Part shown: positions 1 through 43,943 of the stretch, one piece after another | Layout: each line of letters starts with the position of its first letter | How positions within the stretch are numbered: position 1 is the first letter of the stretch | From: Desulfatirhabdium butyrativorans DSM 18734 | Lineage (GTDB): Bacteria; Desulfobacterota; Desulfobacteria; Desulfobacterales; Desulfatirhabdiaceae | NCBI RefSeq assembly: GCF_000429925.1 | Contig: NZ_AUCU01000040.1 | Coordinates: 1 to 43,943, forward strand | DNA length: 43,943 nucleotides | Reading direction: 5' to 3' | Position numbers and translations under genes: made by a program | The notes under the pieces: generated by a model | Databases searched by the model: none | What the model saw: only the letters and a program-made list of their open reading frames with translations | What the model was told of the DNA's origin: nothing

Positions 1-1
1 A

Positions 2-373
2 GACGGCGCACTTGACTGGATGCTGACTGCAAAAATGGACACGTTGAATATGAGTGCATTTTTAGATCACGTTTCGCAACGCCATGCTGACAACTACATC
101 GTAATGGTGTTGGATGGTGCATCATCTCATAGATCTCATGATCTGCGTATACCTGAAAACATGGCACTGGTAAAATTACCACCATATTCTCCGGAGCTAA
201 ATCCAGCGGAGCGTTTGTGGGAAGAAATTCGTGAAAAAGATTTCGCCAATCGCGTATTCGATTCGCTCGGTGCCGCCATCGCTCAGGCTGCTCTTGGTCT
301 AAAAAGATTAGAGCTAATGCCTGAGGGGCTGAAGTCATTAACCGAGTGGCCATGGATATTAGGATTATCTTGA
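2..373 (+). CDS. IS630-family transposase, C-terminal part (cut by window edge)
   Basis: This is the C-terminal part of a DDE-superfamily transposase of the IS630 type. The frame is already open at base 2 (it reads DGALDWM before the first internal Met at 20), so the true start lies outside the window. Diagnostic motifs are MVLDGASSH, which carries the second catalytic Asp, and PPYSPELNPAERLWEEIR, which carries the catalytic Glu of the DDE triad. The reading frame is intact to its TGA stop. The protein would cut and paste the element at TA targets, as is known for the family. Whether the full element is functional cannot be judged, because the N-terminal helix-turn-helix and first Asp are not present here. 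Confidence 0.9.
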   Translation, partial: DGALDWMLTAKMDTLNMSAFLDHVSQRHADNYIVMVLDGASSHRSHDLRIPENMALVKLPPYSPELNPAERLWEEIREKDFANRVFDSLGAAIAQAALGLKRLELMPEGLKSLTEWPWILGLS

Positions 374-427
374 TCGCAAAATGGAATTATCACCCGATGT
401 GAGGTCGAGGGACTGGACTGGAAACAG

Positions 428-961
428 ATGTATCTCGGAGTAGCGGACGTCGAGCCGATGGAAGCTCGAGATACAACTATCCATCTCAACGACGCTGTCA
501 GGTTTCTGGAAGAACAGCATCAATGGGATCATTTAGGCGAGGACGGTCAAGCGATCAGAAAGCTCCTCAATTCCCGCGAACAACATGGGGAAATGGACGA
601 ATTCGAGATCTGGGAACGGCACCTGTCGCAAGGCCTAACATTTCCGTTCCTGGCCAAGGTTAGTGATTTTCAAAAGCCAGGATCGTTGACTTCTTATGAA
701 GCTGAGTTCTACGTGCAGGGTCTAGCAGGTGTTGACGACCCATACGGAGTCATCGCAATCGTAACAACATCAATCTCCTCCCCAGAATGTACAGATTCCG
801 CAGGGATGAAAGGTGGATTCATTTCGAGACTATTCTCCAAGTTCCACTCCAGGGAGCCCGTTACCCGTAAATTCGCACTCTGCGACCTAGATGCAGTCGA
901 TTCGAACTCTGAGAACCACAAACAGCTTCGTCTGTATTCGATCTGGTACTCGAACCGGTGA
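428..961 (+). CDS. Hypothetical protein, 177 aa
   Basis: This soluble protein has no signal peptide or membrane segment. The N-terminal half is acidic and helical. The C-terminal half contains a FPFLAKV segment, then DDPYGVIAIV, then FALCDLDAV and a YSIWYSNR ending. I recall this arrangement from a widespread uncharacterised small domain, often labelled calcium-binding in automatic annotation, but I cannot assign a function from it. An alternative start lies ten codons in (Met at 458). It stands alone between the IS630 remnant and the RAYT repeat region, so it is probably accessory. The C-terminal match to the domain is from memory and should be treated as tentative. Confidence 0.6.
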   Translation: MYLGVADVEPMEARDTTIHLNDAVRFLEEQHQWDHLGEDGQAIRKLLNSREQHGEMDEFEIWERHLSQGLTFPFLAKVSDFQKPGSLTSYEAEFYVQGLAGVDDPYGVIAIVTTSISSPECTDSAGMKGGFISRLFSKFHSREPVTRKFALCDLDAVDSNSENHKQLRLYSIWYSNR

Positions 962-1183
962 ACCGATCCCCGATCAATCGATGCTCCAGATCGGCGAGTT
1001 TGACTGTTCGATAGAAAGTCGAGCGGGTTTTAAATAAGAGCCGATCGGGGAACTGGATCGGGAGGCAACTGCCGAGGAATCCTCGGTAGTTCAAATCGAG
1101 GGAAGCCGTGAAGTCCGACGACTGCTCACGCTCTACAATCTGGACGCTATATTTGCCGTGGGATACCGGGTGCGCTCAACGCT

Positions 1184-1300
1184 GCCATACAAGCCCCAAC
1201 GGGGCGTTATCCGTACAGCCAGGGGCAACGCCCCTGGACAAATAAGGCGAAAGAAAACATTGAGCCCTGAAAGGGCGACATAAACTGAATAGAGACGATT
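1184..1300 (-). repeat. Inverted flank of the RAYT element (REP-like palindromes)
   Basis: This stretch contains the palindrome CCAGGGGCAACGCCCCTGG, a CCCCAACGGGG palindrome and a GCCCTGAAAGGGC palindrome. They are the reverse complement, in the same relative order, of sequence downstream of the Y1 transposase gene at 1757-1856. The transposase gene therefore sits between inverted copies of its presumed recognition repeats. From 962 to 1183 I see nothing recognisable. Confidence 0.75.
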
Positions 1301-1304
1301 ACCT

Positions 1305-1757
1305 ATGCCACAATCCCTATCCAATATCCTGCTCCACCTCGTATTCACCACAAAAAACCGGGAGCCTCTGATCCTGCCCGAACTGGAATCGGAACTCTAT
1401 GCCTACATCGCGGCTATCCACAGAAACATGGCTTGCCCTTTGCTGAAAATCGGCGGTACAGAAAACCACCTGCACATTCTTTGCCGGCTGGATCGCGTTG
1501 TTACGGTGAGTAACCTGTTGGAAGAAATGAAAAAAAGTTCCTCGAAATGGATCAAAGGCAAGGAGAAACGGCTGGCGGATTTTGCCTGGCAGGCCGGATA
1601 TGGCGCGTTTTCCATTGGTATGTCGAATGTGGAGGCATTGGAAAAATACATCGCACGTCAAAAGACCCACCACCGAGAGGTGAGTTTTCAAGACGAATAT
1701 CGTGCGTTGTTGAAAAAATACCGTGTCGAATGGGACGAGAAATATATCTGGGATTGA
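1305..1757 (+). CDS. REP-associated tyrosine (Y1, IS200-like) transposase, RAYT
   Basis: A 150-residue single-domain Y1 HUH nuclease of the IS200/IS605 TnpA superfamily. The HUH metal-binding motif is seen as ENHLHIL around residues 52-58. The helix carrying the catalytic Tyr is seen as EKYIARQKTHH around residues 110-120. The length is typical of the family (about 140-180 residues). Such enzymes act on single-stranded hairpins. Here matching GC-rich palindromes flank the gene in inverted orientation and continue downstream as three 129-bp tandem units, as expected for a RAYT domesticated with, or mobilising, REP-like elements. No tnpB/IscB partner is present. The frame is complete, so the enzyme could be active. 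Confidence 0.88.
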   Translation: MPQSLSNILLHLVFTTKNREPLILPELESELYAYIAAIHRNMACPLLKIGGTENHLHILCRLDRVVTVSNLLEEMKKSSSKWIKGKEKRLADFAWQAGYGAFSIGMSNVEALEKYIARQKTHHREVSFQDEYRALLKKYRVEWDEKYIWD

Positions 1758-1783
1758 TTCATATTCCGCCCTTTCAGGGCTGG

Positions 1784-2160
1784 ATGGATCTGTCACCCAA
1801 GCCCAGGGGCGTTGCCCCTGGCTATATGGATGTCGCCCCGTTGGGGCTGAATCGTGAAACCGGAAAAAGCTGTATAGATTGCACCTTATTGCGGCGGAAT
1901 TATGAGATAAAAATGGATCTGTCACCCAAACCCAGGGGCGTTGCCCCTGGCTATATGGATGTCGCCCCGTTGGGACTGAATCGTGAAACCGGAAAAAGCT
2001 GCATAGATTGCACCTTATTGCGGCGGAATTATGAGATAAAAATGGATCTGTCACCCAAACCCAGGGGCGTTGCCCCTGGCTATATGGATGTCGCCCCGTT
2101 GGGACTGAATCGTGAAACCGGAAAAAGCTGCATAGATTGCGCCTTATTGCGGCGGGAGCA
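1784..2160 (+). repeat. Three tandem copies of a 129-bp REP-containing unit
   Basis: Units begin at 1784, 1913 and 2042, with an exact 129-base period. The third is slightly truncated near 2155. Each contains the palindromes CCAGGGGCGTTGCCCCTGG and a CCCCGTTGGGG-type stem, then a conserved linker including AATCGTGAAACCGGAAAAAG. Copies 2 and 3 are almost identical. Because 129 is divisible by three, a spurious reading frame stays open across all copies. The 1758-1783 stretch before it carries the CCCTTTCAGGG palindrome that mirrors the one upstream of the transposase. Confidence 0.92.
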
Positions 2161-2196
2161 ATGGCATTGACCTAAGGAAAAATACCGGCCCTCGAA

Positions 2197-2299
2197 TGTC
2201 ACCCCGGCGAAAGCCGGGGTCCATAACGCTTTGAAATGAATGGATTCCTCCCGCCAAAGGCGGGATTTAGCCAGAATGACAGAGGAGGAGTTTTGCAAT
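2197..2299 (+). repeat. Dispersed ~100-bp intergenic repeat, copy 1
   Basis: It starts with the palindrome CCCCGGCGAAAGCCGGGG, continues through GTCCATAACGCTTTGAAATG and a CCCGCCAAAGGCGGG palindrome, and ends near TTTTGCAA. A near-identical copy lies at 12952-13055, and its first palindrome recurs at 7533-7560. This is a REP/BIME-like composite of two stem-loops and is noncoding. Confidence 0.88.
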
Positions 2300-2327
2300 T
2301 GGCTCATGAAAAAGCAGGTATCCGAAA

Positions 2328-3341
2328 ATGGTTGATCACTTGAGGAAACATACAACATCTATCGCTGTTTTTGTTCTTTCTTGCCTGCTCATTGCCGCGT
2401 CCGGCATCACTCAGCCGCTCTTTGCCGCTGAAGAGATGCCGATTCCCTTGACGAATCACCTTTCAATGGCCTTGAAAACAAAGCGCTTCTTCAGCAGCCA
2501 TACTTCATATGAATTTGGCAACCCATTCCCCCCTTATCAGGCACCTCTCAGCCGATTGGAATTCCCCCTCAATTCGCTGTGGGGCGGAGCGGAAGTCAGA
2601 GCAAACTTTTCCCGCTTTTCGCTGGGCGTCGAGGCATTCAGAAACTTATCGGGAGAAGCCGATGGGATGATGCGTGACTCGGACTGGGATGATGAGAACA
2701 TGCCAAATTTGCGGACCATTTACAGTGAATCGAAATGCCGCATGGAAGCCAGCCACATGGTAATTGCAGATATGGACGTGCAGGTGGCTGACCTTCTCGG
2801 CGCGCCCCAATGGTTCAGGCTGCGGCCCGTCATCGGTTTTCGCTGGCAGGATTTCAACCTTGTGACCCACGACGGGGTACAGACCGCCATCGACGATCCG
2901 GATGCCCCCCTTCTCCTCCCGGGAGACGGGGTCCGTTTTTCGCAGACTTACTGGCAATATTTTATCGGCTTGCGCTCCGACATCGATGCGGGACGATTCA
3001 TTGATGTATCCGGCCTGAATCTTCTCATGCAGTTGGATTGGGCCTATGTTGAGGCGAAAAACGTTGATCACCACCTTTTAAAGACAGGTCGGCGCTTCAC
3101 ATATGAAGATAGTTACGGCCAGTCCTGGCATGCAGCATTCCGGCTGAAGAAAGCCATTTATGAGTCGCTCTCTCTCAATATTGGGGCGGAATACCTCCGT
3201 ATCGATACCGCCGGCTCTCACCGTCTGATAAACGCCCCCATGGACATTGATTTCAGCTTGTCGACCGGAGTCAAGGTCTGGTCAGAGCAGGCAAGCATAT
3301 TTCTCTCCCTCGAATACCGGTTTTCGGAAGTTTTCCGATAA
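2328..3341 (+). CDS. Omptin-like outer-membrane protease
   Basis: A 337-residue exported protein with an N-terminal signal peptide (basic residues 1-8, hydrophobic core about 10-26, likely cleavage near LFAA, residues 31-34). The rest shows alternating amphipathic beta-strands ending in an aromatic-rich strand and FR, as in outer-membrane barrels. Omptins are ten-stranded barrels with an Asp-Asp/Asp-His active site. Here RDSDWDD (Asp117, Asp119) fits the first acidic pair and NVDHH (Asp247, His249) fits the second dyad. The early SYEFGNP and RLEFPL motifs also match the family. I infer a surface endopeptidase; substrates are unknown. Homology is judged by eye, so another barrel family is possible. 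Confidence 0.65.
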   Translation: MVDHLRKHTTSIAVFVLSCLLIAASGITQPLFAAEEMPIPLTNHLSMALKTKRFFSSHTSYEFGNPFPPYQAPLSRLEFPLNSLWGGAEVRANFSRFSLGVEAFRNLSGEADGMMRDSDWDDENMPNLRTIYSESKCRMEASHMVIADMDVQVADLLGAPQWFRLRPVIGFRWQDFNLVTHDGVQTAIDDPDAPLLLPGDGVRFSQTYWQYFIGLRSDIDAGRFIDVSGLNLLMQLDWAYVEAKNVDHHLLKTGRRFTYEDSYGQSWHAAFRLKKAIYESLSLNIGAEYLRIDTAGSHRLINAPMDIDFSLSTGVKVWSEQASIFLSLEYRFSEVFR

Positions 3342-3543
3342 ACGTGTTGCTTCCGGTCCAAATGGGAGCCAGCTTTTCCGGTGCTGAGGGAGCCACTCGG
3401 GACTGAGGGCTCATTTTGGGCAAGGGTATGCGTCGTTGCCAAAAATGGTTAAAAAAGGAGGCATTGGCACCTCACCCGCCCTATTTCCCCATGACACTCG
3501 GGCGCCTGAAACGCGAAGGTTGGCAAGAATAGCCTCCAGGTGT

Positions 3544-6500
3544 TCAGAACGTGATGGCTGTCGCCTGCCGGACCCATATCCGCAGTGCCGCCTCCCAGTT
3601 GTCGCCCCCCGAAATCCGGGCCAATTCTTCCGCTATATGCCGGGTCGGCAACCGGAGATCGGCATGGCGGCCGAGGCCTTGAATACAGGCGGGACAATTG
3701 GTCAGGAGAACCGGCGTCTGCCGCGGTGGAACCGTCTGGGAGAAATCGGCCATGCCGTTGACCAGCGCTTCCCGCTTCCGGTCGCGAAGACTGGCGGCGA
3801 TCTCCGGCGTGCTGGTGGCCAGTGTCCCGGCCTCGGAGCAGCAATGGGGGGTTTCAAGCAGCCGGAACCCCAGGGATCGTTCCAGGAGCGGGACGGCGTT
3901 TCCATCGAGGGAATCGTGGCACGGTCGATGATAGAGCCGGGTTTGCCCCCGGGCCGAGCGTGTCCATCCATGCCGCAGGACCCAGGCGGCCACATCTTCG
4001 ACATCGCAGGAGAGCAAGGCCTCGATCCCAAGCCTGTGCAGCGCCTCCATGCAGGTGCCGCAGCTCACCACACAGGCAGCGATCCCCTCGCCCCCCAGCA
4101 TATCGGCCATCTGGCTGAAAATGATCGTATTCCGCAACTGGATGCGCTGATGCACATCTTTCTGCGCGTTGACCCAGGCGGGAAATCCGCAGCACAGATA
4201 GGATGGCGGCAGAAGCACCCGGAATCCCGACTGCAGCAGCACATACAGCGAAGCCTTGCCGATGACGGACTGGAGCCTTTCGGAGCCGCATCCCGGAAAA
4301 TAGAGCACCGTCCGGCCGCCGCCGTTCTCCCCTTCGATGAGCCACATCTGGTTGAAACGATGCGTCGGGAACAGATCGGCCAGCGTCCCATGCGATGGCG
4401 CCGGCAGCCCGGATTTCAGGTGCGCCATCCCGGGCAGGCGATCGAATCCGTCCGGGATCAGCGGCGCGCGCAGCATCCGGTGCAGCATGCGCTGCATGCC
4501 GCTTCCCCATTCGATCAGGCCTTTTCGCATCAGGACATTTCTGGAGCGGGAGCGGCTTTCGAGATAGGCCAGCACCAGCCGGGTCGCCGGATGAACGGGC
4601 ACACGGGCGATGTCCCGCAGGATTTCCCGCTCCTGGATGCTGATCTGCCCGCTGTCGATCTGAACCGGACAGGGCGGGAGGCATTTGTGGCAGATGGTGC
4701 AATGGTCCGCAATTTCTTTCAGGTAACCCAGCATCTCGAAGCGTGTCCGGTGGGATCGCTGGGCCTCGTAGAGGATGGCCTCGATCAGCGCCGCAAGCGC
4801 CAGATTCTTGTTCCGGGGATGGAAAAACAGGTTTTGATCCGGATAGAAGACGCAGCAACTGGGCTTGCACTTTCCGCAGCGGATGCAATCCGCAATGGAA
4901 CGGGAGAGATCTTCCAGTGACCCGATCTGCAGGATCCGGGCTTCCAGGCCGAGCAGGCTGAAGGATGGGGTGAAACTGCGCTTCGGCACTTCCGGATCGC
5001 AGAGTTTCCCGGGATTCATCAAGCCGGCCGGATCGATCTCGGCCCGGTAGCGCAAAAATTCGGCAAGCCGCTCCGGCGAGAGGTATTTGAATTTCGTGAT
5101 GCCGATCCCATGCTCGCCGCTGACGACCCCGCCCAGCTCCACGGCCTTGGCCATCACGGCATCGGCGGTTTCTGCCGCTTTTGCCATCATTTCCAGATCG
5201 TTGGCATGCACCGGAATGTTCACATGGACATTGCCGTCTCCGGCATGCATGTGGGTGGCGATGACGATGAGGCGTCTGCGCACCTCCTGCAGCCGCTCCG
5301 CCATTTCCCGCAATTGATCCGGAAATTCCGAAAGCAGGGTCTGCAGGGATCGCATCAATTCCTGCAAATGCCGCTCTTCGCGCAGGGCGGCCTTCCCGGC
5401 AAGCCCGATCCGATCCAGGGCCTCCCGCGTCAACACGATGGCCTCCTGCGCCTTCTGCCCCTTCCATGATCCCTGCTCTTCCGCCAAAACCGCTTCGATC
5501 ACCGATGCAATCTGCCATACGGCAAGTTTCTGGTTTTCGCGGTCTTCCTCGCCGTTGACCAGATCGACAAAGGAGGCGAATTCGGCCAGGGTGTCGAGCG
5601 GCAGGACGATGTCCTCGTTCAGCTTGAAGGCATGGGTGCGCCGCGCAATGGCCCCCATCTTCTTGCGATCCTGCCAGAATTTTTCGGCCTCCGCATCGCT
5701 TTGCGCCACCGTCATGACCGTATCCGGATACGGAGAGAGCACTTCTTCCAGCCGCCCGGCACCCCGTTCGATTTCTCCGGCATCGTGCCCGACCAGATCG
5801 ATCAGCAGGACGGCCTTGGGTTGCTGACGCGAAGGGGCCTTCACCTGATAGCCGATGGCCTTGACGTATTCTTCGTCGAAATGCTCCAAGGCCATCAGGG
5901 CTTCCCGCCCTTCGTTCGGGAAGGCTGCGGCAATATCGCAGATGACCTGCGCGGCCTCTTCCATGTCTTCCCCGAAAAATTCCAGGCAGAAGGTGCGTTT
6001 CAACGGATATTTCGGATACAGGATGAAGGTCGCATCGGTAATGATCCCGTCGCAGCCTTCCTTCTGAATTCCCGGAAGCCCGCCAAGGGTTTTGTTGGTG
6101 ATATCCTTGCCGAGCCCGGGCGTGCGGATTTGCTCCGCTGGCAGACGGATTTCCCGGACCGGTCTGCCGTCATTTGCCGCATCGAAAATGTCGAATATGA
6201 TCGTATCGCCCGGCTGAATCTTGCGCAGGGGATGGCAGCGCCTGCAGACCCGGAGCACCCGCGCATCCGGCATGACGATGGTGTAATCGAGAAGATTGTC
6301 GATGGCCGTTCCCCAGAGCACCGCCGTTTTCCCGCCGGCATTTTCGGCGATGTTGCCTCCGATCGTGCAGGCCCAGGAGCTTGTCGGATCGGTTGCGAAG
6401 ACGAGCCCTTTTCGGGCGGCAGCCCGCATGGCCTCATCGGTGATGACCCCGGCCTCGAGGCGGATGACCGCCATCGATTGCTCCGATCCGTCCTGCCGGG

Positions 6501-7188
6501 TGATCGTTCGCTCCTCGATCCCGAGAATGTGGTTGAGCTTTTCCAGATTGATCACCACACAACCGGGACCCGTCGGCACGCAACCGCCGGTCAGCCCGGT
6601 CCCGGCCCCTCTGGGCAGGACGGACAGCCCCAGGTTGGAAATGGCCTTGATCAGCTCCGGTATCTGAGATGCGCTGGATGGAAAGACAACGGCTGCAGGC
6701 AGATAAAGTCGCCAATTTGTGGCATCCGTTGCATGGGCCGCCAGTGTGAAGGGATCGAAGCGGACGTTTTCCGGCCCGACACATTCGCCCAGAACCTGCT
6801 GAATCCGCCGGCGCTTTGCGGGCGTTTTCGACAGGCTCTCCAGCAGTTCGGAGAAGGCCCGTTTGCAGGCATGAACGATCCGTGCGCCTTCCGGCAAGGA
6901 TGCGATGTGGGCGGAGGCGGTTTCGATGTCCTGTCTGACTGCACGCAGAAATCGATTCCGCCGGGCTGGCTGATCCATCAAGCTTTGAAAAACGTACGGA
7001 TTCCTGCGGATCAGAAAGAGATCGCCGATGAACCGGAGCAGCAGACGGATCAGCCTTCCGGTAACCTTGCGGAAAAAGAGCTTCTCGATGGCGTGCCAGA
7101 CATCCTGGCCCATCAGGAAGGAGACGATCTGCGCATCGTCGGCTGAGGTATAATTGAAGGGAATATCTCTTTGGGATGATAGCGGCAT
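3544..7188 (-). CDS. FAD-linked oxidase / Fe-S / CCG-domain fusion oxidoreductase (DUF3683 type), 1214 aa
   Basis: A large cytoplasmic multidomain dehydrogenase. Residues 1-130 resemble the DUF3683 cap (start RDIPFNYTS). Residues about 150-340 form a PCMH-type FAD-binding domain (RGAGTGLTGGCVPTGPGCV, TIGGNIAENAGG). About 360-740 is a GlcD-like C-terminal oxidase domain with HMHAGDGNVHVN and SGEHGIG. Two 4Fe-4S motifs follow (CIRCGKCKPSC, CTICHKCLPPCP). Last come two CCG modules (FPGCGSE, CCGFPAWVN, SCGTC, then RPCHD, CCSEAG, NCPAC). It thus combines glycolate/D-lactate oxidase GlcD and a GlcF/LldE-like Fe-S subunit in one chain. The substrate is probably D-lactate or another 2-hydroxyacid, with electrons passed to a membrane or Hdr-type acceptor. 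The substrate call is inference. Confidence 0.88.
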   Translation of the reverse strand: MPLSSQRDIPFNYTSADDAQIVSFLMGQDVWHAIEKLFFRKVTGRLIRLLLRFIGDLFLIRRNPYVFQSLMDQPARRNRFLRAVRQDIETASAHIASLPEGARIVHACKRAFSELLESLSKTPAKRRRIQQVLGECVGPENVRFDPFTLAAHATDATNWRLYLPAAVVFPSSASQIPELIKAISNLGLSVLPRGAGTGLTGGCVPTGPGCVVINLEKLNHILGIEERTITRQDGSEQSMAVIRLEAGVITDEAMRAAARKGLVFATDPTSSWACTIGGNIAENAGGKTAVLWGTAIDNLLDYTIVMPDARVLRVCRRCHPLRKIQPGDTIIFDIFDAANDGRPVREIRLPAEQIRTPGLGKDITNKTLGGLPGIQKEGCDGIITDATFILYPKYPLKRTFCLEFFGEDMEEAAQVICDIAAAFPNEGREALMALEHFDEEYVKAIGYQVKAPSRQQPKAVLLIDLVGHDAGEIERGAGRLEEVLSPYPDTVMTVAQSDAEAEKFWQDRKKMGAIARRTHAFKLNEDIVLPLDTLAEFASFVDLVNGEEDRENQKLAVWQIASVIEAVLAEEQGSWKGQKAQEAIVLTREALDRIGLAGKAALREERHLQELMRSLQTLLSEFPDQLREMAERLQEVRRRLIVIATHMHAGDGNVHVNIPVHANDLEMMAKAAETADAVMAKAVELGGVVSGEHGIGITKFKYLSPERLAEFLRYRAEIDPAGLMNPGKLCDPEVPKRSFTPSFSLLGLEARILQIGSLEDLSRSIADCIRCGKCKPSCCVFYPDQNLFFHPRNKNLALAALIEAILYEAQRSHRTRFEMLGYLKEIADHCTICHKCLPPCPVQIDSGQISIQEREILRDIARVPVHPATRLVLAYLESRSRSRNVLMRKGLIEWGSGMQRMLHRMLRAPLIPDGFDRLPGMAHLKSGLPAPSHGTLADLFPTHRFNQMWLIEGENGGGRTVLYFPGCGSERLQSVIGKASLYVLLQSGFRVLLPPSYLCCGFPAWVNAQKDVHQRIQLRNTIIFSQMADMLGGEGIAACVVSCGTCMEALHRLGIEALLSCDVEDVAAWVLRHGWTRSARGQTRLYHRPCHDSLDGNAVPLLERSLGFRLLETPHCCSEAGTLATSTPEIAASLRDRKREALVNGMADFSQTVPPRQTPVLLTNCPACIQGLGRHADLRLPTRHIAEELARISGGDNWEAALRIWVRQATAITF

Positions 7189-7379
7189 GGGTATTTCAGA
7201 ACAATTCGTTCATTTTGAGCATTTTCGTCCCGGTCCCCCAGGCGAAAGCACACCTCTGACAGGAGGCGCTCAAAACACGGCAAAGCCTTTCAATCGCAAA
7301 ATAGGCCCCTGGCTTTCGCCCCGGAATGAGGCTGTGATATCCCTCCCCGGTAGCAGCGACCCTCGCAATACGCTGTAAA

Positions 7380-7515
7380 ATCGTTGTCGTTGTCGTAATC
7401 GTTGTCGTGATCGTTGTCGTTGTCGTTGTCGTAATCGTTGTCGTGATCGTTGTCGTTGTCGTAATCGTTGTCGTGATCGTTGTCGTTGTCGTAATCGTAA
7501 TCGTAGTCGTAATCG
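7380..7515 (+). repeat. Hexanucleotide repeat array 1 (TCGTTG/TCGTAA)
   Basis: About 22 imperfect tandem hexamers of TCGTTG with TCGTAA and TCGTGA variants, organised in a higher-order pattern of about 30-36 bases. It lies upstream of the oxidase gene and downstream of the transporter operon. It opens valine-rich spurious frames. Related arrays occur at 11342-11415 and 14769-14891. Confidence 0.92.
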
Positions 7516-7532
7516 AACCCCCCCTGTACCCG

Positions 7533-7600
7533 TCACCCCGGCGAAAGCCGGGGGCCATAACCTGTTCGAAAACAGGATTCCAGCTTTCGCCGGGGTTACG
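7533..7600 (+). repeat. GC-rich palindrome pair (REP-like)
   Basis: CCCCGGCGAAAGCCGGGG, then GTTCGAAAACAGGATTCC and the inverted CTTTCGCCGGGG. The first half matches the start of the dispersed repeat at 2197 and 12952, and the outer arms can pair with each other. The remaining spacer up to 7764 contains a degenerate CCCACCCGCCAGCTGCGGGCGGG palindrome-like segment (7668-7690) and no gene. Confidence 0.75.
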
Positions 7601-7764
7601 CAGCGATTCCGATCAACCGATCGAAGAGCATAAATCAATGGCCTTTCCCGCAACAGCAGGACTGGATCCCACCCGCCAGCTGCGGGCGGGATTTCTCCTG
7701 AATGAAGACCCAAGGCTTCTGCCGGGAATGACGCCCGAAGGATTGTAGATGACCCGTCTCCTCA

Positions 7765-8439
7765 TTAACTCCGGTATCGCTCGAAACCGGGTATCACCAG
7801 CCTGTTTTCAAGCATTTCAAGTCCATGGGAGGCGATGGAAACCAGCAGCAGATAAATGGCCCCGACGATCATGAACACCTCGAAATATTTGAAGGAGGCC
7901 GAGGCGACAATCTTGCCCTCCCCTGTCAGCTCGATACACGTGATCATATAGGCCAGGGAAGAATATTTGATCAGATAAATGATCTCGTTCCCACAACCGG
8001 GAAGTGCTCTGCGGATGGCCTGAGGCATGATCACGTATCGGATGGTCTGGAAAGAGCTCAGGCCGATGGCCTGGCCGGCGAAAAGCTGGCCTCGCCGAAT
8101 CGAAAGCAATGCCCCCCGGATGTATTCGGAATGATAGGCCGCACTGCAGAACACGAACCCCAGGACCGATGCCGTGTAGGGCGAAAGATAAATACCGATA
8201 CGGGGCAGACCGAAATACCAGATGTAGAGTTGGATTACCAGGGGAAATCCCCGAAAGACCAAGACGATGCCATTGGACAGACTTCGGACACCCGATGGGC
8301 CGTACACCCGGGCGGCGCCCAGCAGGATGCCGCCCATCAGGCCAAAAACCATCGAGGGCGCGATCAGCGCAAGGCTCACCAGAAGGCCGCGCCACAGGGC
8401 CGGGAGTACGTCATTGGCAATGTAGAGGATTTCGTTCAT
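7765..8439 (-). CDS. Polar amino-acid ABC transporter permease (HisM/GlnP family), distal
   Basis: A 224-residue inner-membrane protein with about five hydrophobic segments, the usual size for the family. The cytoplasmic EAA loop that contacts the ATPase is seen as EYIRGALLSIRRGQ followed by AIGLS. The CDS is the last of a four-gene minus-strand transporter set and is separated from the ATPase gene by about 190 bases carrying palindromes and heptamer repeats, so it may have lost tight coupling to the operon. It probably pairs with the permease at 9415-10086 as a heterodimer, moving a polar or charged amino acid. The exact substrate is not visible. Confidence 0.88.
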   Translation of the reverse strand: MNEILYIANDVLPALWRGLLVSLALIAPSMVFGLMGGILLGAARVYGPSGVRSLSNGIVLVFRGFPLVIQLYIWYFGLPRIGIYLSPYTASVLGFVFCSAAYHSEYIRGALLSIRRGQLFAGQAIGLSSFQTIRYVIMPQAIRRALPGCGNEIIYLIKYSSLAYMITCIELTGEGKIVASASFKYFEVFMIVGAIYLLLVSIASHGLEMLENRLVIPGFERYRS

Positions 8440-8552
8440 TGTGTCGGGATGTTCAAAATCGTTCCGTTGTTTCCTCTGGTTTCATGGCGGATGCCGTTTG
8501 CGCCTCCCGACGGCATCCGGAATCCAGAACGTTGGCCTGCGCAGGACATTGA

Positions 8553-8628
8553 AAGGGCGACCGGCCGGTCGCCCCTGCAGGCTGGCCACTGCCGACTGCC
8601 GACTGCCCACTGCCCACTGCCGACTTTT
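8553..8628 (+). repeat. Palindrome plus heptanucleotide repeats between transporter genes
   Basis: AGGGCGACCGGCCGGTCGCC begins a near-perfect palindrome (8553-8575). From about 8586 there are roughly six heptamers of ACTGCCG/ACTGCCC running up to the stop codon of the ATPase gene. The same heptamer family occurs at 31666-31696 and 31990-32034. Confidence 0.88.
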
Positions 8629-8629
8629 T

Positions 8630-9418
8630 TCACTGCGCAGACTGGATTGCCCCCATATCGGTGATGCGGGAACAGAATGCACGTGTCCGATCCAGGCGTG
8701 CATCGTCGAGAATGACATCGGGAGGCCCCTGCTCCAGAATCGAACCGTTTTCCATGAAAATCATTTCGTGCGCCAGATTCCGGGCATAGCCGATTTGATG
8801 CGTTGCCAGAATCATCGTCATGCCCGCTTCACCCAATTTGGTGATAACGGCATGAACCTCGCCGATCAGCTCCGGATCGAGGGCGGATGTCGGCTCATCC
8901 AGGAGCATGACTTTCGGATCCAGGGCAAGCGCCCTCGCAATGGACACGCGCTGTTTCTGGCCTCCGGAGAGCTGCGCCGGATACAGATTCGCTTTTTCGG
9001 CAAGCCCGACCCGTTCGAGTTCGGCCATGGCCCGATCCCGGGCCTCGTTTTTCCGAATCCCTTTCACATGGACAAGCCCCAGCACGATGTTCCCCAGCGC
9101 AGTCAGGTGATCGAAAAGATTGAAATCCTGAAAAATCATGCCGACCTGCTGCCGGTACTGGCACAGCGCTTTCTTGTCGGATGCATCGATCGGTCGGCCT
9201 TCCAGGCGAATGGAGCCGCTGTCGGGCTTGACCAGAAAGTTGATGCTCTGCAGAAGGGTGCTCTTTCCGGCCCCCGACGGCCCGATCAACACCTTGATCT
9301 GACCCCGATGAATGCTCAGGGAAACGTCACTGAGAATGACGGTTTCACCGTATCGCTTGCTGAGATGGGAAATATCCAGAATCGGGACGGTGGGTGATGC
9401 AGGAATGGTTGGCGTCAT
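8630..9418 (-). CDS. Polar amino-acid ABC transporter ATP-binding protein
   Basis: A 262-residue ATPase of the GlnQ/HisP family. Walker A is GPSGAGKST (residues 46-54), the signature is LSGGQKQRVSIARAL, Walker B is VMLLDEPTSAL and the H-loop is ATHQ. The start chosen is the ATG at 9416-9418, which overlaps the TGA of the upstream permease gene by four bases (ATGA), a sign of translational coupling. The frame stays open much further upstream inside the permease gene, but that part is not coding. It powers import by the two neighbouring permeases using the binding protein at 10199-10951. Confidence 0.95.
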   Translation of the reverse strand: MTPTIPASPTVPILDISHLSKRYGETVILSDVSLSIHRGQIKVLIGPSGAGKSTLLQSINFLVKPDSGSIRLEGRPIDASDKKALCQYRQQVGMIFQDFNLFDHLTALGNIVLGLVHVKGIRKNEARDRAMAELERVGLAEKANLYPAQLSGGQKQRVSIARALALDPKVMLLDEPTSALDPELIGEVHAVITKLGEAGMTMILATHQIGYARNLAHEMIFMENGSILEQGPPDVILDDARLDRTRAFCSRITDMGAIQSAQ

Positions 9419-10086
9419 CGAAAATATCCCGGCACGGAAAGACGCTTCTGTGCCATCTGAAGCAGCCGGGTGCCCATCCATGTCATGATCATGAACAGAA
9501 GGCCGGCCGTTATGTACAAATACAGGTGCTGATAGGTCCTGGATGCCACATGGTGGGCCCGCGCCATGAGCTCCGATACGCCAAGGGCATAGGTCACCGC
9601 AGAATCCTTGAGCAGAATGGAATACTCGTTCGACCAGCCGGGGATGGCCAGTCGCAGGGCCTGGGGCAGGATGATCAGGCGGATGCTCTGCCCATCCCGC
9701 AGTCCGATGGCTCGACCCGCCTTCATCTGCCCTTCGGGGATGGACAAAATGGCGCCCCGCAGAATCTGGGACTGATAGGCGGAGCTGATCAGCCCCAGCA
9801 CGATGACGGCGACGGTAAAGGCCGAAAAATTGATCCCCAGATAATCGAACAGACCGAAATAGAACAGGAAAAGGCAGACCAGCAGCGGTATGCCCCGAAA
9901 GAACCAGACATAGAACGCGATGGATTGCCGCAGCAGGCGATTTTTCCCATACACCTGGATCATCGCCAGCGGCAGCGCTATCGCAAAACCGAACAGCAGC
10001 GCCCCAATCACGACGATCAGGTTCACCCATGCGCCTTGCAGGAGATACGTAAAGCCGTCCGAAACGGCAAGCCACCCTTTTGCCAT
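9415..10086 (-). CDS. Polar amino-acid ABC transporter permease, proximal
   Basis: A 223-residue inner-membrane permease of the HisM/GlnP family. It has a hydrophobic N-terminus followed by the conserved FFRGIPLLVCLFL segment, then the EAA-like loop QILRGAILSIPEGQMKAGRA with AIGLRDGQ. It overlaps the ATPase gene by four bases and follows the binding-protein gene by about 110 bases. With the second permease it would form the transmembrane channel. This is a standard family member and nothing appears missing. Confidence 0.93.
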   Translation of the reverse strand: MAKGWLAVSDGFTYLLQGAWVNLIVVIGALLFGFAIALPLAMIQVYGKNRLLRQSIAFYVWFFRGIPLLVCLFLFYFGLFDYLGINFSAFTVAVIVLGLISSAYQSQILRGAILSIPEGQMKAGRAIGLRDGQSIRLIILPQALRLAIPGWSNEYSILLKDSAVTYALGVSELMARAHHVASRTYQHLYLYITAGLLFMIMTWMGTRLLQMAQKRLSVPGYFR

Positions 10087-10198
10087 CGTCCTACCCGTTT
10101 TATCTGTGGCCGCGATGCGAATCCATTATCCGCAATGGCTTCGCAGGAAAACCGGATGCCGCGTACCAACAAGTAGCGCGGCATCCCCTGCCCGAAGA

Positions 10199-10951
10199 TC
10201 AATGGACTTTATACTGATGTTTCAATTCCTGCCAGTACGGCGTTGCCATCAGTTTTTTCAGCCCTTCGTTGAGCTTGTTGTATAATTCCTTGTCATCTTT
10301 CCGGACCGCATAGGCATATTCGTCATCGGGCTGCCCGTAAGGGCCGAGAATCCGGATGGCCATCCCCTTTTCCATGAATTCCTCTGCGGAAGCCGTCGAA
10401 ACCGCAGCCACATCGATCCGGCCGTTCAGGATATCTTCCATCGTCAAAGGGCCCGAGTCGTACTGCTGAAGTTTGAATGTCTTGCCTTTTTTGAGAAAAT
10501 TGTCCTCAATCCACTTGGCCTCGGAAGTCCCTCGCTGAACGCCCCATTTCAGGGAACCATTGATGGCCTGATCAACGGTCATCTTCGAGCTGTCTTTGGC
10601 AACCAGAACCATGACCGTTTTGTAATACGGTACGGTAAACTGGACCTGCTCCTTCCGCTCGGGGGTTACCGTCATGCCGGATGCGATGAAATCGATTTTC
10701 TTGCTCTTCAGACTGGGAACGATGGCCGACCATTCGGTGGGCTGATGCCTGACCTTGAACCCCATTTCCTTGGCGATCCAGTTCACGGCCATGATATCGA
10801 GACCGTCCGGTTTCCCGGCCTTGTCGATGAATGAAAACGGCGGATAATCCGCATCGATGCCATTGATGTACACTTTTTCCGCAGCCTGGCCGGAAGCGAT
10901 ACAGAAGGCGACCAGCATGCATCCAACAAACAACGTCTTCGCAAACTTCAT
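10199..10951 (-). CDS. Amino-acid ABC transporter periplasmic binding protein (SBP family 3)
   Basis: A 250-residue exported protein. The signal peptide is MKFAKTLFVGCMLVAFCIA with cleavage near QAA-EK. The mature part begins with the family hallmark GIDADYPPFSFIDKAGKPDG, then GLDIMAVNWIAKEMG, FIASGMTVTPERKE and DVAAVS. It is first in the transporter set and has a clear AAAGGAG ribosome site just upstream. It would capture a polar amino acid in the periplasm and hand it to the permeases. The binding pocket cannot be specified by eye. Upstream, TTCACCATCAAC is repeated twice with a period of about 19 bases. Confidence 0.94.
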   Translation of the reverse strand: MKFAKTLFVGCMLVAFCIASGQAAEKVYINGIDADYPPFSFIDKAGKPDGLDIMAVNWIAKEMGFKVRHQPTEWSAIVPSLKSKKIDFIASGMTVTPERKEQVQFTVPYYKTVMVLVAKDSSKMTVDQAINGSLKWGVQRGTSEAKWIEDNFLKKGKTFKLQQYDSGPLTMEDILNGRIDVAAVSTASAEEFMEKGMAIRILGPYGQPDDEYAYAVRKDDKELYNKLNEGLKKLMATPYWQELKHQYKVH

Positions 10952-11029
10952 GATGTCTTCTCCTTTGTTGATGGTGAACAGTCAGGTTGATGGTGAACGG
11001 TCACTGATGGACAATTGTGATGACGACTG

Positions 11030-11336
11030 ATGGACTCGCAAAAAATCGCTGTTCCCCCGATTTTCTTCAATGCCGGGCCAGAGCATGGGGGCTGGGATGC
11101 CTTTTGATGCTGCAACGGAAACTTGTTTGAAGCCGCCGGAGATCGTAGGGCCGGGCATGCATTTTACAACAAATTGCGTTTGAAAGGACCAATGCATCAA
11201 ATTGGATAACCATTTTTTAATGTCTGGCCGCATGACCGGCCCATACGAGATCGGGCGGCTGAGTTTTTCCGATGCAGCGAAAAAGGTATCCCTGCCCCCA
11301 TGCGGCTCTTTTGAGACTCGTTGACTTTTTGCGGGA
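11030..11336 (+). repeat. ~305-bp dispersed element with inverted ends, copy A
   Basis: It opens with ATGGACTCGCAAAAAATCGC and closes with GAGACTCGTTGACTTTTTGCG, so the ends are imperfect inverted repeats sharing CGCAAAAAGTC. Internal landmarks such as GAAGCCGCCGGAGATCGT and GAGTTTTTCCGATGCAGCGA are shared with copy B at 38127-38432. It contains no ORF I would call. It resembles a nonautonomous, MITE-like element. Confidence 0.85.
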
Positions 11337-11341
11337 CCATA

Positions 11342-11415
11342 ACGATTACGGCGATTACGATTACGATTACGATTACGACAACGACAACGACAACGATTAC
11401 GACAACGACAACGAT
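11342..11415 (-). repeat. Hexanucleotide repeat array 2
   Basis: Tandem GATTAC and GACAAC hexamers, the reverse complement of the TCGTTG/TCGTAA arrays at 7380 and 14769. It directly abuts the end of the MITE-like copy A, downstream of the DUF711 gene. Confidence 0.92.
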
Positions 11416-11476
11416 TTGGAAAACGATAGCGGCAAGCATTTAGGCAGTGGGGAGATCGTCGCCGCCCGATGCCCGA

Positions 11477-12850
11477 TCAATTCCTCAGGCTGTGAATGGG
11501 CGCCGGAATCAGCCCGCCCAGCCGGACGAAGGCGTTTTCCCCGGTTGTCCCCCGAATGGACATGATGGGCGCCTCACCCAGAAGTCCGCCGAAATAAGCC
11601 CTCTCCCCGGCCTGTTTGCCGGGAACCGGGATGAGACGGACCGCGGTGGTCTTCCGGTTGATAACGCCGATGGCCATTTCATCGGCGATGATGGCGGAAA
11701 TCGTCTCGGCTGAGGTGTCTCCCGGAAGCGCCACCATGTCGAGCCCGACGGAGCACACGCTGGTAAGCGCTTCGAGCTTTTCCAGCGAAAGGTTTCCATT
11801 GGCTGCGGCCTCTCCGATATTGAGGTCCTCACTGACCGGGATAAAGGCACCGCTCAAACCGCCGACATGAGAGCTGGCGAAAGCGCCCCCTTTTTTGACG
11901 GCATCGTTGAGCATGGCCAGCGCCGCCGTACTGCCGGGCGCGCCGATGCTGCTCAATCCAAGGCTCTGGAAAATCTCCCCCACGCTGTCGCCGACATTCG
12001 GCGTTGGTGCAAGGCTCAAATCCACCACGCCAAAACGAATCCCCAGGCCGTTTGCGACTTCCCTGCCAATCAACTCACCCACCCGGGTGACCTTGTAGGC
12101 TGTTCTCTTGATGATTTCAGACAAATAACCAAGATTCGGCCTGTCAGTGGAGGCCATGGCCCGATCGATCGCTTTTTTGACCACACCCGGACCGCTGACC
12201 CCGACGTTGATCACGGCGTCAGCCTCGCCGATGCCCAGATAGGCGCCAGCCATGAAGGGGATGTCTTCGGGGATGTTCGAGAACACGCAGAGCTTGGCGC
12301 AGGCGATTCCATCCCGATCCGCAGACTGCCGGGCAGCCTCGACAATGGCCTTCCCCATCATCACGACGGCATCCATGTTGATGCCTGCCCGGGTCGATGC
12401 CACGTTCACCGAAGCGCACAGCCGGTCCGTCGTCGATAGGGCGACCGGTATGGCCTCGATCAGGCTTCGGTCCCCTCTGGCCACCCCCTTCTCGACAAGG
12501 CCGCTGAATCCCCCGATAAAATCGACGCCGACCTCTTTGGCTGCGGCATCGAGGGTATGGGCGATTTCGACCATTTGTGCGGCGTCGAAGCAGGCTGCAA
12601 TGACCGCCACAGGACTGACGGCAATGCGTTTGTTGACCACCGGAATGCCGTATTTATCCCCGATCTGATCACAGACCGTCACCAGACGCTCGGCAGTCTG
12701 CAAAATCCGCTCGGTGACGTTTCGCCGGAAGGTTTCCAGCCGATCGCTGACGCAGCCGACCAGGCTCAGGCCCAGAGTGACGGCGCGAACGTCAAGATGT
12801 TCGTTCTGAACCATCTCGAGGGTGGATATGACTTCTGAAGGACTCAGCAT
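11477..12850 (-). CDS. PFL-family (DUF711/UPF0210) protein
   Basis: A 457-residue soluble protein matching the UPF0210/DUF711 family, which is structurally related to pyruvate formate-lyase-like barrels but has no established reaction. Recognisable segments are IRAVTLG-like DVRAVTLGLS near the start, VNKRIAVSPVA, FIGGFSGLVEKG, INVGVSGPGVV and the C-terminal GRGTTGENAF-like IRGTTGENAFVRLGG. The length is normal for the family. Upstream in the same direction is a double-ACT protein. ACT (UPF0237)-UPF0210 gene pairs are a conserved association in many bacteria, which suggests a shared, possibly amino-acid-sensing, role. Confidence 0.9.
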   Translation of the reverse strand: MLSPSEVISTLEMVQNEHLDVRAVTLGLSLVGCVSDRLETFRRNVTERILQTAERLVTVCDQIGDKYGIPVVNKRIAVSPVAVIAACFDAAQMVEIAHTLDAAAKEVGVDFIGGFSGLVEKGVARGDRSLIEAIPVALSTTDRLCASVNVASTRAGINMDAVVMMGKAIVEAARQSADRDGIACAKLCVFSNIPEDIPFMAGAYLGIGEADAVINVGVSGPGVVKKAIDRAMASTDRPNLGYLSEIIKRTAYKVTRVGELIGREVANGLGIRFGVVDLSLAPTPNVGDSVGEIFQSLGLSSIGAPGSTAALAMLNDAVKKGGAFASSHVGGLSGAFIPVSEDLNIGEAAANGNLSLEKLEALTSVCSVGLDMVALPGDTSAETISAIIADEMAIGVINRKTTAVRLIPVPGKQAGERAYFGGLLGEAPIMSIRGTTGENAFVRLGGLIPAPIHSLRN

Positions 12851-12951
12851 ATCGTGATCCTATGTCGTTTCTGAACGGAAAACCCGTTTTGGGTACAACC
12901 TGAGCCGGAGGGCAGGCAATTTTGGGAGCCAACTGCAAAACGCTTCTTTTC

Positions 12952-13055
12952 CATCATCCCGGCGAACGCCGGGGTCCATAACGCTTTGAAATGAATGGAT
13001 TCCTCCCGCCAAAGGCGGGATTTCGCCGGAATGACATGGAAGCACTTTTGCAATC
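12952..13055 (+). repeat. Dispersed ~100-bp intergenic repeat, copy 2
   Basis: It matches the repeat at 2197-2299 almost base for base over ATAACGCTTTGAAATGAATG and CTCCCGCCAAAGGCGGGA. The first palindrome differs slightly (GGCGAACGCCGGGG). It fills most of the gap between the DUF711 and ACT genes. TGCAAAA just before it and TTTTGCA at its end can pair. Confidence 0.88.
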
Positions 13056-13111
13056 ACCTCAAAGGAGACTTCCGTTCATAAACGATGTATTGGTCGCACA
13101 TGAGCGACAGG

Positions 13112-13669
13112 TTATACCCGGTTGATGGTTTCGAAAATGGTTCGATGCTGCAGGCTGATCATCAAACCGAGGGATTCCGCCTTTTGCCGCAATTCCTGAT
13201 GAAAGCGCTGCCGATCGATATCCACCGGGATATCCACTTCATAAATCATCATGTTGTCGTAGGGATTGTCGCCGCCCCGGAAGACGGCTTTCAAGTGGGT
13301 GACGTTCACGCCGTAACCGGCAATGACGCCCGTGATTGCGGCAACGAGCCCCTTGCGGTCCGGCCCCCGGGTGGTGATGACAAAGGGCTCTGTCTGCTTT
13401 CCCTTCAGGGCAGGCTCGGCAGCGCCCTTGAGCACTTTGACGGTAGCCTTCAGCTCGGTTGGATTCAGCGCATCGTTGAGCCGGTCTTCGATCCATTCGA
13501 CGCTTTTATCGGCGGGGATTTGCGCGATGAAAATGCCTGCGAATTCCGTCTGCAGGATGGTCTGGGTAACATCTTCGATATTGCAGTCTTCCTCGAAAAG
13601 AATGCGGGATACGCTGGCCAGAATACCGGGCCGATCCGGACCGAAGACCGAAATAATGATTTTCTGCAT
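13112..13669 (-). CDS. Double ACT-domain protein (GcvR-like)
   Basis: A 185-residue cytoplasmic protein with two ACT modules. The first (about 1-75) begins IIISVFGPDRPGILASVSRI and the second (about 95-175) begins FVITTRGPDRKGLVAAI. In each, the GPDRxG loop is the usual site of small-ligand (often amino-acid) binding at dimer interfaces. No DNA-binding or catalytic domain is present, so it is probably a regulator acting through protein contact. It lies between the hydroxy-acid oxidase-like gene and the DUF711 gene on the same strand, with a 32-base gap to the former. The ligand and partner are not visible. Confidence 0.9.
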   Translation of the reverse strand: MQKIIISVFGPDRPGILASVSRILFEEDCNIEDVTQTILQTEFAGIFIAQIPADKSVEWIEDRLNDALNPTELKATVKVLKGAAEPALKGKQTEPFVITTRGPDRKGLVAAITGVIAGYGVNVTHLKAVFRGGDNPYDNMMIYEVDIPVDIDRQRFHQELRQKAESLGLMISLQHRTIFETINRV

Positions 13670-13701
13670 GGAGAAAACTTCCTTCCGCTTCCCTTCGCTT
13701 C

Positions 13702-14733
13702 TCAGAGCGCAACCCGCTCCAATACATGGGCGTCGATCTCGGAAACCTTTGCGACCCCTGTCAGAATCATGGTCTGCAGCATTTCGGACTTCAACTGATC
13801 GACGTAGCGCATGACCCCTTCCTGCAGGCCGCCGATGGAAGCGATGGAAAACGGCCTTCCGATCATCACGGCATCGGCACCGAGTGCCAGCATCTTGACG
13901 ACATCGAGCCCTGTACGGACGCCGCCGTCGGCCAGAACGGCGATTTTGCCCTTGACGGCATCGGCAATCTGCTTCAACACCCGCGCCACACCGGGCGTGT
14001 GATCGAGCACGCGGCCGCCATGATTGGATACGACGATGGCCTTGGCGCCGACATCGACGGCAAGCCTTGCGTCATCCACCGTCATGATGCCTTTGAGAAT
14101 GAAGGGCACGGGAATTTTGGCGATGATCTTCTCGAGCGAGGCGGCACCTTTGGGTGTGACCGGCCGTCCCATGAGCCTGAGCGTGATCAGCCCTGCGGCA
14201 TCGATATCCATTCCGATCATCTTGGCGCCGGTCGCAAGGGCCTTGTCGATTTTCTCGAAAAGCTCCTTCTCTTCCCAGGGCTTGATGAAGGGAATGCCAT
14301 GACCGCCTGCAGCCTGAATGGCCGAAAAACCCGATTCGTGGATGAAGGGCGGGACGCCGTCTCCCGTACATCCGATGATGCCTTTTTCTTTGCATCCCAG
14401 TATCTTGGCGTGAATGTACTCTTCTTCGGTACGCAGGCCGCCCATGTTGAAGGCGACACCGCCGATAGGTGCTGCCAGAACCGGAATGGCCAGGTCGATA
14501 CCCAGAATCGTCGTCTTCGGATCCGGCTCGGCAATATCGTGGATCAGCCGCATGGCAAGCTTGCATTCGGCAAGAGCGCGGACATTGTCCTGAAATGCGG
14601 CGCCTGTCCCAATCCCGCCCATGCCCGGCACTTCTCCGGCACAGGCCCTTCCATCACACACCGGGCAAACCCGGCAAAACCCCTTCATCCGTTTTTGAGC
14701 CTCAGCTCGAATTTCTTTCATCTCCATGACCAT
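13702..14733 (-). CDS. FMN-dependent alpha-hydroxy-acid oxidase/dehydrogenase family protein
   Basis: A 343-residue TIM-barrel flavoprotein of the lactate oxidase/glycolate oxidase superfamily. The catalytic and FMN-binding core is visible as FILKGIMTVDDA, VVSNHGGRVLDHTPG (with the active-site His) and ADGGVRTGLDVVKMLALGAD. The N-terminus carries a Cys cluster, CRVCPVCDGRAC (from residue 20), which is typical of the anaerobe branch of this family and suggests metal or Fe-S binding. The start at 14733 has GGGGAGAGG at good spacing; Met codons at positions 3 and 5 are alternatives. Anaerobic members may act as dehydrogenases or isomerases rather than oxidases. The substrate is unknown. Confidence 0.86.
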   Translation of the reverse strand: MVMEMKEIRAEAQKRMKGFCRVCPVCDGRACAGEVPGMGGIGTGAAFQDNVRALAECKLAMRLIHDIAEPDPKTTILGIDLAIPVLAAPIGGVAFNMGGLRTEEEYIHAKILGCKEKGIIGCTGDGVPPFIHESGFSAIQAAGGHGIPFIKPWEEKELFEKIDKALATGAKMIGMDIDAAGLITLRLMGRPVTPKGAASLEKIIAKIPVPFILKGIMTVDDARLAVDVGAKAIVVSNHGGRVLDHTPGVARVLKQIADAVKGKIAVLADGGVRTGLDVVKMLALGADAVMIGRPFSIASIGGLQEGVMRYVDQLKSEMLQTMILTGVAKVSEIDAHVLERVAL

Positions 14734-14768
14734 GCAACACCCTCTCCCCGCAAAGCTTAGAAAATTCG

Positions 14769-14891
14769 CCGTCGTCGTTGTTGTCGTCGTTATCGTTGTC
14801 GTAATCGCTGTCGTTGTCGTTGTCGTTGTCGTTATCGTTGTCGTAATCGCTGTCGTTGTCGTTGTCGTAATCGTTGTCGTTGTCGTAATCG
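14769..14891 (+). repeat. Hexanucleotide repeat array 3
   Basis: About twenty imperfect TCGTTG/TCGTAA/TCGTTA hexamers upstream of the hydroxy-acid oxidase-like gene. The array ends with GTAATCGAAC, as does array 1, and both are followed by a related GC-rich segment. The rest of the 14734-15091 gap shows no gene. Confidence 0.92.
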
Positions 14892-15091
14892 AACTTCCCT
14901 TGGCCCGTTACGCCAGCCCCCGCATCCATCCGGAAAATCGCTTTTGCGAAACCATCGACCACAAAAAGATCAAAGCGCCTGGGAATCATTCTTGAACTGG
15001 AATCGTTCCCTATGATACAGAAAAGATCACATGCAATTCGATCCGCCCCACCCGGATCGGCTCATTTCAACCCCTCATCAGTGGTTCAAAC

Positions 15092-15922
15092 ATGCGTACT
15101 ATGTCATCTTTGTTCCGAGAAAACAAGACCCTGTTCATCATCATCGCGGTCGGTGTCTTTCTGATCGAACTGGAAATCTTCGCCATTGCCGCCATGAAAT
15201 CCGGCAGAACATCTCAACTCGAAATCCGGGATCAGAAAGGCAACATCGTTCACATCGCGGACGGAAACGACCTGTCCTCCTTCAACAAATACTATTTCGA
15301 AAAAACCTTCGGCCCCCTCGATCAATACCAGGTCAATCTGGTCACGCACGAAGCCTCCTTTCCGTTCCGGGCCTGGTTCACGGCGGCCATCGGCATTCCG
15401 GTCGGCGCCGTTCTGCTATTTGCCTTTGTCTCCAGGGCCGTAGCCACCCTCTTTTACGGGCATACCGGCGATGCGCCTTCGCCTGCCGGGGCAATACCCG
15501 GTGAAGCCGAAAATCCGGCAGCCAGCCGGATCGAACAAATCGCATCGTCCGTAGGCAGGCTGAACATTTTTGCCATCGGGTTCATCATCCTGGCCGGTGT
15601 GCTCGCCTATTGGATCCTTCCCAATTTCATCCTGTATCTGGGCGGCCTCGGCGTGGAAACCGTCTTGCGTTTCAAGTGGTTTTTCCTGGCGCTGGGCATC
15701 GTCTTCCTGGCCATCTTCATCTGGATCGTCTACCTGCGGTATCTTCTGGCGAAAAAAAACATCGACAGCCAGACGGAAGTGGAGAAATTCCGCCTGCAGC
15801 TTGCCGCTGAGCATGGAATGCCGCTGCAAATCTCCGGCCCAGGCCCAGGCACCGGGGCCAGCGTCCAGATCGACTGGAGGCATCACCCCGACGCCATGGC
15901 GCCGCCTCCCCCTGCGGAGTGA
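15092..15922 (+). CDS. Four-helix membrane protein of unknown function
   Basis: A 276-residue inner-membrane protein that I do not recognise. Predicted helices by hydrophobicity lie at about 13-35, 92-122, 153-185 and 192-218. Residues 36-90 form a polar loop with a conserved-looking EIRDQKGNIVHI segment, probably periplasmic. Residues 123-152 are a Pro/Ala/Gly-rich linker. The C-terminal tail ends in a Pro-rich APPPPAE. The next gene starts 45 bases downstream on the same strand, so the two may be cotranscribed. No catalytic motif is visible. Confidence 0.75.
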   Translation: MRTMSSLFRENKTLFIIIAVGVFLIELEIFAIAAMKSGRTSQLEIRDQKGNIVHIADGNDLSSFNKYYFEKTFGPLDQYQVNLVTHEASFPFRAWFTAAIGIPVGAVLLFAFVSRAVATLFYGHTGDAPSPAGAIPGEAENPAASRIEQIASSVGRLNIFAIGFIILAGVLAYWILPNFILYLGGLGVETVLRFKWFFLALGIVFLAIFIWIVYLRYLLAKKNIDSQTEVEKFRLQLAAEHGMPLQISGPGPGTGASVQIDWRHHPDAMAPPPPAE

Positions 15923-15967
15923 CATCCGCCTGTCTCATCATATCCTTTTCCGGCAAAGGCCGCCTGA

Positions 15968-17269
15968 ATGAAAATCATCACGACGCATAAAAATACGGAT
16001 TTCGATGCGCTGGCATCCGTTGTCGCCGCCAGCCTGCTCTACCCGGACGCCACCCCGGTCCTTCCCAAAACGGTCAACCCCAACGTGAAGCAATTCCTAT
16101 CGATCCATAAGGATATTTTTTCCTTTCCGCAATCCGATGAAATCGATCTCGATGCCGTAGACACCCTCGTGGTGGTGGATGTCAACTGCTGGGCAAGACT
16201 CGAACGCCTCAACAAGCTCTCGGATCGATCGTCTGAAATCGACCTCATCCTGTGGGACCATCATGGCCTCGTCGGCGATATCGATGCGCCGGTGCAGCAT
16301 GTCGAAGAAATGGGGGCCAACACCACGCTGATGATCCGGGAGCTGCGCCAACGCAACTGTGATCTCACCCCGATTCAGGCCACCCTCTTTCTGGCAGGCA
16401 TCTATGAGGATACGGGAAACCTGATGTTTCCCTCCACCAGGGCCGAAGACGCCTATGCCGTCGGATTTCTGCTGGAAAACCGGGCGGATCTCTCGGTCAT
16501 CGACTCTTTTCTGAGACCGGCCTACGGGGAAAAGCAGAAGAACATTCTTTTCGAAATGCTGAAAAACGCCGAGCGGATGCGGATCAACGGTTACAGCGTG
16601 AGCATCAACAAGCTGGCGCTGAGCGGGCACGTGGAGAGTCTTGCCGTCGTGGTGCGCATGTATCGGGAAATCATGAACGTTGATGCGGCATTCGGCATAT
16701 TTTCGGATATGGAGAAAGGCCGCTGCATCGTGATCGGCCGCAGCGCAATCGATGGGATGAACATGGGCGTTCTCATGAAAAGTCTGGGCGGCGGCGGCCA
16801 TCCGGGCGCAGGCTCCGCCATGCTGCGAAACGTCAACCCCGATGCGGTGGAATCGATGATCGTGGATCTGATCCAGGGAAATCAGCAGGCATCGGTGCAG
16901 ATCAGTGACCTGATGTCGTTTCCGGTCATCAGCATCTCGCCCCATACCACAATGGAAGAGGCGGCTGCGATCCTTCGCCAGAAGGGATGCACCGGTCTTC
17001 CGGTTATCGAAAACGGCCGGCTTCTCGGCATGATTTCCAGACGGGATTTCAAGAAAATCAAGAGCCCGGGAAGGCTCAAGGCGCCGGTCAAGGCTTACAT
17101 GAGCACCAATGTCGTAACGATCGAGCCGGGGAAAAGCCCCATGCAGGCAGCCCGATTGATGGTGAAATACGATGTGGGCAGGCTGCCGGTCGTTGAAAAC
17201 GACCGGGTGATCGGCATCATCACCCGATCCGATACGATGATGTATTTCTATGACCTGCTGCCGGATTGA
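15968..17269 (+). CDS. DHH-DHHA1 phosphoesterase with tandem CBS domains
   Basis: A 433-residue protein. The DHH-family metal motifs are THKNTDFDA (residues 6-14), VVDVN (69-73) and DHH (97-99). The DHHA1 glycine-rich substrate motif GGGGHPGAG lies near residue 274. Two CBS domains follow (about 310-365 and 375-430), a likely adenine-nucleotide sensor. The same DHH-DHHA1-CBS-CBS order forms the front part of the long tRNA nucleotidyltransferase/poly(A) polymerase proteins known from Deltaproteobacteria, but here the chain stops right after the second CBS and the nucleotidyltransferase part is absent. I infer a cyclic-dinucleotide or oligoribonucleotide phosphodiesterase or a regulator. Confidence 0.85.
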   Translation: MKIITTHKNTDFDALASVVAASLLYPDATPVLPKTVNPNVKQFLSIHKDIFSFPQSDEIDLDAVDTLVVVDVNCWARLERLNKLSDRSSEIDLILWDHHGLVGDIDAPVQHVEEMGANTTLMIRELRQRNCDLTPIQATLFLAGIYEDTGNLMFPSTRAEDAYAVGFLLENRADLSVIDSFLRPAYGEKQKNILFEMLKNAERMRINGYSVSINKLALSGHVESLAVVVRMYREIMNVDAAFGIFSDMEKGRCIVIGRSAIDGMNMGVLMKSLGGGGHPGAGSAMLRNVNPDAVESMIVDLIQGNQQASVQISDLMSFPVISISPHTTMEEAAAILRQKGCTGLPVIENGRLLGMISRRDFKKIKSPGRLKAPVKAYMSTNVVTIEPGKSPMQAARLMVKYDVGRLPVVENDRVIGIITRSDTMMYFYDLLPD

Positions 17270-17282
17270 TCGCGCCCGCGCC

Positions 17283-17392
17283 AGGGGCGGTTCATTGTAG
17301 GGGGGCGTTGTGGGGCGGTTCGCGAACCGCCCCTACAGGACCGATCATGGTAGGGGCGATCATGGTAAGGGCGGTTCGCGAACCGCCCCTGA
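17283..17392 (+). repeat. Cluster of GGGGCGGTTCGCGAACCGCCCC palindromes
   Basis: Two full palindromes (17312-17334 and 17368-17390) and a degenerate arm at 17283. They are separated by CCGATCATGGTAGGGGCGATCATGG-type spacers. The second palindrome lies inside the 3-prime end of ftsY. Confidence 0.88.
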
Positions 17393-18517
17393 AGGACCGA
17401 AAAGCGCCTCCACGAAAGATTTCGGATCGAAGGGCTGCAGGTCGTCGATCTTTTCCCCGACACCGATATAACGGATCGGAATACCCGTTTCCCTGCAGAT
17501 ACCGGCGACGATCCCGCCTTTGGCGGTGCCATCCAGCTTGGTCAGCGCAATGGATGTGACGCCGATTGCCTGATGAAACAGTTTCGCCTGGCTCAGGGCA
17601 TTCTGGCCGGTTGTGGCATCGAGCACCAGCAGTGTCTCGTGCGGTGCATCGGGAATCCGCTTGGATACGGCTTTCTTGATCTTCTTGAGCTCCTCCATCA
17701 GGTTGACCTTGGTGTGCAGCCGTCCCGCCGTATCGATCAGAACGATATCGATCTTTCGGGCGACTGCGGCATCCACCCCGTCGAAAGCCACGGCAGCCGG
17801 ATCGGAATTGTCCTTGTGCCGGACGATCTCTGCGCCGGCCCGCTCGGCCCAGATGTCAAGCTGCTCGCCCGCAGCAGCCCGGAAGGTATCGCCAGCGGCA
17901 ATGAGCACTTTTTTCCCTTCCCGATGGCTGGCTGCGGCCATCTTCCCGATGGTCGTCGTCTTTCCCACACCGTTGACGCCGACAACCAGAACCACATGGG
18001 GCTTTGTCTGCGGCGACAGCGTTTCTTCCCTCCCCTGCCCTGCCGGCATTTCCGGAAAAAGCGCCAAAATCTCCTGTTTGAGGATGTCCTTGAGCTCTTC
18101 GGCCGTCGTTGTCTGACCGAATTTCCGCCTGGAAATCTTCTGGATCAACCCCATGCTGATTTCCACCCCCAGATCGGCCGTAATGAGCTTTTCTTCCAGT
18201 TCCTCCAGAACCGCATCATCGACTTTTCTGCCGGTGGAAAACAGTTGATCGATATCCGTCGTCAAAAATTCCCGGGTTTTGGCAAGCCCCTTCCTGAGCC
18301 GCTGGAAAAAGCCCGATTTGGCCTTCGGATCGGGCACCGGGTCCGCCGCATGCGATTCCTCCGCCTCTTCGAGAGGCAAATCGGCCTGCTCCCCGGCCGC
18401 CTCCGCCTCGGGTGTTCGGGCTTCGATCGGGGCCTCATCCGCCTGGGGAAAGCCGGGTACTTCATCCGCCTGGGCCGCAACCTGCCCTTTCTTCCGTTTG
18501 AACCAGTTGAATGCCAT
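17360..18517 (-). CDS. ftsY: Signal recognition particle receptor FtsY
   Basis: A 385-residue SRP-receptor GTPase that docks ribosome-SRP complexes at the inner membrane for cotranslational insertion. An acidic A domain (about 15-65) is followed by the four-helix N domain (about 70-165) and the G domain. G1 is GVNGVGKTTT (180-189), with DTAGR as G3 and TKLDG as G4. The family normally ends soon after FDPxxFVxALF. Here the last ten residues (SGAVREPPLP) are encoded by a GC-rich palindrome inserted at the 3-prime end. The start is immediately next to the smc stop codon, so smc and ftsY form one transcription unit. Confidence 0.96.
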   Translation of the reverse strand: MAFNWFKRKKGQVAAQADEVPGFPQADEAPIEARTPEAEAAGEQADLPLEEAEESHAADPVPDPKAKSGFFQRLRKGLAKTREFLTTDIDQLFSTGRKVDDAVLEELEEKLITADLGVEISMGLIQKISRRKFGQTTTAEELKDILKQEILALFPEMPAGQGREETLSPQTKPHVVLVVGVNGVGKTTTIGKMAAASHREGKKVLIAAGDTFRAAAGEQLDIWAERAGAEIVRHKDNSDPAAVAFDGVDAAVARKIDIVLIDTAGRLHTKVNLMEELKKIKKAVSKRIPDAPHETLLVLDATTGQNALSQAKLFHQAIGVTSIALTKLDGTAKGGIVAGICRETGIPIRYIGVGEKIDDLQPFDPKSFVEALFGPSGAVREPPLP

Positions 18518-21500
18518 CTATGCGTCTTCCTTTACAAAATGATTGATCTCTTCCCACTTGACGGGGACGATGCGCGAAACTCCCTTGTTTTCCGTCGTCA
18601 CGCCGATCAGCATATCTGCGAAGGCCATCGTTCTGCGGTTGTGTGTTGCCATCAGAATCTGCGCCTTCTCCCCCACGATTCCCAGCAGGCGATTGAACCG
18701 CTGCACATTGGCCTCGTCGAGCGGCGCATCGATTTCATCGAGAAGGCAGAAGGACGCGGGCCGGATGAGAAAGATGGAGAAGATGAAGGCGATCGCGCAG
18801 AGCGCTTTTTCACCGCCGGAGAGCAGGCTGATTCGGGTCAGGCGCTTTCCCGGCGGCTGTATCATGAATTCGACGCCTGTTTCAAGGGGGTTGTTCGGCT
18901 CGGTCATCACCAGCCCCGCAGAACCCCCGTCAAACAGTTGGGGAAACACTTCCTGGAGCTTCCCGTTGACGGCCTCGAAGGTCTGGAGAAACGTTTCCTG
19001 CGTCAGCCGGTCGATCTTCCGGATAACCGACTGGATGTCGTTCATGGCCTTGAGCAGATCGTCCTTCTGGGTTTGCAGGAAAGTGTGCCGTTCCCCGATT
19101 TCTTCCAATTCCCGGATGGCAGCCGTGTTGATATCGCCGAATTGCTGAAGCTGCGCCTTTTTCCGCTGAAGCTCTTCGCCGGTGGCCTGGGGATCGAAAG
19201 CCGGATCGTCGAGCACTTCGGACAGTTGCCGGCGAAGTTCGGAAAGAGGGGCAGCACTCAAGGTTGCCATATCGTTTTTCGCACGATCCCGTTTTTCCCG
19301 ATGTCTGGCAAGTTCGATCTCGAGAGCCTGAACCTGTTGTGCCGCGCTGTCCCGGTTTTCCTGAACCGCCCGGATTGTTTCCTCCATGGCGCTTCGCTGC
19401 AGCACAAGGGATTGCAGATCGGCCTCCGCCGATTGCAGCGTTTCGCCGAGACGGCTGAAATCCATTGACCACGTTTCGATGTTCGCGGCATTCGCAGCCA
19501 GTTTCGCCGCACACGACGCCTGCTGTTTCCGGATATCGGCGATTCGCTCGTTCAACTGCCCGATGCGCTGATCGCTTTCCGTGCGGAACTGGGCGAGCCT
19601 TCGCAATGTATCGATGGTGTTCTCGAGCTGGGCTCCGGATGCTGTCCAATCCACCTGAAGGGTTTGCCTTTCGTTCTGGAGGGCCTCGAGTTTGCCCGCG
19701 CATTCTCCGATGGATTTCTGACAACCGTCAAGCCGCTCCTGCTCCGTCTGCAGCTCATTCTCGATCTGAGCCAGAACATCCTGCAGCCGGCTGATCTCGC
19801 TTTCGCTGTCCGTCTCCTCCCCGGAGAGTCTTTCCCGTTCGATATGCAGAATATCGATATTCCGGCGAAGGTGTTTTCCGCTCTCCTCGATCTGGATACG
19901 GCGTTTTTCCGCCTCCTGCAGATCATCCTTTTCGTTGCGGATATCCTGCATGATTCTGCTGATGGCGGTTTCGAGTTCCTTGACCTGCATCTCACGCGCC
20001 TTGCTTGCCTGCCTGCCGTCTTCCAACTGAATCAAACATTCAGAAAGCTCGGTTTCCAGACGCTTGATTTCCGTCTTGCGAAACAGGATGCCGCCTGCAT
20101 CCGACTGGCTTCCGCCGACAATCACGCCACCTCCCATATCGATCCGCATCCCGTCGCGCGTAACGATCGCCTGGCCCGCAGCCAGGGCCTTACTGTGAGA
20201 GAGGGCCTCATCCAGCGTTTCGACCACGATGATCCGGGAAAGCAGCGCAGAAAGCATCGGCACATCTGCCGTGATCCGCACGTGATCGATCAACGCAGCA
20301 CCGGCGCAAGGAGGATGGACGGTCGGGAAAATGCGGGAAGCATCCGGTACGGGAACCAGGAATCCGCATCTTCCGGCCTTGCCGGCCACCAGATATTCAA
20401 TGGCCTCTCGCGCCGTATCCGCCGAATCGATCACGATTCCCTGCAGAATCTCGTTCAAACCCGCTTCGAGCGCCGCCTCGTAGCCAGGCTCGGTTTCCAG
20501 GACGTTGGCAACGACATTCAAAATTCCCGGCATCCGGAGAGCTGAGCCGCCCGCCGGATTGCCCCAGCGCCGCATCAGCACCTTCACCCCGTCCTGAAAG
20601 CCTTCGTAGGTGTCCGTCAGTTTTCGCAGCGACGATAACCGCAGCTCGATTCCGTGACGCCGATCCGAGAGCATCCGGACATGCTCCGCCATTTCCCTGA
20701 ACGATGCCAATTGGACGTCGAGCCGGTTGCGCTTCTGGGCAAGCGTTTGCTCCATTTCCCGAACGGTTCCCGAGATCTCCTCGATTTCCGCGACGATTTC
20801 CCGAAACGCCCGCTCCTGGGCCTTCTGCTCCCGGGCTGCAACAAGAATTTCTTCTTCCAGACGTTTCAGTTTCCGCTCTGCCTGACGGCGATTGTCGGCA
20901 GCACTCTGACTGGCTTGCAGCGTTCTGGCCTGAGAAGCGCTCAGGTTGAGAATTTTCTTTCGGATGGCTTCAATCTGGAGATTGAGGCCATCCATCTGCT
21001 TTCTGGCCGCCATCTCCGCCTGTTTTGCCGCTTCCATCCGGGCGTTAAGCTCCCGGTTGCGGGTTTCCAGAAAATCCTTTCGCTCCTGAAGGGTCTGCCA
21101 TTCCAAATCGAGACCCGCCCGTTTTTCGGCAATTCTGGCCAGATTTTCGCGACTTTCGATCTCTTCCCGTTCAAACCGCCGGAATTCGGATTCCAGATGG
21201 ACGTTTTCCTGTTGGGCCTTGTCCAGCTGCCGCTCGATTTGCCGGATGCGCTCGGCAATGCCCCGGTTCTGGTTTCGGGATGCCTCGATACGCTGCTGCA
21301 GGGCATCGGCCGCTTTCCGGTGTGCCGCAAGGGACTGCATCTGGGATTGTGTCTGCCGCAGCAGTTCGGCGCTCTGTTGCTCAAGGGAGGCAATGAGGCG
21401 GTTTTCCTGATCCAGGATGTGGAGGTTGCCGATCATTTCCAGGCGCTGAACCTGATGCTGCAGTTGCAGATATGTCCTGGCCTTTTTGGCCTGGCGCTCG

Positions 21501-22129
21501 AGACCGCCCATCTGCCGACGGATTTCATTCAGCACGTCTTCCAGCCGCTGCATGTTCTCCACGGTTTCATCCAGCTTCTTCTGCGCCTCACTTCTTTTGG
21601 CGCGGTAGCGGGTTGCACCCCCGGCTTCATCGATGTATTGCCGGCGCGCTTCAGGCGTGGCCTCCGTGATATCCCCGATATTCCCCTGCTGAACGACGGC
21701 AAAGGATTTGCCCATCCCGCCGCTGCCCATCAGCAGCAATTGAATATCCTTGAGCCTGCAGGGGTGGTTGTCCAGGAGGTATTCGCTTTCGCCCGACCGG
21801 TAGAGCCTCCGGGTGATCTCGATTTCTTCTGAATCGATCATGCCACCGGATGCGGCATGATCCCCATCCGTTCGCGACAGGACGACGGAGACCTGCGCCA
21901 TCTGGACGGGGGCCTTCCCATCGGCGCCCGAAAAAATGACATCCTCCATCGCCTTGCCCCGGAGCTGCCTGGCGCTCTGCTCCCCCATCACCCAGCGCAG
22001 GGCATCCAGCACATTGCTCTTTCCGCATCCATTGGGCCCGACAATGGCGCTGATGCCCGGAGACAAGGCAATCCGGGTGCGATTCCCGAAGGATTTGAAG
22101 CCGACAATTTCAAGCTGTTTGATGATCAT
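18518..22129 (-). CDS. smc: Chromosome segregation protein SMC
   Basis: A 1203-residue SMC ATPase that compacts and segregates the chromosome as a homodimer, with ScpA and ScpB (not in this window). Walker A is GPNGCGKSN (31-39). Long coiled coils run from about 170 to 500 and from about 670 to 1010. The hinge lies near 510-640 and starts around TDTYEGFQDGVKVL. The C-terminal head has the signature LLSGGEKALCAIAF and Walker B CLLDEIDAPLDEAN. The length is standard (about 1170-1200). Its TAG stop directly precedes the ftsY ATG with no spacer. Confidence 0.97.
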   Translation of the reverse strand: MIIKQLEIVGFKSFGNRTRIALSPGISAIVGPNGCGKSNVLDALRWVMGEQSARQLRGKAMEDVIFSGADGKAPVQMAQVSVVLSRTDGDHAASGGMIDSEEIEITRRLYRSGESEYLLDNHPCRLKDIQLLLMGSGGMGKSFAVVQQGNIGDITEATPEARRQYIDEAGGATRYRAKRSEAQKKLDETVENMQRLEDVLNEIRRQMGGLERQAKKARTYLQLQHQVQRLEMIGNLHILDQENRLIASLEQQSAELLRQTQSQMQSLAAHRKAADALQQRIEASRNQNRGIAERIRQIERQLDKAQQENVHLESEFRRFEREEIESRENLARIAEKRAGLDLEWQTLQERKDFLETRNRELNARMEAAKQAEMAARKQMDGLNLQIEAIRKKILNLSASQARTLQASQSAADNRRQAERKLKRLEEEILVAAREQKAQERAFREIVAEIEEISGTVREMEQTLAQKRNRLDVQLASFREMAEHVRMLSDRRHGIELRLSSLRKLTDTYEGFQDGVKVLMRRWGNPAGGSALRMPGILNVVANVLETEPGYEAALEAGLNEILQGIVIDSADTAREAIEYLVAGKAGRCGFLVPVPDASRIFPTVHPPCAGAALIDHVRITADVPMLSALLSRIIVVETLDEALSHSKALAAGQAIVTRDGMRIDMGGGVIVGGSQSDAGGILFRKTEIKRLETELSECLIQLEDGRQASKAREMQVKELETAISRIMQDIRNEKDDLQEAEKRRIQIEESGKHLRRNIDILHIERERLSGEETDSESEISRLQDVLAQIENELQTEQERLDGCQKSIGECAGKLEALQNERQTLQVDWTASGAQLENTIDTLRRLAQFRTESDQRIGQLNERIADIRKQQASCAAKLAANAANIETWSMDFSRLGETLQSAEADLQSLVLQRSAMEETIRAVQENRDSAAQQVQALEIELARHREKRDRAKNDMATLSAAPLSELRRQLSEVLDDPAFDPQATGEELQRKKAQLQQFGDINTAAIRELEEIGERHTFLQTQKDDLLKAMNDIQSVIRKIDRLTQETFLQTFEAVNGKLQEVFPQLFDGGSAGLVMTEPNNPLETGVEFMIQPPGKRLTRISLLSGGEKALCAIAFIFSIFLIRPASFCLLDEIDAPLDEANVQRFNRLLGIVGEKAQILMATHNRRTMAFADMLIGVTTENKGVSRIVPVKWEEINHFVKEDA

Positions 22130-22154
22130 CCGTTATCAGATCGATTTGCAGATC

Positions 22155-22227
22155 TTTCCCTCTTCCCTATCCGACCGCCCCCATCCGCCCCTCTTCCCTC
22201 TTCCCTATCCCCTATCCCCTATCCCCA
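22155..22227 (+). repeat. CCCTATC-type heptanucleotide repeats
   Basis: A degenerate array of TTCCCTC, TTCCCTATC and CCCTATC units between the divergent smc and phosphofructokinase genes, immediately upstream of the promoter at 22238. Confidence 0.85.
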
Positions 22228-22237
22228 ATGCTTCGGG

Positions 22238-22266
22238 TTGACAACGACAGCCGCTCCCATTATGCT
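22238..22266 (+). promoter_or_regulatory. Sigma-70-type promoter of the phosphofructokinase gene
   Basis: TTGACA at 22238-22243 and TATGCT at 22261-22266 are separated by exactly 17 bases. The predicted transcription start is near 22273, about 33 bases before the chosen ATG at 22306, and a GGAGGA ribosome site lies at 22295-22300. Confidence 0.75.
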
Positions 22267-22305
22267 GACTCCGCTCATATCATCTTTTCCCCATGGAGGA
22301 CCAAT

Positions 22306-24468
22306 ATGTCAAAGATATCCGATCCTTCCCTTGTAGAGACATCACCAGACCCCGATGCCGATTGCAAACTCTGCTCGGATTTCTTCGATCTTCCGGAGGT
22401 CAGGGCGCTCACTTCGAATCTCAACAGCGAAATGATCGCCAGAAGGCTCAAAATCCCCCTGCTTTGCCCGGTTTTCGAGACAGCCTGCACCCGGCTGGTC
22501 GAAAACGACAACTTCACATTCGAACTCGATTCGGAAGCAGTCGAGAAACTTCCGAATCTCATCCACAATCGCGTGCAGAATATCGTCCCCGATCCCGATG
22601 CATCGGAAACGAACCGGAATCAATACACCAAAGCGCGCAACATTGGAATCGTTTTTTCAGGAGGCCCGGCCCCCGGCGGGCACAACGTGATCGCCGGGAT
22701 CTACGATGCCGCCACAAAGGCCAATCCGAATTCGAAGCTCTACGGCTTCTGGATGGGACCGGATGGAATTCTGGAAAACCGCCATGTTCTTCTGAACCAG
22801 GAAATGATCGACGATTACCGAAATCTTGGCGGCTTCGCGATGATCAAGACGGGACGGACCAAAATCGATTCGGCCAAAAAGATGGAGCAGGCCAGAAAAA
22901 CCCTCAAAGGACTCGATCTCGATGCCCTGGTCATTATCGGCGGGGACGATTCAAACACCAACGCCGCTTTCATGGCGCAGGAACTGTTTTATGACGGCAT
23001 CCAGATCATCGGTGTCCCCAAAACCATCGACGGGGACGTCCAGGTTCGTGACAGCAAGGGAGAAGTGCTCTGCGCCGTTTCATTCGGATATTATTCGGCC
23101 GCAAGGGCATTCGCACAGGAGGTAAGCAACCTCTGTACGGATTGCAGCTCCGATCAGAAATACTGGCATATCTGCAAGGTCATGGGCCGATCGGCCAGTC
23201 ACCTGGCCCTCGAAGTTGCCCTCCAGACCCATGCCAACATTACGCTCATCGGAGAAGATCTGGCGGACTACACCGACCATCGCAGGCTTGAGGCCAGCCG
23301 GAAAAGCGGCGGAACGGATTTTACCGCCTACGGCATGACGCTTCGGCATCTGTCTCGCATCATCTGCGATGCAATCGTTCAGCGGGCTGCAGTAGGCAAG
23401 AACTTCGGCGTCATGGTCATACCGGAAGGCGTTCTGGAATTCATCAACGAGATTCAGGTCTTCATCATCAAGCTGAACACCATCATCGGTGAGTACAACC
23501 GGACGCACGATATCGACTTTCACAGCACCCATCCCTTTCTCGAGCAAAAACGGGAATATCTGCGCCGACTGGCCCAGGGAACCCGGGACAGCGGTGGCCA
23601 TTCGGTCTGGAACAACCGGGATGACGAGCTTTTCAACGATCTGCCGGATTTTTTTCAGGAAGGTCTCCTGATGGAAAGGGACAGCCACGGCAATTTTCAG
23701 TTTTCCCTGGTCGAAACCGACAAGGTCATCATGGGGCTTGTCCGGGATTATCTCGATATTCTCAAGGACAAGGGCGTTTACAAACTGGGCATCGAGCGCG
23801 CCTATTACGAACGGACACTCGAAGCCGCAGGCCTGTCTCCGGATCGTTTCGGACCGGTACTCTTCAGGAATTATGATTCAGGTTCGTACCTTCTGGTCAA
23901 AGAGAATATCATTTCCATCAAAACCCTGAAACAGGTGCTGGTAAAGGCCGGTCTGGCCACGGAGGATCAACCGGTTCCGTCTGCGGTGGAAAAGATCTAT
24001 GCGAAATCCGTCCCCCAATTCAAAATCCAGACGCATTTCTACGGCTACGACGGCAGGGGCAGCAGCCCGACGGTGTTCGATTGCACCTATACCTACAACC
24101 TGGGATGGACCGCATTCAGCCTGATCGCCAATGGTGCGACCGGCCAGATGGCGGCCATTCGCAATCTGGAACAGCCTTTTTCCCAATGGGAGCCGATCGG
24201 TGTTCCCATTGCCCCCCTGATGCATCTGGAGGAACGCAACGGGAGACTCGTACTGGTTCTCGAAAAAAGTCTCGTCGATCTGAAAAGCCCGGCTTTTCAG
24301 ACGCTGAAGGCATTCCGTGAAAAATGGCTGGCTGCAACCCCCGGCCCCGACGATTTCCGCGTTCCGGGTCCGATCCGTCTTTCGGGAGACATCGATGAAG
24401 ATCGGCCCATCACCCTGACCCTCAACCGTTACGGCGCCATGCATCAGAAAAGGGGGACCCATGGATGA
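22306..24468 (+). CDS. Pyrophosphate-dependent 6-phosphofructokinase
   Basis: A 720-residue protein of the long PFK family that phosphorylates fructose 6-phosphate reversibly with PPi, in glycolysis or gluconeogenesis. GGPAPGGHN marks the phosphoryl-donor site. GGDDSNTNA has Asp where ATP enzymes have Gly. PKTIDGD carries the Lys that replaces Gly in PPi-using forms and includes the catalytic Asp. MGRSASHLALEVALQ is the usual MGR segment. The frame stays open to 22228, but I chose the ATG at 22306 because GGAGGA precedes it by five bases and the promoter lies inside the longer frame. The next gene overlaps it by eight bases. Confidence 0.93.
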   Translation: MSKISDPSLVETSPDPDADCKLCSDFFDLPEVRALTSNLNSEMIARRLKIPLLCPVFETACTRLVENDNFTFELDSEAVEKLPNLIHNRVQNIVPDPDASETNRNQYTKARNIGIVFSGGPAPGGHNVIAGIYDAATKANPNSKLYGFWMGPDGILENRHVLLNQEMIDDYRNLGGFAMIKTGRTKIDSAKKMEQARKTLKGLDLDALVIIGGDDSNTNAAFMAQELFYDGIQIIGVPKTIDGDVQVRDSKGEVLCAVSFGYYSAARAFAQEVSNLCTDCSSDQKYWHICKVMGRSASHLALEVALQTHANITLIGEDLADYTDHRRLEASRKSGGTDFTAYGMTLRHLSRIICDAIVQRAAVGKNFGVMVIPEGVLEFINEIQVFIIKLNTIIGEYNRTHDIDFHSTHPFLEQKREYLRRLAQGTRDSGGHSVWNNRDDELFNDLPDFFQEGLLMERDSHGNFQFSLVETDKVIMGLVRDYLDILKDKGVYKLGIERAYYERTLEAAGLSPDRFGPVLFRNYDSGSYLLVKENIISIKTLKQVLVKAGLATEDQPVPSAVEKIYAKSVPQFKIQTHFYGYDGRGSSPTVFDCTYTYNLGWTAFSLIANGATGQMAAIRNLEQPFSQWEPIGVPIAPLMHLEERNGRLVLVLEKSLVDLKSPAFQTLKAFREKWLAATPGPDDFRVPGPIRLSGDIDEDRPITLTLNRYGAMHQKRGTHG

Positions 24469-25033
24469 TCTACAGGCGCCCAGTTCTTTCAAGGGGCACT
24501 TCCTGATCGCCATGCCCGGCTTGCAGGATCCCAACTTCTTTCAAACAGTGGTGTTGCTCTGCGAACACAATGCGGAAGGTGCGCTCGGCGTGGTGATCAA
24601 CCGAGTGCACCCGACTCTGAAAGCCAAGGATATTTTTGATGAATTGAAGATTCCCTGCATTCAGGAGGCAGCCGGCATCCCCCTGCATATCGGCGGGCCG
24701 GTACACCAGGGCGGGCTTTTTATCCTGCACGGCCCGCCTTTCGGATGGGAGGGTACGCTCGCTGTAACCGAAACACTGGCTCTCAGCAACACGATGGATT
24801 TGTTGCGATTGCTTGGCAAGGGAGAAGGGCCCGAACAGTTCATGATCGTGCTGGGATGCGCAGGATGGGGACCGGGTCAACTGGATTCGGAAATCCTGGA
24901 AAATGTCTGGCTGACCACTCCTGCAGACGATGAGGTGATCTTTACGGTGGAGGCGGAAAATCAGTGGAATGAGGCGATTCGCAGGATGGGCATCGATCCC
25001 GTATCCCTGTCTTCAGCGGCGGGTCATGCGTGA
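24461..25033 (+). CDS. yqgE: YqgE/AlgH family protein (UPF0301)
   Basis: A 190-residue cytoplasmic protein of the UPF0301 family. Family hallmarks are GHFLIAMPGLQDPNF at residues 12-26, EGALGVVINR, HIGGPVHQGGLFILH and CAGWGPGQLDSEI. The length matches the family. AlgH of Pseudomonas is named for an alginate phenotype, but no biochemical activity is established. It overlaps the end of the phosphofructokinase gene by eight bases and is probably translated from the same message. Confidence 0.93.
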   Translation: MDDLQAPSSFKGHFLIAMPGLQDPNFFQTVVLLCEHNAEGALGVVINRVHPTLKAKDIFDELKIPCIQEAAGIPLHIGGPVHQGGLFILHGPPFGWEGTLAVTETLALSNTMDLLRLLGKGEGPEQFMIVLGCAGWGPGQLDSEILENVWLTTPADDEVIFTVEAENQWNEAIRRMGIDPVSLSSAAGHA

Positions 25034-25100
25034 GGTCCGGAAAGCATGATCCGCCATATCGATATCCGGGAATGACATCCCAATTGCCCAAAAGCCTGAT

Positions 25101-25316
25101 TCACGATTCTGCGTTTTCCACCTCGTTTTTCTCATCGTTTTTCTCTTCACCCACGGCATCGCCCGCATTGTTTTCTTCCTTGTTCTTGCCGGGCCGAGGC
25201 TTCTTTTTCTTGAGGCATATCTTATCCTTGCGGACAAAGGCGCAGAGTTTCGGATTGTAATATTCCTTGCAATTCAAGGGATTGTAGAGTGGACATTCAG
25301 GATTCTTCTCAGACAT
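25101..25316 (-). CDS. Small Cys-rich, Lys-rich protein
   Basis: A 71-residue protein. The N-terminal part has four Cys in a compact module (CPLYNPLNCKEYYNPKLCAF and a later IC), followed by a KKKKPRPGKNK stretch and a Glu/Asn/Lys-rich acidic tail. I chose the Met at 25316 because AAGGGGAA precedes it; the frame is open to 25391 but the added residues look random. The Cys spacing suggests a small metal or Fe-S site and the tail looks disordered. I have a recollection of similar short proteins in sulfate reducers but can assign no function. Confidence 0.6.
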   Translation of the reverse strand: MSEKNPECPLYNPLNCKEYYNPKLCAFVRKDKICLKKKKPRPGKNKEENNAGDAVGEEKNDEKNEVENAES

Positions 25317-25683
25317 CGATTCTATTCCCCTTATTGGAATTGTTGCGGAATATATAGCTAAATTCGAATGATTTTGCAAGATGCAATCCACCCGATCCTC
25401 CCGGCGAATGACAAAGTCCCATCATGCCGCCCGTATTTTCCCCATCCTCATTCCAGGGGCCATTCAGTCGCCTCGATAGCCGTTCCTGAAATTCCATTTG
25501 ATGATCGCTTGACCAATCCGATAAAAATATAGAATAACCATACGAACTCATTGACAAATCATAATCGCTGCTGTAAGAGAGCCCAATAAATGTTCATGGT
25601 GAGGGGCGCCTCCCCCGGAGATGAAAATTCGGTCGTCATTGCGGCAGATGCGGTAATACAGACCAAGGCATTCGCAGGGACTC

Positions 25684-25711
25684 GTAGGGGCGACCCGCCG
25701 GTCGCCCCTAC
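25684..25711 (+). repeat. GGGGCGACC/GGTCGCCCC palindrome
   Basis: An almost perfect palindrome of the same family as those at 8553-8575 and 28402-28427. Confidence 0.88.
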
Positions 25712-25811
25712 AGGCTACCGACTGACGTATTTCACGATAACCCCCATGCAACCGGAGATTTCATCCCGATGAATGAAAGTCGCAGGAGCAAGCCTGGAAA
25801 AACGGGAGTCA

Positions 25812-25868
25812 TCCGCTTTTCTTCTGACTTCTGACTCCTGACTTCTGGCTCCTGGCTTCTGGCTCCTG
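25812..25868 (+). repeat. CTCCTGA/CTTCTGA heptanucleotide array
   Basis: About eight degenerate heptamers, including CTTCTGA, CTCCTGA, CTTCTGG and CTCCTGG. The same heptamer family recurs at 28508-28576. Confidence 0.9.
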
Positions 25869-26364
25869 ATTTTCGACTTTCGTAGCAATGTGACGGACTC
25901 TTCAAGTCCAAAAGTCTAACTTGTCGCGGCCTTTCGGCCGTTTCGAAGAGGAACATCTTCATGTTTCGCTTTTTCGGTTTTACCTGAGACAGCTTGATGA
26001 AAGCCACCCGGGCTGGTGGACTTGGGGAAAGACCGAAAGCGTATCTGCAAACGTACATCCCGATCCTGTACTGATACCCGCCTTTCCGCTTTCCCGACAT
26101 CTTGCCATCACAAAATCCAAGCTTTTCACTGGGGCGCGCCTGCTGCCGCCGTTGACGCTCGTGCATGCGCGACACCGCAGAGGCCAAGCCTTCCGCTCCG
26201 TAATCGCGGTTGACCGTTGTTGCCGGGCCTGACACGGGCGCGGGGTGACCCGGACCCGCCATCCCGGTTTCATACGCACAACACCCCGTGTGGGGCAACG
26301 AGCGGCGGGTCGGATATCGATTATCCGAGATCAGCCGTTTTCTCAAACGTTTGGGAGGATACCA

Positions 26365-26916
26365 TTGATCCGAATGATTCATCGCGATCCGCTGTTTGAA
26401 AAGCAGCTCGATTCCCTGCGTAAAGGAAACAAGAAAGCGCAGATTGCGGCACGTGAAGCGGACGAAATCATCCAGCGCCTGACCCAGGAACGCCGCATTC
26501 CCGATTGCCTCCACGAAGCCACCAAAAGCGGCGAGCAGCGCATGCGAAACTGCCTCAAATACGATCTCGGATGCGGTTATCGTCTCATTACCCTGCGGGT
26601 TGACGATTGTATCCACATTCCGTTCATTGGAACGCATGACGAATGCGACCGCTGGCTCGCCAACAAGAAGCGCGTGCAGCCAATCCTCTGGAAGAGCCGC
26701 TCCGTTGCCATCGAAATCCCGGAAACGGAAATATTCCCGGAAACGGATTCCCTGGACTCCCTGCAGGATATCGATACGGAAGTTTGCGAAGATTTTCCCC
26801 AGATCGAAGAGAAATACCTCCGAATGATCTTTTGCGGACTCATCGAGCGAACCCCCGAATATACCCTGACGGAAGCCAATACACATTCATGCCCATGCGA
26901 TCAACATCCCTTATAG
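26365..26916 (+). CDS. RelE/HigB-like protein with C-terminal extension
   Basis: The N-terminal 100 residues resemble RelE/ParE-superfamily toxins as found in sulfate reducers: HRDPLFEKQL at the start, a central RMRNCLKYDLGCGYRLITL strand pair and the ending FIGTHDECDRWLANK. Toxins of this family cleave mRNA on the ribosome. Here about 75 extra acidic residues follow (for example EIFPETDSLDSLQDID), and no antitoxin gene is adjacent. I chose the TTG start at 26365 because GGGAGG precedes it by six bases; the ATG at 26374 is the alternative. It ends 14 bases before the Hdr-like gene and may share its message. The role in that context is unknown. Confidence 0.6.
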   Translation: MIRMIHRDPLFEKQLDSLRKGNKKAQIAAREADEIIQRLTQERRIPDCLHEATKSGEQRMRNCLKYDLGCGYRLITLRVDDCIHIPFIGTHDECDRWLANKKRVQPILWKSRSVAIEIPETEIFPETDSLDSLQDIDTEVCEDFPQIEEKYLRMIFCGLIERTPEYTLTEANTHSCPCDQHPL

Positions 26917-26930
26917 AGAAGGAGAATCGA

Positions 26931-28238
26931 ATGCCGGAAAACGTCGTTCACATTGCAAAAGAAAAAACCACGACCTTCATCGACCGGGTGAAGGAAATCG
27001 TCCCGAACGCCAACCTGAGCCTCTGTCTCACCTGCGGCGCCTGCTCGTCGGGTTGCCCGGCATCGGGGCTCGAAAACATGGATCCCCGCAAATTCCTGCG
27101 TCTTGCCGTGCTGGGTCTGGATGAGGAAATCACGGAACACCCCTGGGTATGGATGTGCAGCATGTGTTATCGCTGCACCCATGCCTGCCCCATGAAGATC
27201 GACATTGCAGCACTCATTTACGAGGCGCGAAAACTCTGGCCGCGTGAAAAACGGCCCAAGGGGATTCTGGGCTCCTGCGACATGGCACTCAAAAATGACA
27301 GTTGCAGCGCCATGGGGACTCCCCAGGAAGATTTTCGCTTTGTCGTTCAGGATATGCTCGAAGAAGTGCGCGCCAACCAACCCGGATGGGAAGAGTTGCA
27401 GGCACCTATCGACAAGCAAGGGGCGCATTTCTTCCTGAGTCAAAACTCCCGCGAACCGGTCACCGAACCGGAGGAAATGGTTCCGCTGTGGAAGATTCTC
27501 CATATCGTCGGCGCAGACTGGACCTACAGCTGCACCGGCTGGGGCGGTGAGAACTACTGCATGTTCCTGGCCGACGACGAAGGGTGGAAAAAGATCACCA
27601 ACACCACCCTTCAAACCGCAAAGAACCTCGGCTGCAAGGTGTATCTCAACACCGAATGCGGTCATTCCACGTTCTCGGTATGGAAGGGGGCACAAAAACA
27701 CAAGATCGACACCGGACTCGAGATCGCGCCGATGGTCCAGTATTACGCCAGATGGATCCGGGAAGGAAAACTCAAGGTCAATGCCGATTGGAACAAGGAC
27801 CTGAAGGTGAAGTTTACGGTTCAGGATCCGTGCAACCAGGTTCGGAAAGGATGGGGAGACGCCCTGGCGGATGATCTGCGCTTTGTCACCATCGCCTGTG
27901 TCGGGGAAGAAAACTTCATCGATACCTACCCCAACAAGAGCAACAACTACTGCTGCGGCGGAGGCGGCGGGTATCTCCAGAGCGGATACCGGGAGGCCAG
28001 GCTTCATTATGGAAGACTCAAGCATGAACAGATCATGAAAACCGGTGCATCCTATGTCGTCACACCTTGTCACAATTGCCATGCCCAGATTCACGAACTC
28101 GGTGAACATTATGGCCACGGGAAATACCGAACCGTGCATCTGTGGACGATCATCGCCCTATCGTTGGGAATTTTGGCCGAAAACGAAAGGACCTACCTCG
28201 GCGACGATCTCAGGGAAGTGAATCTGCCGGGATATTGA
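26931..28238 (+). CDS. HdrC/HdrB-like (HdrD-type) iron-sulfur subunit
   Basis: A 435-residue cytoplasmic redox protein. Two 4Fe-4S motifs lie at Cys32-35-38-42 and Cys76-79-82-86, as in HdrC. A complete CCG motif (CX39CCX37CXXC) lies at Cys301, Cys341-342, Cys380 and Cys383, the ligand set of the noncubane clusters in HdrB/HdrD. The preceding half has only a degenerate CCG module (SCTGWGGENYC, NTECGHS), so one catalytic cluster rather than two is expected. The start at 26931 has GAGAAGGAG upstream; the frame runs back into the previous gene but that is not coding. It sits just ahead of HdrA and would pass electrons between HdrA and a disulfide or protein partner. Confidence 0.87.
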   Translation: MPENVVHIAKEKTTTFIDRVKEIVPNANLSLCLTCGACSSGCPASGLENMDPRKFLRLAVLGLDEEITEHPWVWMCSMCYRCTHACPMKIDIAALIYEARKLWPREKRPKGILGSCDMALKNDSCSAMGTPQEDFRFVVQDMLEEVRANQPGWEELQAPIDKQGAHFFLSQNSREPVTEPEEMVPLWKILHIVGADWTYSCTGWGGENYCMFLADDEGWKKITNTTLQTAKNLGCKVYLNTECGHSTFSVWKGAQKHKIDTGLEIAPMVQYYARWIREGKLKVNADWNKDLKVKFTVQDPCNQVRKGWGDALADDLRFVTIACVGEENFIDTYPNKSNNYCCGGGGGYLQSGYREARLHYGRLKHEQIMKTGASYVVTPCHNCHAQIHELGEHYGHGKYRTVHLWTIIALSLGILAENERTYLGDDLREVNLPGY

Positions 28239-28360
28239 TCGGGTCTTGGCTTGAACGTTGCAAGTTCCAATGTACAGGTTACAGGGTTCACAGGTCCAGG
28301 GCGAACAACAGCGCATATTGTCGATCAACGGCCCGGTCTATCCGTCCAGGCCGATTCAAG

Positions 28361-28427
28361 ATGGACTCGCAACCAGTCCATGAGTCTCCACCGAGCCGCA
28401 TGGGGGCGACCGACCGCTCGCCCCTAC
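28361..28427 (+). repeat. Fragment of the ~305-bp element plus palindrome
   Basis: ATGGACTCGCAA followed by GAGTCTCCACCGAGCCGCAT is the inverted match of the right end of copy B (38127-38432). It is fused to a GGGGGCGACCGACCGCTCGC-type palindrome at 28402-28427. This is probably a deleted third copy. Confidence 0.65.
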
Positions 28428-28507
28428 CGGCCGTGTTGGTTTTCACGATCAATGCACATGACAGGGTCGCCGCTCACCGCGTCTACAAAAAGGAGCAACT
28501 CATTGTC

Positions 28508-28576
28508 ATTCTGACTCCTGACTCCTGACTCCTGACCCCTGGCTTCTGACTTCTAACCCTGAACCCCTGAATCCTA
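28508..28576 (+). repeat. CTCCTGA heptanucleotide array upstream of hdrA1
   Basis: About nine heptamers: CTCCTGA three times, then diverged units such as CCCCTGG, CTTCTGA, CTTCTAA and CCCCTGA. The array ends some 17 bases before the hdrA1 start codon, close enough to affect leader-RNA structure. The 28239-28592 gap otherwise holds no gene. Confidence 0.88.
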
Positions 28577-28592
28577 TTGGAAAGGAAACCAT

Positions 28593-31500
28593 ATGGTCGA
28601 AGCCCTTCAACCCCCCATCGGAAGCGTCCTGGTTGTCGGCGGCGGCATCGGCGGCATCCAGGCGTCTCTGGATTTGGCCAATGCCGGCTATCTCGTTCAT
28701 CTGGTCGAAAGCAAACCCGCCATCGGCGGGGTGATGAGCACCCTCGACAAGACCTTTCCCACCAACGACTGCTCGATGTGTATCCTCTCGCCCAAACTCG
28801 TCGAGGTCGGACGGCACAAGAACATCCGCATTCATACGCTCTGTGACCTTCAATCCGTCGAGGGCGAGGCGGGTCGTTTCACCGCAACCCTACGAAACCG
28901 ACCCCGCTACATCGACAGCGAAAAATGCATCGCCTGCGGAAAATGCGCCGAAAAATGCCCGAAGAAGGTCCCCAATGCCTTCAACCAGGAACTGAACGAC
29001 CGAAAGGCGGCCTACGTCCTCTATCCCCAGGCCGTCCCGCTCAAGTATGCCATCGACGCAGACCACTGTATTTATTTCAAGAACGGAAAATGCCGCGCCT
29101 GCGAGAAATTCTGTCCGGCAAACGCCGTGGATTTCTCCCAGCAGGAGACGATCGAAACCGTCGATGTCGGTGCGGTGGTTCTCGCACCCGGCTTTCATGC
29201 CTACGATCCTTCCCATATCGTTCGTTACGGCTATGGCACCCTGAAGAACGTGGTGACGAGCATGGAATTCGAGCGGATTCTAAGCGCATCGGGTCCGTTC
29301 GAAGGCCACCTCGTCCGGCCGTCGGATCACCAGGAGCCCCGCAAGATCGCATGGCTTCAGTGCATCGGCTCACGGGACATCCGGGAAGACAGCCATCCCT
29401 ATTGTTCCGGCGTCTGCTGCATGTACGCCATCAAGGAGGCATTGGTCGCCAAGGAGCATGCCGGGGCCGAACTGGATACGGCCATCTTCTATATGGACAT
29501 GCGCACCCACGGGAAAGGCTTCGAGCAGACGTACAACCGAGCCAAGGAGGAAAGCGGAGTCCGCTTCATCCGGGCACGGGTACACTCGATCGAACCCGAA
29601 ACGGACGACCGGCTCAAGGTCACCTATGTCACCGATTCCGGACTTCCCCAGGATGAGGTTTTCGATCTTGTCGTTCTCTCCGTGGGCATGGAAATCGATG
29701 CCGCTACCCGAGAATTGGCTCGCAAACTCGACATTTCACTCGATGGAGACGGCTTCTGCCGGACCCATCCCTTCGCACCCGTGACCTCATCCCGCCCCGG
29801 GGTGTTCGTCTGCGGCGCTTTCGCAGGGGTAAAGGACATCCCCCAAACGGTCATGGAGGCATCGGCCGCTGCGGCCGGTGCAGCCGGGCTGCTCGCCACC
29901 GCTCGAAACACGGCCATCCCCTCCGAACAAAAGGGGGCCGAACCGTTGACGCTGGAGGACACCCCCCGCATCGGGGTCTTCATCTGTCATTGCGGCACGA
30001 ACATTGCGGGTGTCGTCGATGTTCAAGCCGTCAAGGCATATGCCGAAACGCTTCCGGATGTCGCCTTCGCAACCACGAACCTGTTCACCTGCAGCGCAGA
30101 CACCCAGGCATCCATCCGCCAGGCCATCGTCGACAACCGGCTGAACCGTGTCGTCGTTGCGGCCTGCACGCCCCGCACCCACGAGGCCCTGTTTCAGGAA
30201 ACCATCCAGGAAGCAGGGCTCAATCCCTATCTTTTCGAATTTGCCAACATCCGGGACCAAAACGCCTGGGTCCATCAGAACCAGCCGGAGGAAGCCACCC
30301 GGAAGGCCAAGGACCTGGTACGCATGGCTGTGGCCAAGGCGCGGTTGCTCGAGCCGATCGATCCGCTCTCCATTTCCGTCAACAAGAATGCCTTGGTGAT
30401 CGGGGGCGGTGCGGCCGGGATGAGTGCTGCACTGGGCCTGGCCGATCAGGGATTCGAAACCATACTGGTCGAACGAGATACGACGCTCGGCGGAAACGCC
30501 CGTCTCGTTCACCAAAGCTGGAACGGACATGCGGTAGCACCGCTGCTGGACGAAATGATCCAACGTGTCAGCATCCATCCGGCCATTCGGGTGTTGCATC
30601 AGTCCACCATTCAATCGGTCGAGGGATTTGTCGGCAATTTCGTTTCAACGGTGCAGACCCCGCAGGGGCTTCAACACATCGAACACGGAGCTGTCGTCGT
30701 GGCCACAGGCGCACACCCTTTCAGACCTGCCGAATACCTTTACGGCAGCCATCCGCGGGTGTCCATCTGGCATGAACTCGATGAACGCCTTGAATCCGAT
30801 CCGGCCGCACTCGCATCTGCAAAAGGGATCGCCTATATCCAGTGCGTCGGATCCCGTGAGCCCCAGCGGCCGGCCTGCTCGCGCATCTGCTGCACGGCAA
30901 CCCTGCAGAGCGCCATCCGATGGAAGACGGCCAAACCCGATCTGCGGGTCTTCGTTCTGTATCGGGACATCCGCTCCTACGGTCAGCGGGAGGCATTGTA
31001 TCAGCAGGCGCGAGAGCTCGGGGTGATCTTCATCCGATACGATCTCGAGCACAAACCGCAGGTGCAAGCCGATACCAACGGCGGTCTTCTCGTCACGGTG
31101 CATGACCCCATCCTGGATCGGCCCATCGAATTTCCCGTGGATTATCTCAATCTCGCAACCGCCATCGTGGCACCCGAGGGTCAGGAAACCCTGGCTCAGA
31201 TGCTCAAGGTGCCGCTGACCGAGGACGGGTTCTTCCTGGAAGCGCACGTCAAGCTGCGTCCCGTGGATTTTGCGACGGATGGGGTGTTCGTGTGCGGCCT
31301 GGCGCATTATCCCAAGTCCATCGACGAATCGATCGCCCAGGGGCAGGCTGCGGCTGCAAGGGCTGCCACCCTTCTCGTTCAGGAAACCATCGATATCGCA
31401 CCGATCGTTTCGGTGGTGAACGAGGACAAGTGCATCGGGTGCGGCTTGTGTGAAGCTTCCTGTTCATTTGGAGCCATCCGGCTGAAGAAGGTGGTCGGCA

Positions 31501-31649
31501 AAGGCTACCGGGCGGAGAACCTGTCTGCCCTGTGCAAAGGGTGCGGGGTGTGTGCGGCGTCCTGTCCTCAGCAGGCCATCGACATGAAACATTTCCGGAA
31601 GCAGCAGATCGAGGCGGCCATCTGCGCCAGGGCTGTGGCCGGGGCTTGA
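28593..31649 (+). CDS. hdrA: HdrA-like flavoprotein, fused double-module form (1018 aa)
   Basis: HdrA is the FAD/Fe-S core that splits or merges electron pairs in heterodisulfide reductase complexes. This chain carries two FAD modules. Module 1 (1-445) has VVGGGIGGIQ (residues 14-23), the HdrA-specific NDCSMC (59-63 region) and two 4Fe-4S sites (Cys112-115-118-122; Cys159-167-170-174). Module 2 (about 460-1018) begins with the HdrA N-domain (VFICHCGTNIAG), has a second VIGGGAAGM near 598, a CVGSRE...CSRICC segment and two C-terminal ferredoxin motifs (CIGCGLCEASC near 945, CKGCGVCAASC near 980). Classical HdrA is about 650 residues, so this is an extended version. It follows the HdrC/B-like gene and precedes an MvhD gene. 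Confidence 0.92.
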   Translation: MVEALQPPIGSVLVVGGGIGGIQASLDLANAGYLVHLVESKPAIGGVMSTLDKTFPTNDCSMCILSPKLVEVGRHKNIRIHTLCDLQSVEGEAGRFTATLRNRPRYIDSEKCIACGKCAEKCPKKVPNAFNQELNDRKAAYVLYPQAVPLKYAIDADHCIYFKNGKCRACEKFCPANAVDFSQQETIETVDVGAVVLAPGFHAYDPSHIVRYGYGTLKNVVTSMEFERILSASGPFEGHLVRPSDHQEPRKIAWLQCIGSRDIREDSHPYCSGVCCMYAIKEALVAKEHAGAELDTAIFYMDMRTHGKGFEQTYNRAKEESGVRFIRARVHSIEPETDDRLKVTYVTDSGLPQDEVFDLVVLSVGMEIDAATRELARKLDISLDGDGFCRTHPFAPVTSSRPGVFVCGAFAGVKDIPQTVMEASAAAAGAAGLLATARNTAIPSEQKGAEPLTLEDTPRIGVFICHCGTNIAGVVDVQAVKAYAETLPDVAFATTNLFTCSADTQASIRQAIVDNRLNRVVVAACTPRTHEALFQETIQEAGLNPYLFEFANIRDQNAWVHQNQPEEATRKAKDLVRMAVAKARLLEPIDPLSISVNKNALVIGGGAAGMSAALGLADQGFETILVERDTTLGGNARLVHQSWNGHAVAPLLDEMIQRVSIHPAIRVLHQSTIQSVEGFVGNFVSTVQTPQGLQHIEHGAVVVATGAHPFRPAEYLYGSHPRVSIWHELDERLESDPAALASAKGIAYIQCVGSREPQRPACSRICCTATLQSAIRWKTAKPDLRVFVLYRDIRSYGQREALYQQARELGVIFIRYDLEHKPQVQADTNGGLLVTVHDPILDRPIEFPVDYLNLATAIVAPEGQETLAQMLKVPLTEDGFFLEAHVKLRPVDFATDGVFVCGLAHYPKSIDESIAQGQAAAARAATLLVQETIDIAPIVSVVNEDKCIGCGLCEASCSFGAIRLKKVVGKGYRAENLSALCKGCGVCAASCPQQAIDMKHFRKQQIEAAICARAVAGA

Positions 31650-31665
31650 GAACCTGGATGTGAAT

Positions 31666-32034
31666 AGTCGGCAGTAGGCAGTCGGCAGTGGGCAGTGTGG
31701 ATCTTTACTTCTGCCATAGGCCAGAAGGGAGATCGGATTTTTATTACCTGGAACGGCGAATCCCCTTTGGCCAGGCGCATTTATCGGAGTGATTTGCGCT
31801 GCATTACGTTGAGCGGAGATTGCTGGAATTGGAAGCCGGCGGAAAATGGTTTTTTCGCAAGCCTGCGGAAAGCGTTTTGGCGAGCAAAGGCGGACTTTCT
31901 CGAGCGGAGGGGGTTCGGCTGTTTGATGAAGAGCCGAATCCCCCGGAGCGGTTCAGAAAATCAAAGGGGTTTTTGACAACGGGTTTATCCTGCCGACTGC
32001 CCACTGCCGACTGCCGACTGCCGACTGCCCACTA
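31666..32034. repeat. Heptamer arrays in inverted orientation around a ~290-bp spacer
   Basis: Left array 31666-31696 is built of GGCAGTC/GGCAGTG units. Right array 31990-32034 is built of ACTGCCG/ACTGCCC units, the reverse complement. The spacer contains no gene that I can support, although short frames exist on both strands. The block fills the gap between hdrA1 and the first mvhD and looks like an inserted noncoding element. Confidence 0.75.
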
Positions 32035-32078
32035 TTTATTGTGAACCACGAACCCCTCGAAAGAAAGCGACGGTGACC

Positions 32079-32828
32079 ATGGACAACACGTACCAGCCTA
32101 CGATTCTGGCGTTTCTCTGCAACTGGTGTGCCTATGCCGGTGCGGACCTGGCCGGGGTTTCCCGGCTTCAGTACCCGCCCACCTTCCGGGTGATCCGCAC
32201 CATGTGTTCGGGCCGGGTGGACCCGCTCTTCGTTCTCAAAGGTCTTACGGAAGGCTACGACGGGGTCTTCATCGGCGGATGCCATCCGGGCGATTGCCAC
32301 TACCAGGACGGAAACCTCTATACGATCAAACGGGTCGAGATGCTCCAAATCCTGCTCGATCTGGCCGATATCGGCAGAAACCGCATCCACCTGCAATGGG
32401 CCAGCGCAGCCGAAGCCCAGACCTATGCAGAAAGCGTTCGCACCTTCTCCACCACCATTTCCCAACTCGGCCCCTTCGATCCCTCGGCCTTCGGCCTGGA
32501 GCTTGCGGGCTGCACCCGTGCGGTTTCCTCCCAGCGGCTCCGCTGGCTGGTCGGTATCGACCGCCAGGTCACCGAACGGTCAAACGTCTACGGCGTCCAG
32601 ATCGACCCCGAGCTCTTTCAGCGCACCCTGCAGGAGGCCGTCACCGCCGAATACCAGAAAGGTCTGATCCAGGAAGTCTTGTGCCAGTCGCCCGCATCGG
32701 TTCCCACCCTCTCCGAGCGCACCCGTCTCGATGTGTACACCGTCTCCCAGCGATTGAACGAGCTCGAACGCATCGGACTCGCCGAGCTGGCCGGTCATGA
32801 AGGCCATACCCCCATCTTTCGCCAATGA
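32079..32828 (+). CDS. mvhD: MvhD-like [2Fe-2S] subunit with extra C-terminal domain
   Basis: MvhD is the small iron-sulfur adaptor that docks a hydrogenase, formate dehydrogenase or other electron source to HdrA. The N-terminal 140 residues are a normal MvhD domain with Cys14 and Cys17 (FLCNWCAYAGADLAG), MCSGRVD, and GGCHPGDCHY. About 110 further residues follow. They include a helical segment and ERTRLDVYTVSQRLNELERI, which looks like a winged-helix recognition unit, then a short wing-like end. Typical MvhD ends at about 140-150 residues. The start may be this ATG or the GTG at 32073. The gene lies between the two hdrA genes, 21 bases before the second. Confidence 0.87.
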   Translation: MDNTYQPTILAFLCNWCAYAGADLAGVSRLQYPPTFRVIRTMCSGRVDPLFVLKGLTEGYDGVFIGGCHPGDCHYQDGNLYTIKRVEMLQILLDLADIGRNRIHLQWASAAEAQTYAESVRTFSTTISQLGPFDPSAFGLELAGCTRAVSSQRLRWLVGIDRQVTERSNVYGVQIDPELFQRTLQEAVTAEYQKGLIQEVLCQSPASVPTLSERTRLDVYTVSQRLNELERIGLAELAGHEGHTPIFRQ

Positions 32829-32849
32829 AGCCATGAGAAAGGAACGCAT

Positions 32850-35800
32850 ATGACCCAACAGCAACCCCCCATCGGCAGTGTCATGGTGGTCGGCGCCGGT
32901 GTGGCCGGTATTCAAGCCTCCCTCGATATGGCCAACGCTGGCTATTACGTCTATCTCGTAGACAATTCCACGACCGTCGGCGGTCTGATGGCCCAGCTCG
33001 ACAAGACCTTTCCGACGAACGACTGCGCGATGTGTGTCATTTCCCCGTTTCTGGTGGAAGTCGGTCGGCACCTCAACATCGAGATCATCTCGAACAGCGA
33101 GGTCGAATCCGTTGAAGGCAATGTCGGCGCCTTTCAGGTGACGCTTCGAAACGACCCGCGCTACATCGATATCGACAAATGCACGGCCTGCGGGCAGTGC
33201 CGCATGGTCTGCCCGGTGACGGCCATCAATGAATTCGACTGCGGCCTCGACTTGAGAAAAGCCACCTACATCCGCTATCCCCAGGCTGTTCCGCTCGCCT
33301 ACGCCATCGACCGATCCGTATGTATCGGCTGCGGGCTCTGCGAGAAGGTCTGTCTGGCCGAAGCCATTCAGTACGACGAATCCCCCCGAAAGACCACCCT
33401 CGACGTCGGTGCTGTGGTGCTCGCCATGGGAAGTGCGACAGCCGATCCCAAACGGCTCGACAGCCTTGCTTACGGCAAACACCCGAACATCGTCACCAGC
33501 CTCGAGTTCGAACGGATTCTGAGCGCATCGGGCCCCTACAAAGGGCACCTCATGCGGCCCTATGACCGGAAAATTCCGGAAAAAATCGCCTGGATGCAAT
33601 GCGTGGGCTCCCGGGATATCAACCGGGCTGAAAGGGGCTATTGCTCTTCGGTTTGCTGCATGTACGCGATCAAGCAGAGCATCATCGCAAAGGAACATGT
33701 CTCGAGTCCGCTCGACACGGCCATCTTCTATATGGACATGCGCACCTACGGGAAGGACTTCGACAAATACTACATGCGGGCCAAAAACGAAAAGAACGTC
33801 CGCTTCATCCGCTCCCGGGTGCACACCATCGAACCGACGGATACCGGAGACCTGAAGATCCGCTATGTCCTCGAATCGGGGGACATTCAGGAAGAGACGT
33901 TCGATCTCGTGGTGCTTTCGGTCGGTCTCTCCCCGTCTTCGGCAGCCGTCGATTTGGCCGAACGCCTCGGCCTCGACCTGAACGAATACCGCTACATCAA
34001 GACTTCCGATACATCCCCCGTTTCGACCAGCCGACCGGGGATTTATGTATGCGGCTCCTTTCAGGCACCGAAGGACATCCCCCAGTCCGTCATGGAGGCA
34101 TCGGCAGCGGCAGCCGAGGCCACCCACAACCTCTCCGAAGCCCGATGGACGAAAACGAAGGTCAAGGACCTGCCGCCCGAAAAGGATTTTTCTGCGGAAC
34201 CGCCCCGGATCGGGGTCTTCGTCTGCAACTGCGGCATCAACATCGGTGGCGTGGCCAATGTTCCGGAAGTCCGGGAATACGCCAGAACCCTTCCCCATGT
34301 CGTTCATGTCGAGGACAACCTCTTCACCTGTTCCCAGGACACCCAGGAAAAAATCAAGCAGGTCCTGATCGAAAAAGGGATCAACCGGGTCGTCGTGGCC
34401 TCCTGTTCTCCCCGCACCCACGAGCCCCTCTTCCAGGAGACGATCCGGGAAGCCGGGTTGAACAAATACCTGTTCGAAATGGCCAATATCCGCGACCAGA
34501 ACACCTGGGTGCACATGAATTCCCCGGAGAAGGCCACGGCCAAGGCCAAGGACCTCGTCCGCATGGCCGTGGCCAAGGCGGCTTACGTCGAGCCGCTGCC
34601 TCAGGTCATCCTGAACGTGGTGCCGTCGGTGTTGGTGGTGGGCGGAGGGGTGGCCGGGATGGAAGCCGCCCTCGGCGTGGCCAACCAGGGCTATCAGGCC
34701 TATCTGGTCGAGCGCAGCAACCAGTTGGGCGGGATGGCTCACCAGCTCAAATCGACCTGGCAGGGTGAACCCGTAGAAGCCTATCTGAAGCAGCTCATCC
34801 AAGATGTCGAGAAGAACGAGCGCATTCAGGTCTTTCTTGAAACCGAGGTGACCCACGTCACCGGAACCATCGGCAATTTCACGACGACCCTCGTCACCAA
34901 AACCGGCGGCGCATCTGGCGTCCAGAAGATGCTCCAGCACGGTGCAGCGATTTTGGCGACCGGCGCCCATGAATACAAGCCCACGGAATACCTCTATGGG
35001 AAACACCCGAATGTGCTGACACACCTCGATTTCGATCAGGCGGCCAAAGATCGGGATCCCCGCATCCTCGAAGCCAGGAGCGCGGTGTTCATCCAGTGCG
35101 TCGGTTCCCGAACGACCGAACGGCCCTATTGCAGTCGGGTCTGCTGTGCCCATGCGCTGAAAAGCGCCCTCTGGCTCAAGGCCATCCAGCCCGAGATGCG
35201 CATCTTCATCCTCTATCGGGATATCCGTTCCTACGGCTTCCGGGAATCGCTCTACCAGAAAGCGCGTGAGGCAGGCATTCAGTTTATCCGCTGGGATCCG
35301 GAAAACCCGCCGGTGGTCGAAACCCTCGATGCCGAGGCAAAAGGCGAAGGCTTCGCCCCATTGGCCGTCACCGTAACGGATCACATTCTGGGCCGACCGA
35401 TTCAGATTCGGACGGATCTGGTGGTGCTGGCTGCAGCCATCGTGGCCAACGAAAACAAGAAGCTCTTCGAGGCGTTCAAGGTCCCGACCAACGCCGACGG
35501 CTTTCTGGTGGAAGCGCACGCCAAACTGCGACCCGTGGATTTTGCATCCGAAGGGCTCTTTCTCGCCGGGCTCGCCCATTATCCCAAGACGATCGACGAA
35601 AGCATCGCCCAGGCCAAGGCTGCGGTCTCCCGAACCATGAACATCGTATCGAAGCCGGGCATCATGGTCGGAAGCGTTGTGGCCACGGTTCAGGGCGAGC
35701 GCTGCGCCGTTTGCCTCACCTGCGTGCGGACCTGCCCGTATGGCGTTCCCCGCATCGATCCGGAAAAGGGCCATGCCGTGATCGAGGCCGTCGAATGTCA

Positions 35801-35909
35801 CGGCTGCGGGGTGTGCGCCTCCGAATGCCCGGGAAAGGCCATTACGCTCAAGCATTTCACGGACGAGCAGATCAATGCCAAGACCCATGCTCTCTTTTGC
35901 GCTGCATAA
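32850..35909 (+). CDS. hdrA: HdrA-like flavoprotein, second fused double-module copy (1019 aa)
   Basis: A paralogue of the HdrA at 28593 with the same layout and clearly the same ancestry. Module 1 has VVGAGVAGIQ, NDCAMC and Fe-S motifs CTACGQCRMVCP and CIGCGLCEKVC. The latter has regular spacing, unlike the CX7CX2CX3C of copy 1. Module 2 starts with VFVCNCGINIGG near residue 452, followed by the FAD loop VVGGGVAGME near 594, CVGSRTTERPYCSRVCC, and C-terminal ferredoxin motifs CAVCLTCVRTCP near 951 and CHGCGVCASECP near 982. It is followed by mvhD, metV and metF with overlapping or near-contiguous starts, so it is the likely HdrA of a methylene-tetrahydrofolate reductase complex. Confidence 0.93.
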   Translation: MTQQQPPIGSVMVVGAGVAGIQASLDMANAGYYVYLVDNSTTVGGLMAQLDKTFPTNDCAMCVISPFLVEVGRHLNIEIISNSEVESVEGNVGAFQVTLRNDPRYIDIDKCTACGQCRMVCPVTAINEFDCGLDLRKATYIRYPQAVPLAYAIDRSVCIGCGLCEKVCLAEAIQYDESPRKTTLDVGAVVLAMGSATADPKRLDSLAYGKHPNIVTSLEFERILSASGPYKGHLMRPYDRKIPEKIAWMQCVGSRDINRAERGYCSSVCCMYAIKQSIIAKEHVSSPLDTAIFYMDMRTYGKDFDKYYMRAKNEKNVRFIRSRVHTIEPTDTGDLKIRYVLESGDIQEETFDLVVLSVGLSPSSAAVDLAERLGLDLNEYRYIKTSDTSPVSTSRPGIYVCGSFQAPKDIPQSVMEASAAAAEATHNLSEARWTKTKVKDLPPEKDFSAEPPRIGVFVCNCGINIGGVANVPEVREYARTLPHVVHVEDNLFTCSQDTQEKIKQVLIEKGINRVVVASCSPRTHEPLFQETIREAGLNKYLFEMANIRDQNTWVHMNSPEKATAKAKDLVRMAVAKAAYVEPLPQVILNVVPSVLVVGGGVAGMEAALGVANQGYQAYLVERSNQLGGMAHQLKSTWQGEPVEAYLKQLIQDVEKNERIQVFLETEVTHVTGTIGNFTTTLVTKTGGASGVQKMLQHGAAILATGAHEYKPTEYLYGKHPNVLTHLDFDQAAKDRDPRILEARSAVFIQCVGSRTTERPYCSRVCCAHALKSALWLKAIQPEMRIFILYRDIRSYGFRESLYQKAREAGIQFIRWDPENPPVVETLDAEAKGEGFAPLAVTVTDHILGRPIQIRTDLVVLAAAIVANENKKLFEAFKVPTNADGFLVEAHAKLRPVDFASEGLFLAGLAHYPKTIDESIAQAKAAVSRTMNIVSKPGIMVGSVVATVQGERCAVCLTCVRTCPYGVPRIDPEKGHAVIEAVECHGCGVCASECPGKAITLKHFTDEQINAKTHALFCAA

Positions 35910-35927
35910 ATCAGGGAGAATCGCCGA

Positions 35928-36377
35928 ATGAGTGAAACCTTCGAACCGACACTGATCGCATTCTGCTGTAAATACTGTGCCTATGCCGCGGCGGATCTGG
36001 CCGGCTCCATGCGCCTGAACTACCCGAGCAACGTCAAGATCACCCAGGTCCCTTGCACCGGCAGGGTGGACATCATCCATCTGCTGAAAGCCTTCGAGGA
36101 TGGGGCGGACGGCGTCTATGTCGCCGGGTGTATGGAAGGAGACTGTCACTTCGTGTCCGGGAACCTGAAGGCGAAGAAGCGGGTCGCCTATGTCAAGAAG
36201 ACCCTGGAGGAAATCGGAATCGAGCCCGACCGGATCGATATGTTCAATCTAAGCTCTGCCATGGGTCCGAGGTTTGCCGAGATCGCCATCGAAATGACCG
36301 ATCGCATCCGAAAACTCGGCCCCACCCCGCTGACCGCGTCTTCGGAAACCTGCTCAGCCAAGGAAGGAACGCCATGA
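35928..36377 (+). CDS. mvhD: MvhD-like [2Fe-2S] subunit
   Basis: A 149-residue protein of normal MvhD length. Ligand cysteines are seen in FCCKYCAYAAADLAGS, VPCTGRVD and AGCMEGDCHF. It transfers electrons between HdrA and an NAD(P)H-, formate- or hydrogen-linked partner in known complexes. GGGAGAA precedes the start, 18 bases after hdrA2, and its TGA overlaps the metV ATG (ATGA). This tight packing ties it to HdrA2 and MetVF. A trailing Cys in the tail (SETCSAKE) is not part of the usual ligand set. Confidence 0.93.
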   Translation: MSETFEPTLIAFCCKYCAYAAADLAGSMRLNYPSNVKITQVPCTGRVDIIHLLKAFEDGADGVYVAGCMEGDCHFVSGNLKAKKRVAYVKKTLEEIGIEPDRIDMFNLSSAMGPRFAEIAIEMTDRIRKLGPTPLTASSETCSAKEGTP

Positions 36378-37048
36378 TCGTCGCCGATCGAAAATCCATT
36401 CATGAAATTCTGGATATGGTGAAAGACTGCTCGAACATCCTCGTGGTGGGATGCAAGGGCTGTGTGACCGTCTGCAATGTCGGCGGTCTGAAAGAAGTGC
36501 AGATCTTGGCCGCTACCCTGAAAATCGCACGCAAGAAGGAAGGCCGTCCCCTGCAAGTGGACGAAGCCCTGCTCGAGCGCCAGTGCGACCCGGAATACAT
36601 CGCCATGATTCAGGATCGCGTCAACGATTATGAGGCCGTCATCTCCATGGCCTGCGGCGTCGGCCCCCAGTTTCTCTCCGAAGCCTACCCGAACCAGCGC
36701 TTCTATCCGGCCGTCAACACGACCTTTTTCGGCGGGGCCGTCGCTCACGGCATCTGGGAGGAGCGCTGCGCCGGTTGCGGCACTTGCATCATCCATCATT
36801 TCGACGGCTTGTGTCCGATCGCCCGCTGTTCCAAGAGCCTCATGAACGGCCCCTGCGGCGGCTCCGATCATGGCAAGTGCGAAATCGCCAAAACCGTTGA
36901 CTGCATCTGGGACAAGATCGTCCGAAAGAAAATGGAGCAGGGACGCCTGAACGATCTGCTGCAGGTGTTCCCTGCCAAGAACTGGCAGACCGCCCGGGAC
37001 GGAGGTCCTCGAAGAAGCCGAAGGGAGGAATTGATCCAAAATGGATGA
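36374..37048 (+). CDS. metV: MetV, Zn/Fe-S subunit of methylene-tetrahydrofolate reductase
   Basis: A 224-residue protein of the MTHFR C-terminal/zinc-finger family (MetV), which partners MetF in acetogens. Cys-rich segments are CKGCVTVC (27-34), ACGVGPQ, and the distal CAGCGTC, CPIARC, GPCGG and CEI series, consistent with a zinc site and Fe-S clusters. AAGGAAGG precedes the start and the end overlaps the metF start by eight bases. In Moorella, MetV links MetF to HdrABC-MvhD; the same order here (HdrA-MvhD-MetV-MetF) supports the same kind of complex. Some annotations call this the methylenetetrahydrofolate reductase C-terminal domain protein. Confidence 0.92.
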   Translation: MIVADRKSIHEILDMVKDCSNILVVGCKGCVTVCNVGGLKEVQILAATLKIARKKEGRPLQVDEALLERQCDPEYIAMIQDRVNDYEAVISMACGVGPQFLSEAYPNQRFYPAVNTTFFGGAVAHGIWEERCAGCGTCIIHHFDGLCPIARCSKSLMNGPCGGSDHGKCEIAKTVDCIWDKIVRKKMEQGRLNDLLQVFPAKNWQTARDGGPRRSRREELIQNG

Positions 37049-37976
37049 TCTCAAATCGGGAAGCAATCTGGAGAAAGTACTCAAAGCCGGTCACTTCGCC
37101 TTCACGGGAGAATGCGGTCCTCCCAAAGGCGCCAATGTCGAGCATCTGCGCGAGAAATTCCGCCACCTGAAGGGAGTGGTCGATGCCGTCAACGTGACGG
37201 ACAACCAGACGGCCGTCGTGCATCTGTCGAGCTGGGCCGCGTCGGCCATCATGGTGCAGGAAGGGGTTGAGCCGAATTTTCAGATGGTCTGCCGGGATCG
37301 CAACCGGCTGGCCATGCAGTCGGACATCCTCGGCGTATACACGATGGGTGTCCGCAACATGCTGTGCCTCTCCGGCGACCACCAGAAGTTCGGCAACCAC
37401 CCCCAGGCCAAGAACGTCTACGACATCGATTCGATGCAGCTCATTTCTCTCGTCAAGAAAATGCGGGACGAAGGGAAATTTTTCAATGACGATCCGATCG
37501 ACGTTCCGCCCAGACTCTTCATCGGAGCCGCATCCAATCCCTTCGCGGAACCCTACGAATTCCGGGTCTATCGGCTCGCCAAAAAAATCGCCGCAGGCGC
37601 CGATTTCGTTCAGACCCAGTGTATCTACAACATGGAACGGTTCCGGGAGTTCATCCGTCAGGCCAACGATATGGGACTGACCGAAAAATGTTACATCCTG
37701 GCCGGAGTCACACCGATGAAAAGCGTCGGTATGGCCAACTACATGGCCAAGCAGGTTCCCGGAATGGATGTGCCCGAATCGCTGATCAAACGCCTCAAGG
37801 GGGTTGAAAAGAACAAGGTCGCAGAAGAAGGCATCCGGTTCTGCCTCGAGCAGATCGAGGAATTCAAGACGATGAAAGGGGTGGCCGGGGTGCATCTGAT
37901 GGCCATCGAATGGGAACATCGGGTTCCGGAGATCGCCGAACGGGCGGGATTGCTGCCGAGGCCCGTCATCGAATAA
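37041..37976 (+). CDS. metF: Methylene-tetrahydrofolate reductase MetF
   Basis: A 311-residue FAD-binding TIM-barrel enzyme that interconverts methylene-H4F and methyl-H4F, the central step of the methyl branch of the Wood-Ljungdahl pathway. Motifs include FTGECGPPKGAN near the start (with the family's catalytic Glu), VNVTDNQTA, CRDRNRLAMQSD (the usual CRD segment), LCLSGD, and DFVQTQCIYNM. The length is typical. As in acetogens, it is coupled to metV and lies in an hdrA-mvhD operon instead of standing alone. It probably works in the oxidative direction in a complete oxidiser or the reductive one in an autotroph; the sequence does not decide. Confidence 0.94.
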   Translation: MDDLKSGSNLEKVLKAGHFAFTGECGPPKGANVEHLREKFRHLKGVVDAVNVTDNQTAVVHLSSWAASAIMVQEGVEPNFQMVCRDRNRLAMQSDILGVYTMGVRNMLCLSGDHQKFGNHPQAKNVYDIDSMQLISLVKKMRDEGKFFNDDPIDVPPRLFIGAASNPFAEPYEFRVYRLAKKIAAGADFVQTQCIYNMERFREFIRQANDMGLTEKCYILAGVTPMKSVGMANYMAKQVPGMDVPESLIKRLKGVEKNKVAEEGIRFCLEQIEEFKTMKGVAGVHLMAIEWEHRVPEIAERAGLLPRPVIE

Positions 37977-38126
37977 TCGGGCTGAAAAGCGGATGGAGCC
38001 TCCGATAGTGAAATGAACCGCAAAGACGCAAAGGACGCAAAGAGATCGATCGATGAAGCCGGTCGTTCTCTCTGGAAGCTCCACCGTTTCTGCGGGAAAT
38101 CGATACGATTTGCCGTTCCGTCACGG

Positions 38127-38432
38127 ATGGACTCGCAAAAAGTCGCTGTACCCCCGATTGTTGGGGATTTCCGGGCCTGAGCATGGGGGCGGGTATGCCT
38201 TTTGATGCTGCAGCGGAAACTGTTTGAAGCCGCCGGAGATCGTTGAGCCGGGCATGCAGAGTGCTTCGGCTTGTGTTTGAATAACGTACGATTCCAATGA
38301 GATGCTCTTTCCTGGAGCGTCTGGCACCATGCCCGGCTCTACGAGATCGGGCGGCTGAGTTTTTCCGATGCAGCGAAAAAGGTGTGCCCGCTCCCATGCG
38401 GCTCGCTGGAGACTCACTGACTTTTTGCGAAG
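38127..38432 (+). repeat. ~305-bp dispersed element with inverted ends, copy B
   Basis: It opens with ATGGACTCGCAAAAAGTCGC and closes with GACTCACTGACTTTTTGCGA. It shares long stretches with copy A (11030-11336), including GAGTTTTTCCGATGCAGCGA and GCCGCCGGAGATCGT. The middle differs. It fills most of the metF-fdhA gap. Just before it, at about 38022-38043, is a short CGCAAAGACGCAAAGG repeat. Confidence 0.85.
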
Positions 38433-38510
38433 CCGTCAAGGATGATGGTGTTCCAGAAAACCTCTGGATTCAAATAGCAGCTTCACCCATCACAAAAAGG
38501 AGGTCGGCCC

Positions 38511-41500
38511 ATGAAGGTCAGTCGAAGAGGGTTCTTGAAGATTTCCGGCGCTGTCGCAGCTGGAATGGCGGTCGGATCGATGGGATTCGATTTACAGCCG
38601 GTCAAGGTCCATGCCCAGATGCTCAAGACCCGCTATGCCAAGGAGACCACCACGATCTGCTGCTACTGCGGGGTCGGATGCGGCGCCCTCGTTCATACCA
38701 GCAAGAAGGGAGACGGCCGCATCATCAACATCGAAGGCGATCCGGATCATGTCATCAATCGAGGGGCACTCTGTTCCAAGGGAGCGGCCCTCAAGGGACT
38801 TGCCGAAAACACGAATCGTCTTCTCAATCCGATGTACCGTGCACCGTTTTCCGACAAATGGGAGGAAGTCTCCTGGGACTGGGCCATTGACCGAATCGCC
38901 CAGCGCGTCAAGAAGACCCGGGATGCTTCTTTCATGAAGCGCAATGCAGCAGGCCAGGTGGTGAATCGCACCGAAGCGATCGCATCGGTCGGAAGCGCCG
39001 CCTTCGACAACGAGGAATGCTGGATCTATCAGGCCCTGATGCGCGCCCTCGGCCTGGTCTACATCGAACATCAGGCGAGACTCTGCCATAGTTCGACCGT
39101 TGCCGCACTTGCCGAATCGTTCGGTCGCGGCGCCATGACAAACCATTTCATCGACATGAAAAACAGCGACTGCATTCTGGTCATGGGCAGCAATGCGGCA
39201 GAGACCCACCCCATCTCCTTTAAATGGGTAACCGAGGCCCAGCGAAAAGGCGCCACCCTCATCAGTGTCGATCCAAGATTTACCCGAACCTCCGCCAAGG
39301 CGGACATCTATGCCCCGCTGCGCTCCGGGACGGACGTGGCCTTTTTGGGTGGAATGATCCGGTATATCCTCGAAAACGGGCTTTACCACAAGGATTATGT
39401 ATTGCACTACACCAACGCCACCCTGTTGCTCAACCCGGAATATCGGTTCGAAAAGGGCCTTTTTGCCGGATTCGATCCCAAGACCCGAAAGTACGACCAG
39501 TCCAAATGGGCCTTCCAGCTTGATGCCGAGGAAAAGCCTAAACGGGATATGTCGCTGAAAGACCCCTTGTGCGTGTTCAACCAGTTGAAGAAACACTATT
39601 CCCGCTACGATCTAAAGACCGTCTCTTCCGTTACCGGCACGAGCGAAGCGGATTTACTGGCCGTTTACAAGGCCTTTACCGCAACTGGCAAACCCGACAA
39701 GGCAGGCACCATCCTCTATGCCATGGGATGGACCCAGCATACCATCGGGGTTCAGATCATCCGGACCATGACCATCGTTCAATTGCTTCTGGGAAATATC
39801 GGCATGGCAGGAGGCGGGGTAAACGCCCTTCGCGGAGAGTCGAACGTACAGGGATCGACGGACCATGCACTTCTGTACCATATCTATCCGGGATACCTCG
39901 GCGTTCCAACGGCCAAGGCACAAAAGCTTGCCGATATCTTAAGTCGCAGGCCCAAGAGCAAGGACCCCTTGAGTCTCAACTGGTGGCAGAATGAACCCAA
40001 ATACATCGTGAGTTTCCTCAAGGCGATGTTCGGCGATCAGGCAACCGCCGAAAACGAATTCGGCTACCCCTGGATGCCGAAACTCGAGGACGGAAAGGCG
40101 TATTCCTGGCTCGATCTCTTCGATGAAATGTACAAGGGATCGATCAAGGGACTGTTCGCCTGGGGCATGAATCCCGCCTGCAGCGGAGCCAACAGCAACA
40201 AGACCCGAAAGGCGCTGGCCAATCTCGAATGGCTGGTCAACGTGAATCTCTTCGACAACGAAACCGGCTCTTTCTGGAAGGGGCCGGGGATGAAACCGGG
40301 GGATATCGGAACCGAAGTCTTCATGCTGCCGGCCTGCGTATCGGTCGAAAAAGAAGGCAGCATCACCAACAGCGGACGCTGGATGCAATGGCGCTATGCC
40401 GGTCCCAACCCGCTCGGCAACAGCCGTCCCGACGGAGACATCATCCTGGAGCTCGGACTCAAGCTGAAGGAAATTTACCAGAAAGAAGGCGGGGTCTTCC
40501 CGGATCCGATCCTGAACCTGAAATGGGATTATATGAGCCAGGGGAAGTACGACCCGCACAAGGTCGCCAAAATCATCAACGGCACCTTCACCCGGGACGT
40601 CAAGATCGGAGATAAGGAATTCAAGGCCGGCAAACAAGTACCTTCCTTCGCCTTCCTGCAGGCGGACGGCAGCACGGCCTGCGGCAACTGGATCTATTCC
40701 GGCAGCTATACGGATGCCGGAAACATGGCCGCACGTCGCAAAACGAATGACGCGGTGAACCAGATCGGACTCTATCCGGAATTCGCCTGGGCCTGGCCGG
40801 TCAACCGTCGGATTCTCTACAACCGGGCGTCCGTCGACCTGAAGGGTCAGCCTTTCGATGCCAAACGCTGGGTCATGAAATGGGAAGGCGACAAATGGAT
40901 CGGCGATATACCGGACGGTCCGGCACCGCCCCTTGCCGATGCGCAAGGAAACCCCAACCCGAACGGAAAGCATCCCTTCATCATGACCCTGCACGGCTTC
41001 GGCCAACTGTTCGGCCCTGGATTGAAAGACGGCCCGTTTCCGGAACATTATGAAGCCATGGAATGCCCGATCGAGAAGAATCCGCTGAGCGATCAGCTTC
41101 ACAGCCCCACCGTTCCGATGTATGCCTCGGCTGCAGATCAGTTTGCCGCTACCTGCGATCCGAAATATCCCTATGTCTGCTCGACCTACCGGGTATCGGA
41201 GCACTGGCAGACGGGTCTGATGACCCGGCCGCAGCCTTGGCTGTTGGAACTCCAGCCCCAGGTCTTCGTCGAAATGAGCGAGGAGCTGGCCAAACTCAAA
41301 AACATTCAGAACGGCGAGCGGGTCATCGTCAGCACCGTCAGAGGCTCTCTGGAAGCCACAGCCATTGTCACCAAGCGGTTCAGGCCGATGAAGATTGCAG
41401 GCACCCTCGTCTATCCCATCGGTCTGCCGTACAACTACGGCTGGCGCTGGCCGGCATCCGGCACCGAGGAAAGCGCCAATCTGCTGACGGCCTCCACCGG

Positions 41501-41561
41501 CGATTCCAACACCCGGATTCCGGAAACCAAGACGTTCATGGCGAACGTTTCCAAGAAATGA
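38511..41561 (+). CDS. fdhA: Tat-exported formate dehydrogenase, catalytic subunit, Cys form
   Basis: A 1016-residue molybdenum/tungsten bis-pyranopterin enzyme of the FdnG/FdoG family, oxidising formate to CO2. A twin-arginine signal (SRRGFLKI, residues 4-11) sends it to the periplasm. The 4Fe-4S ligands are Cys50, Cys53, Cys57 and Cys88. The active-site loop reads ARLCHSSTV, with Cys192 (codon TGC at 39084) where E. coli FdnG has selenocysteine, and the conserved His193. GRGAMTNH, YALGWTQH, GGGVNALRGESNVQG and LNRRILYNRAS-type motifs match FdnG throughout. A strong AAGGAGGT site precedes the ATG. A chain this long with no gaps points to a functional, non-selenium isoform. Confidence 0.95.
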   Translation: MKVSRRGFLKISGAVAAGMAVGSMGFDLQPVKVHAQMLKTRYAKETTTICCYCGVGCGALVHTSKKGDGRIINIEGDPDHVINRGALCSKGAALKGLAENTNRLLNPMYRAPFSDKWEEVSWDWAIDRIAQRVKKTRDASFMKRNAAGQVVNRTEAIASVGSAAFDNEECWIYQALMRALGLVYIEHQARLCHSSTVAALAESFGRGAMTNHFIDMKNSDCILVMGSNAAETHPISFKWVTEAQRKGATLISVDPRFTRTSAKADIYAPLRSGTDVAFLGGMIRYILENGLYHKDYVLHYTNATLLLNPEYRFEKGLFAGFDPKTRKYDQSKWAFQLDAEEKPKRDMSLKDPLCVFNQLKKHYSRYDLKTVSSVTGTSEADLLAVYKAFTATGKPDKAGTILYAMGWTQHTIGVQIIRTMTIVQLLLGNIGMAGGGVNALRGESNVQGSTDHALLYHIYPGYLGVPTAKAQKLADILSRRPKSKDPLSLNWWQNEPKYIVSFLKAMFGDQATAENEFGYPWMPKLEDGKAYSWLDLFDEMYKGSIKGLFAWGMNPACSGANSNKTRKALANLEWLVNVNLFDNETGSFWKGPGMKPGDIGTEVFMLPACVSVEKEGSITNSGRWMQWRYAGPNPLGNSRPDGDIILELGLKLKEIYQKEGGVFPDPILNLKWDYMSQGKYDPHKVAKIINGTFTRDVKIGDKEFKAGKQVPSFAFLQADGSTACGNWIYSGSYTDAGNMAARRKTNDAVNQIGLYPEFAWAWPVNRRILYNRASVDLKGQPFDAKRWVMKWEGDKWIGDIPDGPAPPLADAQGNPNPNGKHPFIMTLHGFGQLFGPGLKDGPFPEHYEAMECPIEKNPLSDQLHSPTVPMYASAADQFAATCDPKYPYVCSTYRVSEHWQTGLMTRPQPWLLELQPQVFVEMSEELAKLKNIQNGERVIVSTVRGSLEATAIVTKRFRPMKIAGTLVYPIGLPYNYGWRWPASGTEESANLLTASTGDSNTRIPETKTFMANVSKK

Positions 41562-41575
41562 AGGGAGGTAGGTGA

Positions 41576-42301
41576 ATGGAAAAGGCATTCTTGATCGACA
41601 CGACCCTGTGCACGGCCTGTCGGGGCTGCCAGGTCGCCTGCAAGCAATGGCATGATCTGCCGACCGAAATCACGAAGAACCGCGGGACATACGAAAACCC
41701 GGCCGATTTGTCCTTCAACACCTACAAGCTCGTTCGCATGCGGGAGACGGTAGTGGACAACCGGCTGCGCTGGCTTTTCTTCCCGGAGCAATGCCGCCAT
41801 TGCCTCTCACCGCCCTGTCAGGATACGGCGGGGGAGCCCGGTGCCATCTATACGGACCCGGCGACCGGTGCCGTGCTCTACACGGCCGAAACCCGATTTC
41901 TGAAAGCCGACGACATCATTGCCTCCTGTCCGTACAACATCCCCCGTAAATCCGAAGACGGAACGCTCGCCAAATGCGACATGTGCAACGATCGGGTCCA
42001 CAACGGCCTGCTGCCGGCATGTGTACAGACATGCCCGACGGGCGCGATGACGTTCGGAGACCTGGACAAAATCCGCAAGCTCGCTGACGAGCGGCTTGCC
42101 GAAGTTCGAAAGAAATTCCCGAAAGCCGTCCTGGTGGACCCGGACGACGTTCGGGTCATTTATCTCACTCCCTTCGATCCGAAGCTGAGCTTCGAGCATG
42201 CCATCGCCGAGGCGGGCCCCGTCGGCCTGACCCGCCATCTGGCGCTCCGGAAAATGACTCGGCCGCTGACCTCGGTTCTCGAAGGCATTCGGAACGTTTG
42301 A
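41576..42301 (+). CDS. fdhB: Formate dehydrogenase, iron-sulfur beta subunit
   Basis: A 241-residue ferredoxin-like subunit that takes electrons from the catalytic subunit. It has four Cys clusters: CTACRGCQVAC (Cys12-15-18-22), CRHCLSPPC, SCPYNIPRK, and CDMCNDRV with CVQTCPTGA. It lacks its own signal peptide, as is usual for such subunits, and probably leaves the cell folded with FdhA by the Tat route. There is no C-terminal membrane anchor like that of FdnH, and no cytochrome b or c gene follows, so the pair resembles the soluble periplasmic FdhAB of Desulfovibrio that reduces cytochrome c3. GGGAGGT precedes the start, 14 bases after fdhA. Confidence 0.93.
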   Translation: MEKAFLIDTTLCTACRGCQVACKQWHDLPTEITKNRGTYENPADLSFNTYKLVRMRETVVDNRLRWLFFPEQCRHCLSPPCQDTAGEPGAIYTDPATGAVLYTAETRFLKADDIIASCPYNIPRKSEDGTLAKCDMCNDRVHNGLLPACVQTCPTGAMTFGDLDKIRKLADERLAEVRKKFPKAVLVDPDDVRVIYLTPFDPKLSFEHAIAEAGPVGLTRHLALRKMTRPLTSVLEGIRNV

Positions 42302-42388
42302 TGAATCCAGGGGGTGCCTGGGCAGGAATCCATGCAGCGCATTGCCTGCGGCCGGTTCATTCACGGATTTGCCGTAGAGGTTCTCATT

Positions 42389-42414
42389 CAGGGGCACGGC
42401 TTGCCGTACCCCTG
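42389..42414 (+). terminator. Hairpin between fdhB and the third mvhD (possible attenuator)
   Basis: CAGGGGCACGG and CCGTACCCCTG pair over 11 bases with one mismatch around a four-base loop. No U-run follows, so it is a weak candidate for termination; a processing or REP-like site is equally possible. Confidence 0.45.
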
Positions 42415-42464
42415 TGAACATATCGGTTCAACAGAAGATTATTGAAACAACGCAGGAGGAATTT

Positions 42465-42941
42465 ATGACCGACTGGAAACCGAAAATCGTTACGTTTTTA
42501 TGCAACTGGTGCACGTACGGAGCCGCAGACCTGGCGGGTGTGAGCCGATTGCAATATCCTCCCTACATCCGAGTGATCCGGGTGCCCTGCAGCGGCCGGG
42601 TCAGCCCGAAATTCATCCTGAGCGCCTTCATGCAGGGCGCGGATGGGGTATGGGTATCGGGATGCCATCCGGGAGACTGCCATTACATCGAGGGAAATTT
42701 CTACGCCCGCCGCAAGTTCGCCTTGATGAAGAATCTGCTGGAGCATACGGGCATTGAACCGGGAAGACTGCATTTCTCCTGGATTTCATCTGCAGAAGCC
42801 ACCAAATTCGCGGACATGGCCCGCCATGTTTGCCAGACCGTGGAAGCCCTGGGGCCGATACGACGGATGGTCAAAACCGGAAGAACACCTTCCGCCACGA
42901 CGGCTTGCCCTGGCGAGGGATGTGCTTGTTGTTGCGGGTAG
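42465..42941 (+). CDS. mvhD: MvhD-like [2Fe-2S] subunit, third copy
   Basis: A 158-residue MvhD-family protein. Cysteines are seen in FLCNWCTYGAADLAG, VPCSGRVS and SGCHPGDCHY, most like the MvhD at 32079 but without its extra domain. The chosen ATG has AGGAGGA (42454-42460) at ideal spacing; the frame opens earlier at 42414 but lacks such a site. The C-terminus is an unusual Cys/Gly tail (CPGEGCACCCG). It follows the periplasmic formate dehydrogenase genes by 163 bases. MvhD proteins are cytoplasmic, so it would not contact FdhAB directly and more likely serves one of the HdrA proteins. Confidence 0.9.
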   Translation: MTDWKPKIVTFLCNWCTYGAADLAGVSRLQYPPYIRVIRVPCSGRVSPKFILSAFMQGADGVWVSGCHPGDCHYIEGNFYARRKFALMKNLLEHTGIEPGRLHFSWISSAEATKFADMARHVCQTVEALGPIRRMVKTGRTPSATTACPGEGCACCCG

Positions 42942-42944
42942 TTG

Positions 42945-43028
42945 CGGAAAATTTTTTCCGCAGACGACTCTCACTCTTACGGCATCCAGGTGCCTCATGA
43001 ATGCCGTAAGAGTGAGAGTCGTCTGCGG
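42945..43028 (+). terminator. Perfect 28-bp inverted repeat just after the Hdr array
   Basis: CCGCAGACGACTCTCACTCT and the following eight bases (42958-42985) are the exact reverse complement of 43001-43028, with a 15-base loop. A smaller GCGGAAAA/TTTTCCGC hairpin (42945-42962) leads into it. It is the natural end of the transcription unit, though only ATTTTC follows the stem. Confidence 0.7.
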
Positions 43029-43719
43029 GATTTTCAAAGTCAGCGATATTTTTCACAAGAAATACAGCCCGACAGCAACCGCTATCATCACACCATCGAG
43101 GTAGGACACTTACGTGAATGGAAATCCATGTTTGGAAAAGCATCACTATCGGAATGATCATTTCACCATATAACGGGAAAACTTGGGCCGCACGATCACG
43201 CCGTAGACTTGATCGTAAGCAGGATACGGGCTAAGGCCTATCGAAAAGAGTGCAGGGGAAGGATCCAGGATCGGATGAAAAATCGTATGATAGTGAATAC
43301 CAATCTTTTTGAAAACCAAATCATAAAAATCCAATCCTATCCTTCAGCCACCATGATTCATCGCGACTGTTGCGTTGGCCATTCCATTATGCCGCTTTTC
43401 GTTTTCAACGGATTCCAATGATCCATCCTTATCTCCACCAAAACGGGAAAGCATTGATGCACCTGTTTTTCGGACATACCTGAGCGGCTTGCAAGCCATT
43501 GCCACGGGTTGGCAATATCGGGAACCGTCGGGGAAACGGGTCGTTGATGTTCGACAGAACACCTTCCGTCTGAATCCCTTCAGCGGCAATTGCAAAAGTC
43601 CTGCTGCCTCATTCCTACGAAACTTCCGGTCCAGTTTCCGGGCCTGCGAGACAACAGCTCACCGGTGCTTCTCGTAGGCCACCGAGAAACGAGACCACAA
43701 TTATTCGATTACGACGGGC
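43029..43719. other. Gap without a recognisable gene
   Basis: About 690 bases in which frames are short, overlap on both strands and match nothing I know. Base composition is less GC-rich than in the Hdr array (for example the AT-rich stretch 43270-43340), which fits acquired or IS-related DNA next to the IS110 fragment. Confidence 0.55.
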
Positions 43720-43943
43720 TTAGCAAGCGGCGCTTAGCGTTACCTGATAGCCAAGCCGATTGAGCGTTGCTACCGCTCGTTTTGTTTGGCGCTCCTGCTC
43801 TTTCTTTTTTAAGAGATCATAACGTCCATCGTCGTAGTATTTGCCCTCATTTAACAGATGGAAGATGATCACAATCATTTTATGGGCTATGGCCACTGCG
43901 GCCTTCTTACCCCCCAGACGCGCTTGAAGTCGGCTAAATGCTC
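43720..43943 (-). CDS. IS110-family transposase, C-terminal part (cut by window edge)
   Basis: The minus frame from the window end to a TAA at 43720-43722 encodes 73 residues. It contains RLGGKKAAVAIAHKMIVIIF, followed by a polar region and TLNRLGYQVTLSAAC. The GGKKAxVAxAHK segment and the LGYxVTL ending are typical of the Tnp_20 C-terminus of IS110/IS116/IS902 transposases, which work with a DEDD RuvC-like N-domain (outside the window) and, in recent work, a bridge RNA. The start lies beyond 43943. The frame is intact as far as it is visible. Confidence 0.82.
   Translation of the reverse strand, partial: AFSRLQARLGGKKAAVAIAHKMIVIIFHLLNEGKYYDDGRYDLLKKKEQERQTKRAVATLNRLGYQVTLSAAC

Follow-up and report, generated by a model that had tools for sequence, protein, structure and literature searches.

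Acetogens and sulfate reducers alike pose the question of which electron partners Hdr-coupled MetVF uses. A locus of Desulfatirhabdium butyrativorans DSM 18734 raises it again: in the window, that is, the whole stretch of 43,943 nucleotides analyzed here (contig NZ_AUCU01000040.1), genes for MetV and MetF stand in one array with genes for two HdrA proteins. Does such an array encode one machine or two complexes, does it bifurcate electrons, and how does it relate to the other Hdr systems of the organism? We address these questions through the anatomy of the locus, a second array in the same genome and a survey of relatives.

Organization of the array

The array spans positions 26931-37976 on the + strand. 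Open reading frames and domain searches identify an HdrC/B-like fusion, HdrA1, MvhD1, HdrA2, MvhD2, MetV and MetF, in this order (Table 1). The original prediction of a same-strand Hdr-MvhD-MetVF gene set is confirmed, with all named genes present and ordered as described, and the gene map bears out its single HdrC/B-like protein for two HdrA. Two gaps of 354 and 423-429 bases interrupt the array, the second holding an inverted repeat, and the operon could be split at these points. A scan found 3 promoter-like sites against 6.4 expected and 24 terminator-like sites against 18.9 expected, and Rfam gave no match in the window at gathering scores.

Table 1. Features of the array and its downstream neighbors
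Feature	Position	Strand	Profile
HdrC-HdrB fusion (HdrCB), DsrK/TmcB/HmcF-like; two 4Fe-4S motifs, one clear and one degenerate CCG domain	26931..28238	+	
HdrA1, double HdrA, 1018 aa; module 1, HdrA N-terminal domain, module 2, C-terminal ferredoxin	28593..31649	+	
Inverted repeat between HdrA1 and MvhD1; 35-nt arms, 91% complementary, 7-nt units	31663..32036	none	
MvhD1 with C-terminal winged-helix-like extension	~32079..32828	+	
HdrA2, double HdrA, 1019 aa	32850..35909	+	
MvhD2	35928..36377	+	
MetV	~36374..37048	+	PF12225
MetF	37041..37976	+	PF02219
FdhA, formate dehydrogenase-N type, TAT signal, Cys192	38511..41561	+	
FdhB, 4Fe-4S subunit	41576..42301	+	
MvhD3, behind FdhAB	42414..42941	+	

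The HdrC/B-like protein is a predicted HdrC-HdrB fusion, related to DsrK, TmcB and HmcF but a member of none of these families: its scores fall below the NCBIfam cut-offs (HmcF, 171.4 versus 750 bits; TmcB, 164.1 versus 735; DsrK, 117.2 versus 400). Nor does it follow the Moorella subtype, where HdrB and HdrC are separate and two CCG domains occur, as it is one fused protein with one PF02754 stretch; the HdrB profile TIGR03288 aligns over profile positions 133-271 of 290 only. The predicted fold is HdrB/EtfD/LutA-like (single-chain model, mean pLDDT 76). All three MvhD proteins exceed the PF02662 (FlpD) gathering cut-off of 22.3 bits (162.7, 171.8 and 180.4). The C-terminal extension of MvhD1 is predicted to be winged-helix-like, and SmtB/CzrA-type repressors match it in Foldseek at E values no better than 0.018.

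A putative selenocysteine twin in the same genome

A second array on another contig, C68, carries one in-frame TGA in each of HdrA1, MvhD1, HdrA2, MvhD2 and HdrCB. In all five subunits the TGA coincides exactly with a Cys of the window protein, and the window proteins are free of selenoprotein-type in-frame TGA. The sites are Cys246 of HdrCB (numbering from base 26922), which is a TGA position in paralogues; C70 of MvhD1 (numbering from base 32073); C17 of MvhD2; and, in each HdrA, the equivalent of the Cys197 cluster ligand (C63 in HdrA1, C62 in HdrA2), which the two HdrA halves share. We infer that the TGA codons of C68 are read as selenocysteine. The genome holds a tRNA-Sec above cut-off (77.1 bits), and the SECIS-like stems following the TGA codons of C68 are each weak, falling roughly one standard deviation under shuffled sequences. 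The original prediction did not recognize this apparent pairing of a cysteine with a selenocysteine array.

The adjacent formate dehydrogenase offers a parallel. FdhA scores 1466.4 bits against the TIGR01553 (formate dehydrogenase-N alpha) cut-off of 814.2, and just one further protein of the genome matches it at E <= 1e-50: encoded on contig C48, it is 79% identical and has TGA in place of Cys192; the neighboring FdhA thus appears to be the Cys twin of a Sec FdhA. One further candidate selenoprotein, a MetF-like match in a relative (L042:13322-14197), was discarded: its '*' lies three residues from the aligned end and is taken to be the normal stop codon of the gene.

Two-HdrA arrays among relatives

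The two-HdrA MetVF array is not a one-off. We counted 23 distinct arrays of this kind in Desulfobacterota-type genomes, 9 with Cys and 14 with Sec, and within each of them the readable sites are either all Cys or all TGA. Sixteen genomes were checked for both arrays; Sec-type HdrA2 is also present in 10 of the 10 that hold a Cys array, a set picked for closeness to the window. What is new is the pairing of all-Cys and all-Sec two-HdrA arrays in one genome. The window array is very probably a cysteine isoform in this sense; that it takes over when selenium is short has, in our judgment, an even chance of being correct.

Do the two arrays instead represent distinct enzymes that use different electron partners or run in opposite directions, and whose Cys or Sec follows redox tuning? 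We give this somewhat less than an even chance. Sec-array proteins are rather distant from those of the window (MetV 44-47% identical, HdrA2 52-56%, the latter 56% within the genome itself), and gene order differs, HdrCB lying between MvhD2 and MetV in 13 of 14 Sec arrays and not beside HdrA1. MvhD3-type genes, moreover, are found within the array or as far as ~6.4 kb downstream of MetF in all seven Cys arrays whose contig continues for 560 bases or more past MetF, the window included. They follow none of the 13 Sec arrays whose sequence reaches 1.3 kb or more past MetF, most of which extend just 1.4-2.1 kb. Against two enzymes stand the joint change of all five sites and the FdhA pair, split Cys/Sec in the same manner.

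An HdrA tree sheds light on how the arrays were put together. HdrA1 of Cys and Sec arrays forms one clade, whereas their HdrA2 partners belong to two different lineages (106 rows, 'quick' method, no bootstrap, with a long-branch warning). An AU test rejected joining Cys- and Sec-array HdrA2 (p 2.8e-82); it used 66 of the 106 rows, long and near-duplicate ones having been dropped by hand, and its group was defined by array membership after the first tree had been seen. The HdrA1-MvhD1 module therefore seems to stand beside MetVF cores of two origins. As HdrA2 of the Cys arrays and HdrA2 of the Sec arrays represent old, separate lineages, the arrays may differ in partner or substrate, beyond selenium.

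These data also bear on the number of complexes. The locus might encode HdrCB-HdrA1-MvhD1, catalyzing a thiol/ferredoxin reaction, next to a separate methylene-H4F reductase, HdrA2-MvhD2-MetVF. Such a division would fit the 374-base repeat-bounded segment lying between HdrA1 and MvhD1 here; the aligned pieces of these two genes are less than 50 bases apart in the array of G010 (L054). It would also fit the 48 of 77 named loci, some cut by contig ends, in which MetF follows a single long HdrA with MvhD2, and three loci (L059, L063, L069) in which HdrCB accompanies HdrA and MvhD3 with no MetVF in the stretch examined. Yet HdrA1-MvhD1 adjoins HdrA2-MvhD2-MetVF in Cys and Sec arrays alike despite the different HdrA2 lineages, the whole set switches between Sec and Cys together, and HdrCB of most Sec arrays is placed away from HdrA1. 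Two complexes are hence unlikely in our view; the tree evidence leans toward one functional unit, and a single joined machine is the arrangement we consider probable.

Flavin sites and bifurcation residues

The description of two HdrA proteins of ~1018 residues, each with two FAD modules and multiple Fe-S sites, stands: read from the translations, GxGxxG is present in all four FAD-type Rossmann modules, two per HdrA, and both proteins bear several 4Fe-4S motifs. Two such double HdrA support the proposed total of up to four FAD sites. Each HdrA is, as judged from its domain layout, a single-chain pseudo-dimer, in which module 1 supplies the Cys197-equivalent ligand and the N-terminal cluster domain precedes module 2. 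Both miss the 1100-bit cut-off of the NCBIfam HdrA2 family (NF040770), with 991.3 and 956.4 bits.

The residues E356/K409 of methanogen HdrA, the criterion for electron-bifurcating HdrA, have equivalents in module 1 of HdrA1 (E227/K281) and HdrA2 (E221/K275); module 2 has D730/Q772 and D729/K771 instead. Since the pair is complete in the N-terminal module only, two FAD sites out of the four appear to be of the bifurcating kind, and four would be too many. Module-1 E and K are invariant in HdrA1 (8/8 Cys and 13/13 Sec rows) and, among readable rows, in HdrA2 (9/9 Cys and 15/15 Sec). This invariance weighs against both HdrA merely conducting electrons to MetVF from carriers linked to quinone or formate, a reading that we hold to be doubtful, although it accords with the incomplete pair in module 2 and with washed membranes of Sporomusa ovata, in which H2-dependent methylene-THF reduction is reported to proceed without co-reduction of ferredoxin or NAD(P) (PMC9430772). 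For genuine bifurcation by the array we see the chances as evenly balanced.

An NAD(P)H-binding GltD/NfnB-like insert is absent from HdrA1 and HdrA2. Relatives do possess it (L053, L042, L057, L067 and others): with contigs cut inside HdrA scored as lacking it, it occurs in 4 of 8 distinct two-HdrA loci, always in HdrA1, and in 25 of 48 loci of the named set that have a single HdrA. This array would thus lack the NAD(P)H site that Moorella HdrA offers, and the coupling to pyridine nucleotides put forward originally finds no support in the window.

Proposed function

Taken together, the array probably encodes an isoform, all-cysteine and independent of selenium, of a methylene-H4F reductase/methyl-H4F dehydrogenase coupled to Hdr, in a sulfate reducer whose genome contains DsrA and the CODH/ACS component CdhC. 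MetF would act on methyl-H4F/methylene-H4F, and MetV would hand electrons on to HdrA2-MvhD2, the core found next to MetVF whether an array has one HdrA or two. HdrA1-MvhD1 could form a second flavin input/output unit; its GltD (NAD(P)H) module, carried by some relatives and not here, points to an interchangeable electron inlet. HdrCB may be an outlet of thiol/disulfide type. Ferredoxin and the methyl-H4F couple at ~-200 mV would be the two ends between which the FADs of the N-terminal modules split or join electrons. In a sulfate reducer the direction is likely methyl oxidation, autotrophic reduction being also possible. More tentatively, Desulfobacterota may maintain two complete, separately assembled two-HdrA bifurcating methyl-H4F machines, one with Sec in five subunits and one all-Cys, switched by selenium. 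As a natural experiment, the paired arrays exchange Sec and Cys at five homologous sites of what would be one machine, and if the proposal is right, the selenium response would directly test which subunits make up one unit.

Comparison with known systems

Sec and Cys Hdr paralogues in a sulfate reducer are already on record for Desulfobacterium autotrophicum (PMC2702500). The account lists HdrA1-4, HdrL1-3 (HdrL being an HdrA/glutamate-synthase fusion), HdrD and MvhD, a tandem hdrL/hdrA locus, Sec in HdrA, HdrL, HdrD4 and MvhD, and Sec/Cys paralogues in each Hdr group, for which replacement under selenium limitation was proposed; the available part of it does not describe paired all-Sec/all-Cys MetVF arrays. 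Seep-SRB1g, another sulfate reducer, has Hdr genes adjoining metF and two adjacent HdrABC sets, and the passages available give neither Sec/Cys pairing nor a double-HdrA anatomy (PMC10553843). No description of paired all-Sec/all-Cys Hdr-MetVF arrays turned up in the titles, abstracts and passages searched, mostly of open-access literature.

Two close counterparts also include MetVF, as far as the consulted sections of PMC9430772 describe them. MetVF-HdrCBA-MvhD of Moorella thermoacetica likewise clusters MetV, MetF, MvhD, a HdrA with two TrxR modules and HdrB/C functions, in keeping with the window, where MetV and MetF are encoded with HdrA and MvhD. It has one HdrA, as the original prediction said, with separate HdrB and HdrC, whereas the window has two HdrA, a fused HdrCB and a third MvhD nearby. 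That HdrA (1487 aa) contains a GltD insert, and both of its modules have E/K; the window HdrA lack GltD and have the complete pair in module 1 only. Two flavins per HdrA cannot be counted as a novelty: they are already known from the two TrxR modules of Moorella, from Sporomusa and from ANME. HdrCBA-MvhD-MetVF of S. ovata is similar in that its HdrA is free of GltD and shows the E/K signature in one TrxR module out of two. It differs in having a single HdrA, 942 aa long and with no more than one additional TrxR module, and separate HdrB and HdrC. Pulldowns there tie MetV/MetF to HdrA, HdrB and MvhD, and bifurcation was not observed although one HdrA module bears the signature. Another HdrA homologue treated in the same source shares the two flavin sites, for which tandem bifurcation was proposed, but is said to have the signature at both and is given without MetVF.

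ANME archaea provide a parallel for the HdrA proteins themselves, with tandem and fused forms (HdrA3/4, 5/6 and 12/13) and an NfnB insert in HdrA9-11, according to the portions of PMC9012536 used here. As in the window, Cys197 and the N-terminal domain are complementary in a fused HdrA pair, and one cluster holds tandem HdrA together with HdrD-like proteins. The order of modules is different, the N-terminal domain being on the N-terminal HdrA in ANME, and in the ANME-1 genomes studied there MetF is not clustered with HdrA, unlike in the array described here.

Gene content and genomic setting

Seven genes on the + strand at positions 26931-37976 of the window encode, in turn, a fused HdrC/B-like protein (HdrCB), HdrA1, MvhD1, HdrA2, MvhD2, MetV and MetF, and each of these names is backed by Pfam or NCBIfam matches. 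The original prediction, an Hdr-coupled MetVF system with two double HdrA proteins, was right in observation and in its large picture as judged by gene content and domain matches; its count of one HdrC/B-like protein for two HdrA also stands, as a single HdrCB is found in the array. This protein combines HdrC-type cluster motifs with one CCG domain, scores far under the DsrK, TmcB and HmcF cut-offs, and has a predicted model (mean pLDDT 76) matching EtfD, HdrB and LutA structures. HdrC-HdrB fusions as such are reported from some sulfate reducers, and one in a MetVF cluster from a marine Chloroflexi single cell (PMC5736913).

Downstream of the array lie FdhA, which bears a TAT signal, then FdhB and finally MvhD3, the third MvhD of the window. 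The window is the whole of contig C26 (43943 bases), in a genome of 4.48 Mb that is 97.3% complete. Because this genome holds DsrA (631.6 bits, above a cut-off exceeded in none of 14 control genomes) and a CdhC domain, we infer that the host is a sulfate reducer with CODH/ACS. Its tRNA-Sec, at 77.1 bits, clears the cut-off of 47, a threshold that five of the 14 controls pass too. The best 80 named MetF loci of the genome scan bear titles of the Desulfobacterota kind (Desulfobacterales, Desulfobacteraceae, 'Deltaproteobacteria' etc.), one being titled 'Proteobacteria' only.

The host has at least five MetV-MetF gene pairs: that of the window, L040 (C68), L041 (C9), L042 (C12) and L050 (C71). 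An MvhD match adjoins each of the latter four (35% identical only, in L050), and a long HdrA stands beside three of them. Ahead of the array, the DNA seems, as judged by eye, to encode a short protein with a GTHDECDRWL-like motif, similar to one lying 5' of the Cys-type HdrCB in L053, L054 and L074; the window's frame has no Pfam match. The stretch with the inverted repeat has 108 matches across the genome, nearly all short pieces.

Features of the window and of its two double HdrA proteins
Feature	Window position	Strand	Size or residues	Remark
Omptin-like protein	2328-3341			upstream of array
Heptameric repeats	8581-8625			CTGCCGA-like
DHH/DHHA1 protein with CBS domains	15968-17269			upstream of array
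Protein with phosphofructokinase domain	22228-24468			upstream of array
AlgH-like DUF179	24461-25033			upstream of array
Short protein	26245-26916 (second half)			GTHDECDRWL-like motif
Short tandem repeats	28511-28552		14 nt	CTGACTC units, HdrCB-HdrA1 gap
Heptameric tandem repeats and inverted repeat	31663-32036		35-nt inverted repeat	CTGCCGA-like; flanks ~300-base segment, HdrA1-MvhD1 gap
MvhD1	32079-32828			
HdrA1		+	1018 aa	double HdrA
HdrA2		+	1019 aa	double HdrA
Stretch 1 of each HdrA			~10-435	TrxR module with inserted ferredoxin
Stretch 2 of each HdrA			~450-600	match to HdrA N-terminal domain
Stretch 3 of each HdrA			~595-1010	second TrxR module without inserted ferredoxin, with C-terminal ferredoxin

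A probable selenocysteine counterpart in the same genome

Among the matches listed from 192 genomes of the class, many HdrCB relatives have one in-frame TGA and the nearest have none. The host itself holds four close HdrCB copies (64-100% identical), the window's with no TGA and the other three with one each. Contig C68 carries a full paralogous array in the order HdrA1-MvhD1-HdrA2-MvhD2-HdrCB-MetV-MetF, with one TGA apiece in the first five genes, and these coincide exactly with cysteines of the window proteins (HdrA1 C63, MvhD1 C70, HdrA2 C62, MvhD2 C17 and HdrCB C246). FdhA is split likewise: the window has C192, and its one further match in the genome at E <= 1e-50, 79% identical, has a TGA there. 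The five sites of the array belong to families and motifs already known from selenoproteins (HdrA CxxU, MvhD CxxU and the UGH of an Fe-S oxidoreductase; PMC13188914), and the TGAs of the C68-type array are probably read as selenocysteine. On its sequence, the window array is thus the all-cysteine partner of a probable selenocysteine one, which would be its most interesting property; expression may switch between the two with selenium.

Distribution and origin of two-HdrA arrays

Two-HdrA arrays were counted among 131 loci (L039-L169), MetF being preceded in 25 rows by two HdrA pieces whose C-terminal parts are long; three of these are duplicate contigs (L083=L058, L110=L156, L133=L162). With the window included, 23 distinct arrays were counted, nine with cysteine at the five sites (Cys arrays) and 14 with TGA (Sec arrays), a lower bound for this kind of array. 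Several are cut at contig ends and the five sites are not all readable in each; every readable site is Cys in Cys arrays and TGA in Sec arrays. No HdrCB was seen in L124, and L160 has a frame break. Single-HdrA arrays are mixed, for instance with TGA in HdrCB next to a Cys-type HdrA (L099, L102, L111). HdrCB comes first in seven of nine Cys arrays, the other two being cut upstream, and lies between MvhD2 and MetV in 13/14 Sec arrays.

Sixteen genomes, picked for closeness to the window, were searched with HdrA2. Ten have a Cys array and a Sec-type HdrA2 (the host G000, G010, G161, G046, G142, G120, G159 and G192-G194, the Sec array of the last three being known from HdrA matches only), three a Sec two-HdrA array without an intact Cys one (G016, G053, G095), and three show neither at the coordinates seen; a Cys array alone was seen in no genome. 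The array is split over contigs in G120 and G159 (Cys) and in G095 (Sec). On contig C184 of G016 (L165, 10348-12520), HdrA1, GltD, MetV (74%) and MetF (82%) pieces lie scattered close together; they look like what is left of another Hdr-MetVF array, now decayed, the Sec array of G016 being retained.

In a 106-row HdrA tree, the HdrA1 proteins of Cys and Sec arrays form sister clades (SH-aLRT 99), and their HdrA2 proteins fall in two different clades, each with single-HdrA arrays. Constraining all HdrA2 together was rejected (AU p 2.8e-82, 20 rows vs 46), and MetV agrees with this split, identity to the window's being 75-81% in Cys and 44-47% in Sec arrays. The HdrA1-MvhD1 unit is thus found next to MetVF cores of two origins, an argument for a shared function, although the same picture would result had the HdrA2-MvhD2-MetV part been replaced in one array. 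MvhD1 has a winged-helix-like C-terminal extension of ~110 residues, aligned to its end in 27 MvhD1 rows filtered for >215 aligned residues.

Anatomy and signature residues of the double HdrA proteins

Mapped onto the solved structures 5odc, 8rvu and 7bkb, HdrA1 and HdrA2 each resolve into three stretches (Table). Cys197 of methanogen HdrA is a ligand lent by one HdrA to the other's N-terminal cluster (PMC9012536). Its equivalents, C63 in HdrA1 and C62 in HdrA2, are the TGA/Cys sites; module 2 has Ala at this position in HdrA1 and no Cys in the aligned stretch in HdrA2. A single chain thus appears to provide both partners of the dimer.

E356 and K409 of methanogen HdrA, the residues linked to bifurcation (PMC9430772), correspond in module 1 to E227/K281 (HdrA1) and E221/K275 (HdrA2), and in module 2 to D730/Q772 and D729/K771. 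As judged from sequence, the 'up to four' FAD sites suggested correspond to four FAD-type folds in the window, two of them with the complete signature. In other arrays, both residues are conserved in module 1 of every readable row (HdrA1, 8/8 Cys and 13/13 Sec; HdrA2, 9/9 and 15/15). Module 2 of HdrA2 has D at the E position in 9/9 Cys rows and A, G, S or T in 15/15 Sec rows, with K retained in 7/9 and 15/15. In HdrA1, module 2 varies: the Cys rows have E in 4/8 and K in 2/9, and 12/13 Sec rows have a gap at the E position; some relatives' HdrA1 may keep part of the signature there.

The inserted ferredoxin of HdrA1 has, in its second cluster motif (residues ~159-175), five more residues between the first two cysteines than that of HdrA2 and of the solved HdrA. 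A short separate gene covering only the first ~130 HdrA residues, with the Rossmann part, the Cys197 motif and a single 4Fe-4S motif, occurs in L043, L054, L055, L058, L062, L064, L065, L067 and L070, often adjoining MvhD3; in L043 and L055 its Cys197 codon is replaced by TGA, and in L043 it is followed by reading frames named NuoE/F-like by eye.

Proposed mechanism and comparison with known systems

Gene content, pseudo-dimer anatomy, signature residues and TGA/Cys pairing are shown at the sequence level. In the machine that we propose, electrons would pass along MetF-MetV-HdrA2-MvhD2, HdrA1-MvhD1 would be a second flavin unit, HdrCB a thiol-type outlet, and use would be oxidative. In Sporomusa ovata, pulldowns show interaction among subunits of this kind, though not as a tight complex, and bifurcation was not seen (PMC9430772), which weakens a firm bifurcation claim.

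In relatives, a GltD/NfnB-like insert of ~460 aa, expected to bind NAD(P)H, breaks into the HdrA ferredoxin. Of the best 80 named loci, 77 remain once three duplicates are removed: MetF is preceded by one long HdrA in 48 (25 with GltD; 23 without it or cut), by two in eight (four with GltD) and by none in 21, several of which are short contigs. Where two-HdrA arrays have the insert, it is located in HdrA1. Both HdrA proteins of the window lack it, so the suggested coupling to pyridine nucleotides is unsupported. The S. ovata HdrA, also without GltD, gave weak NADH activity, 0.5 vs 190 U/mg for Moorella (PMC9430772).

The insert of the relatives resembles that of ANME HdrA9-11 (PMC9012536) and the glutamate-synthase fusion of D. 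autotrophicum HdrL (PMC2702500). In seeming to be their own dimer partners, the window's HdrA proteins are like ANME HdrA3/4, for which this has been described, and Moorella HdrA, for which it has been noted (PMC9012536).
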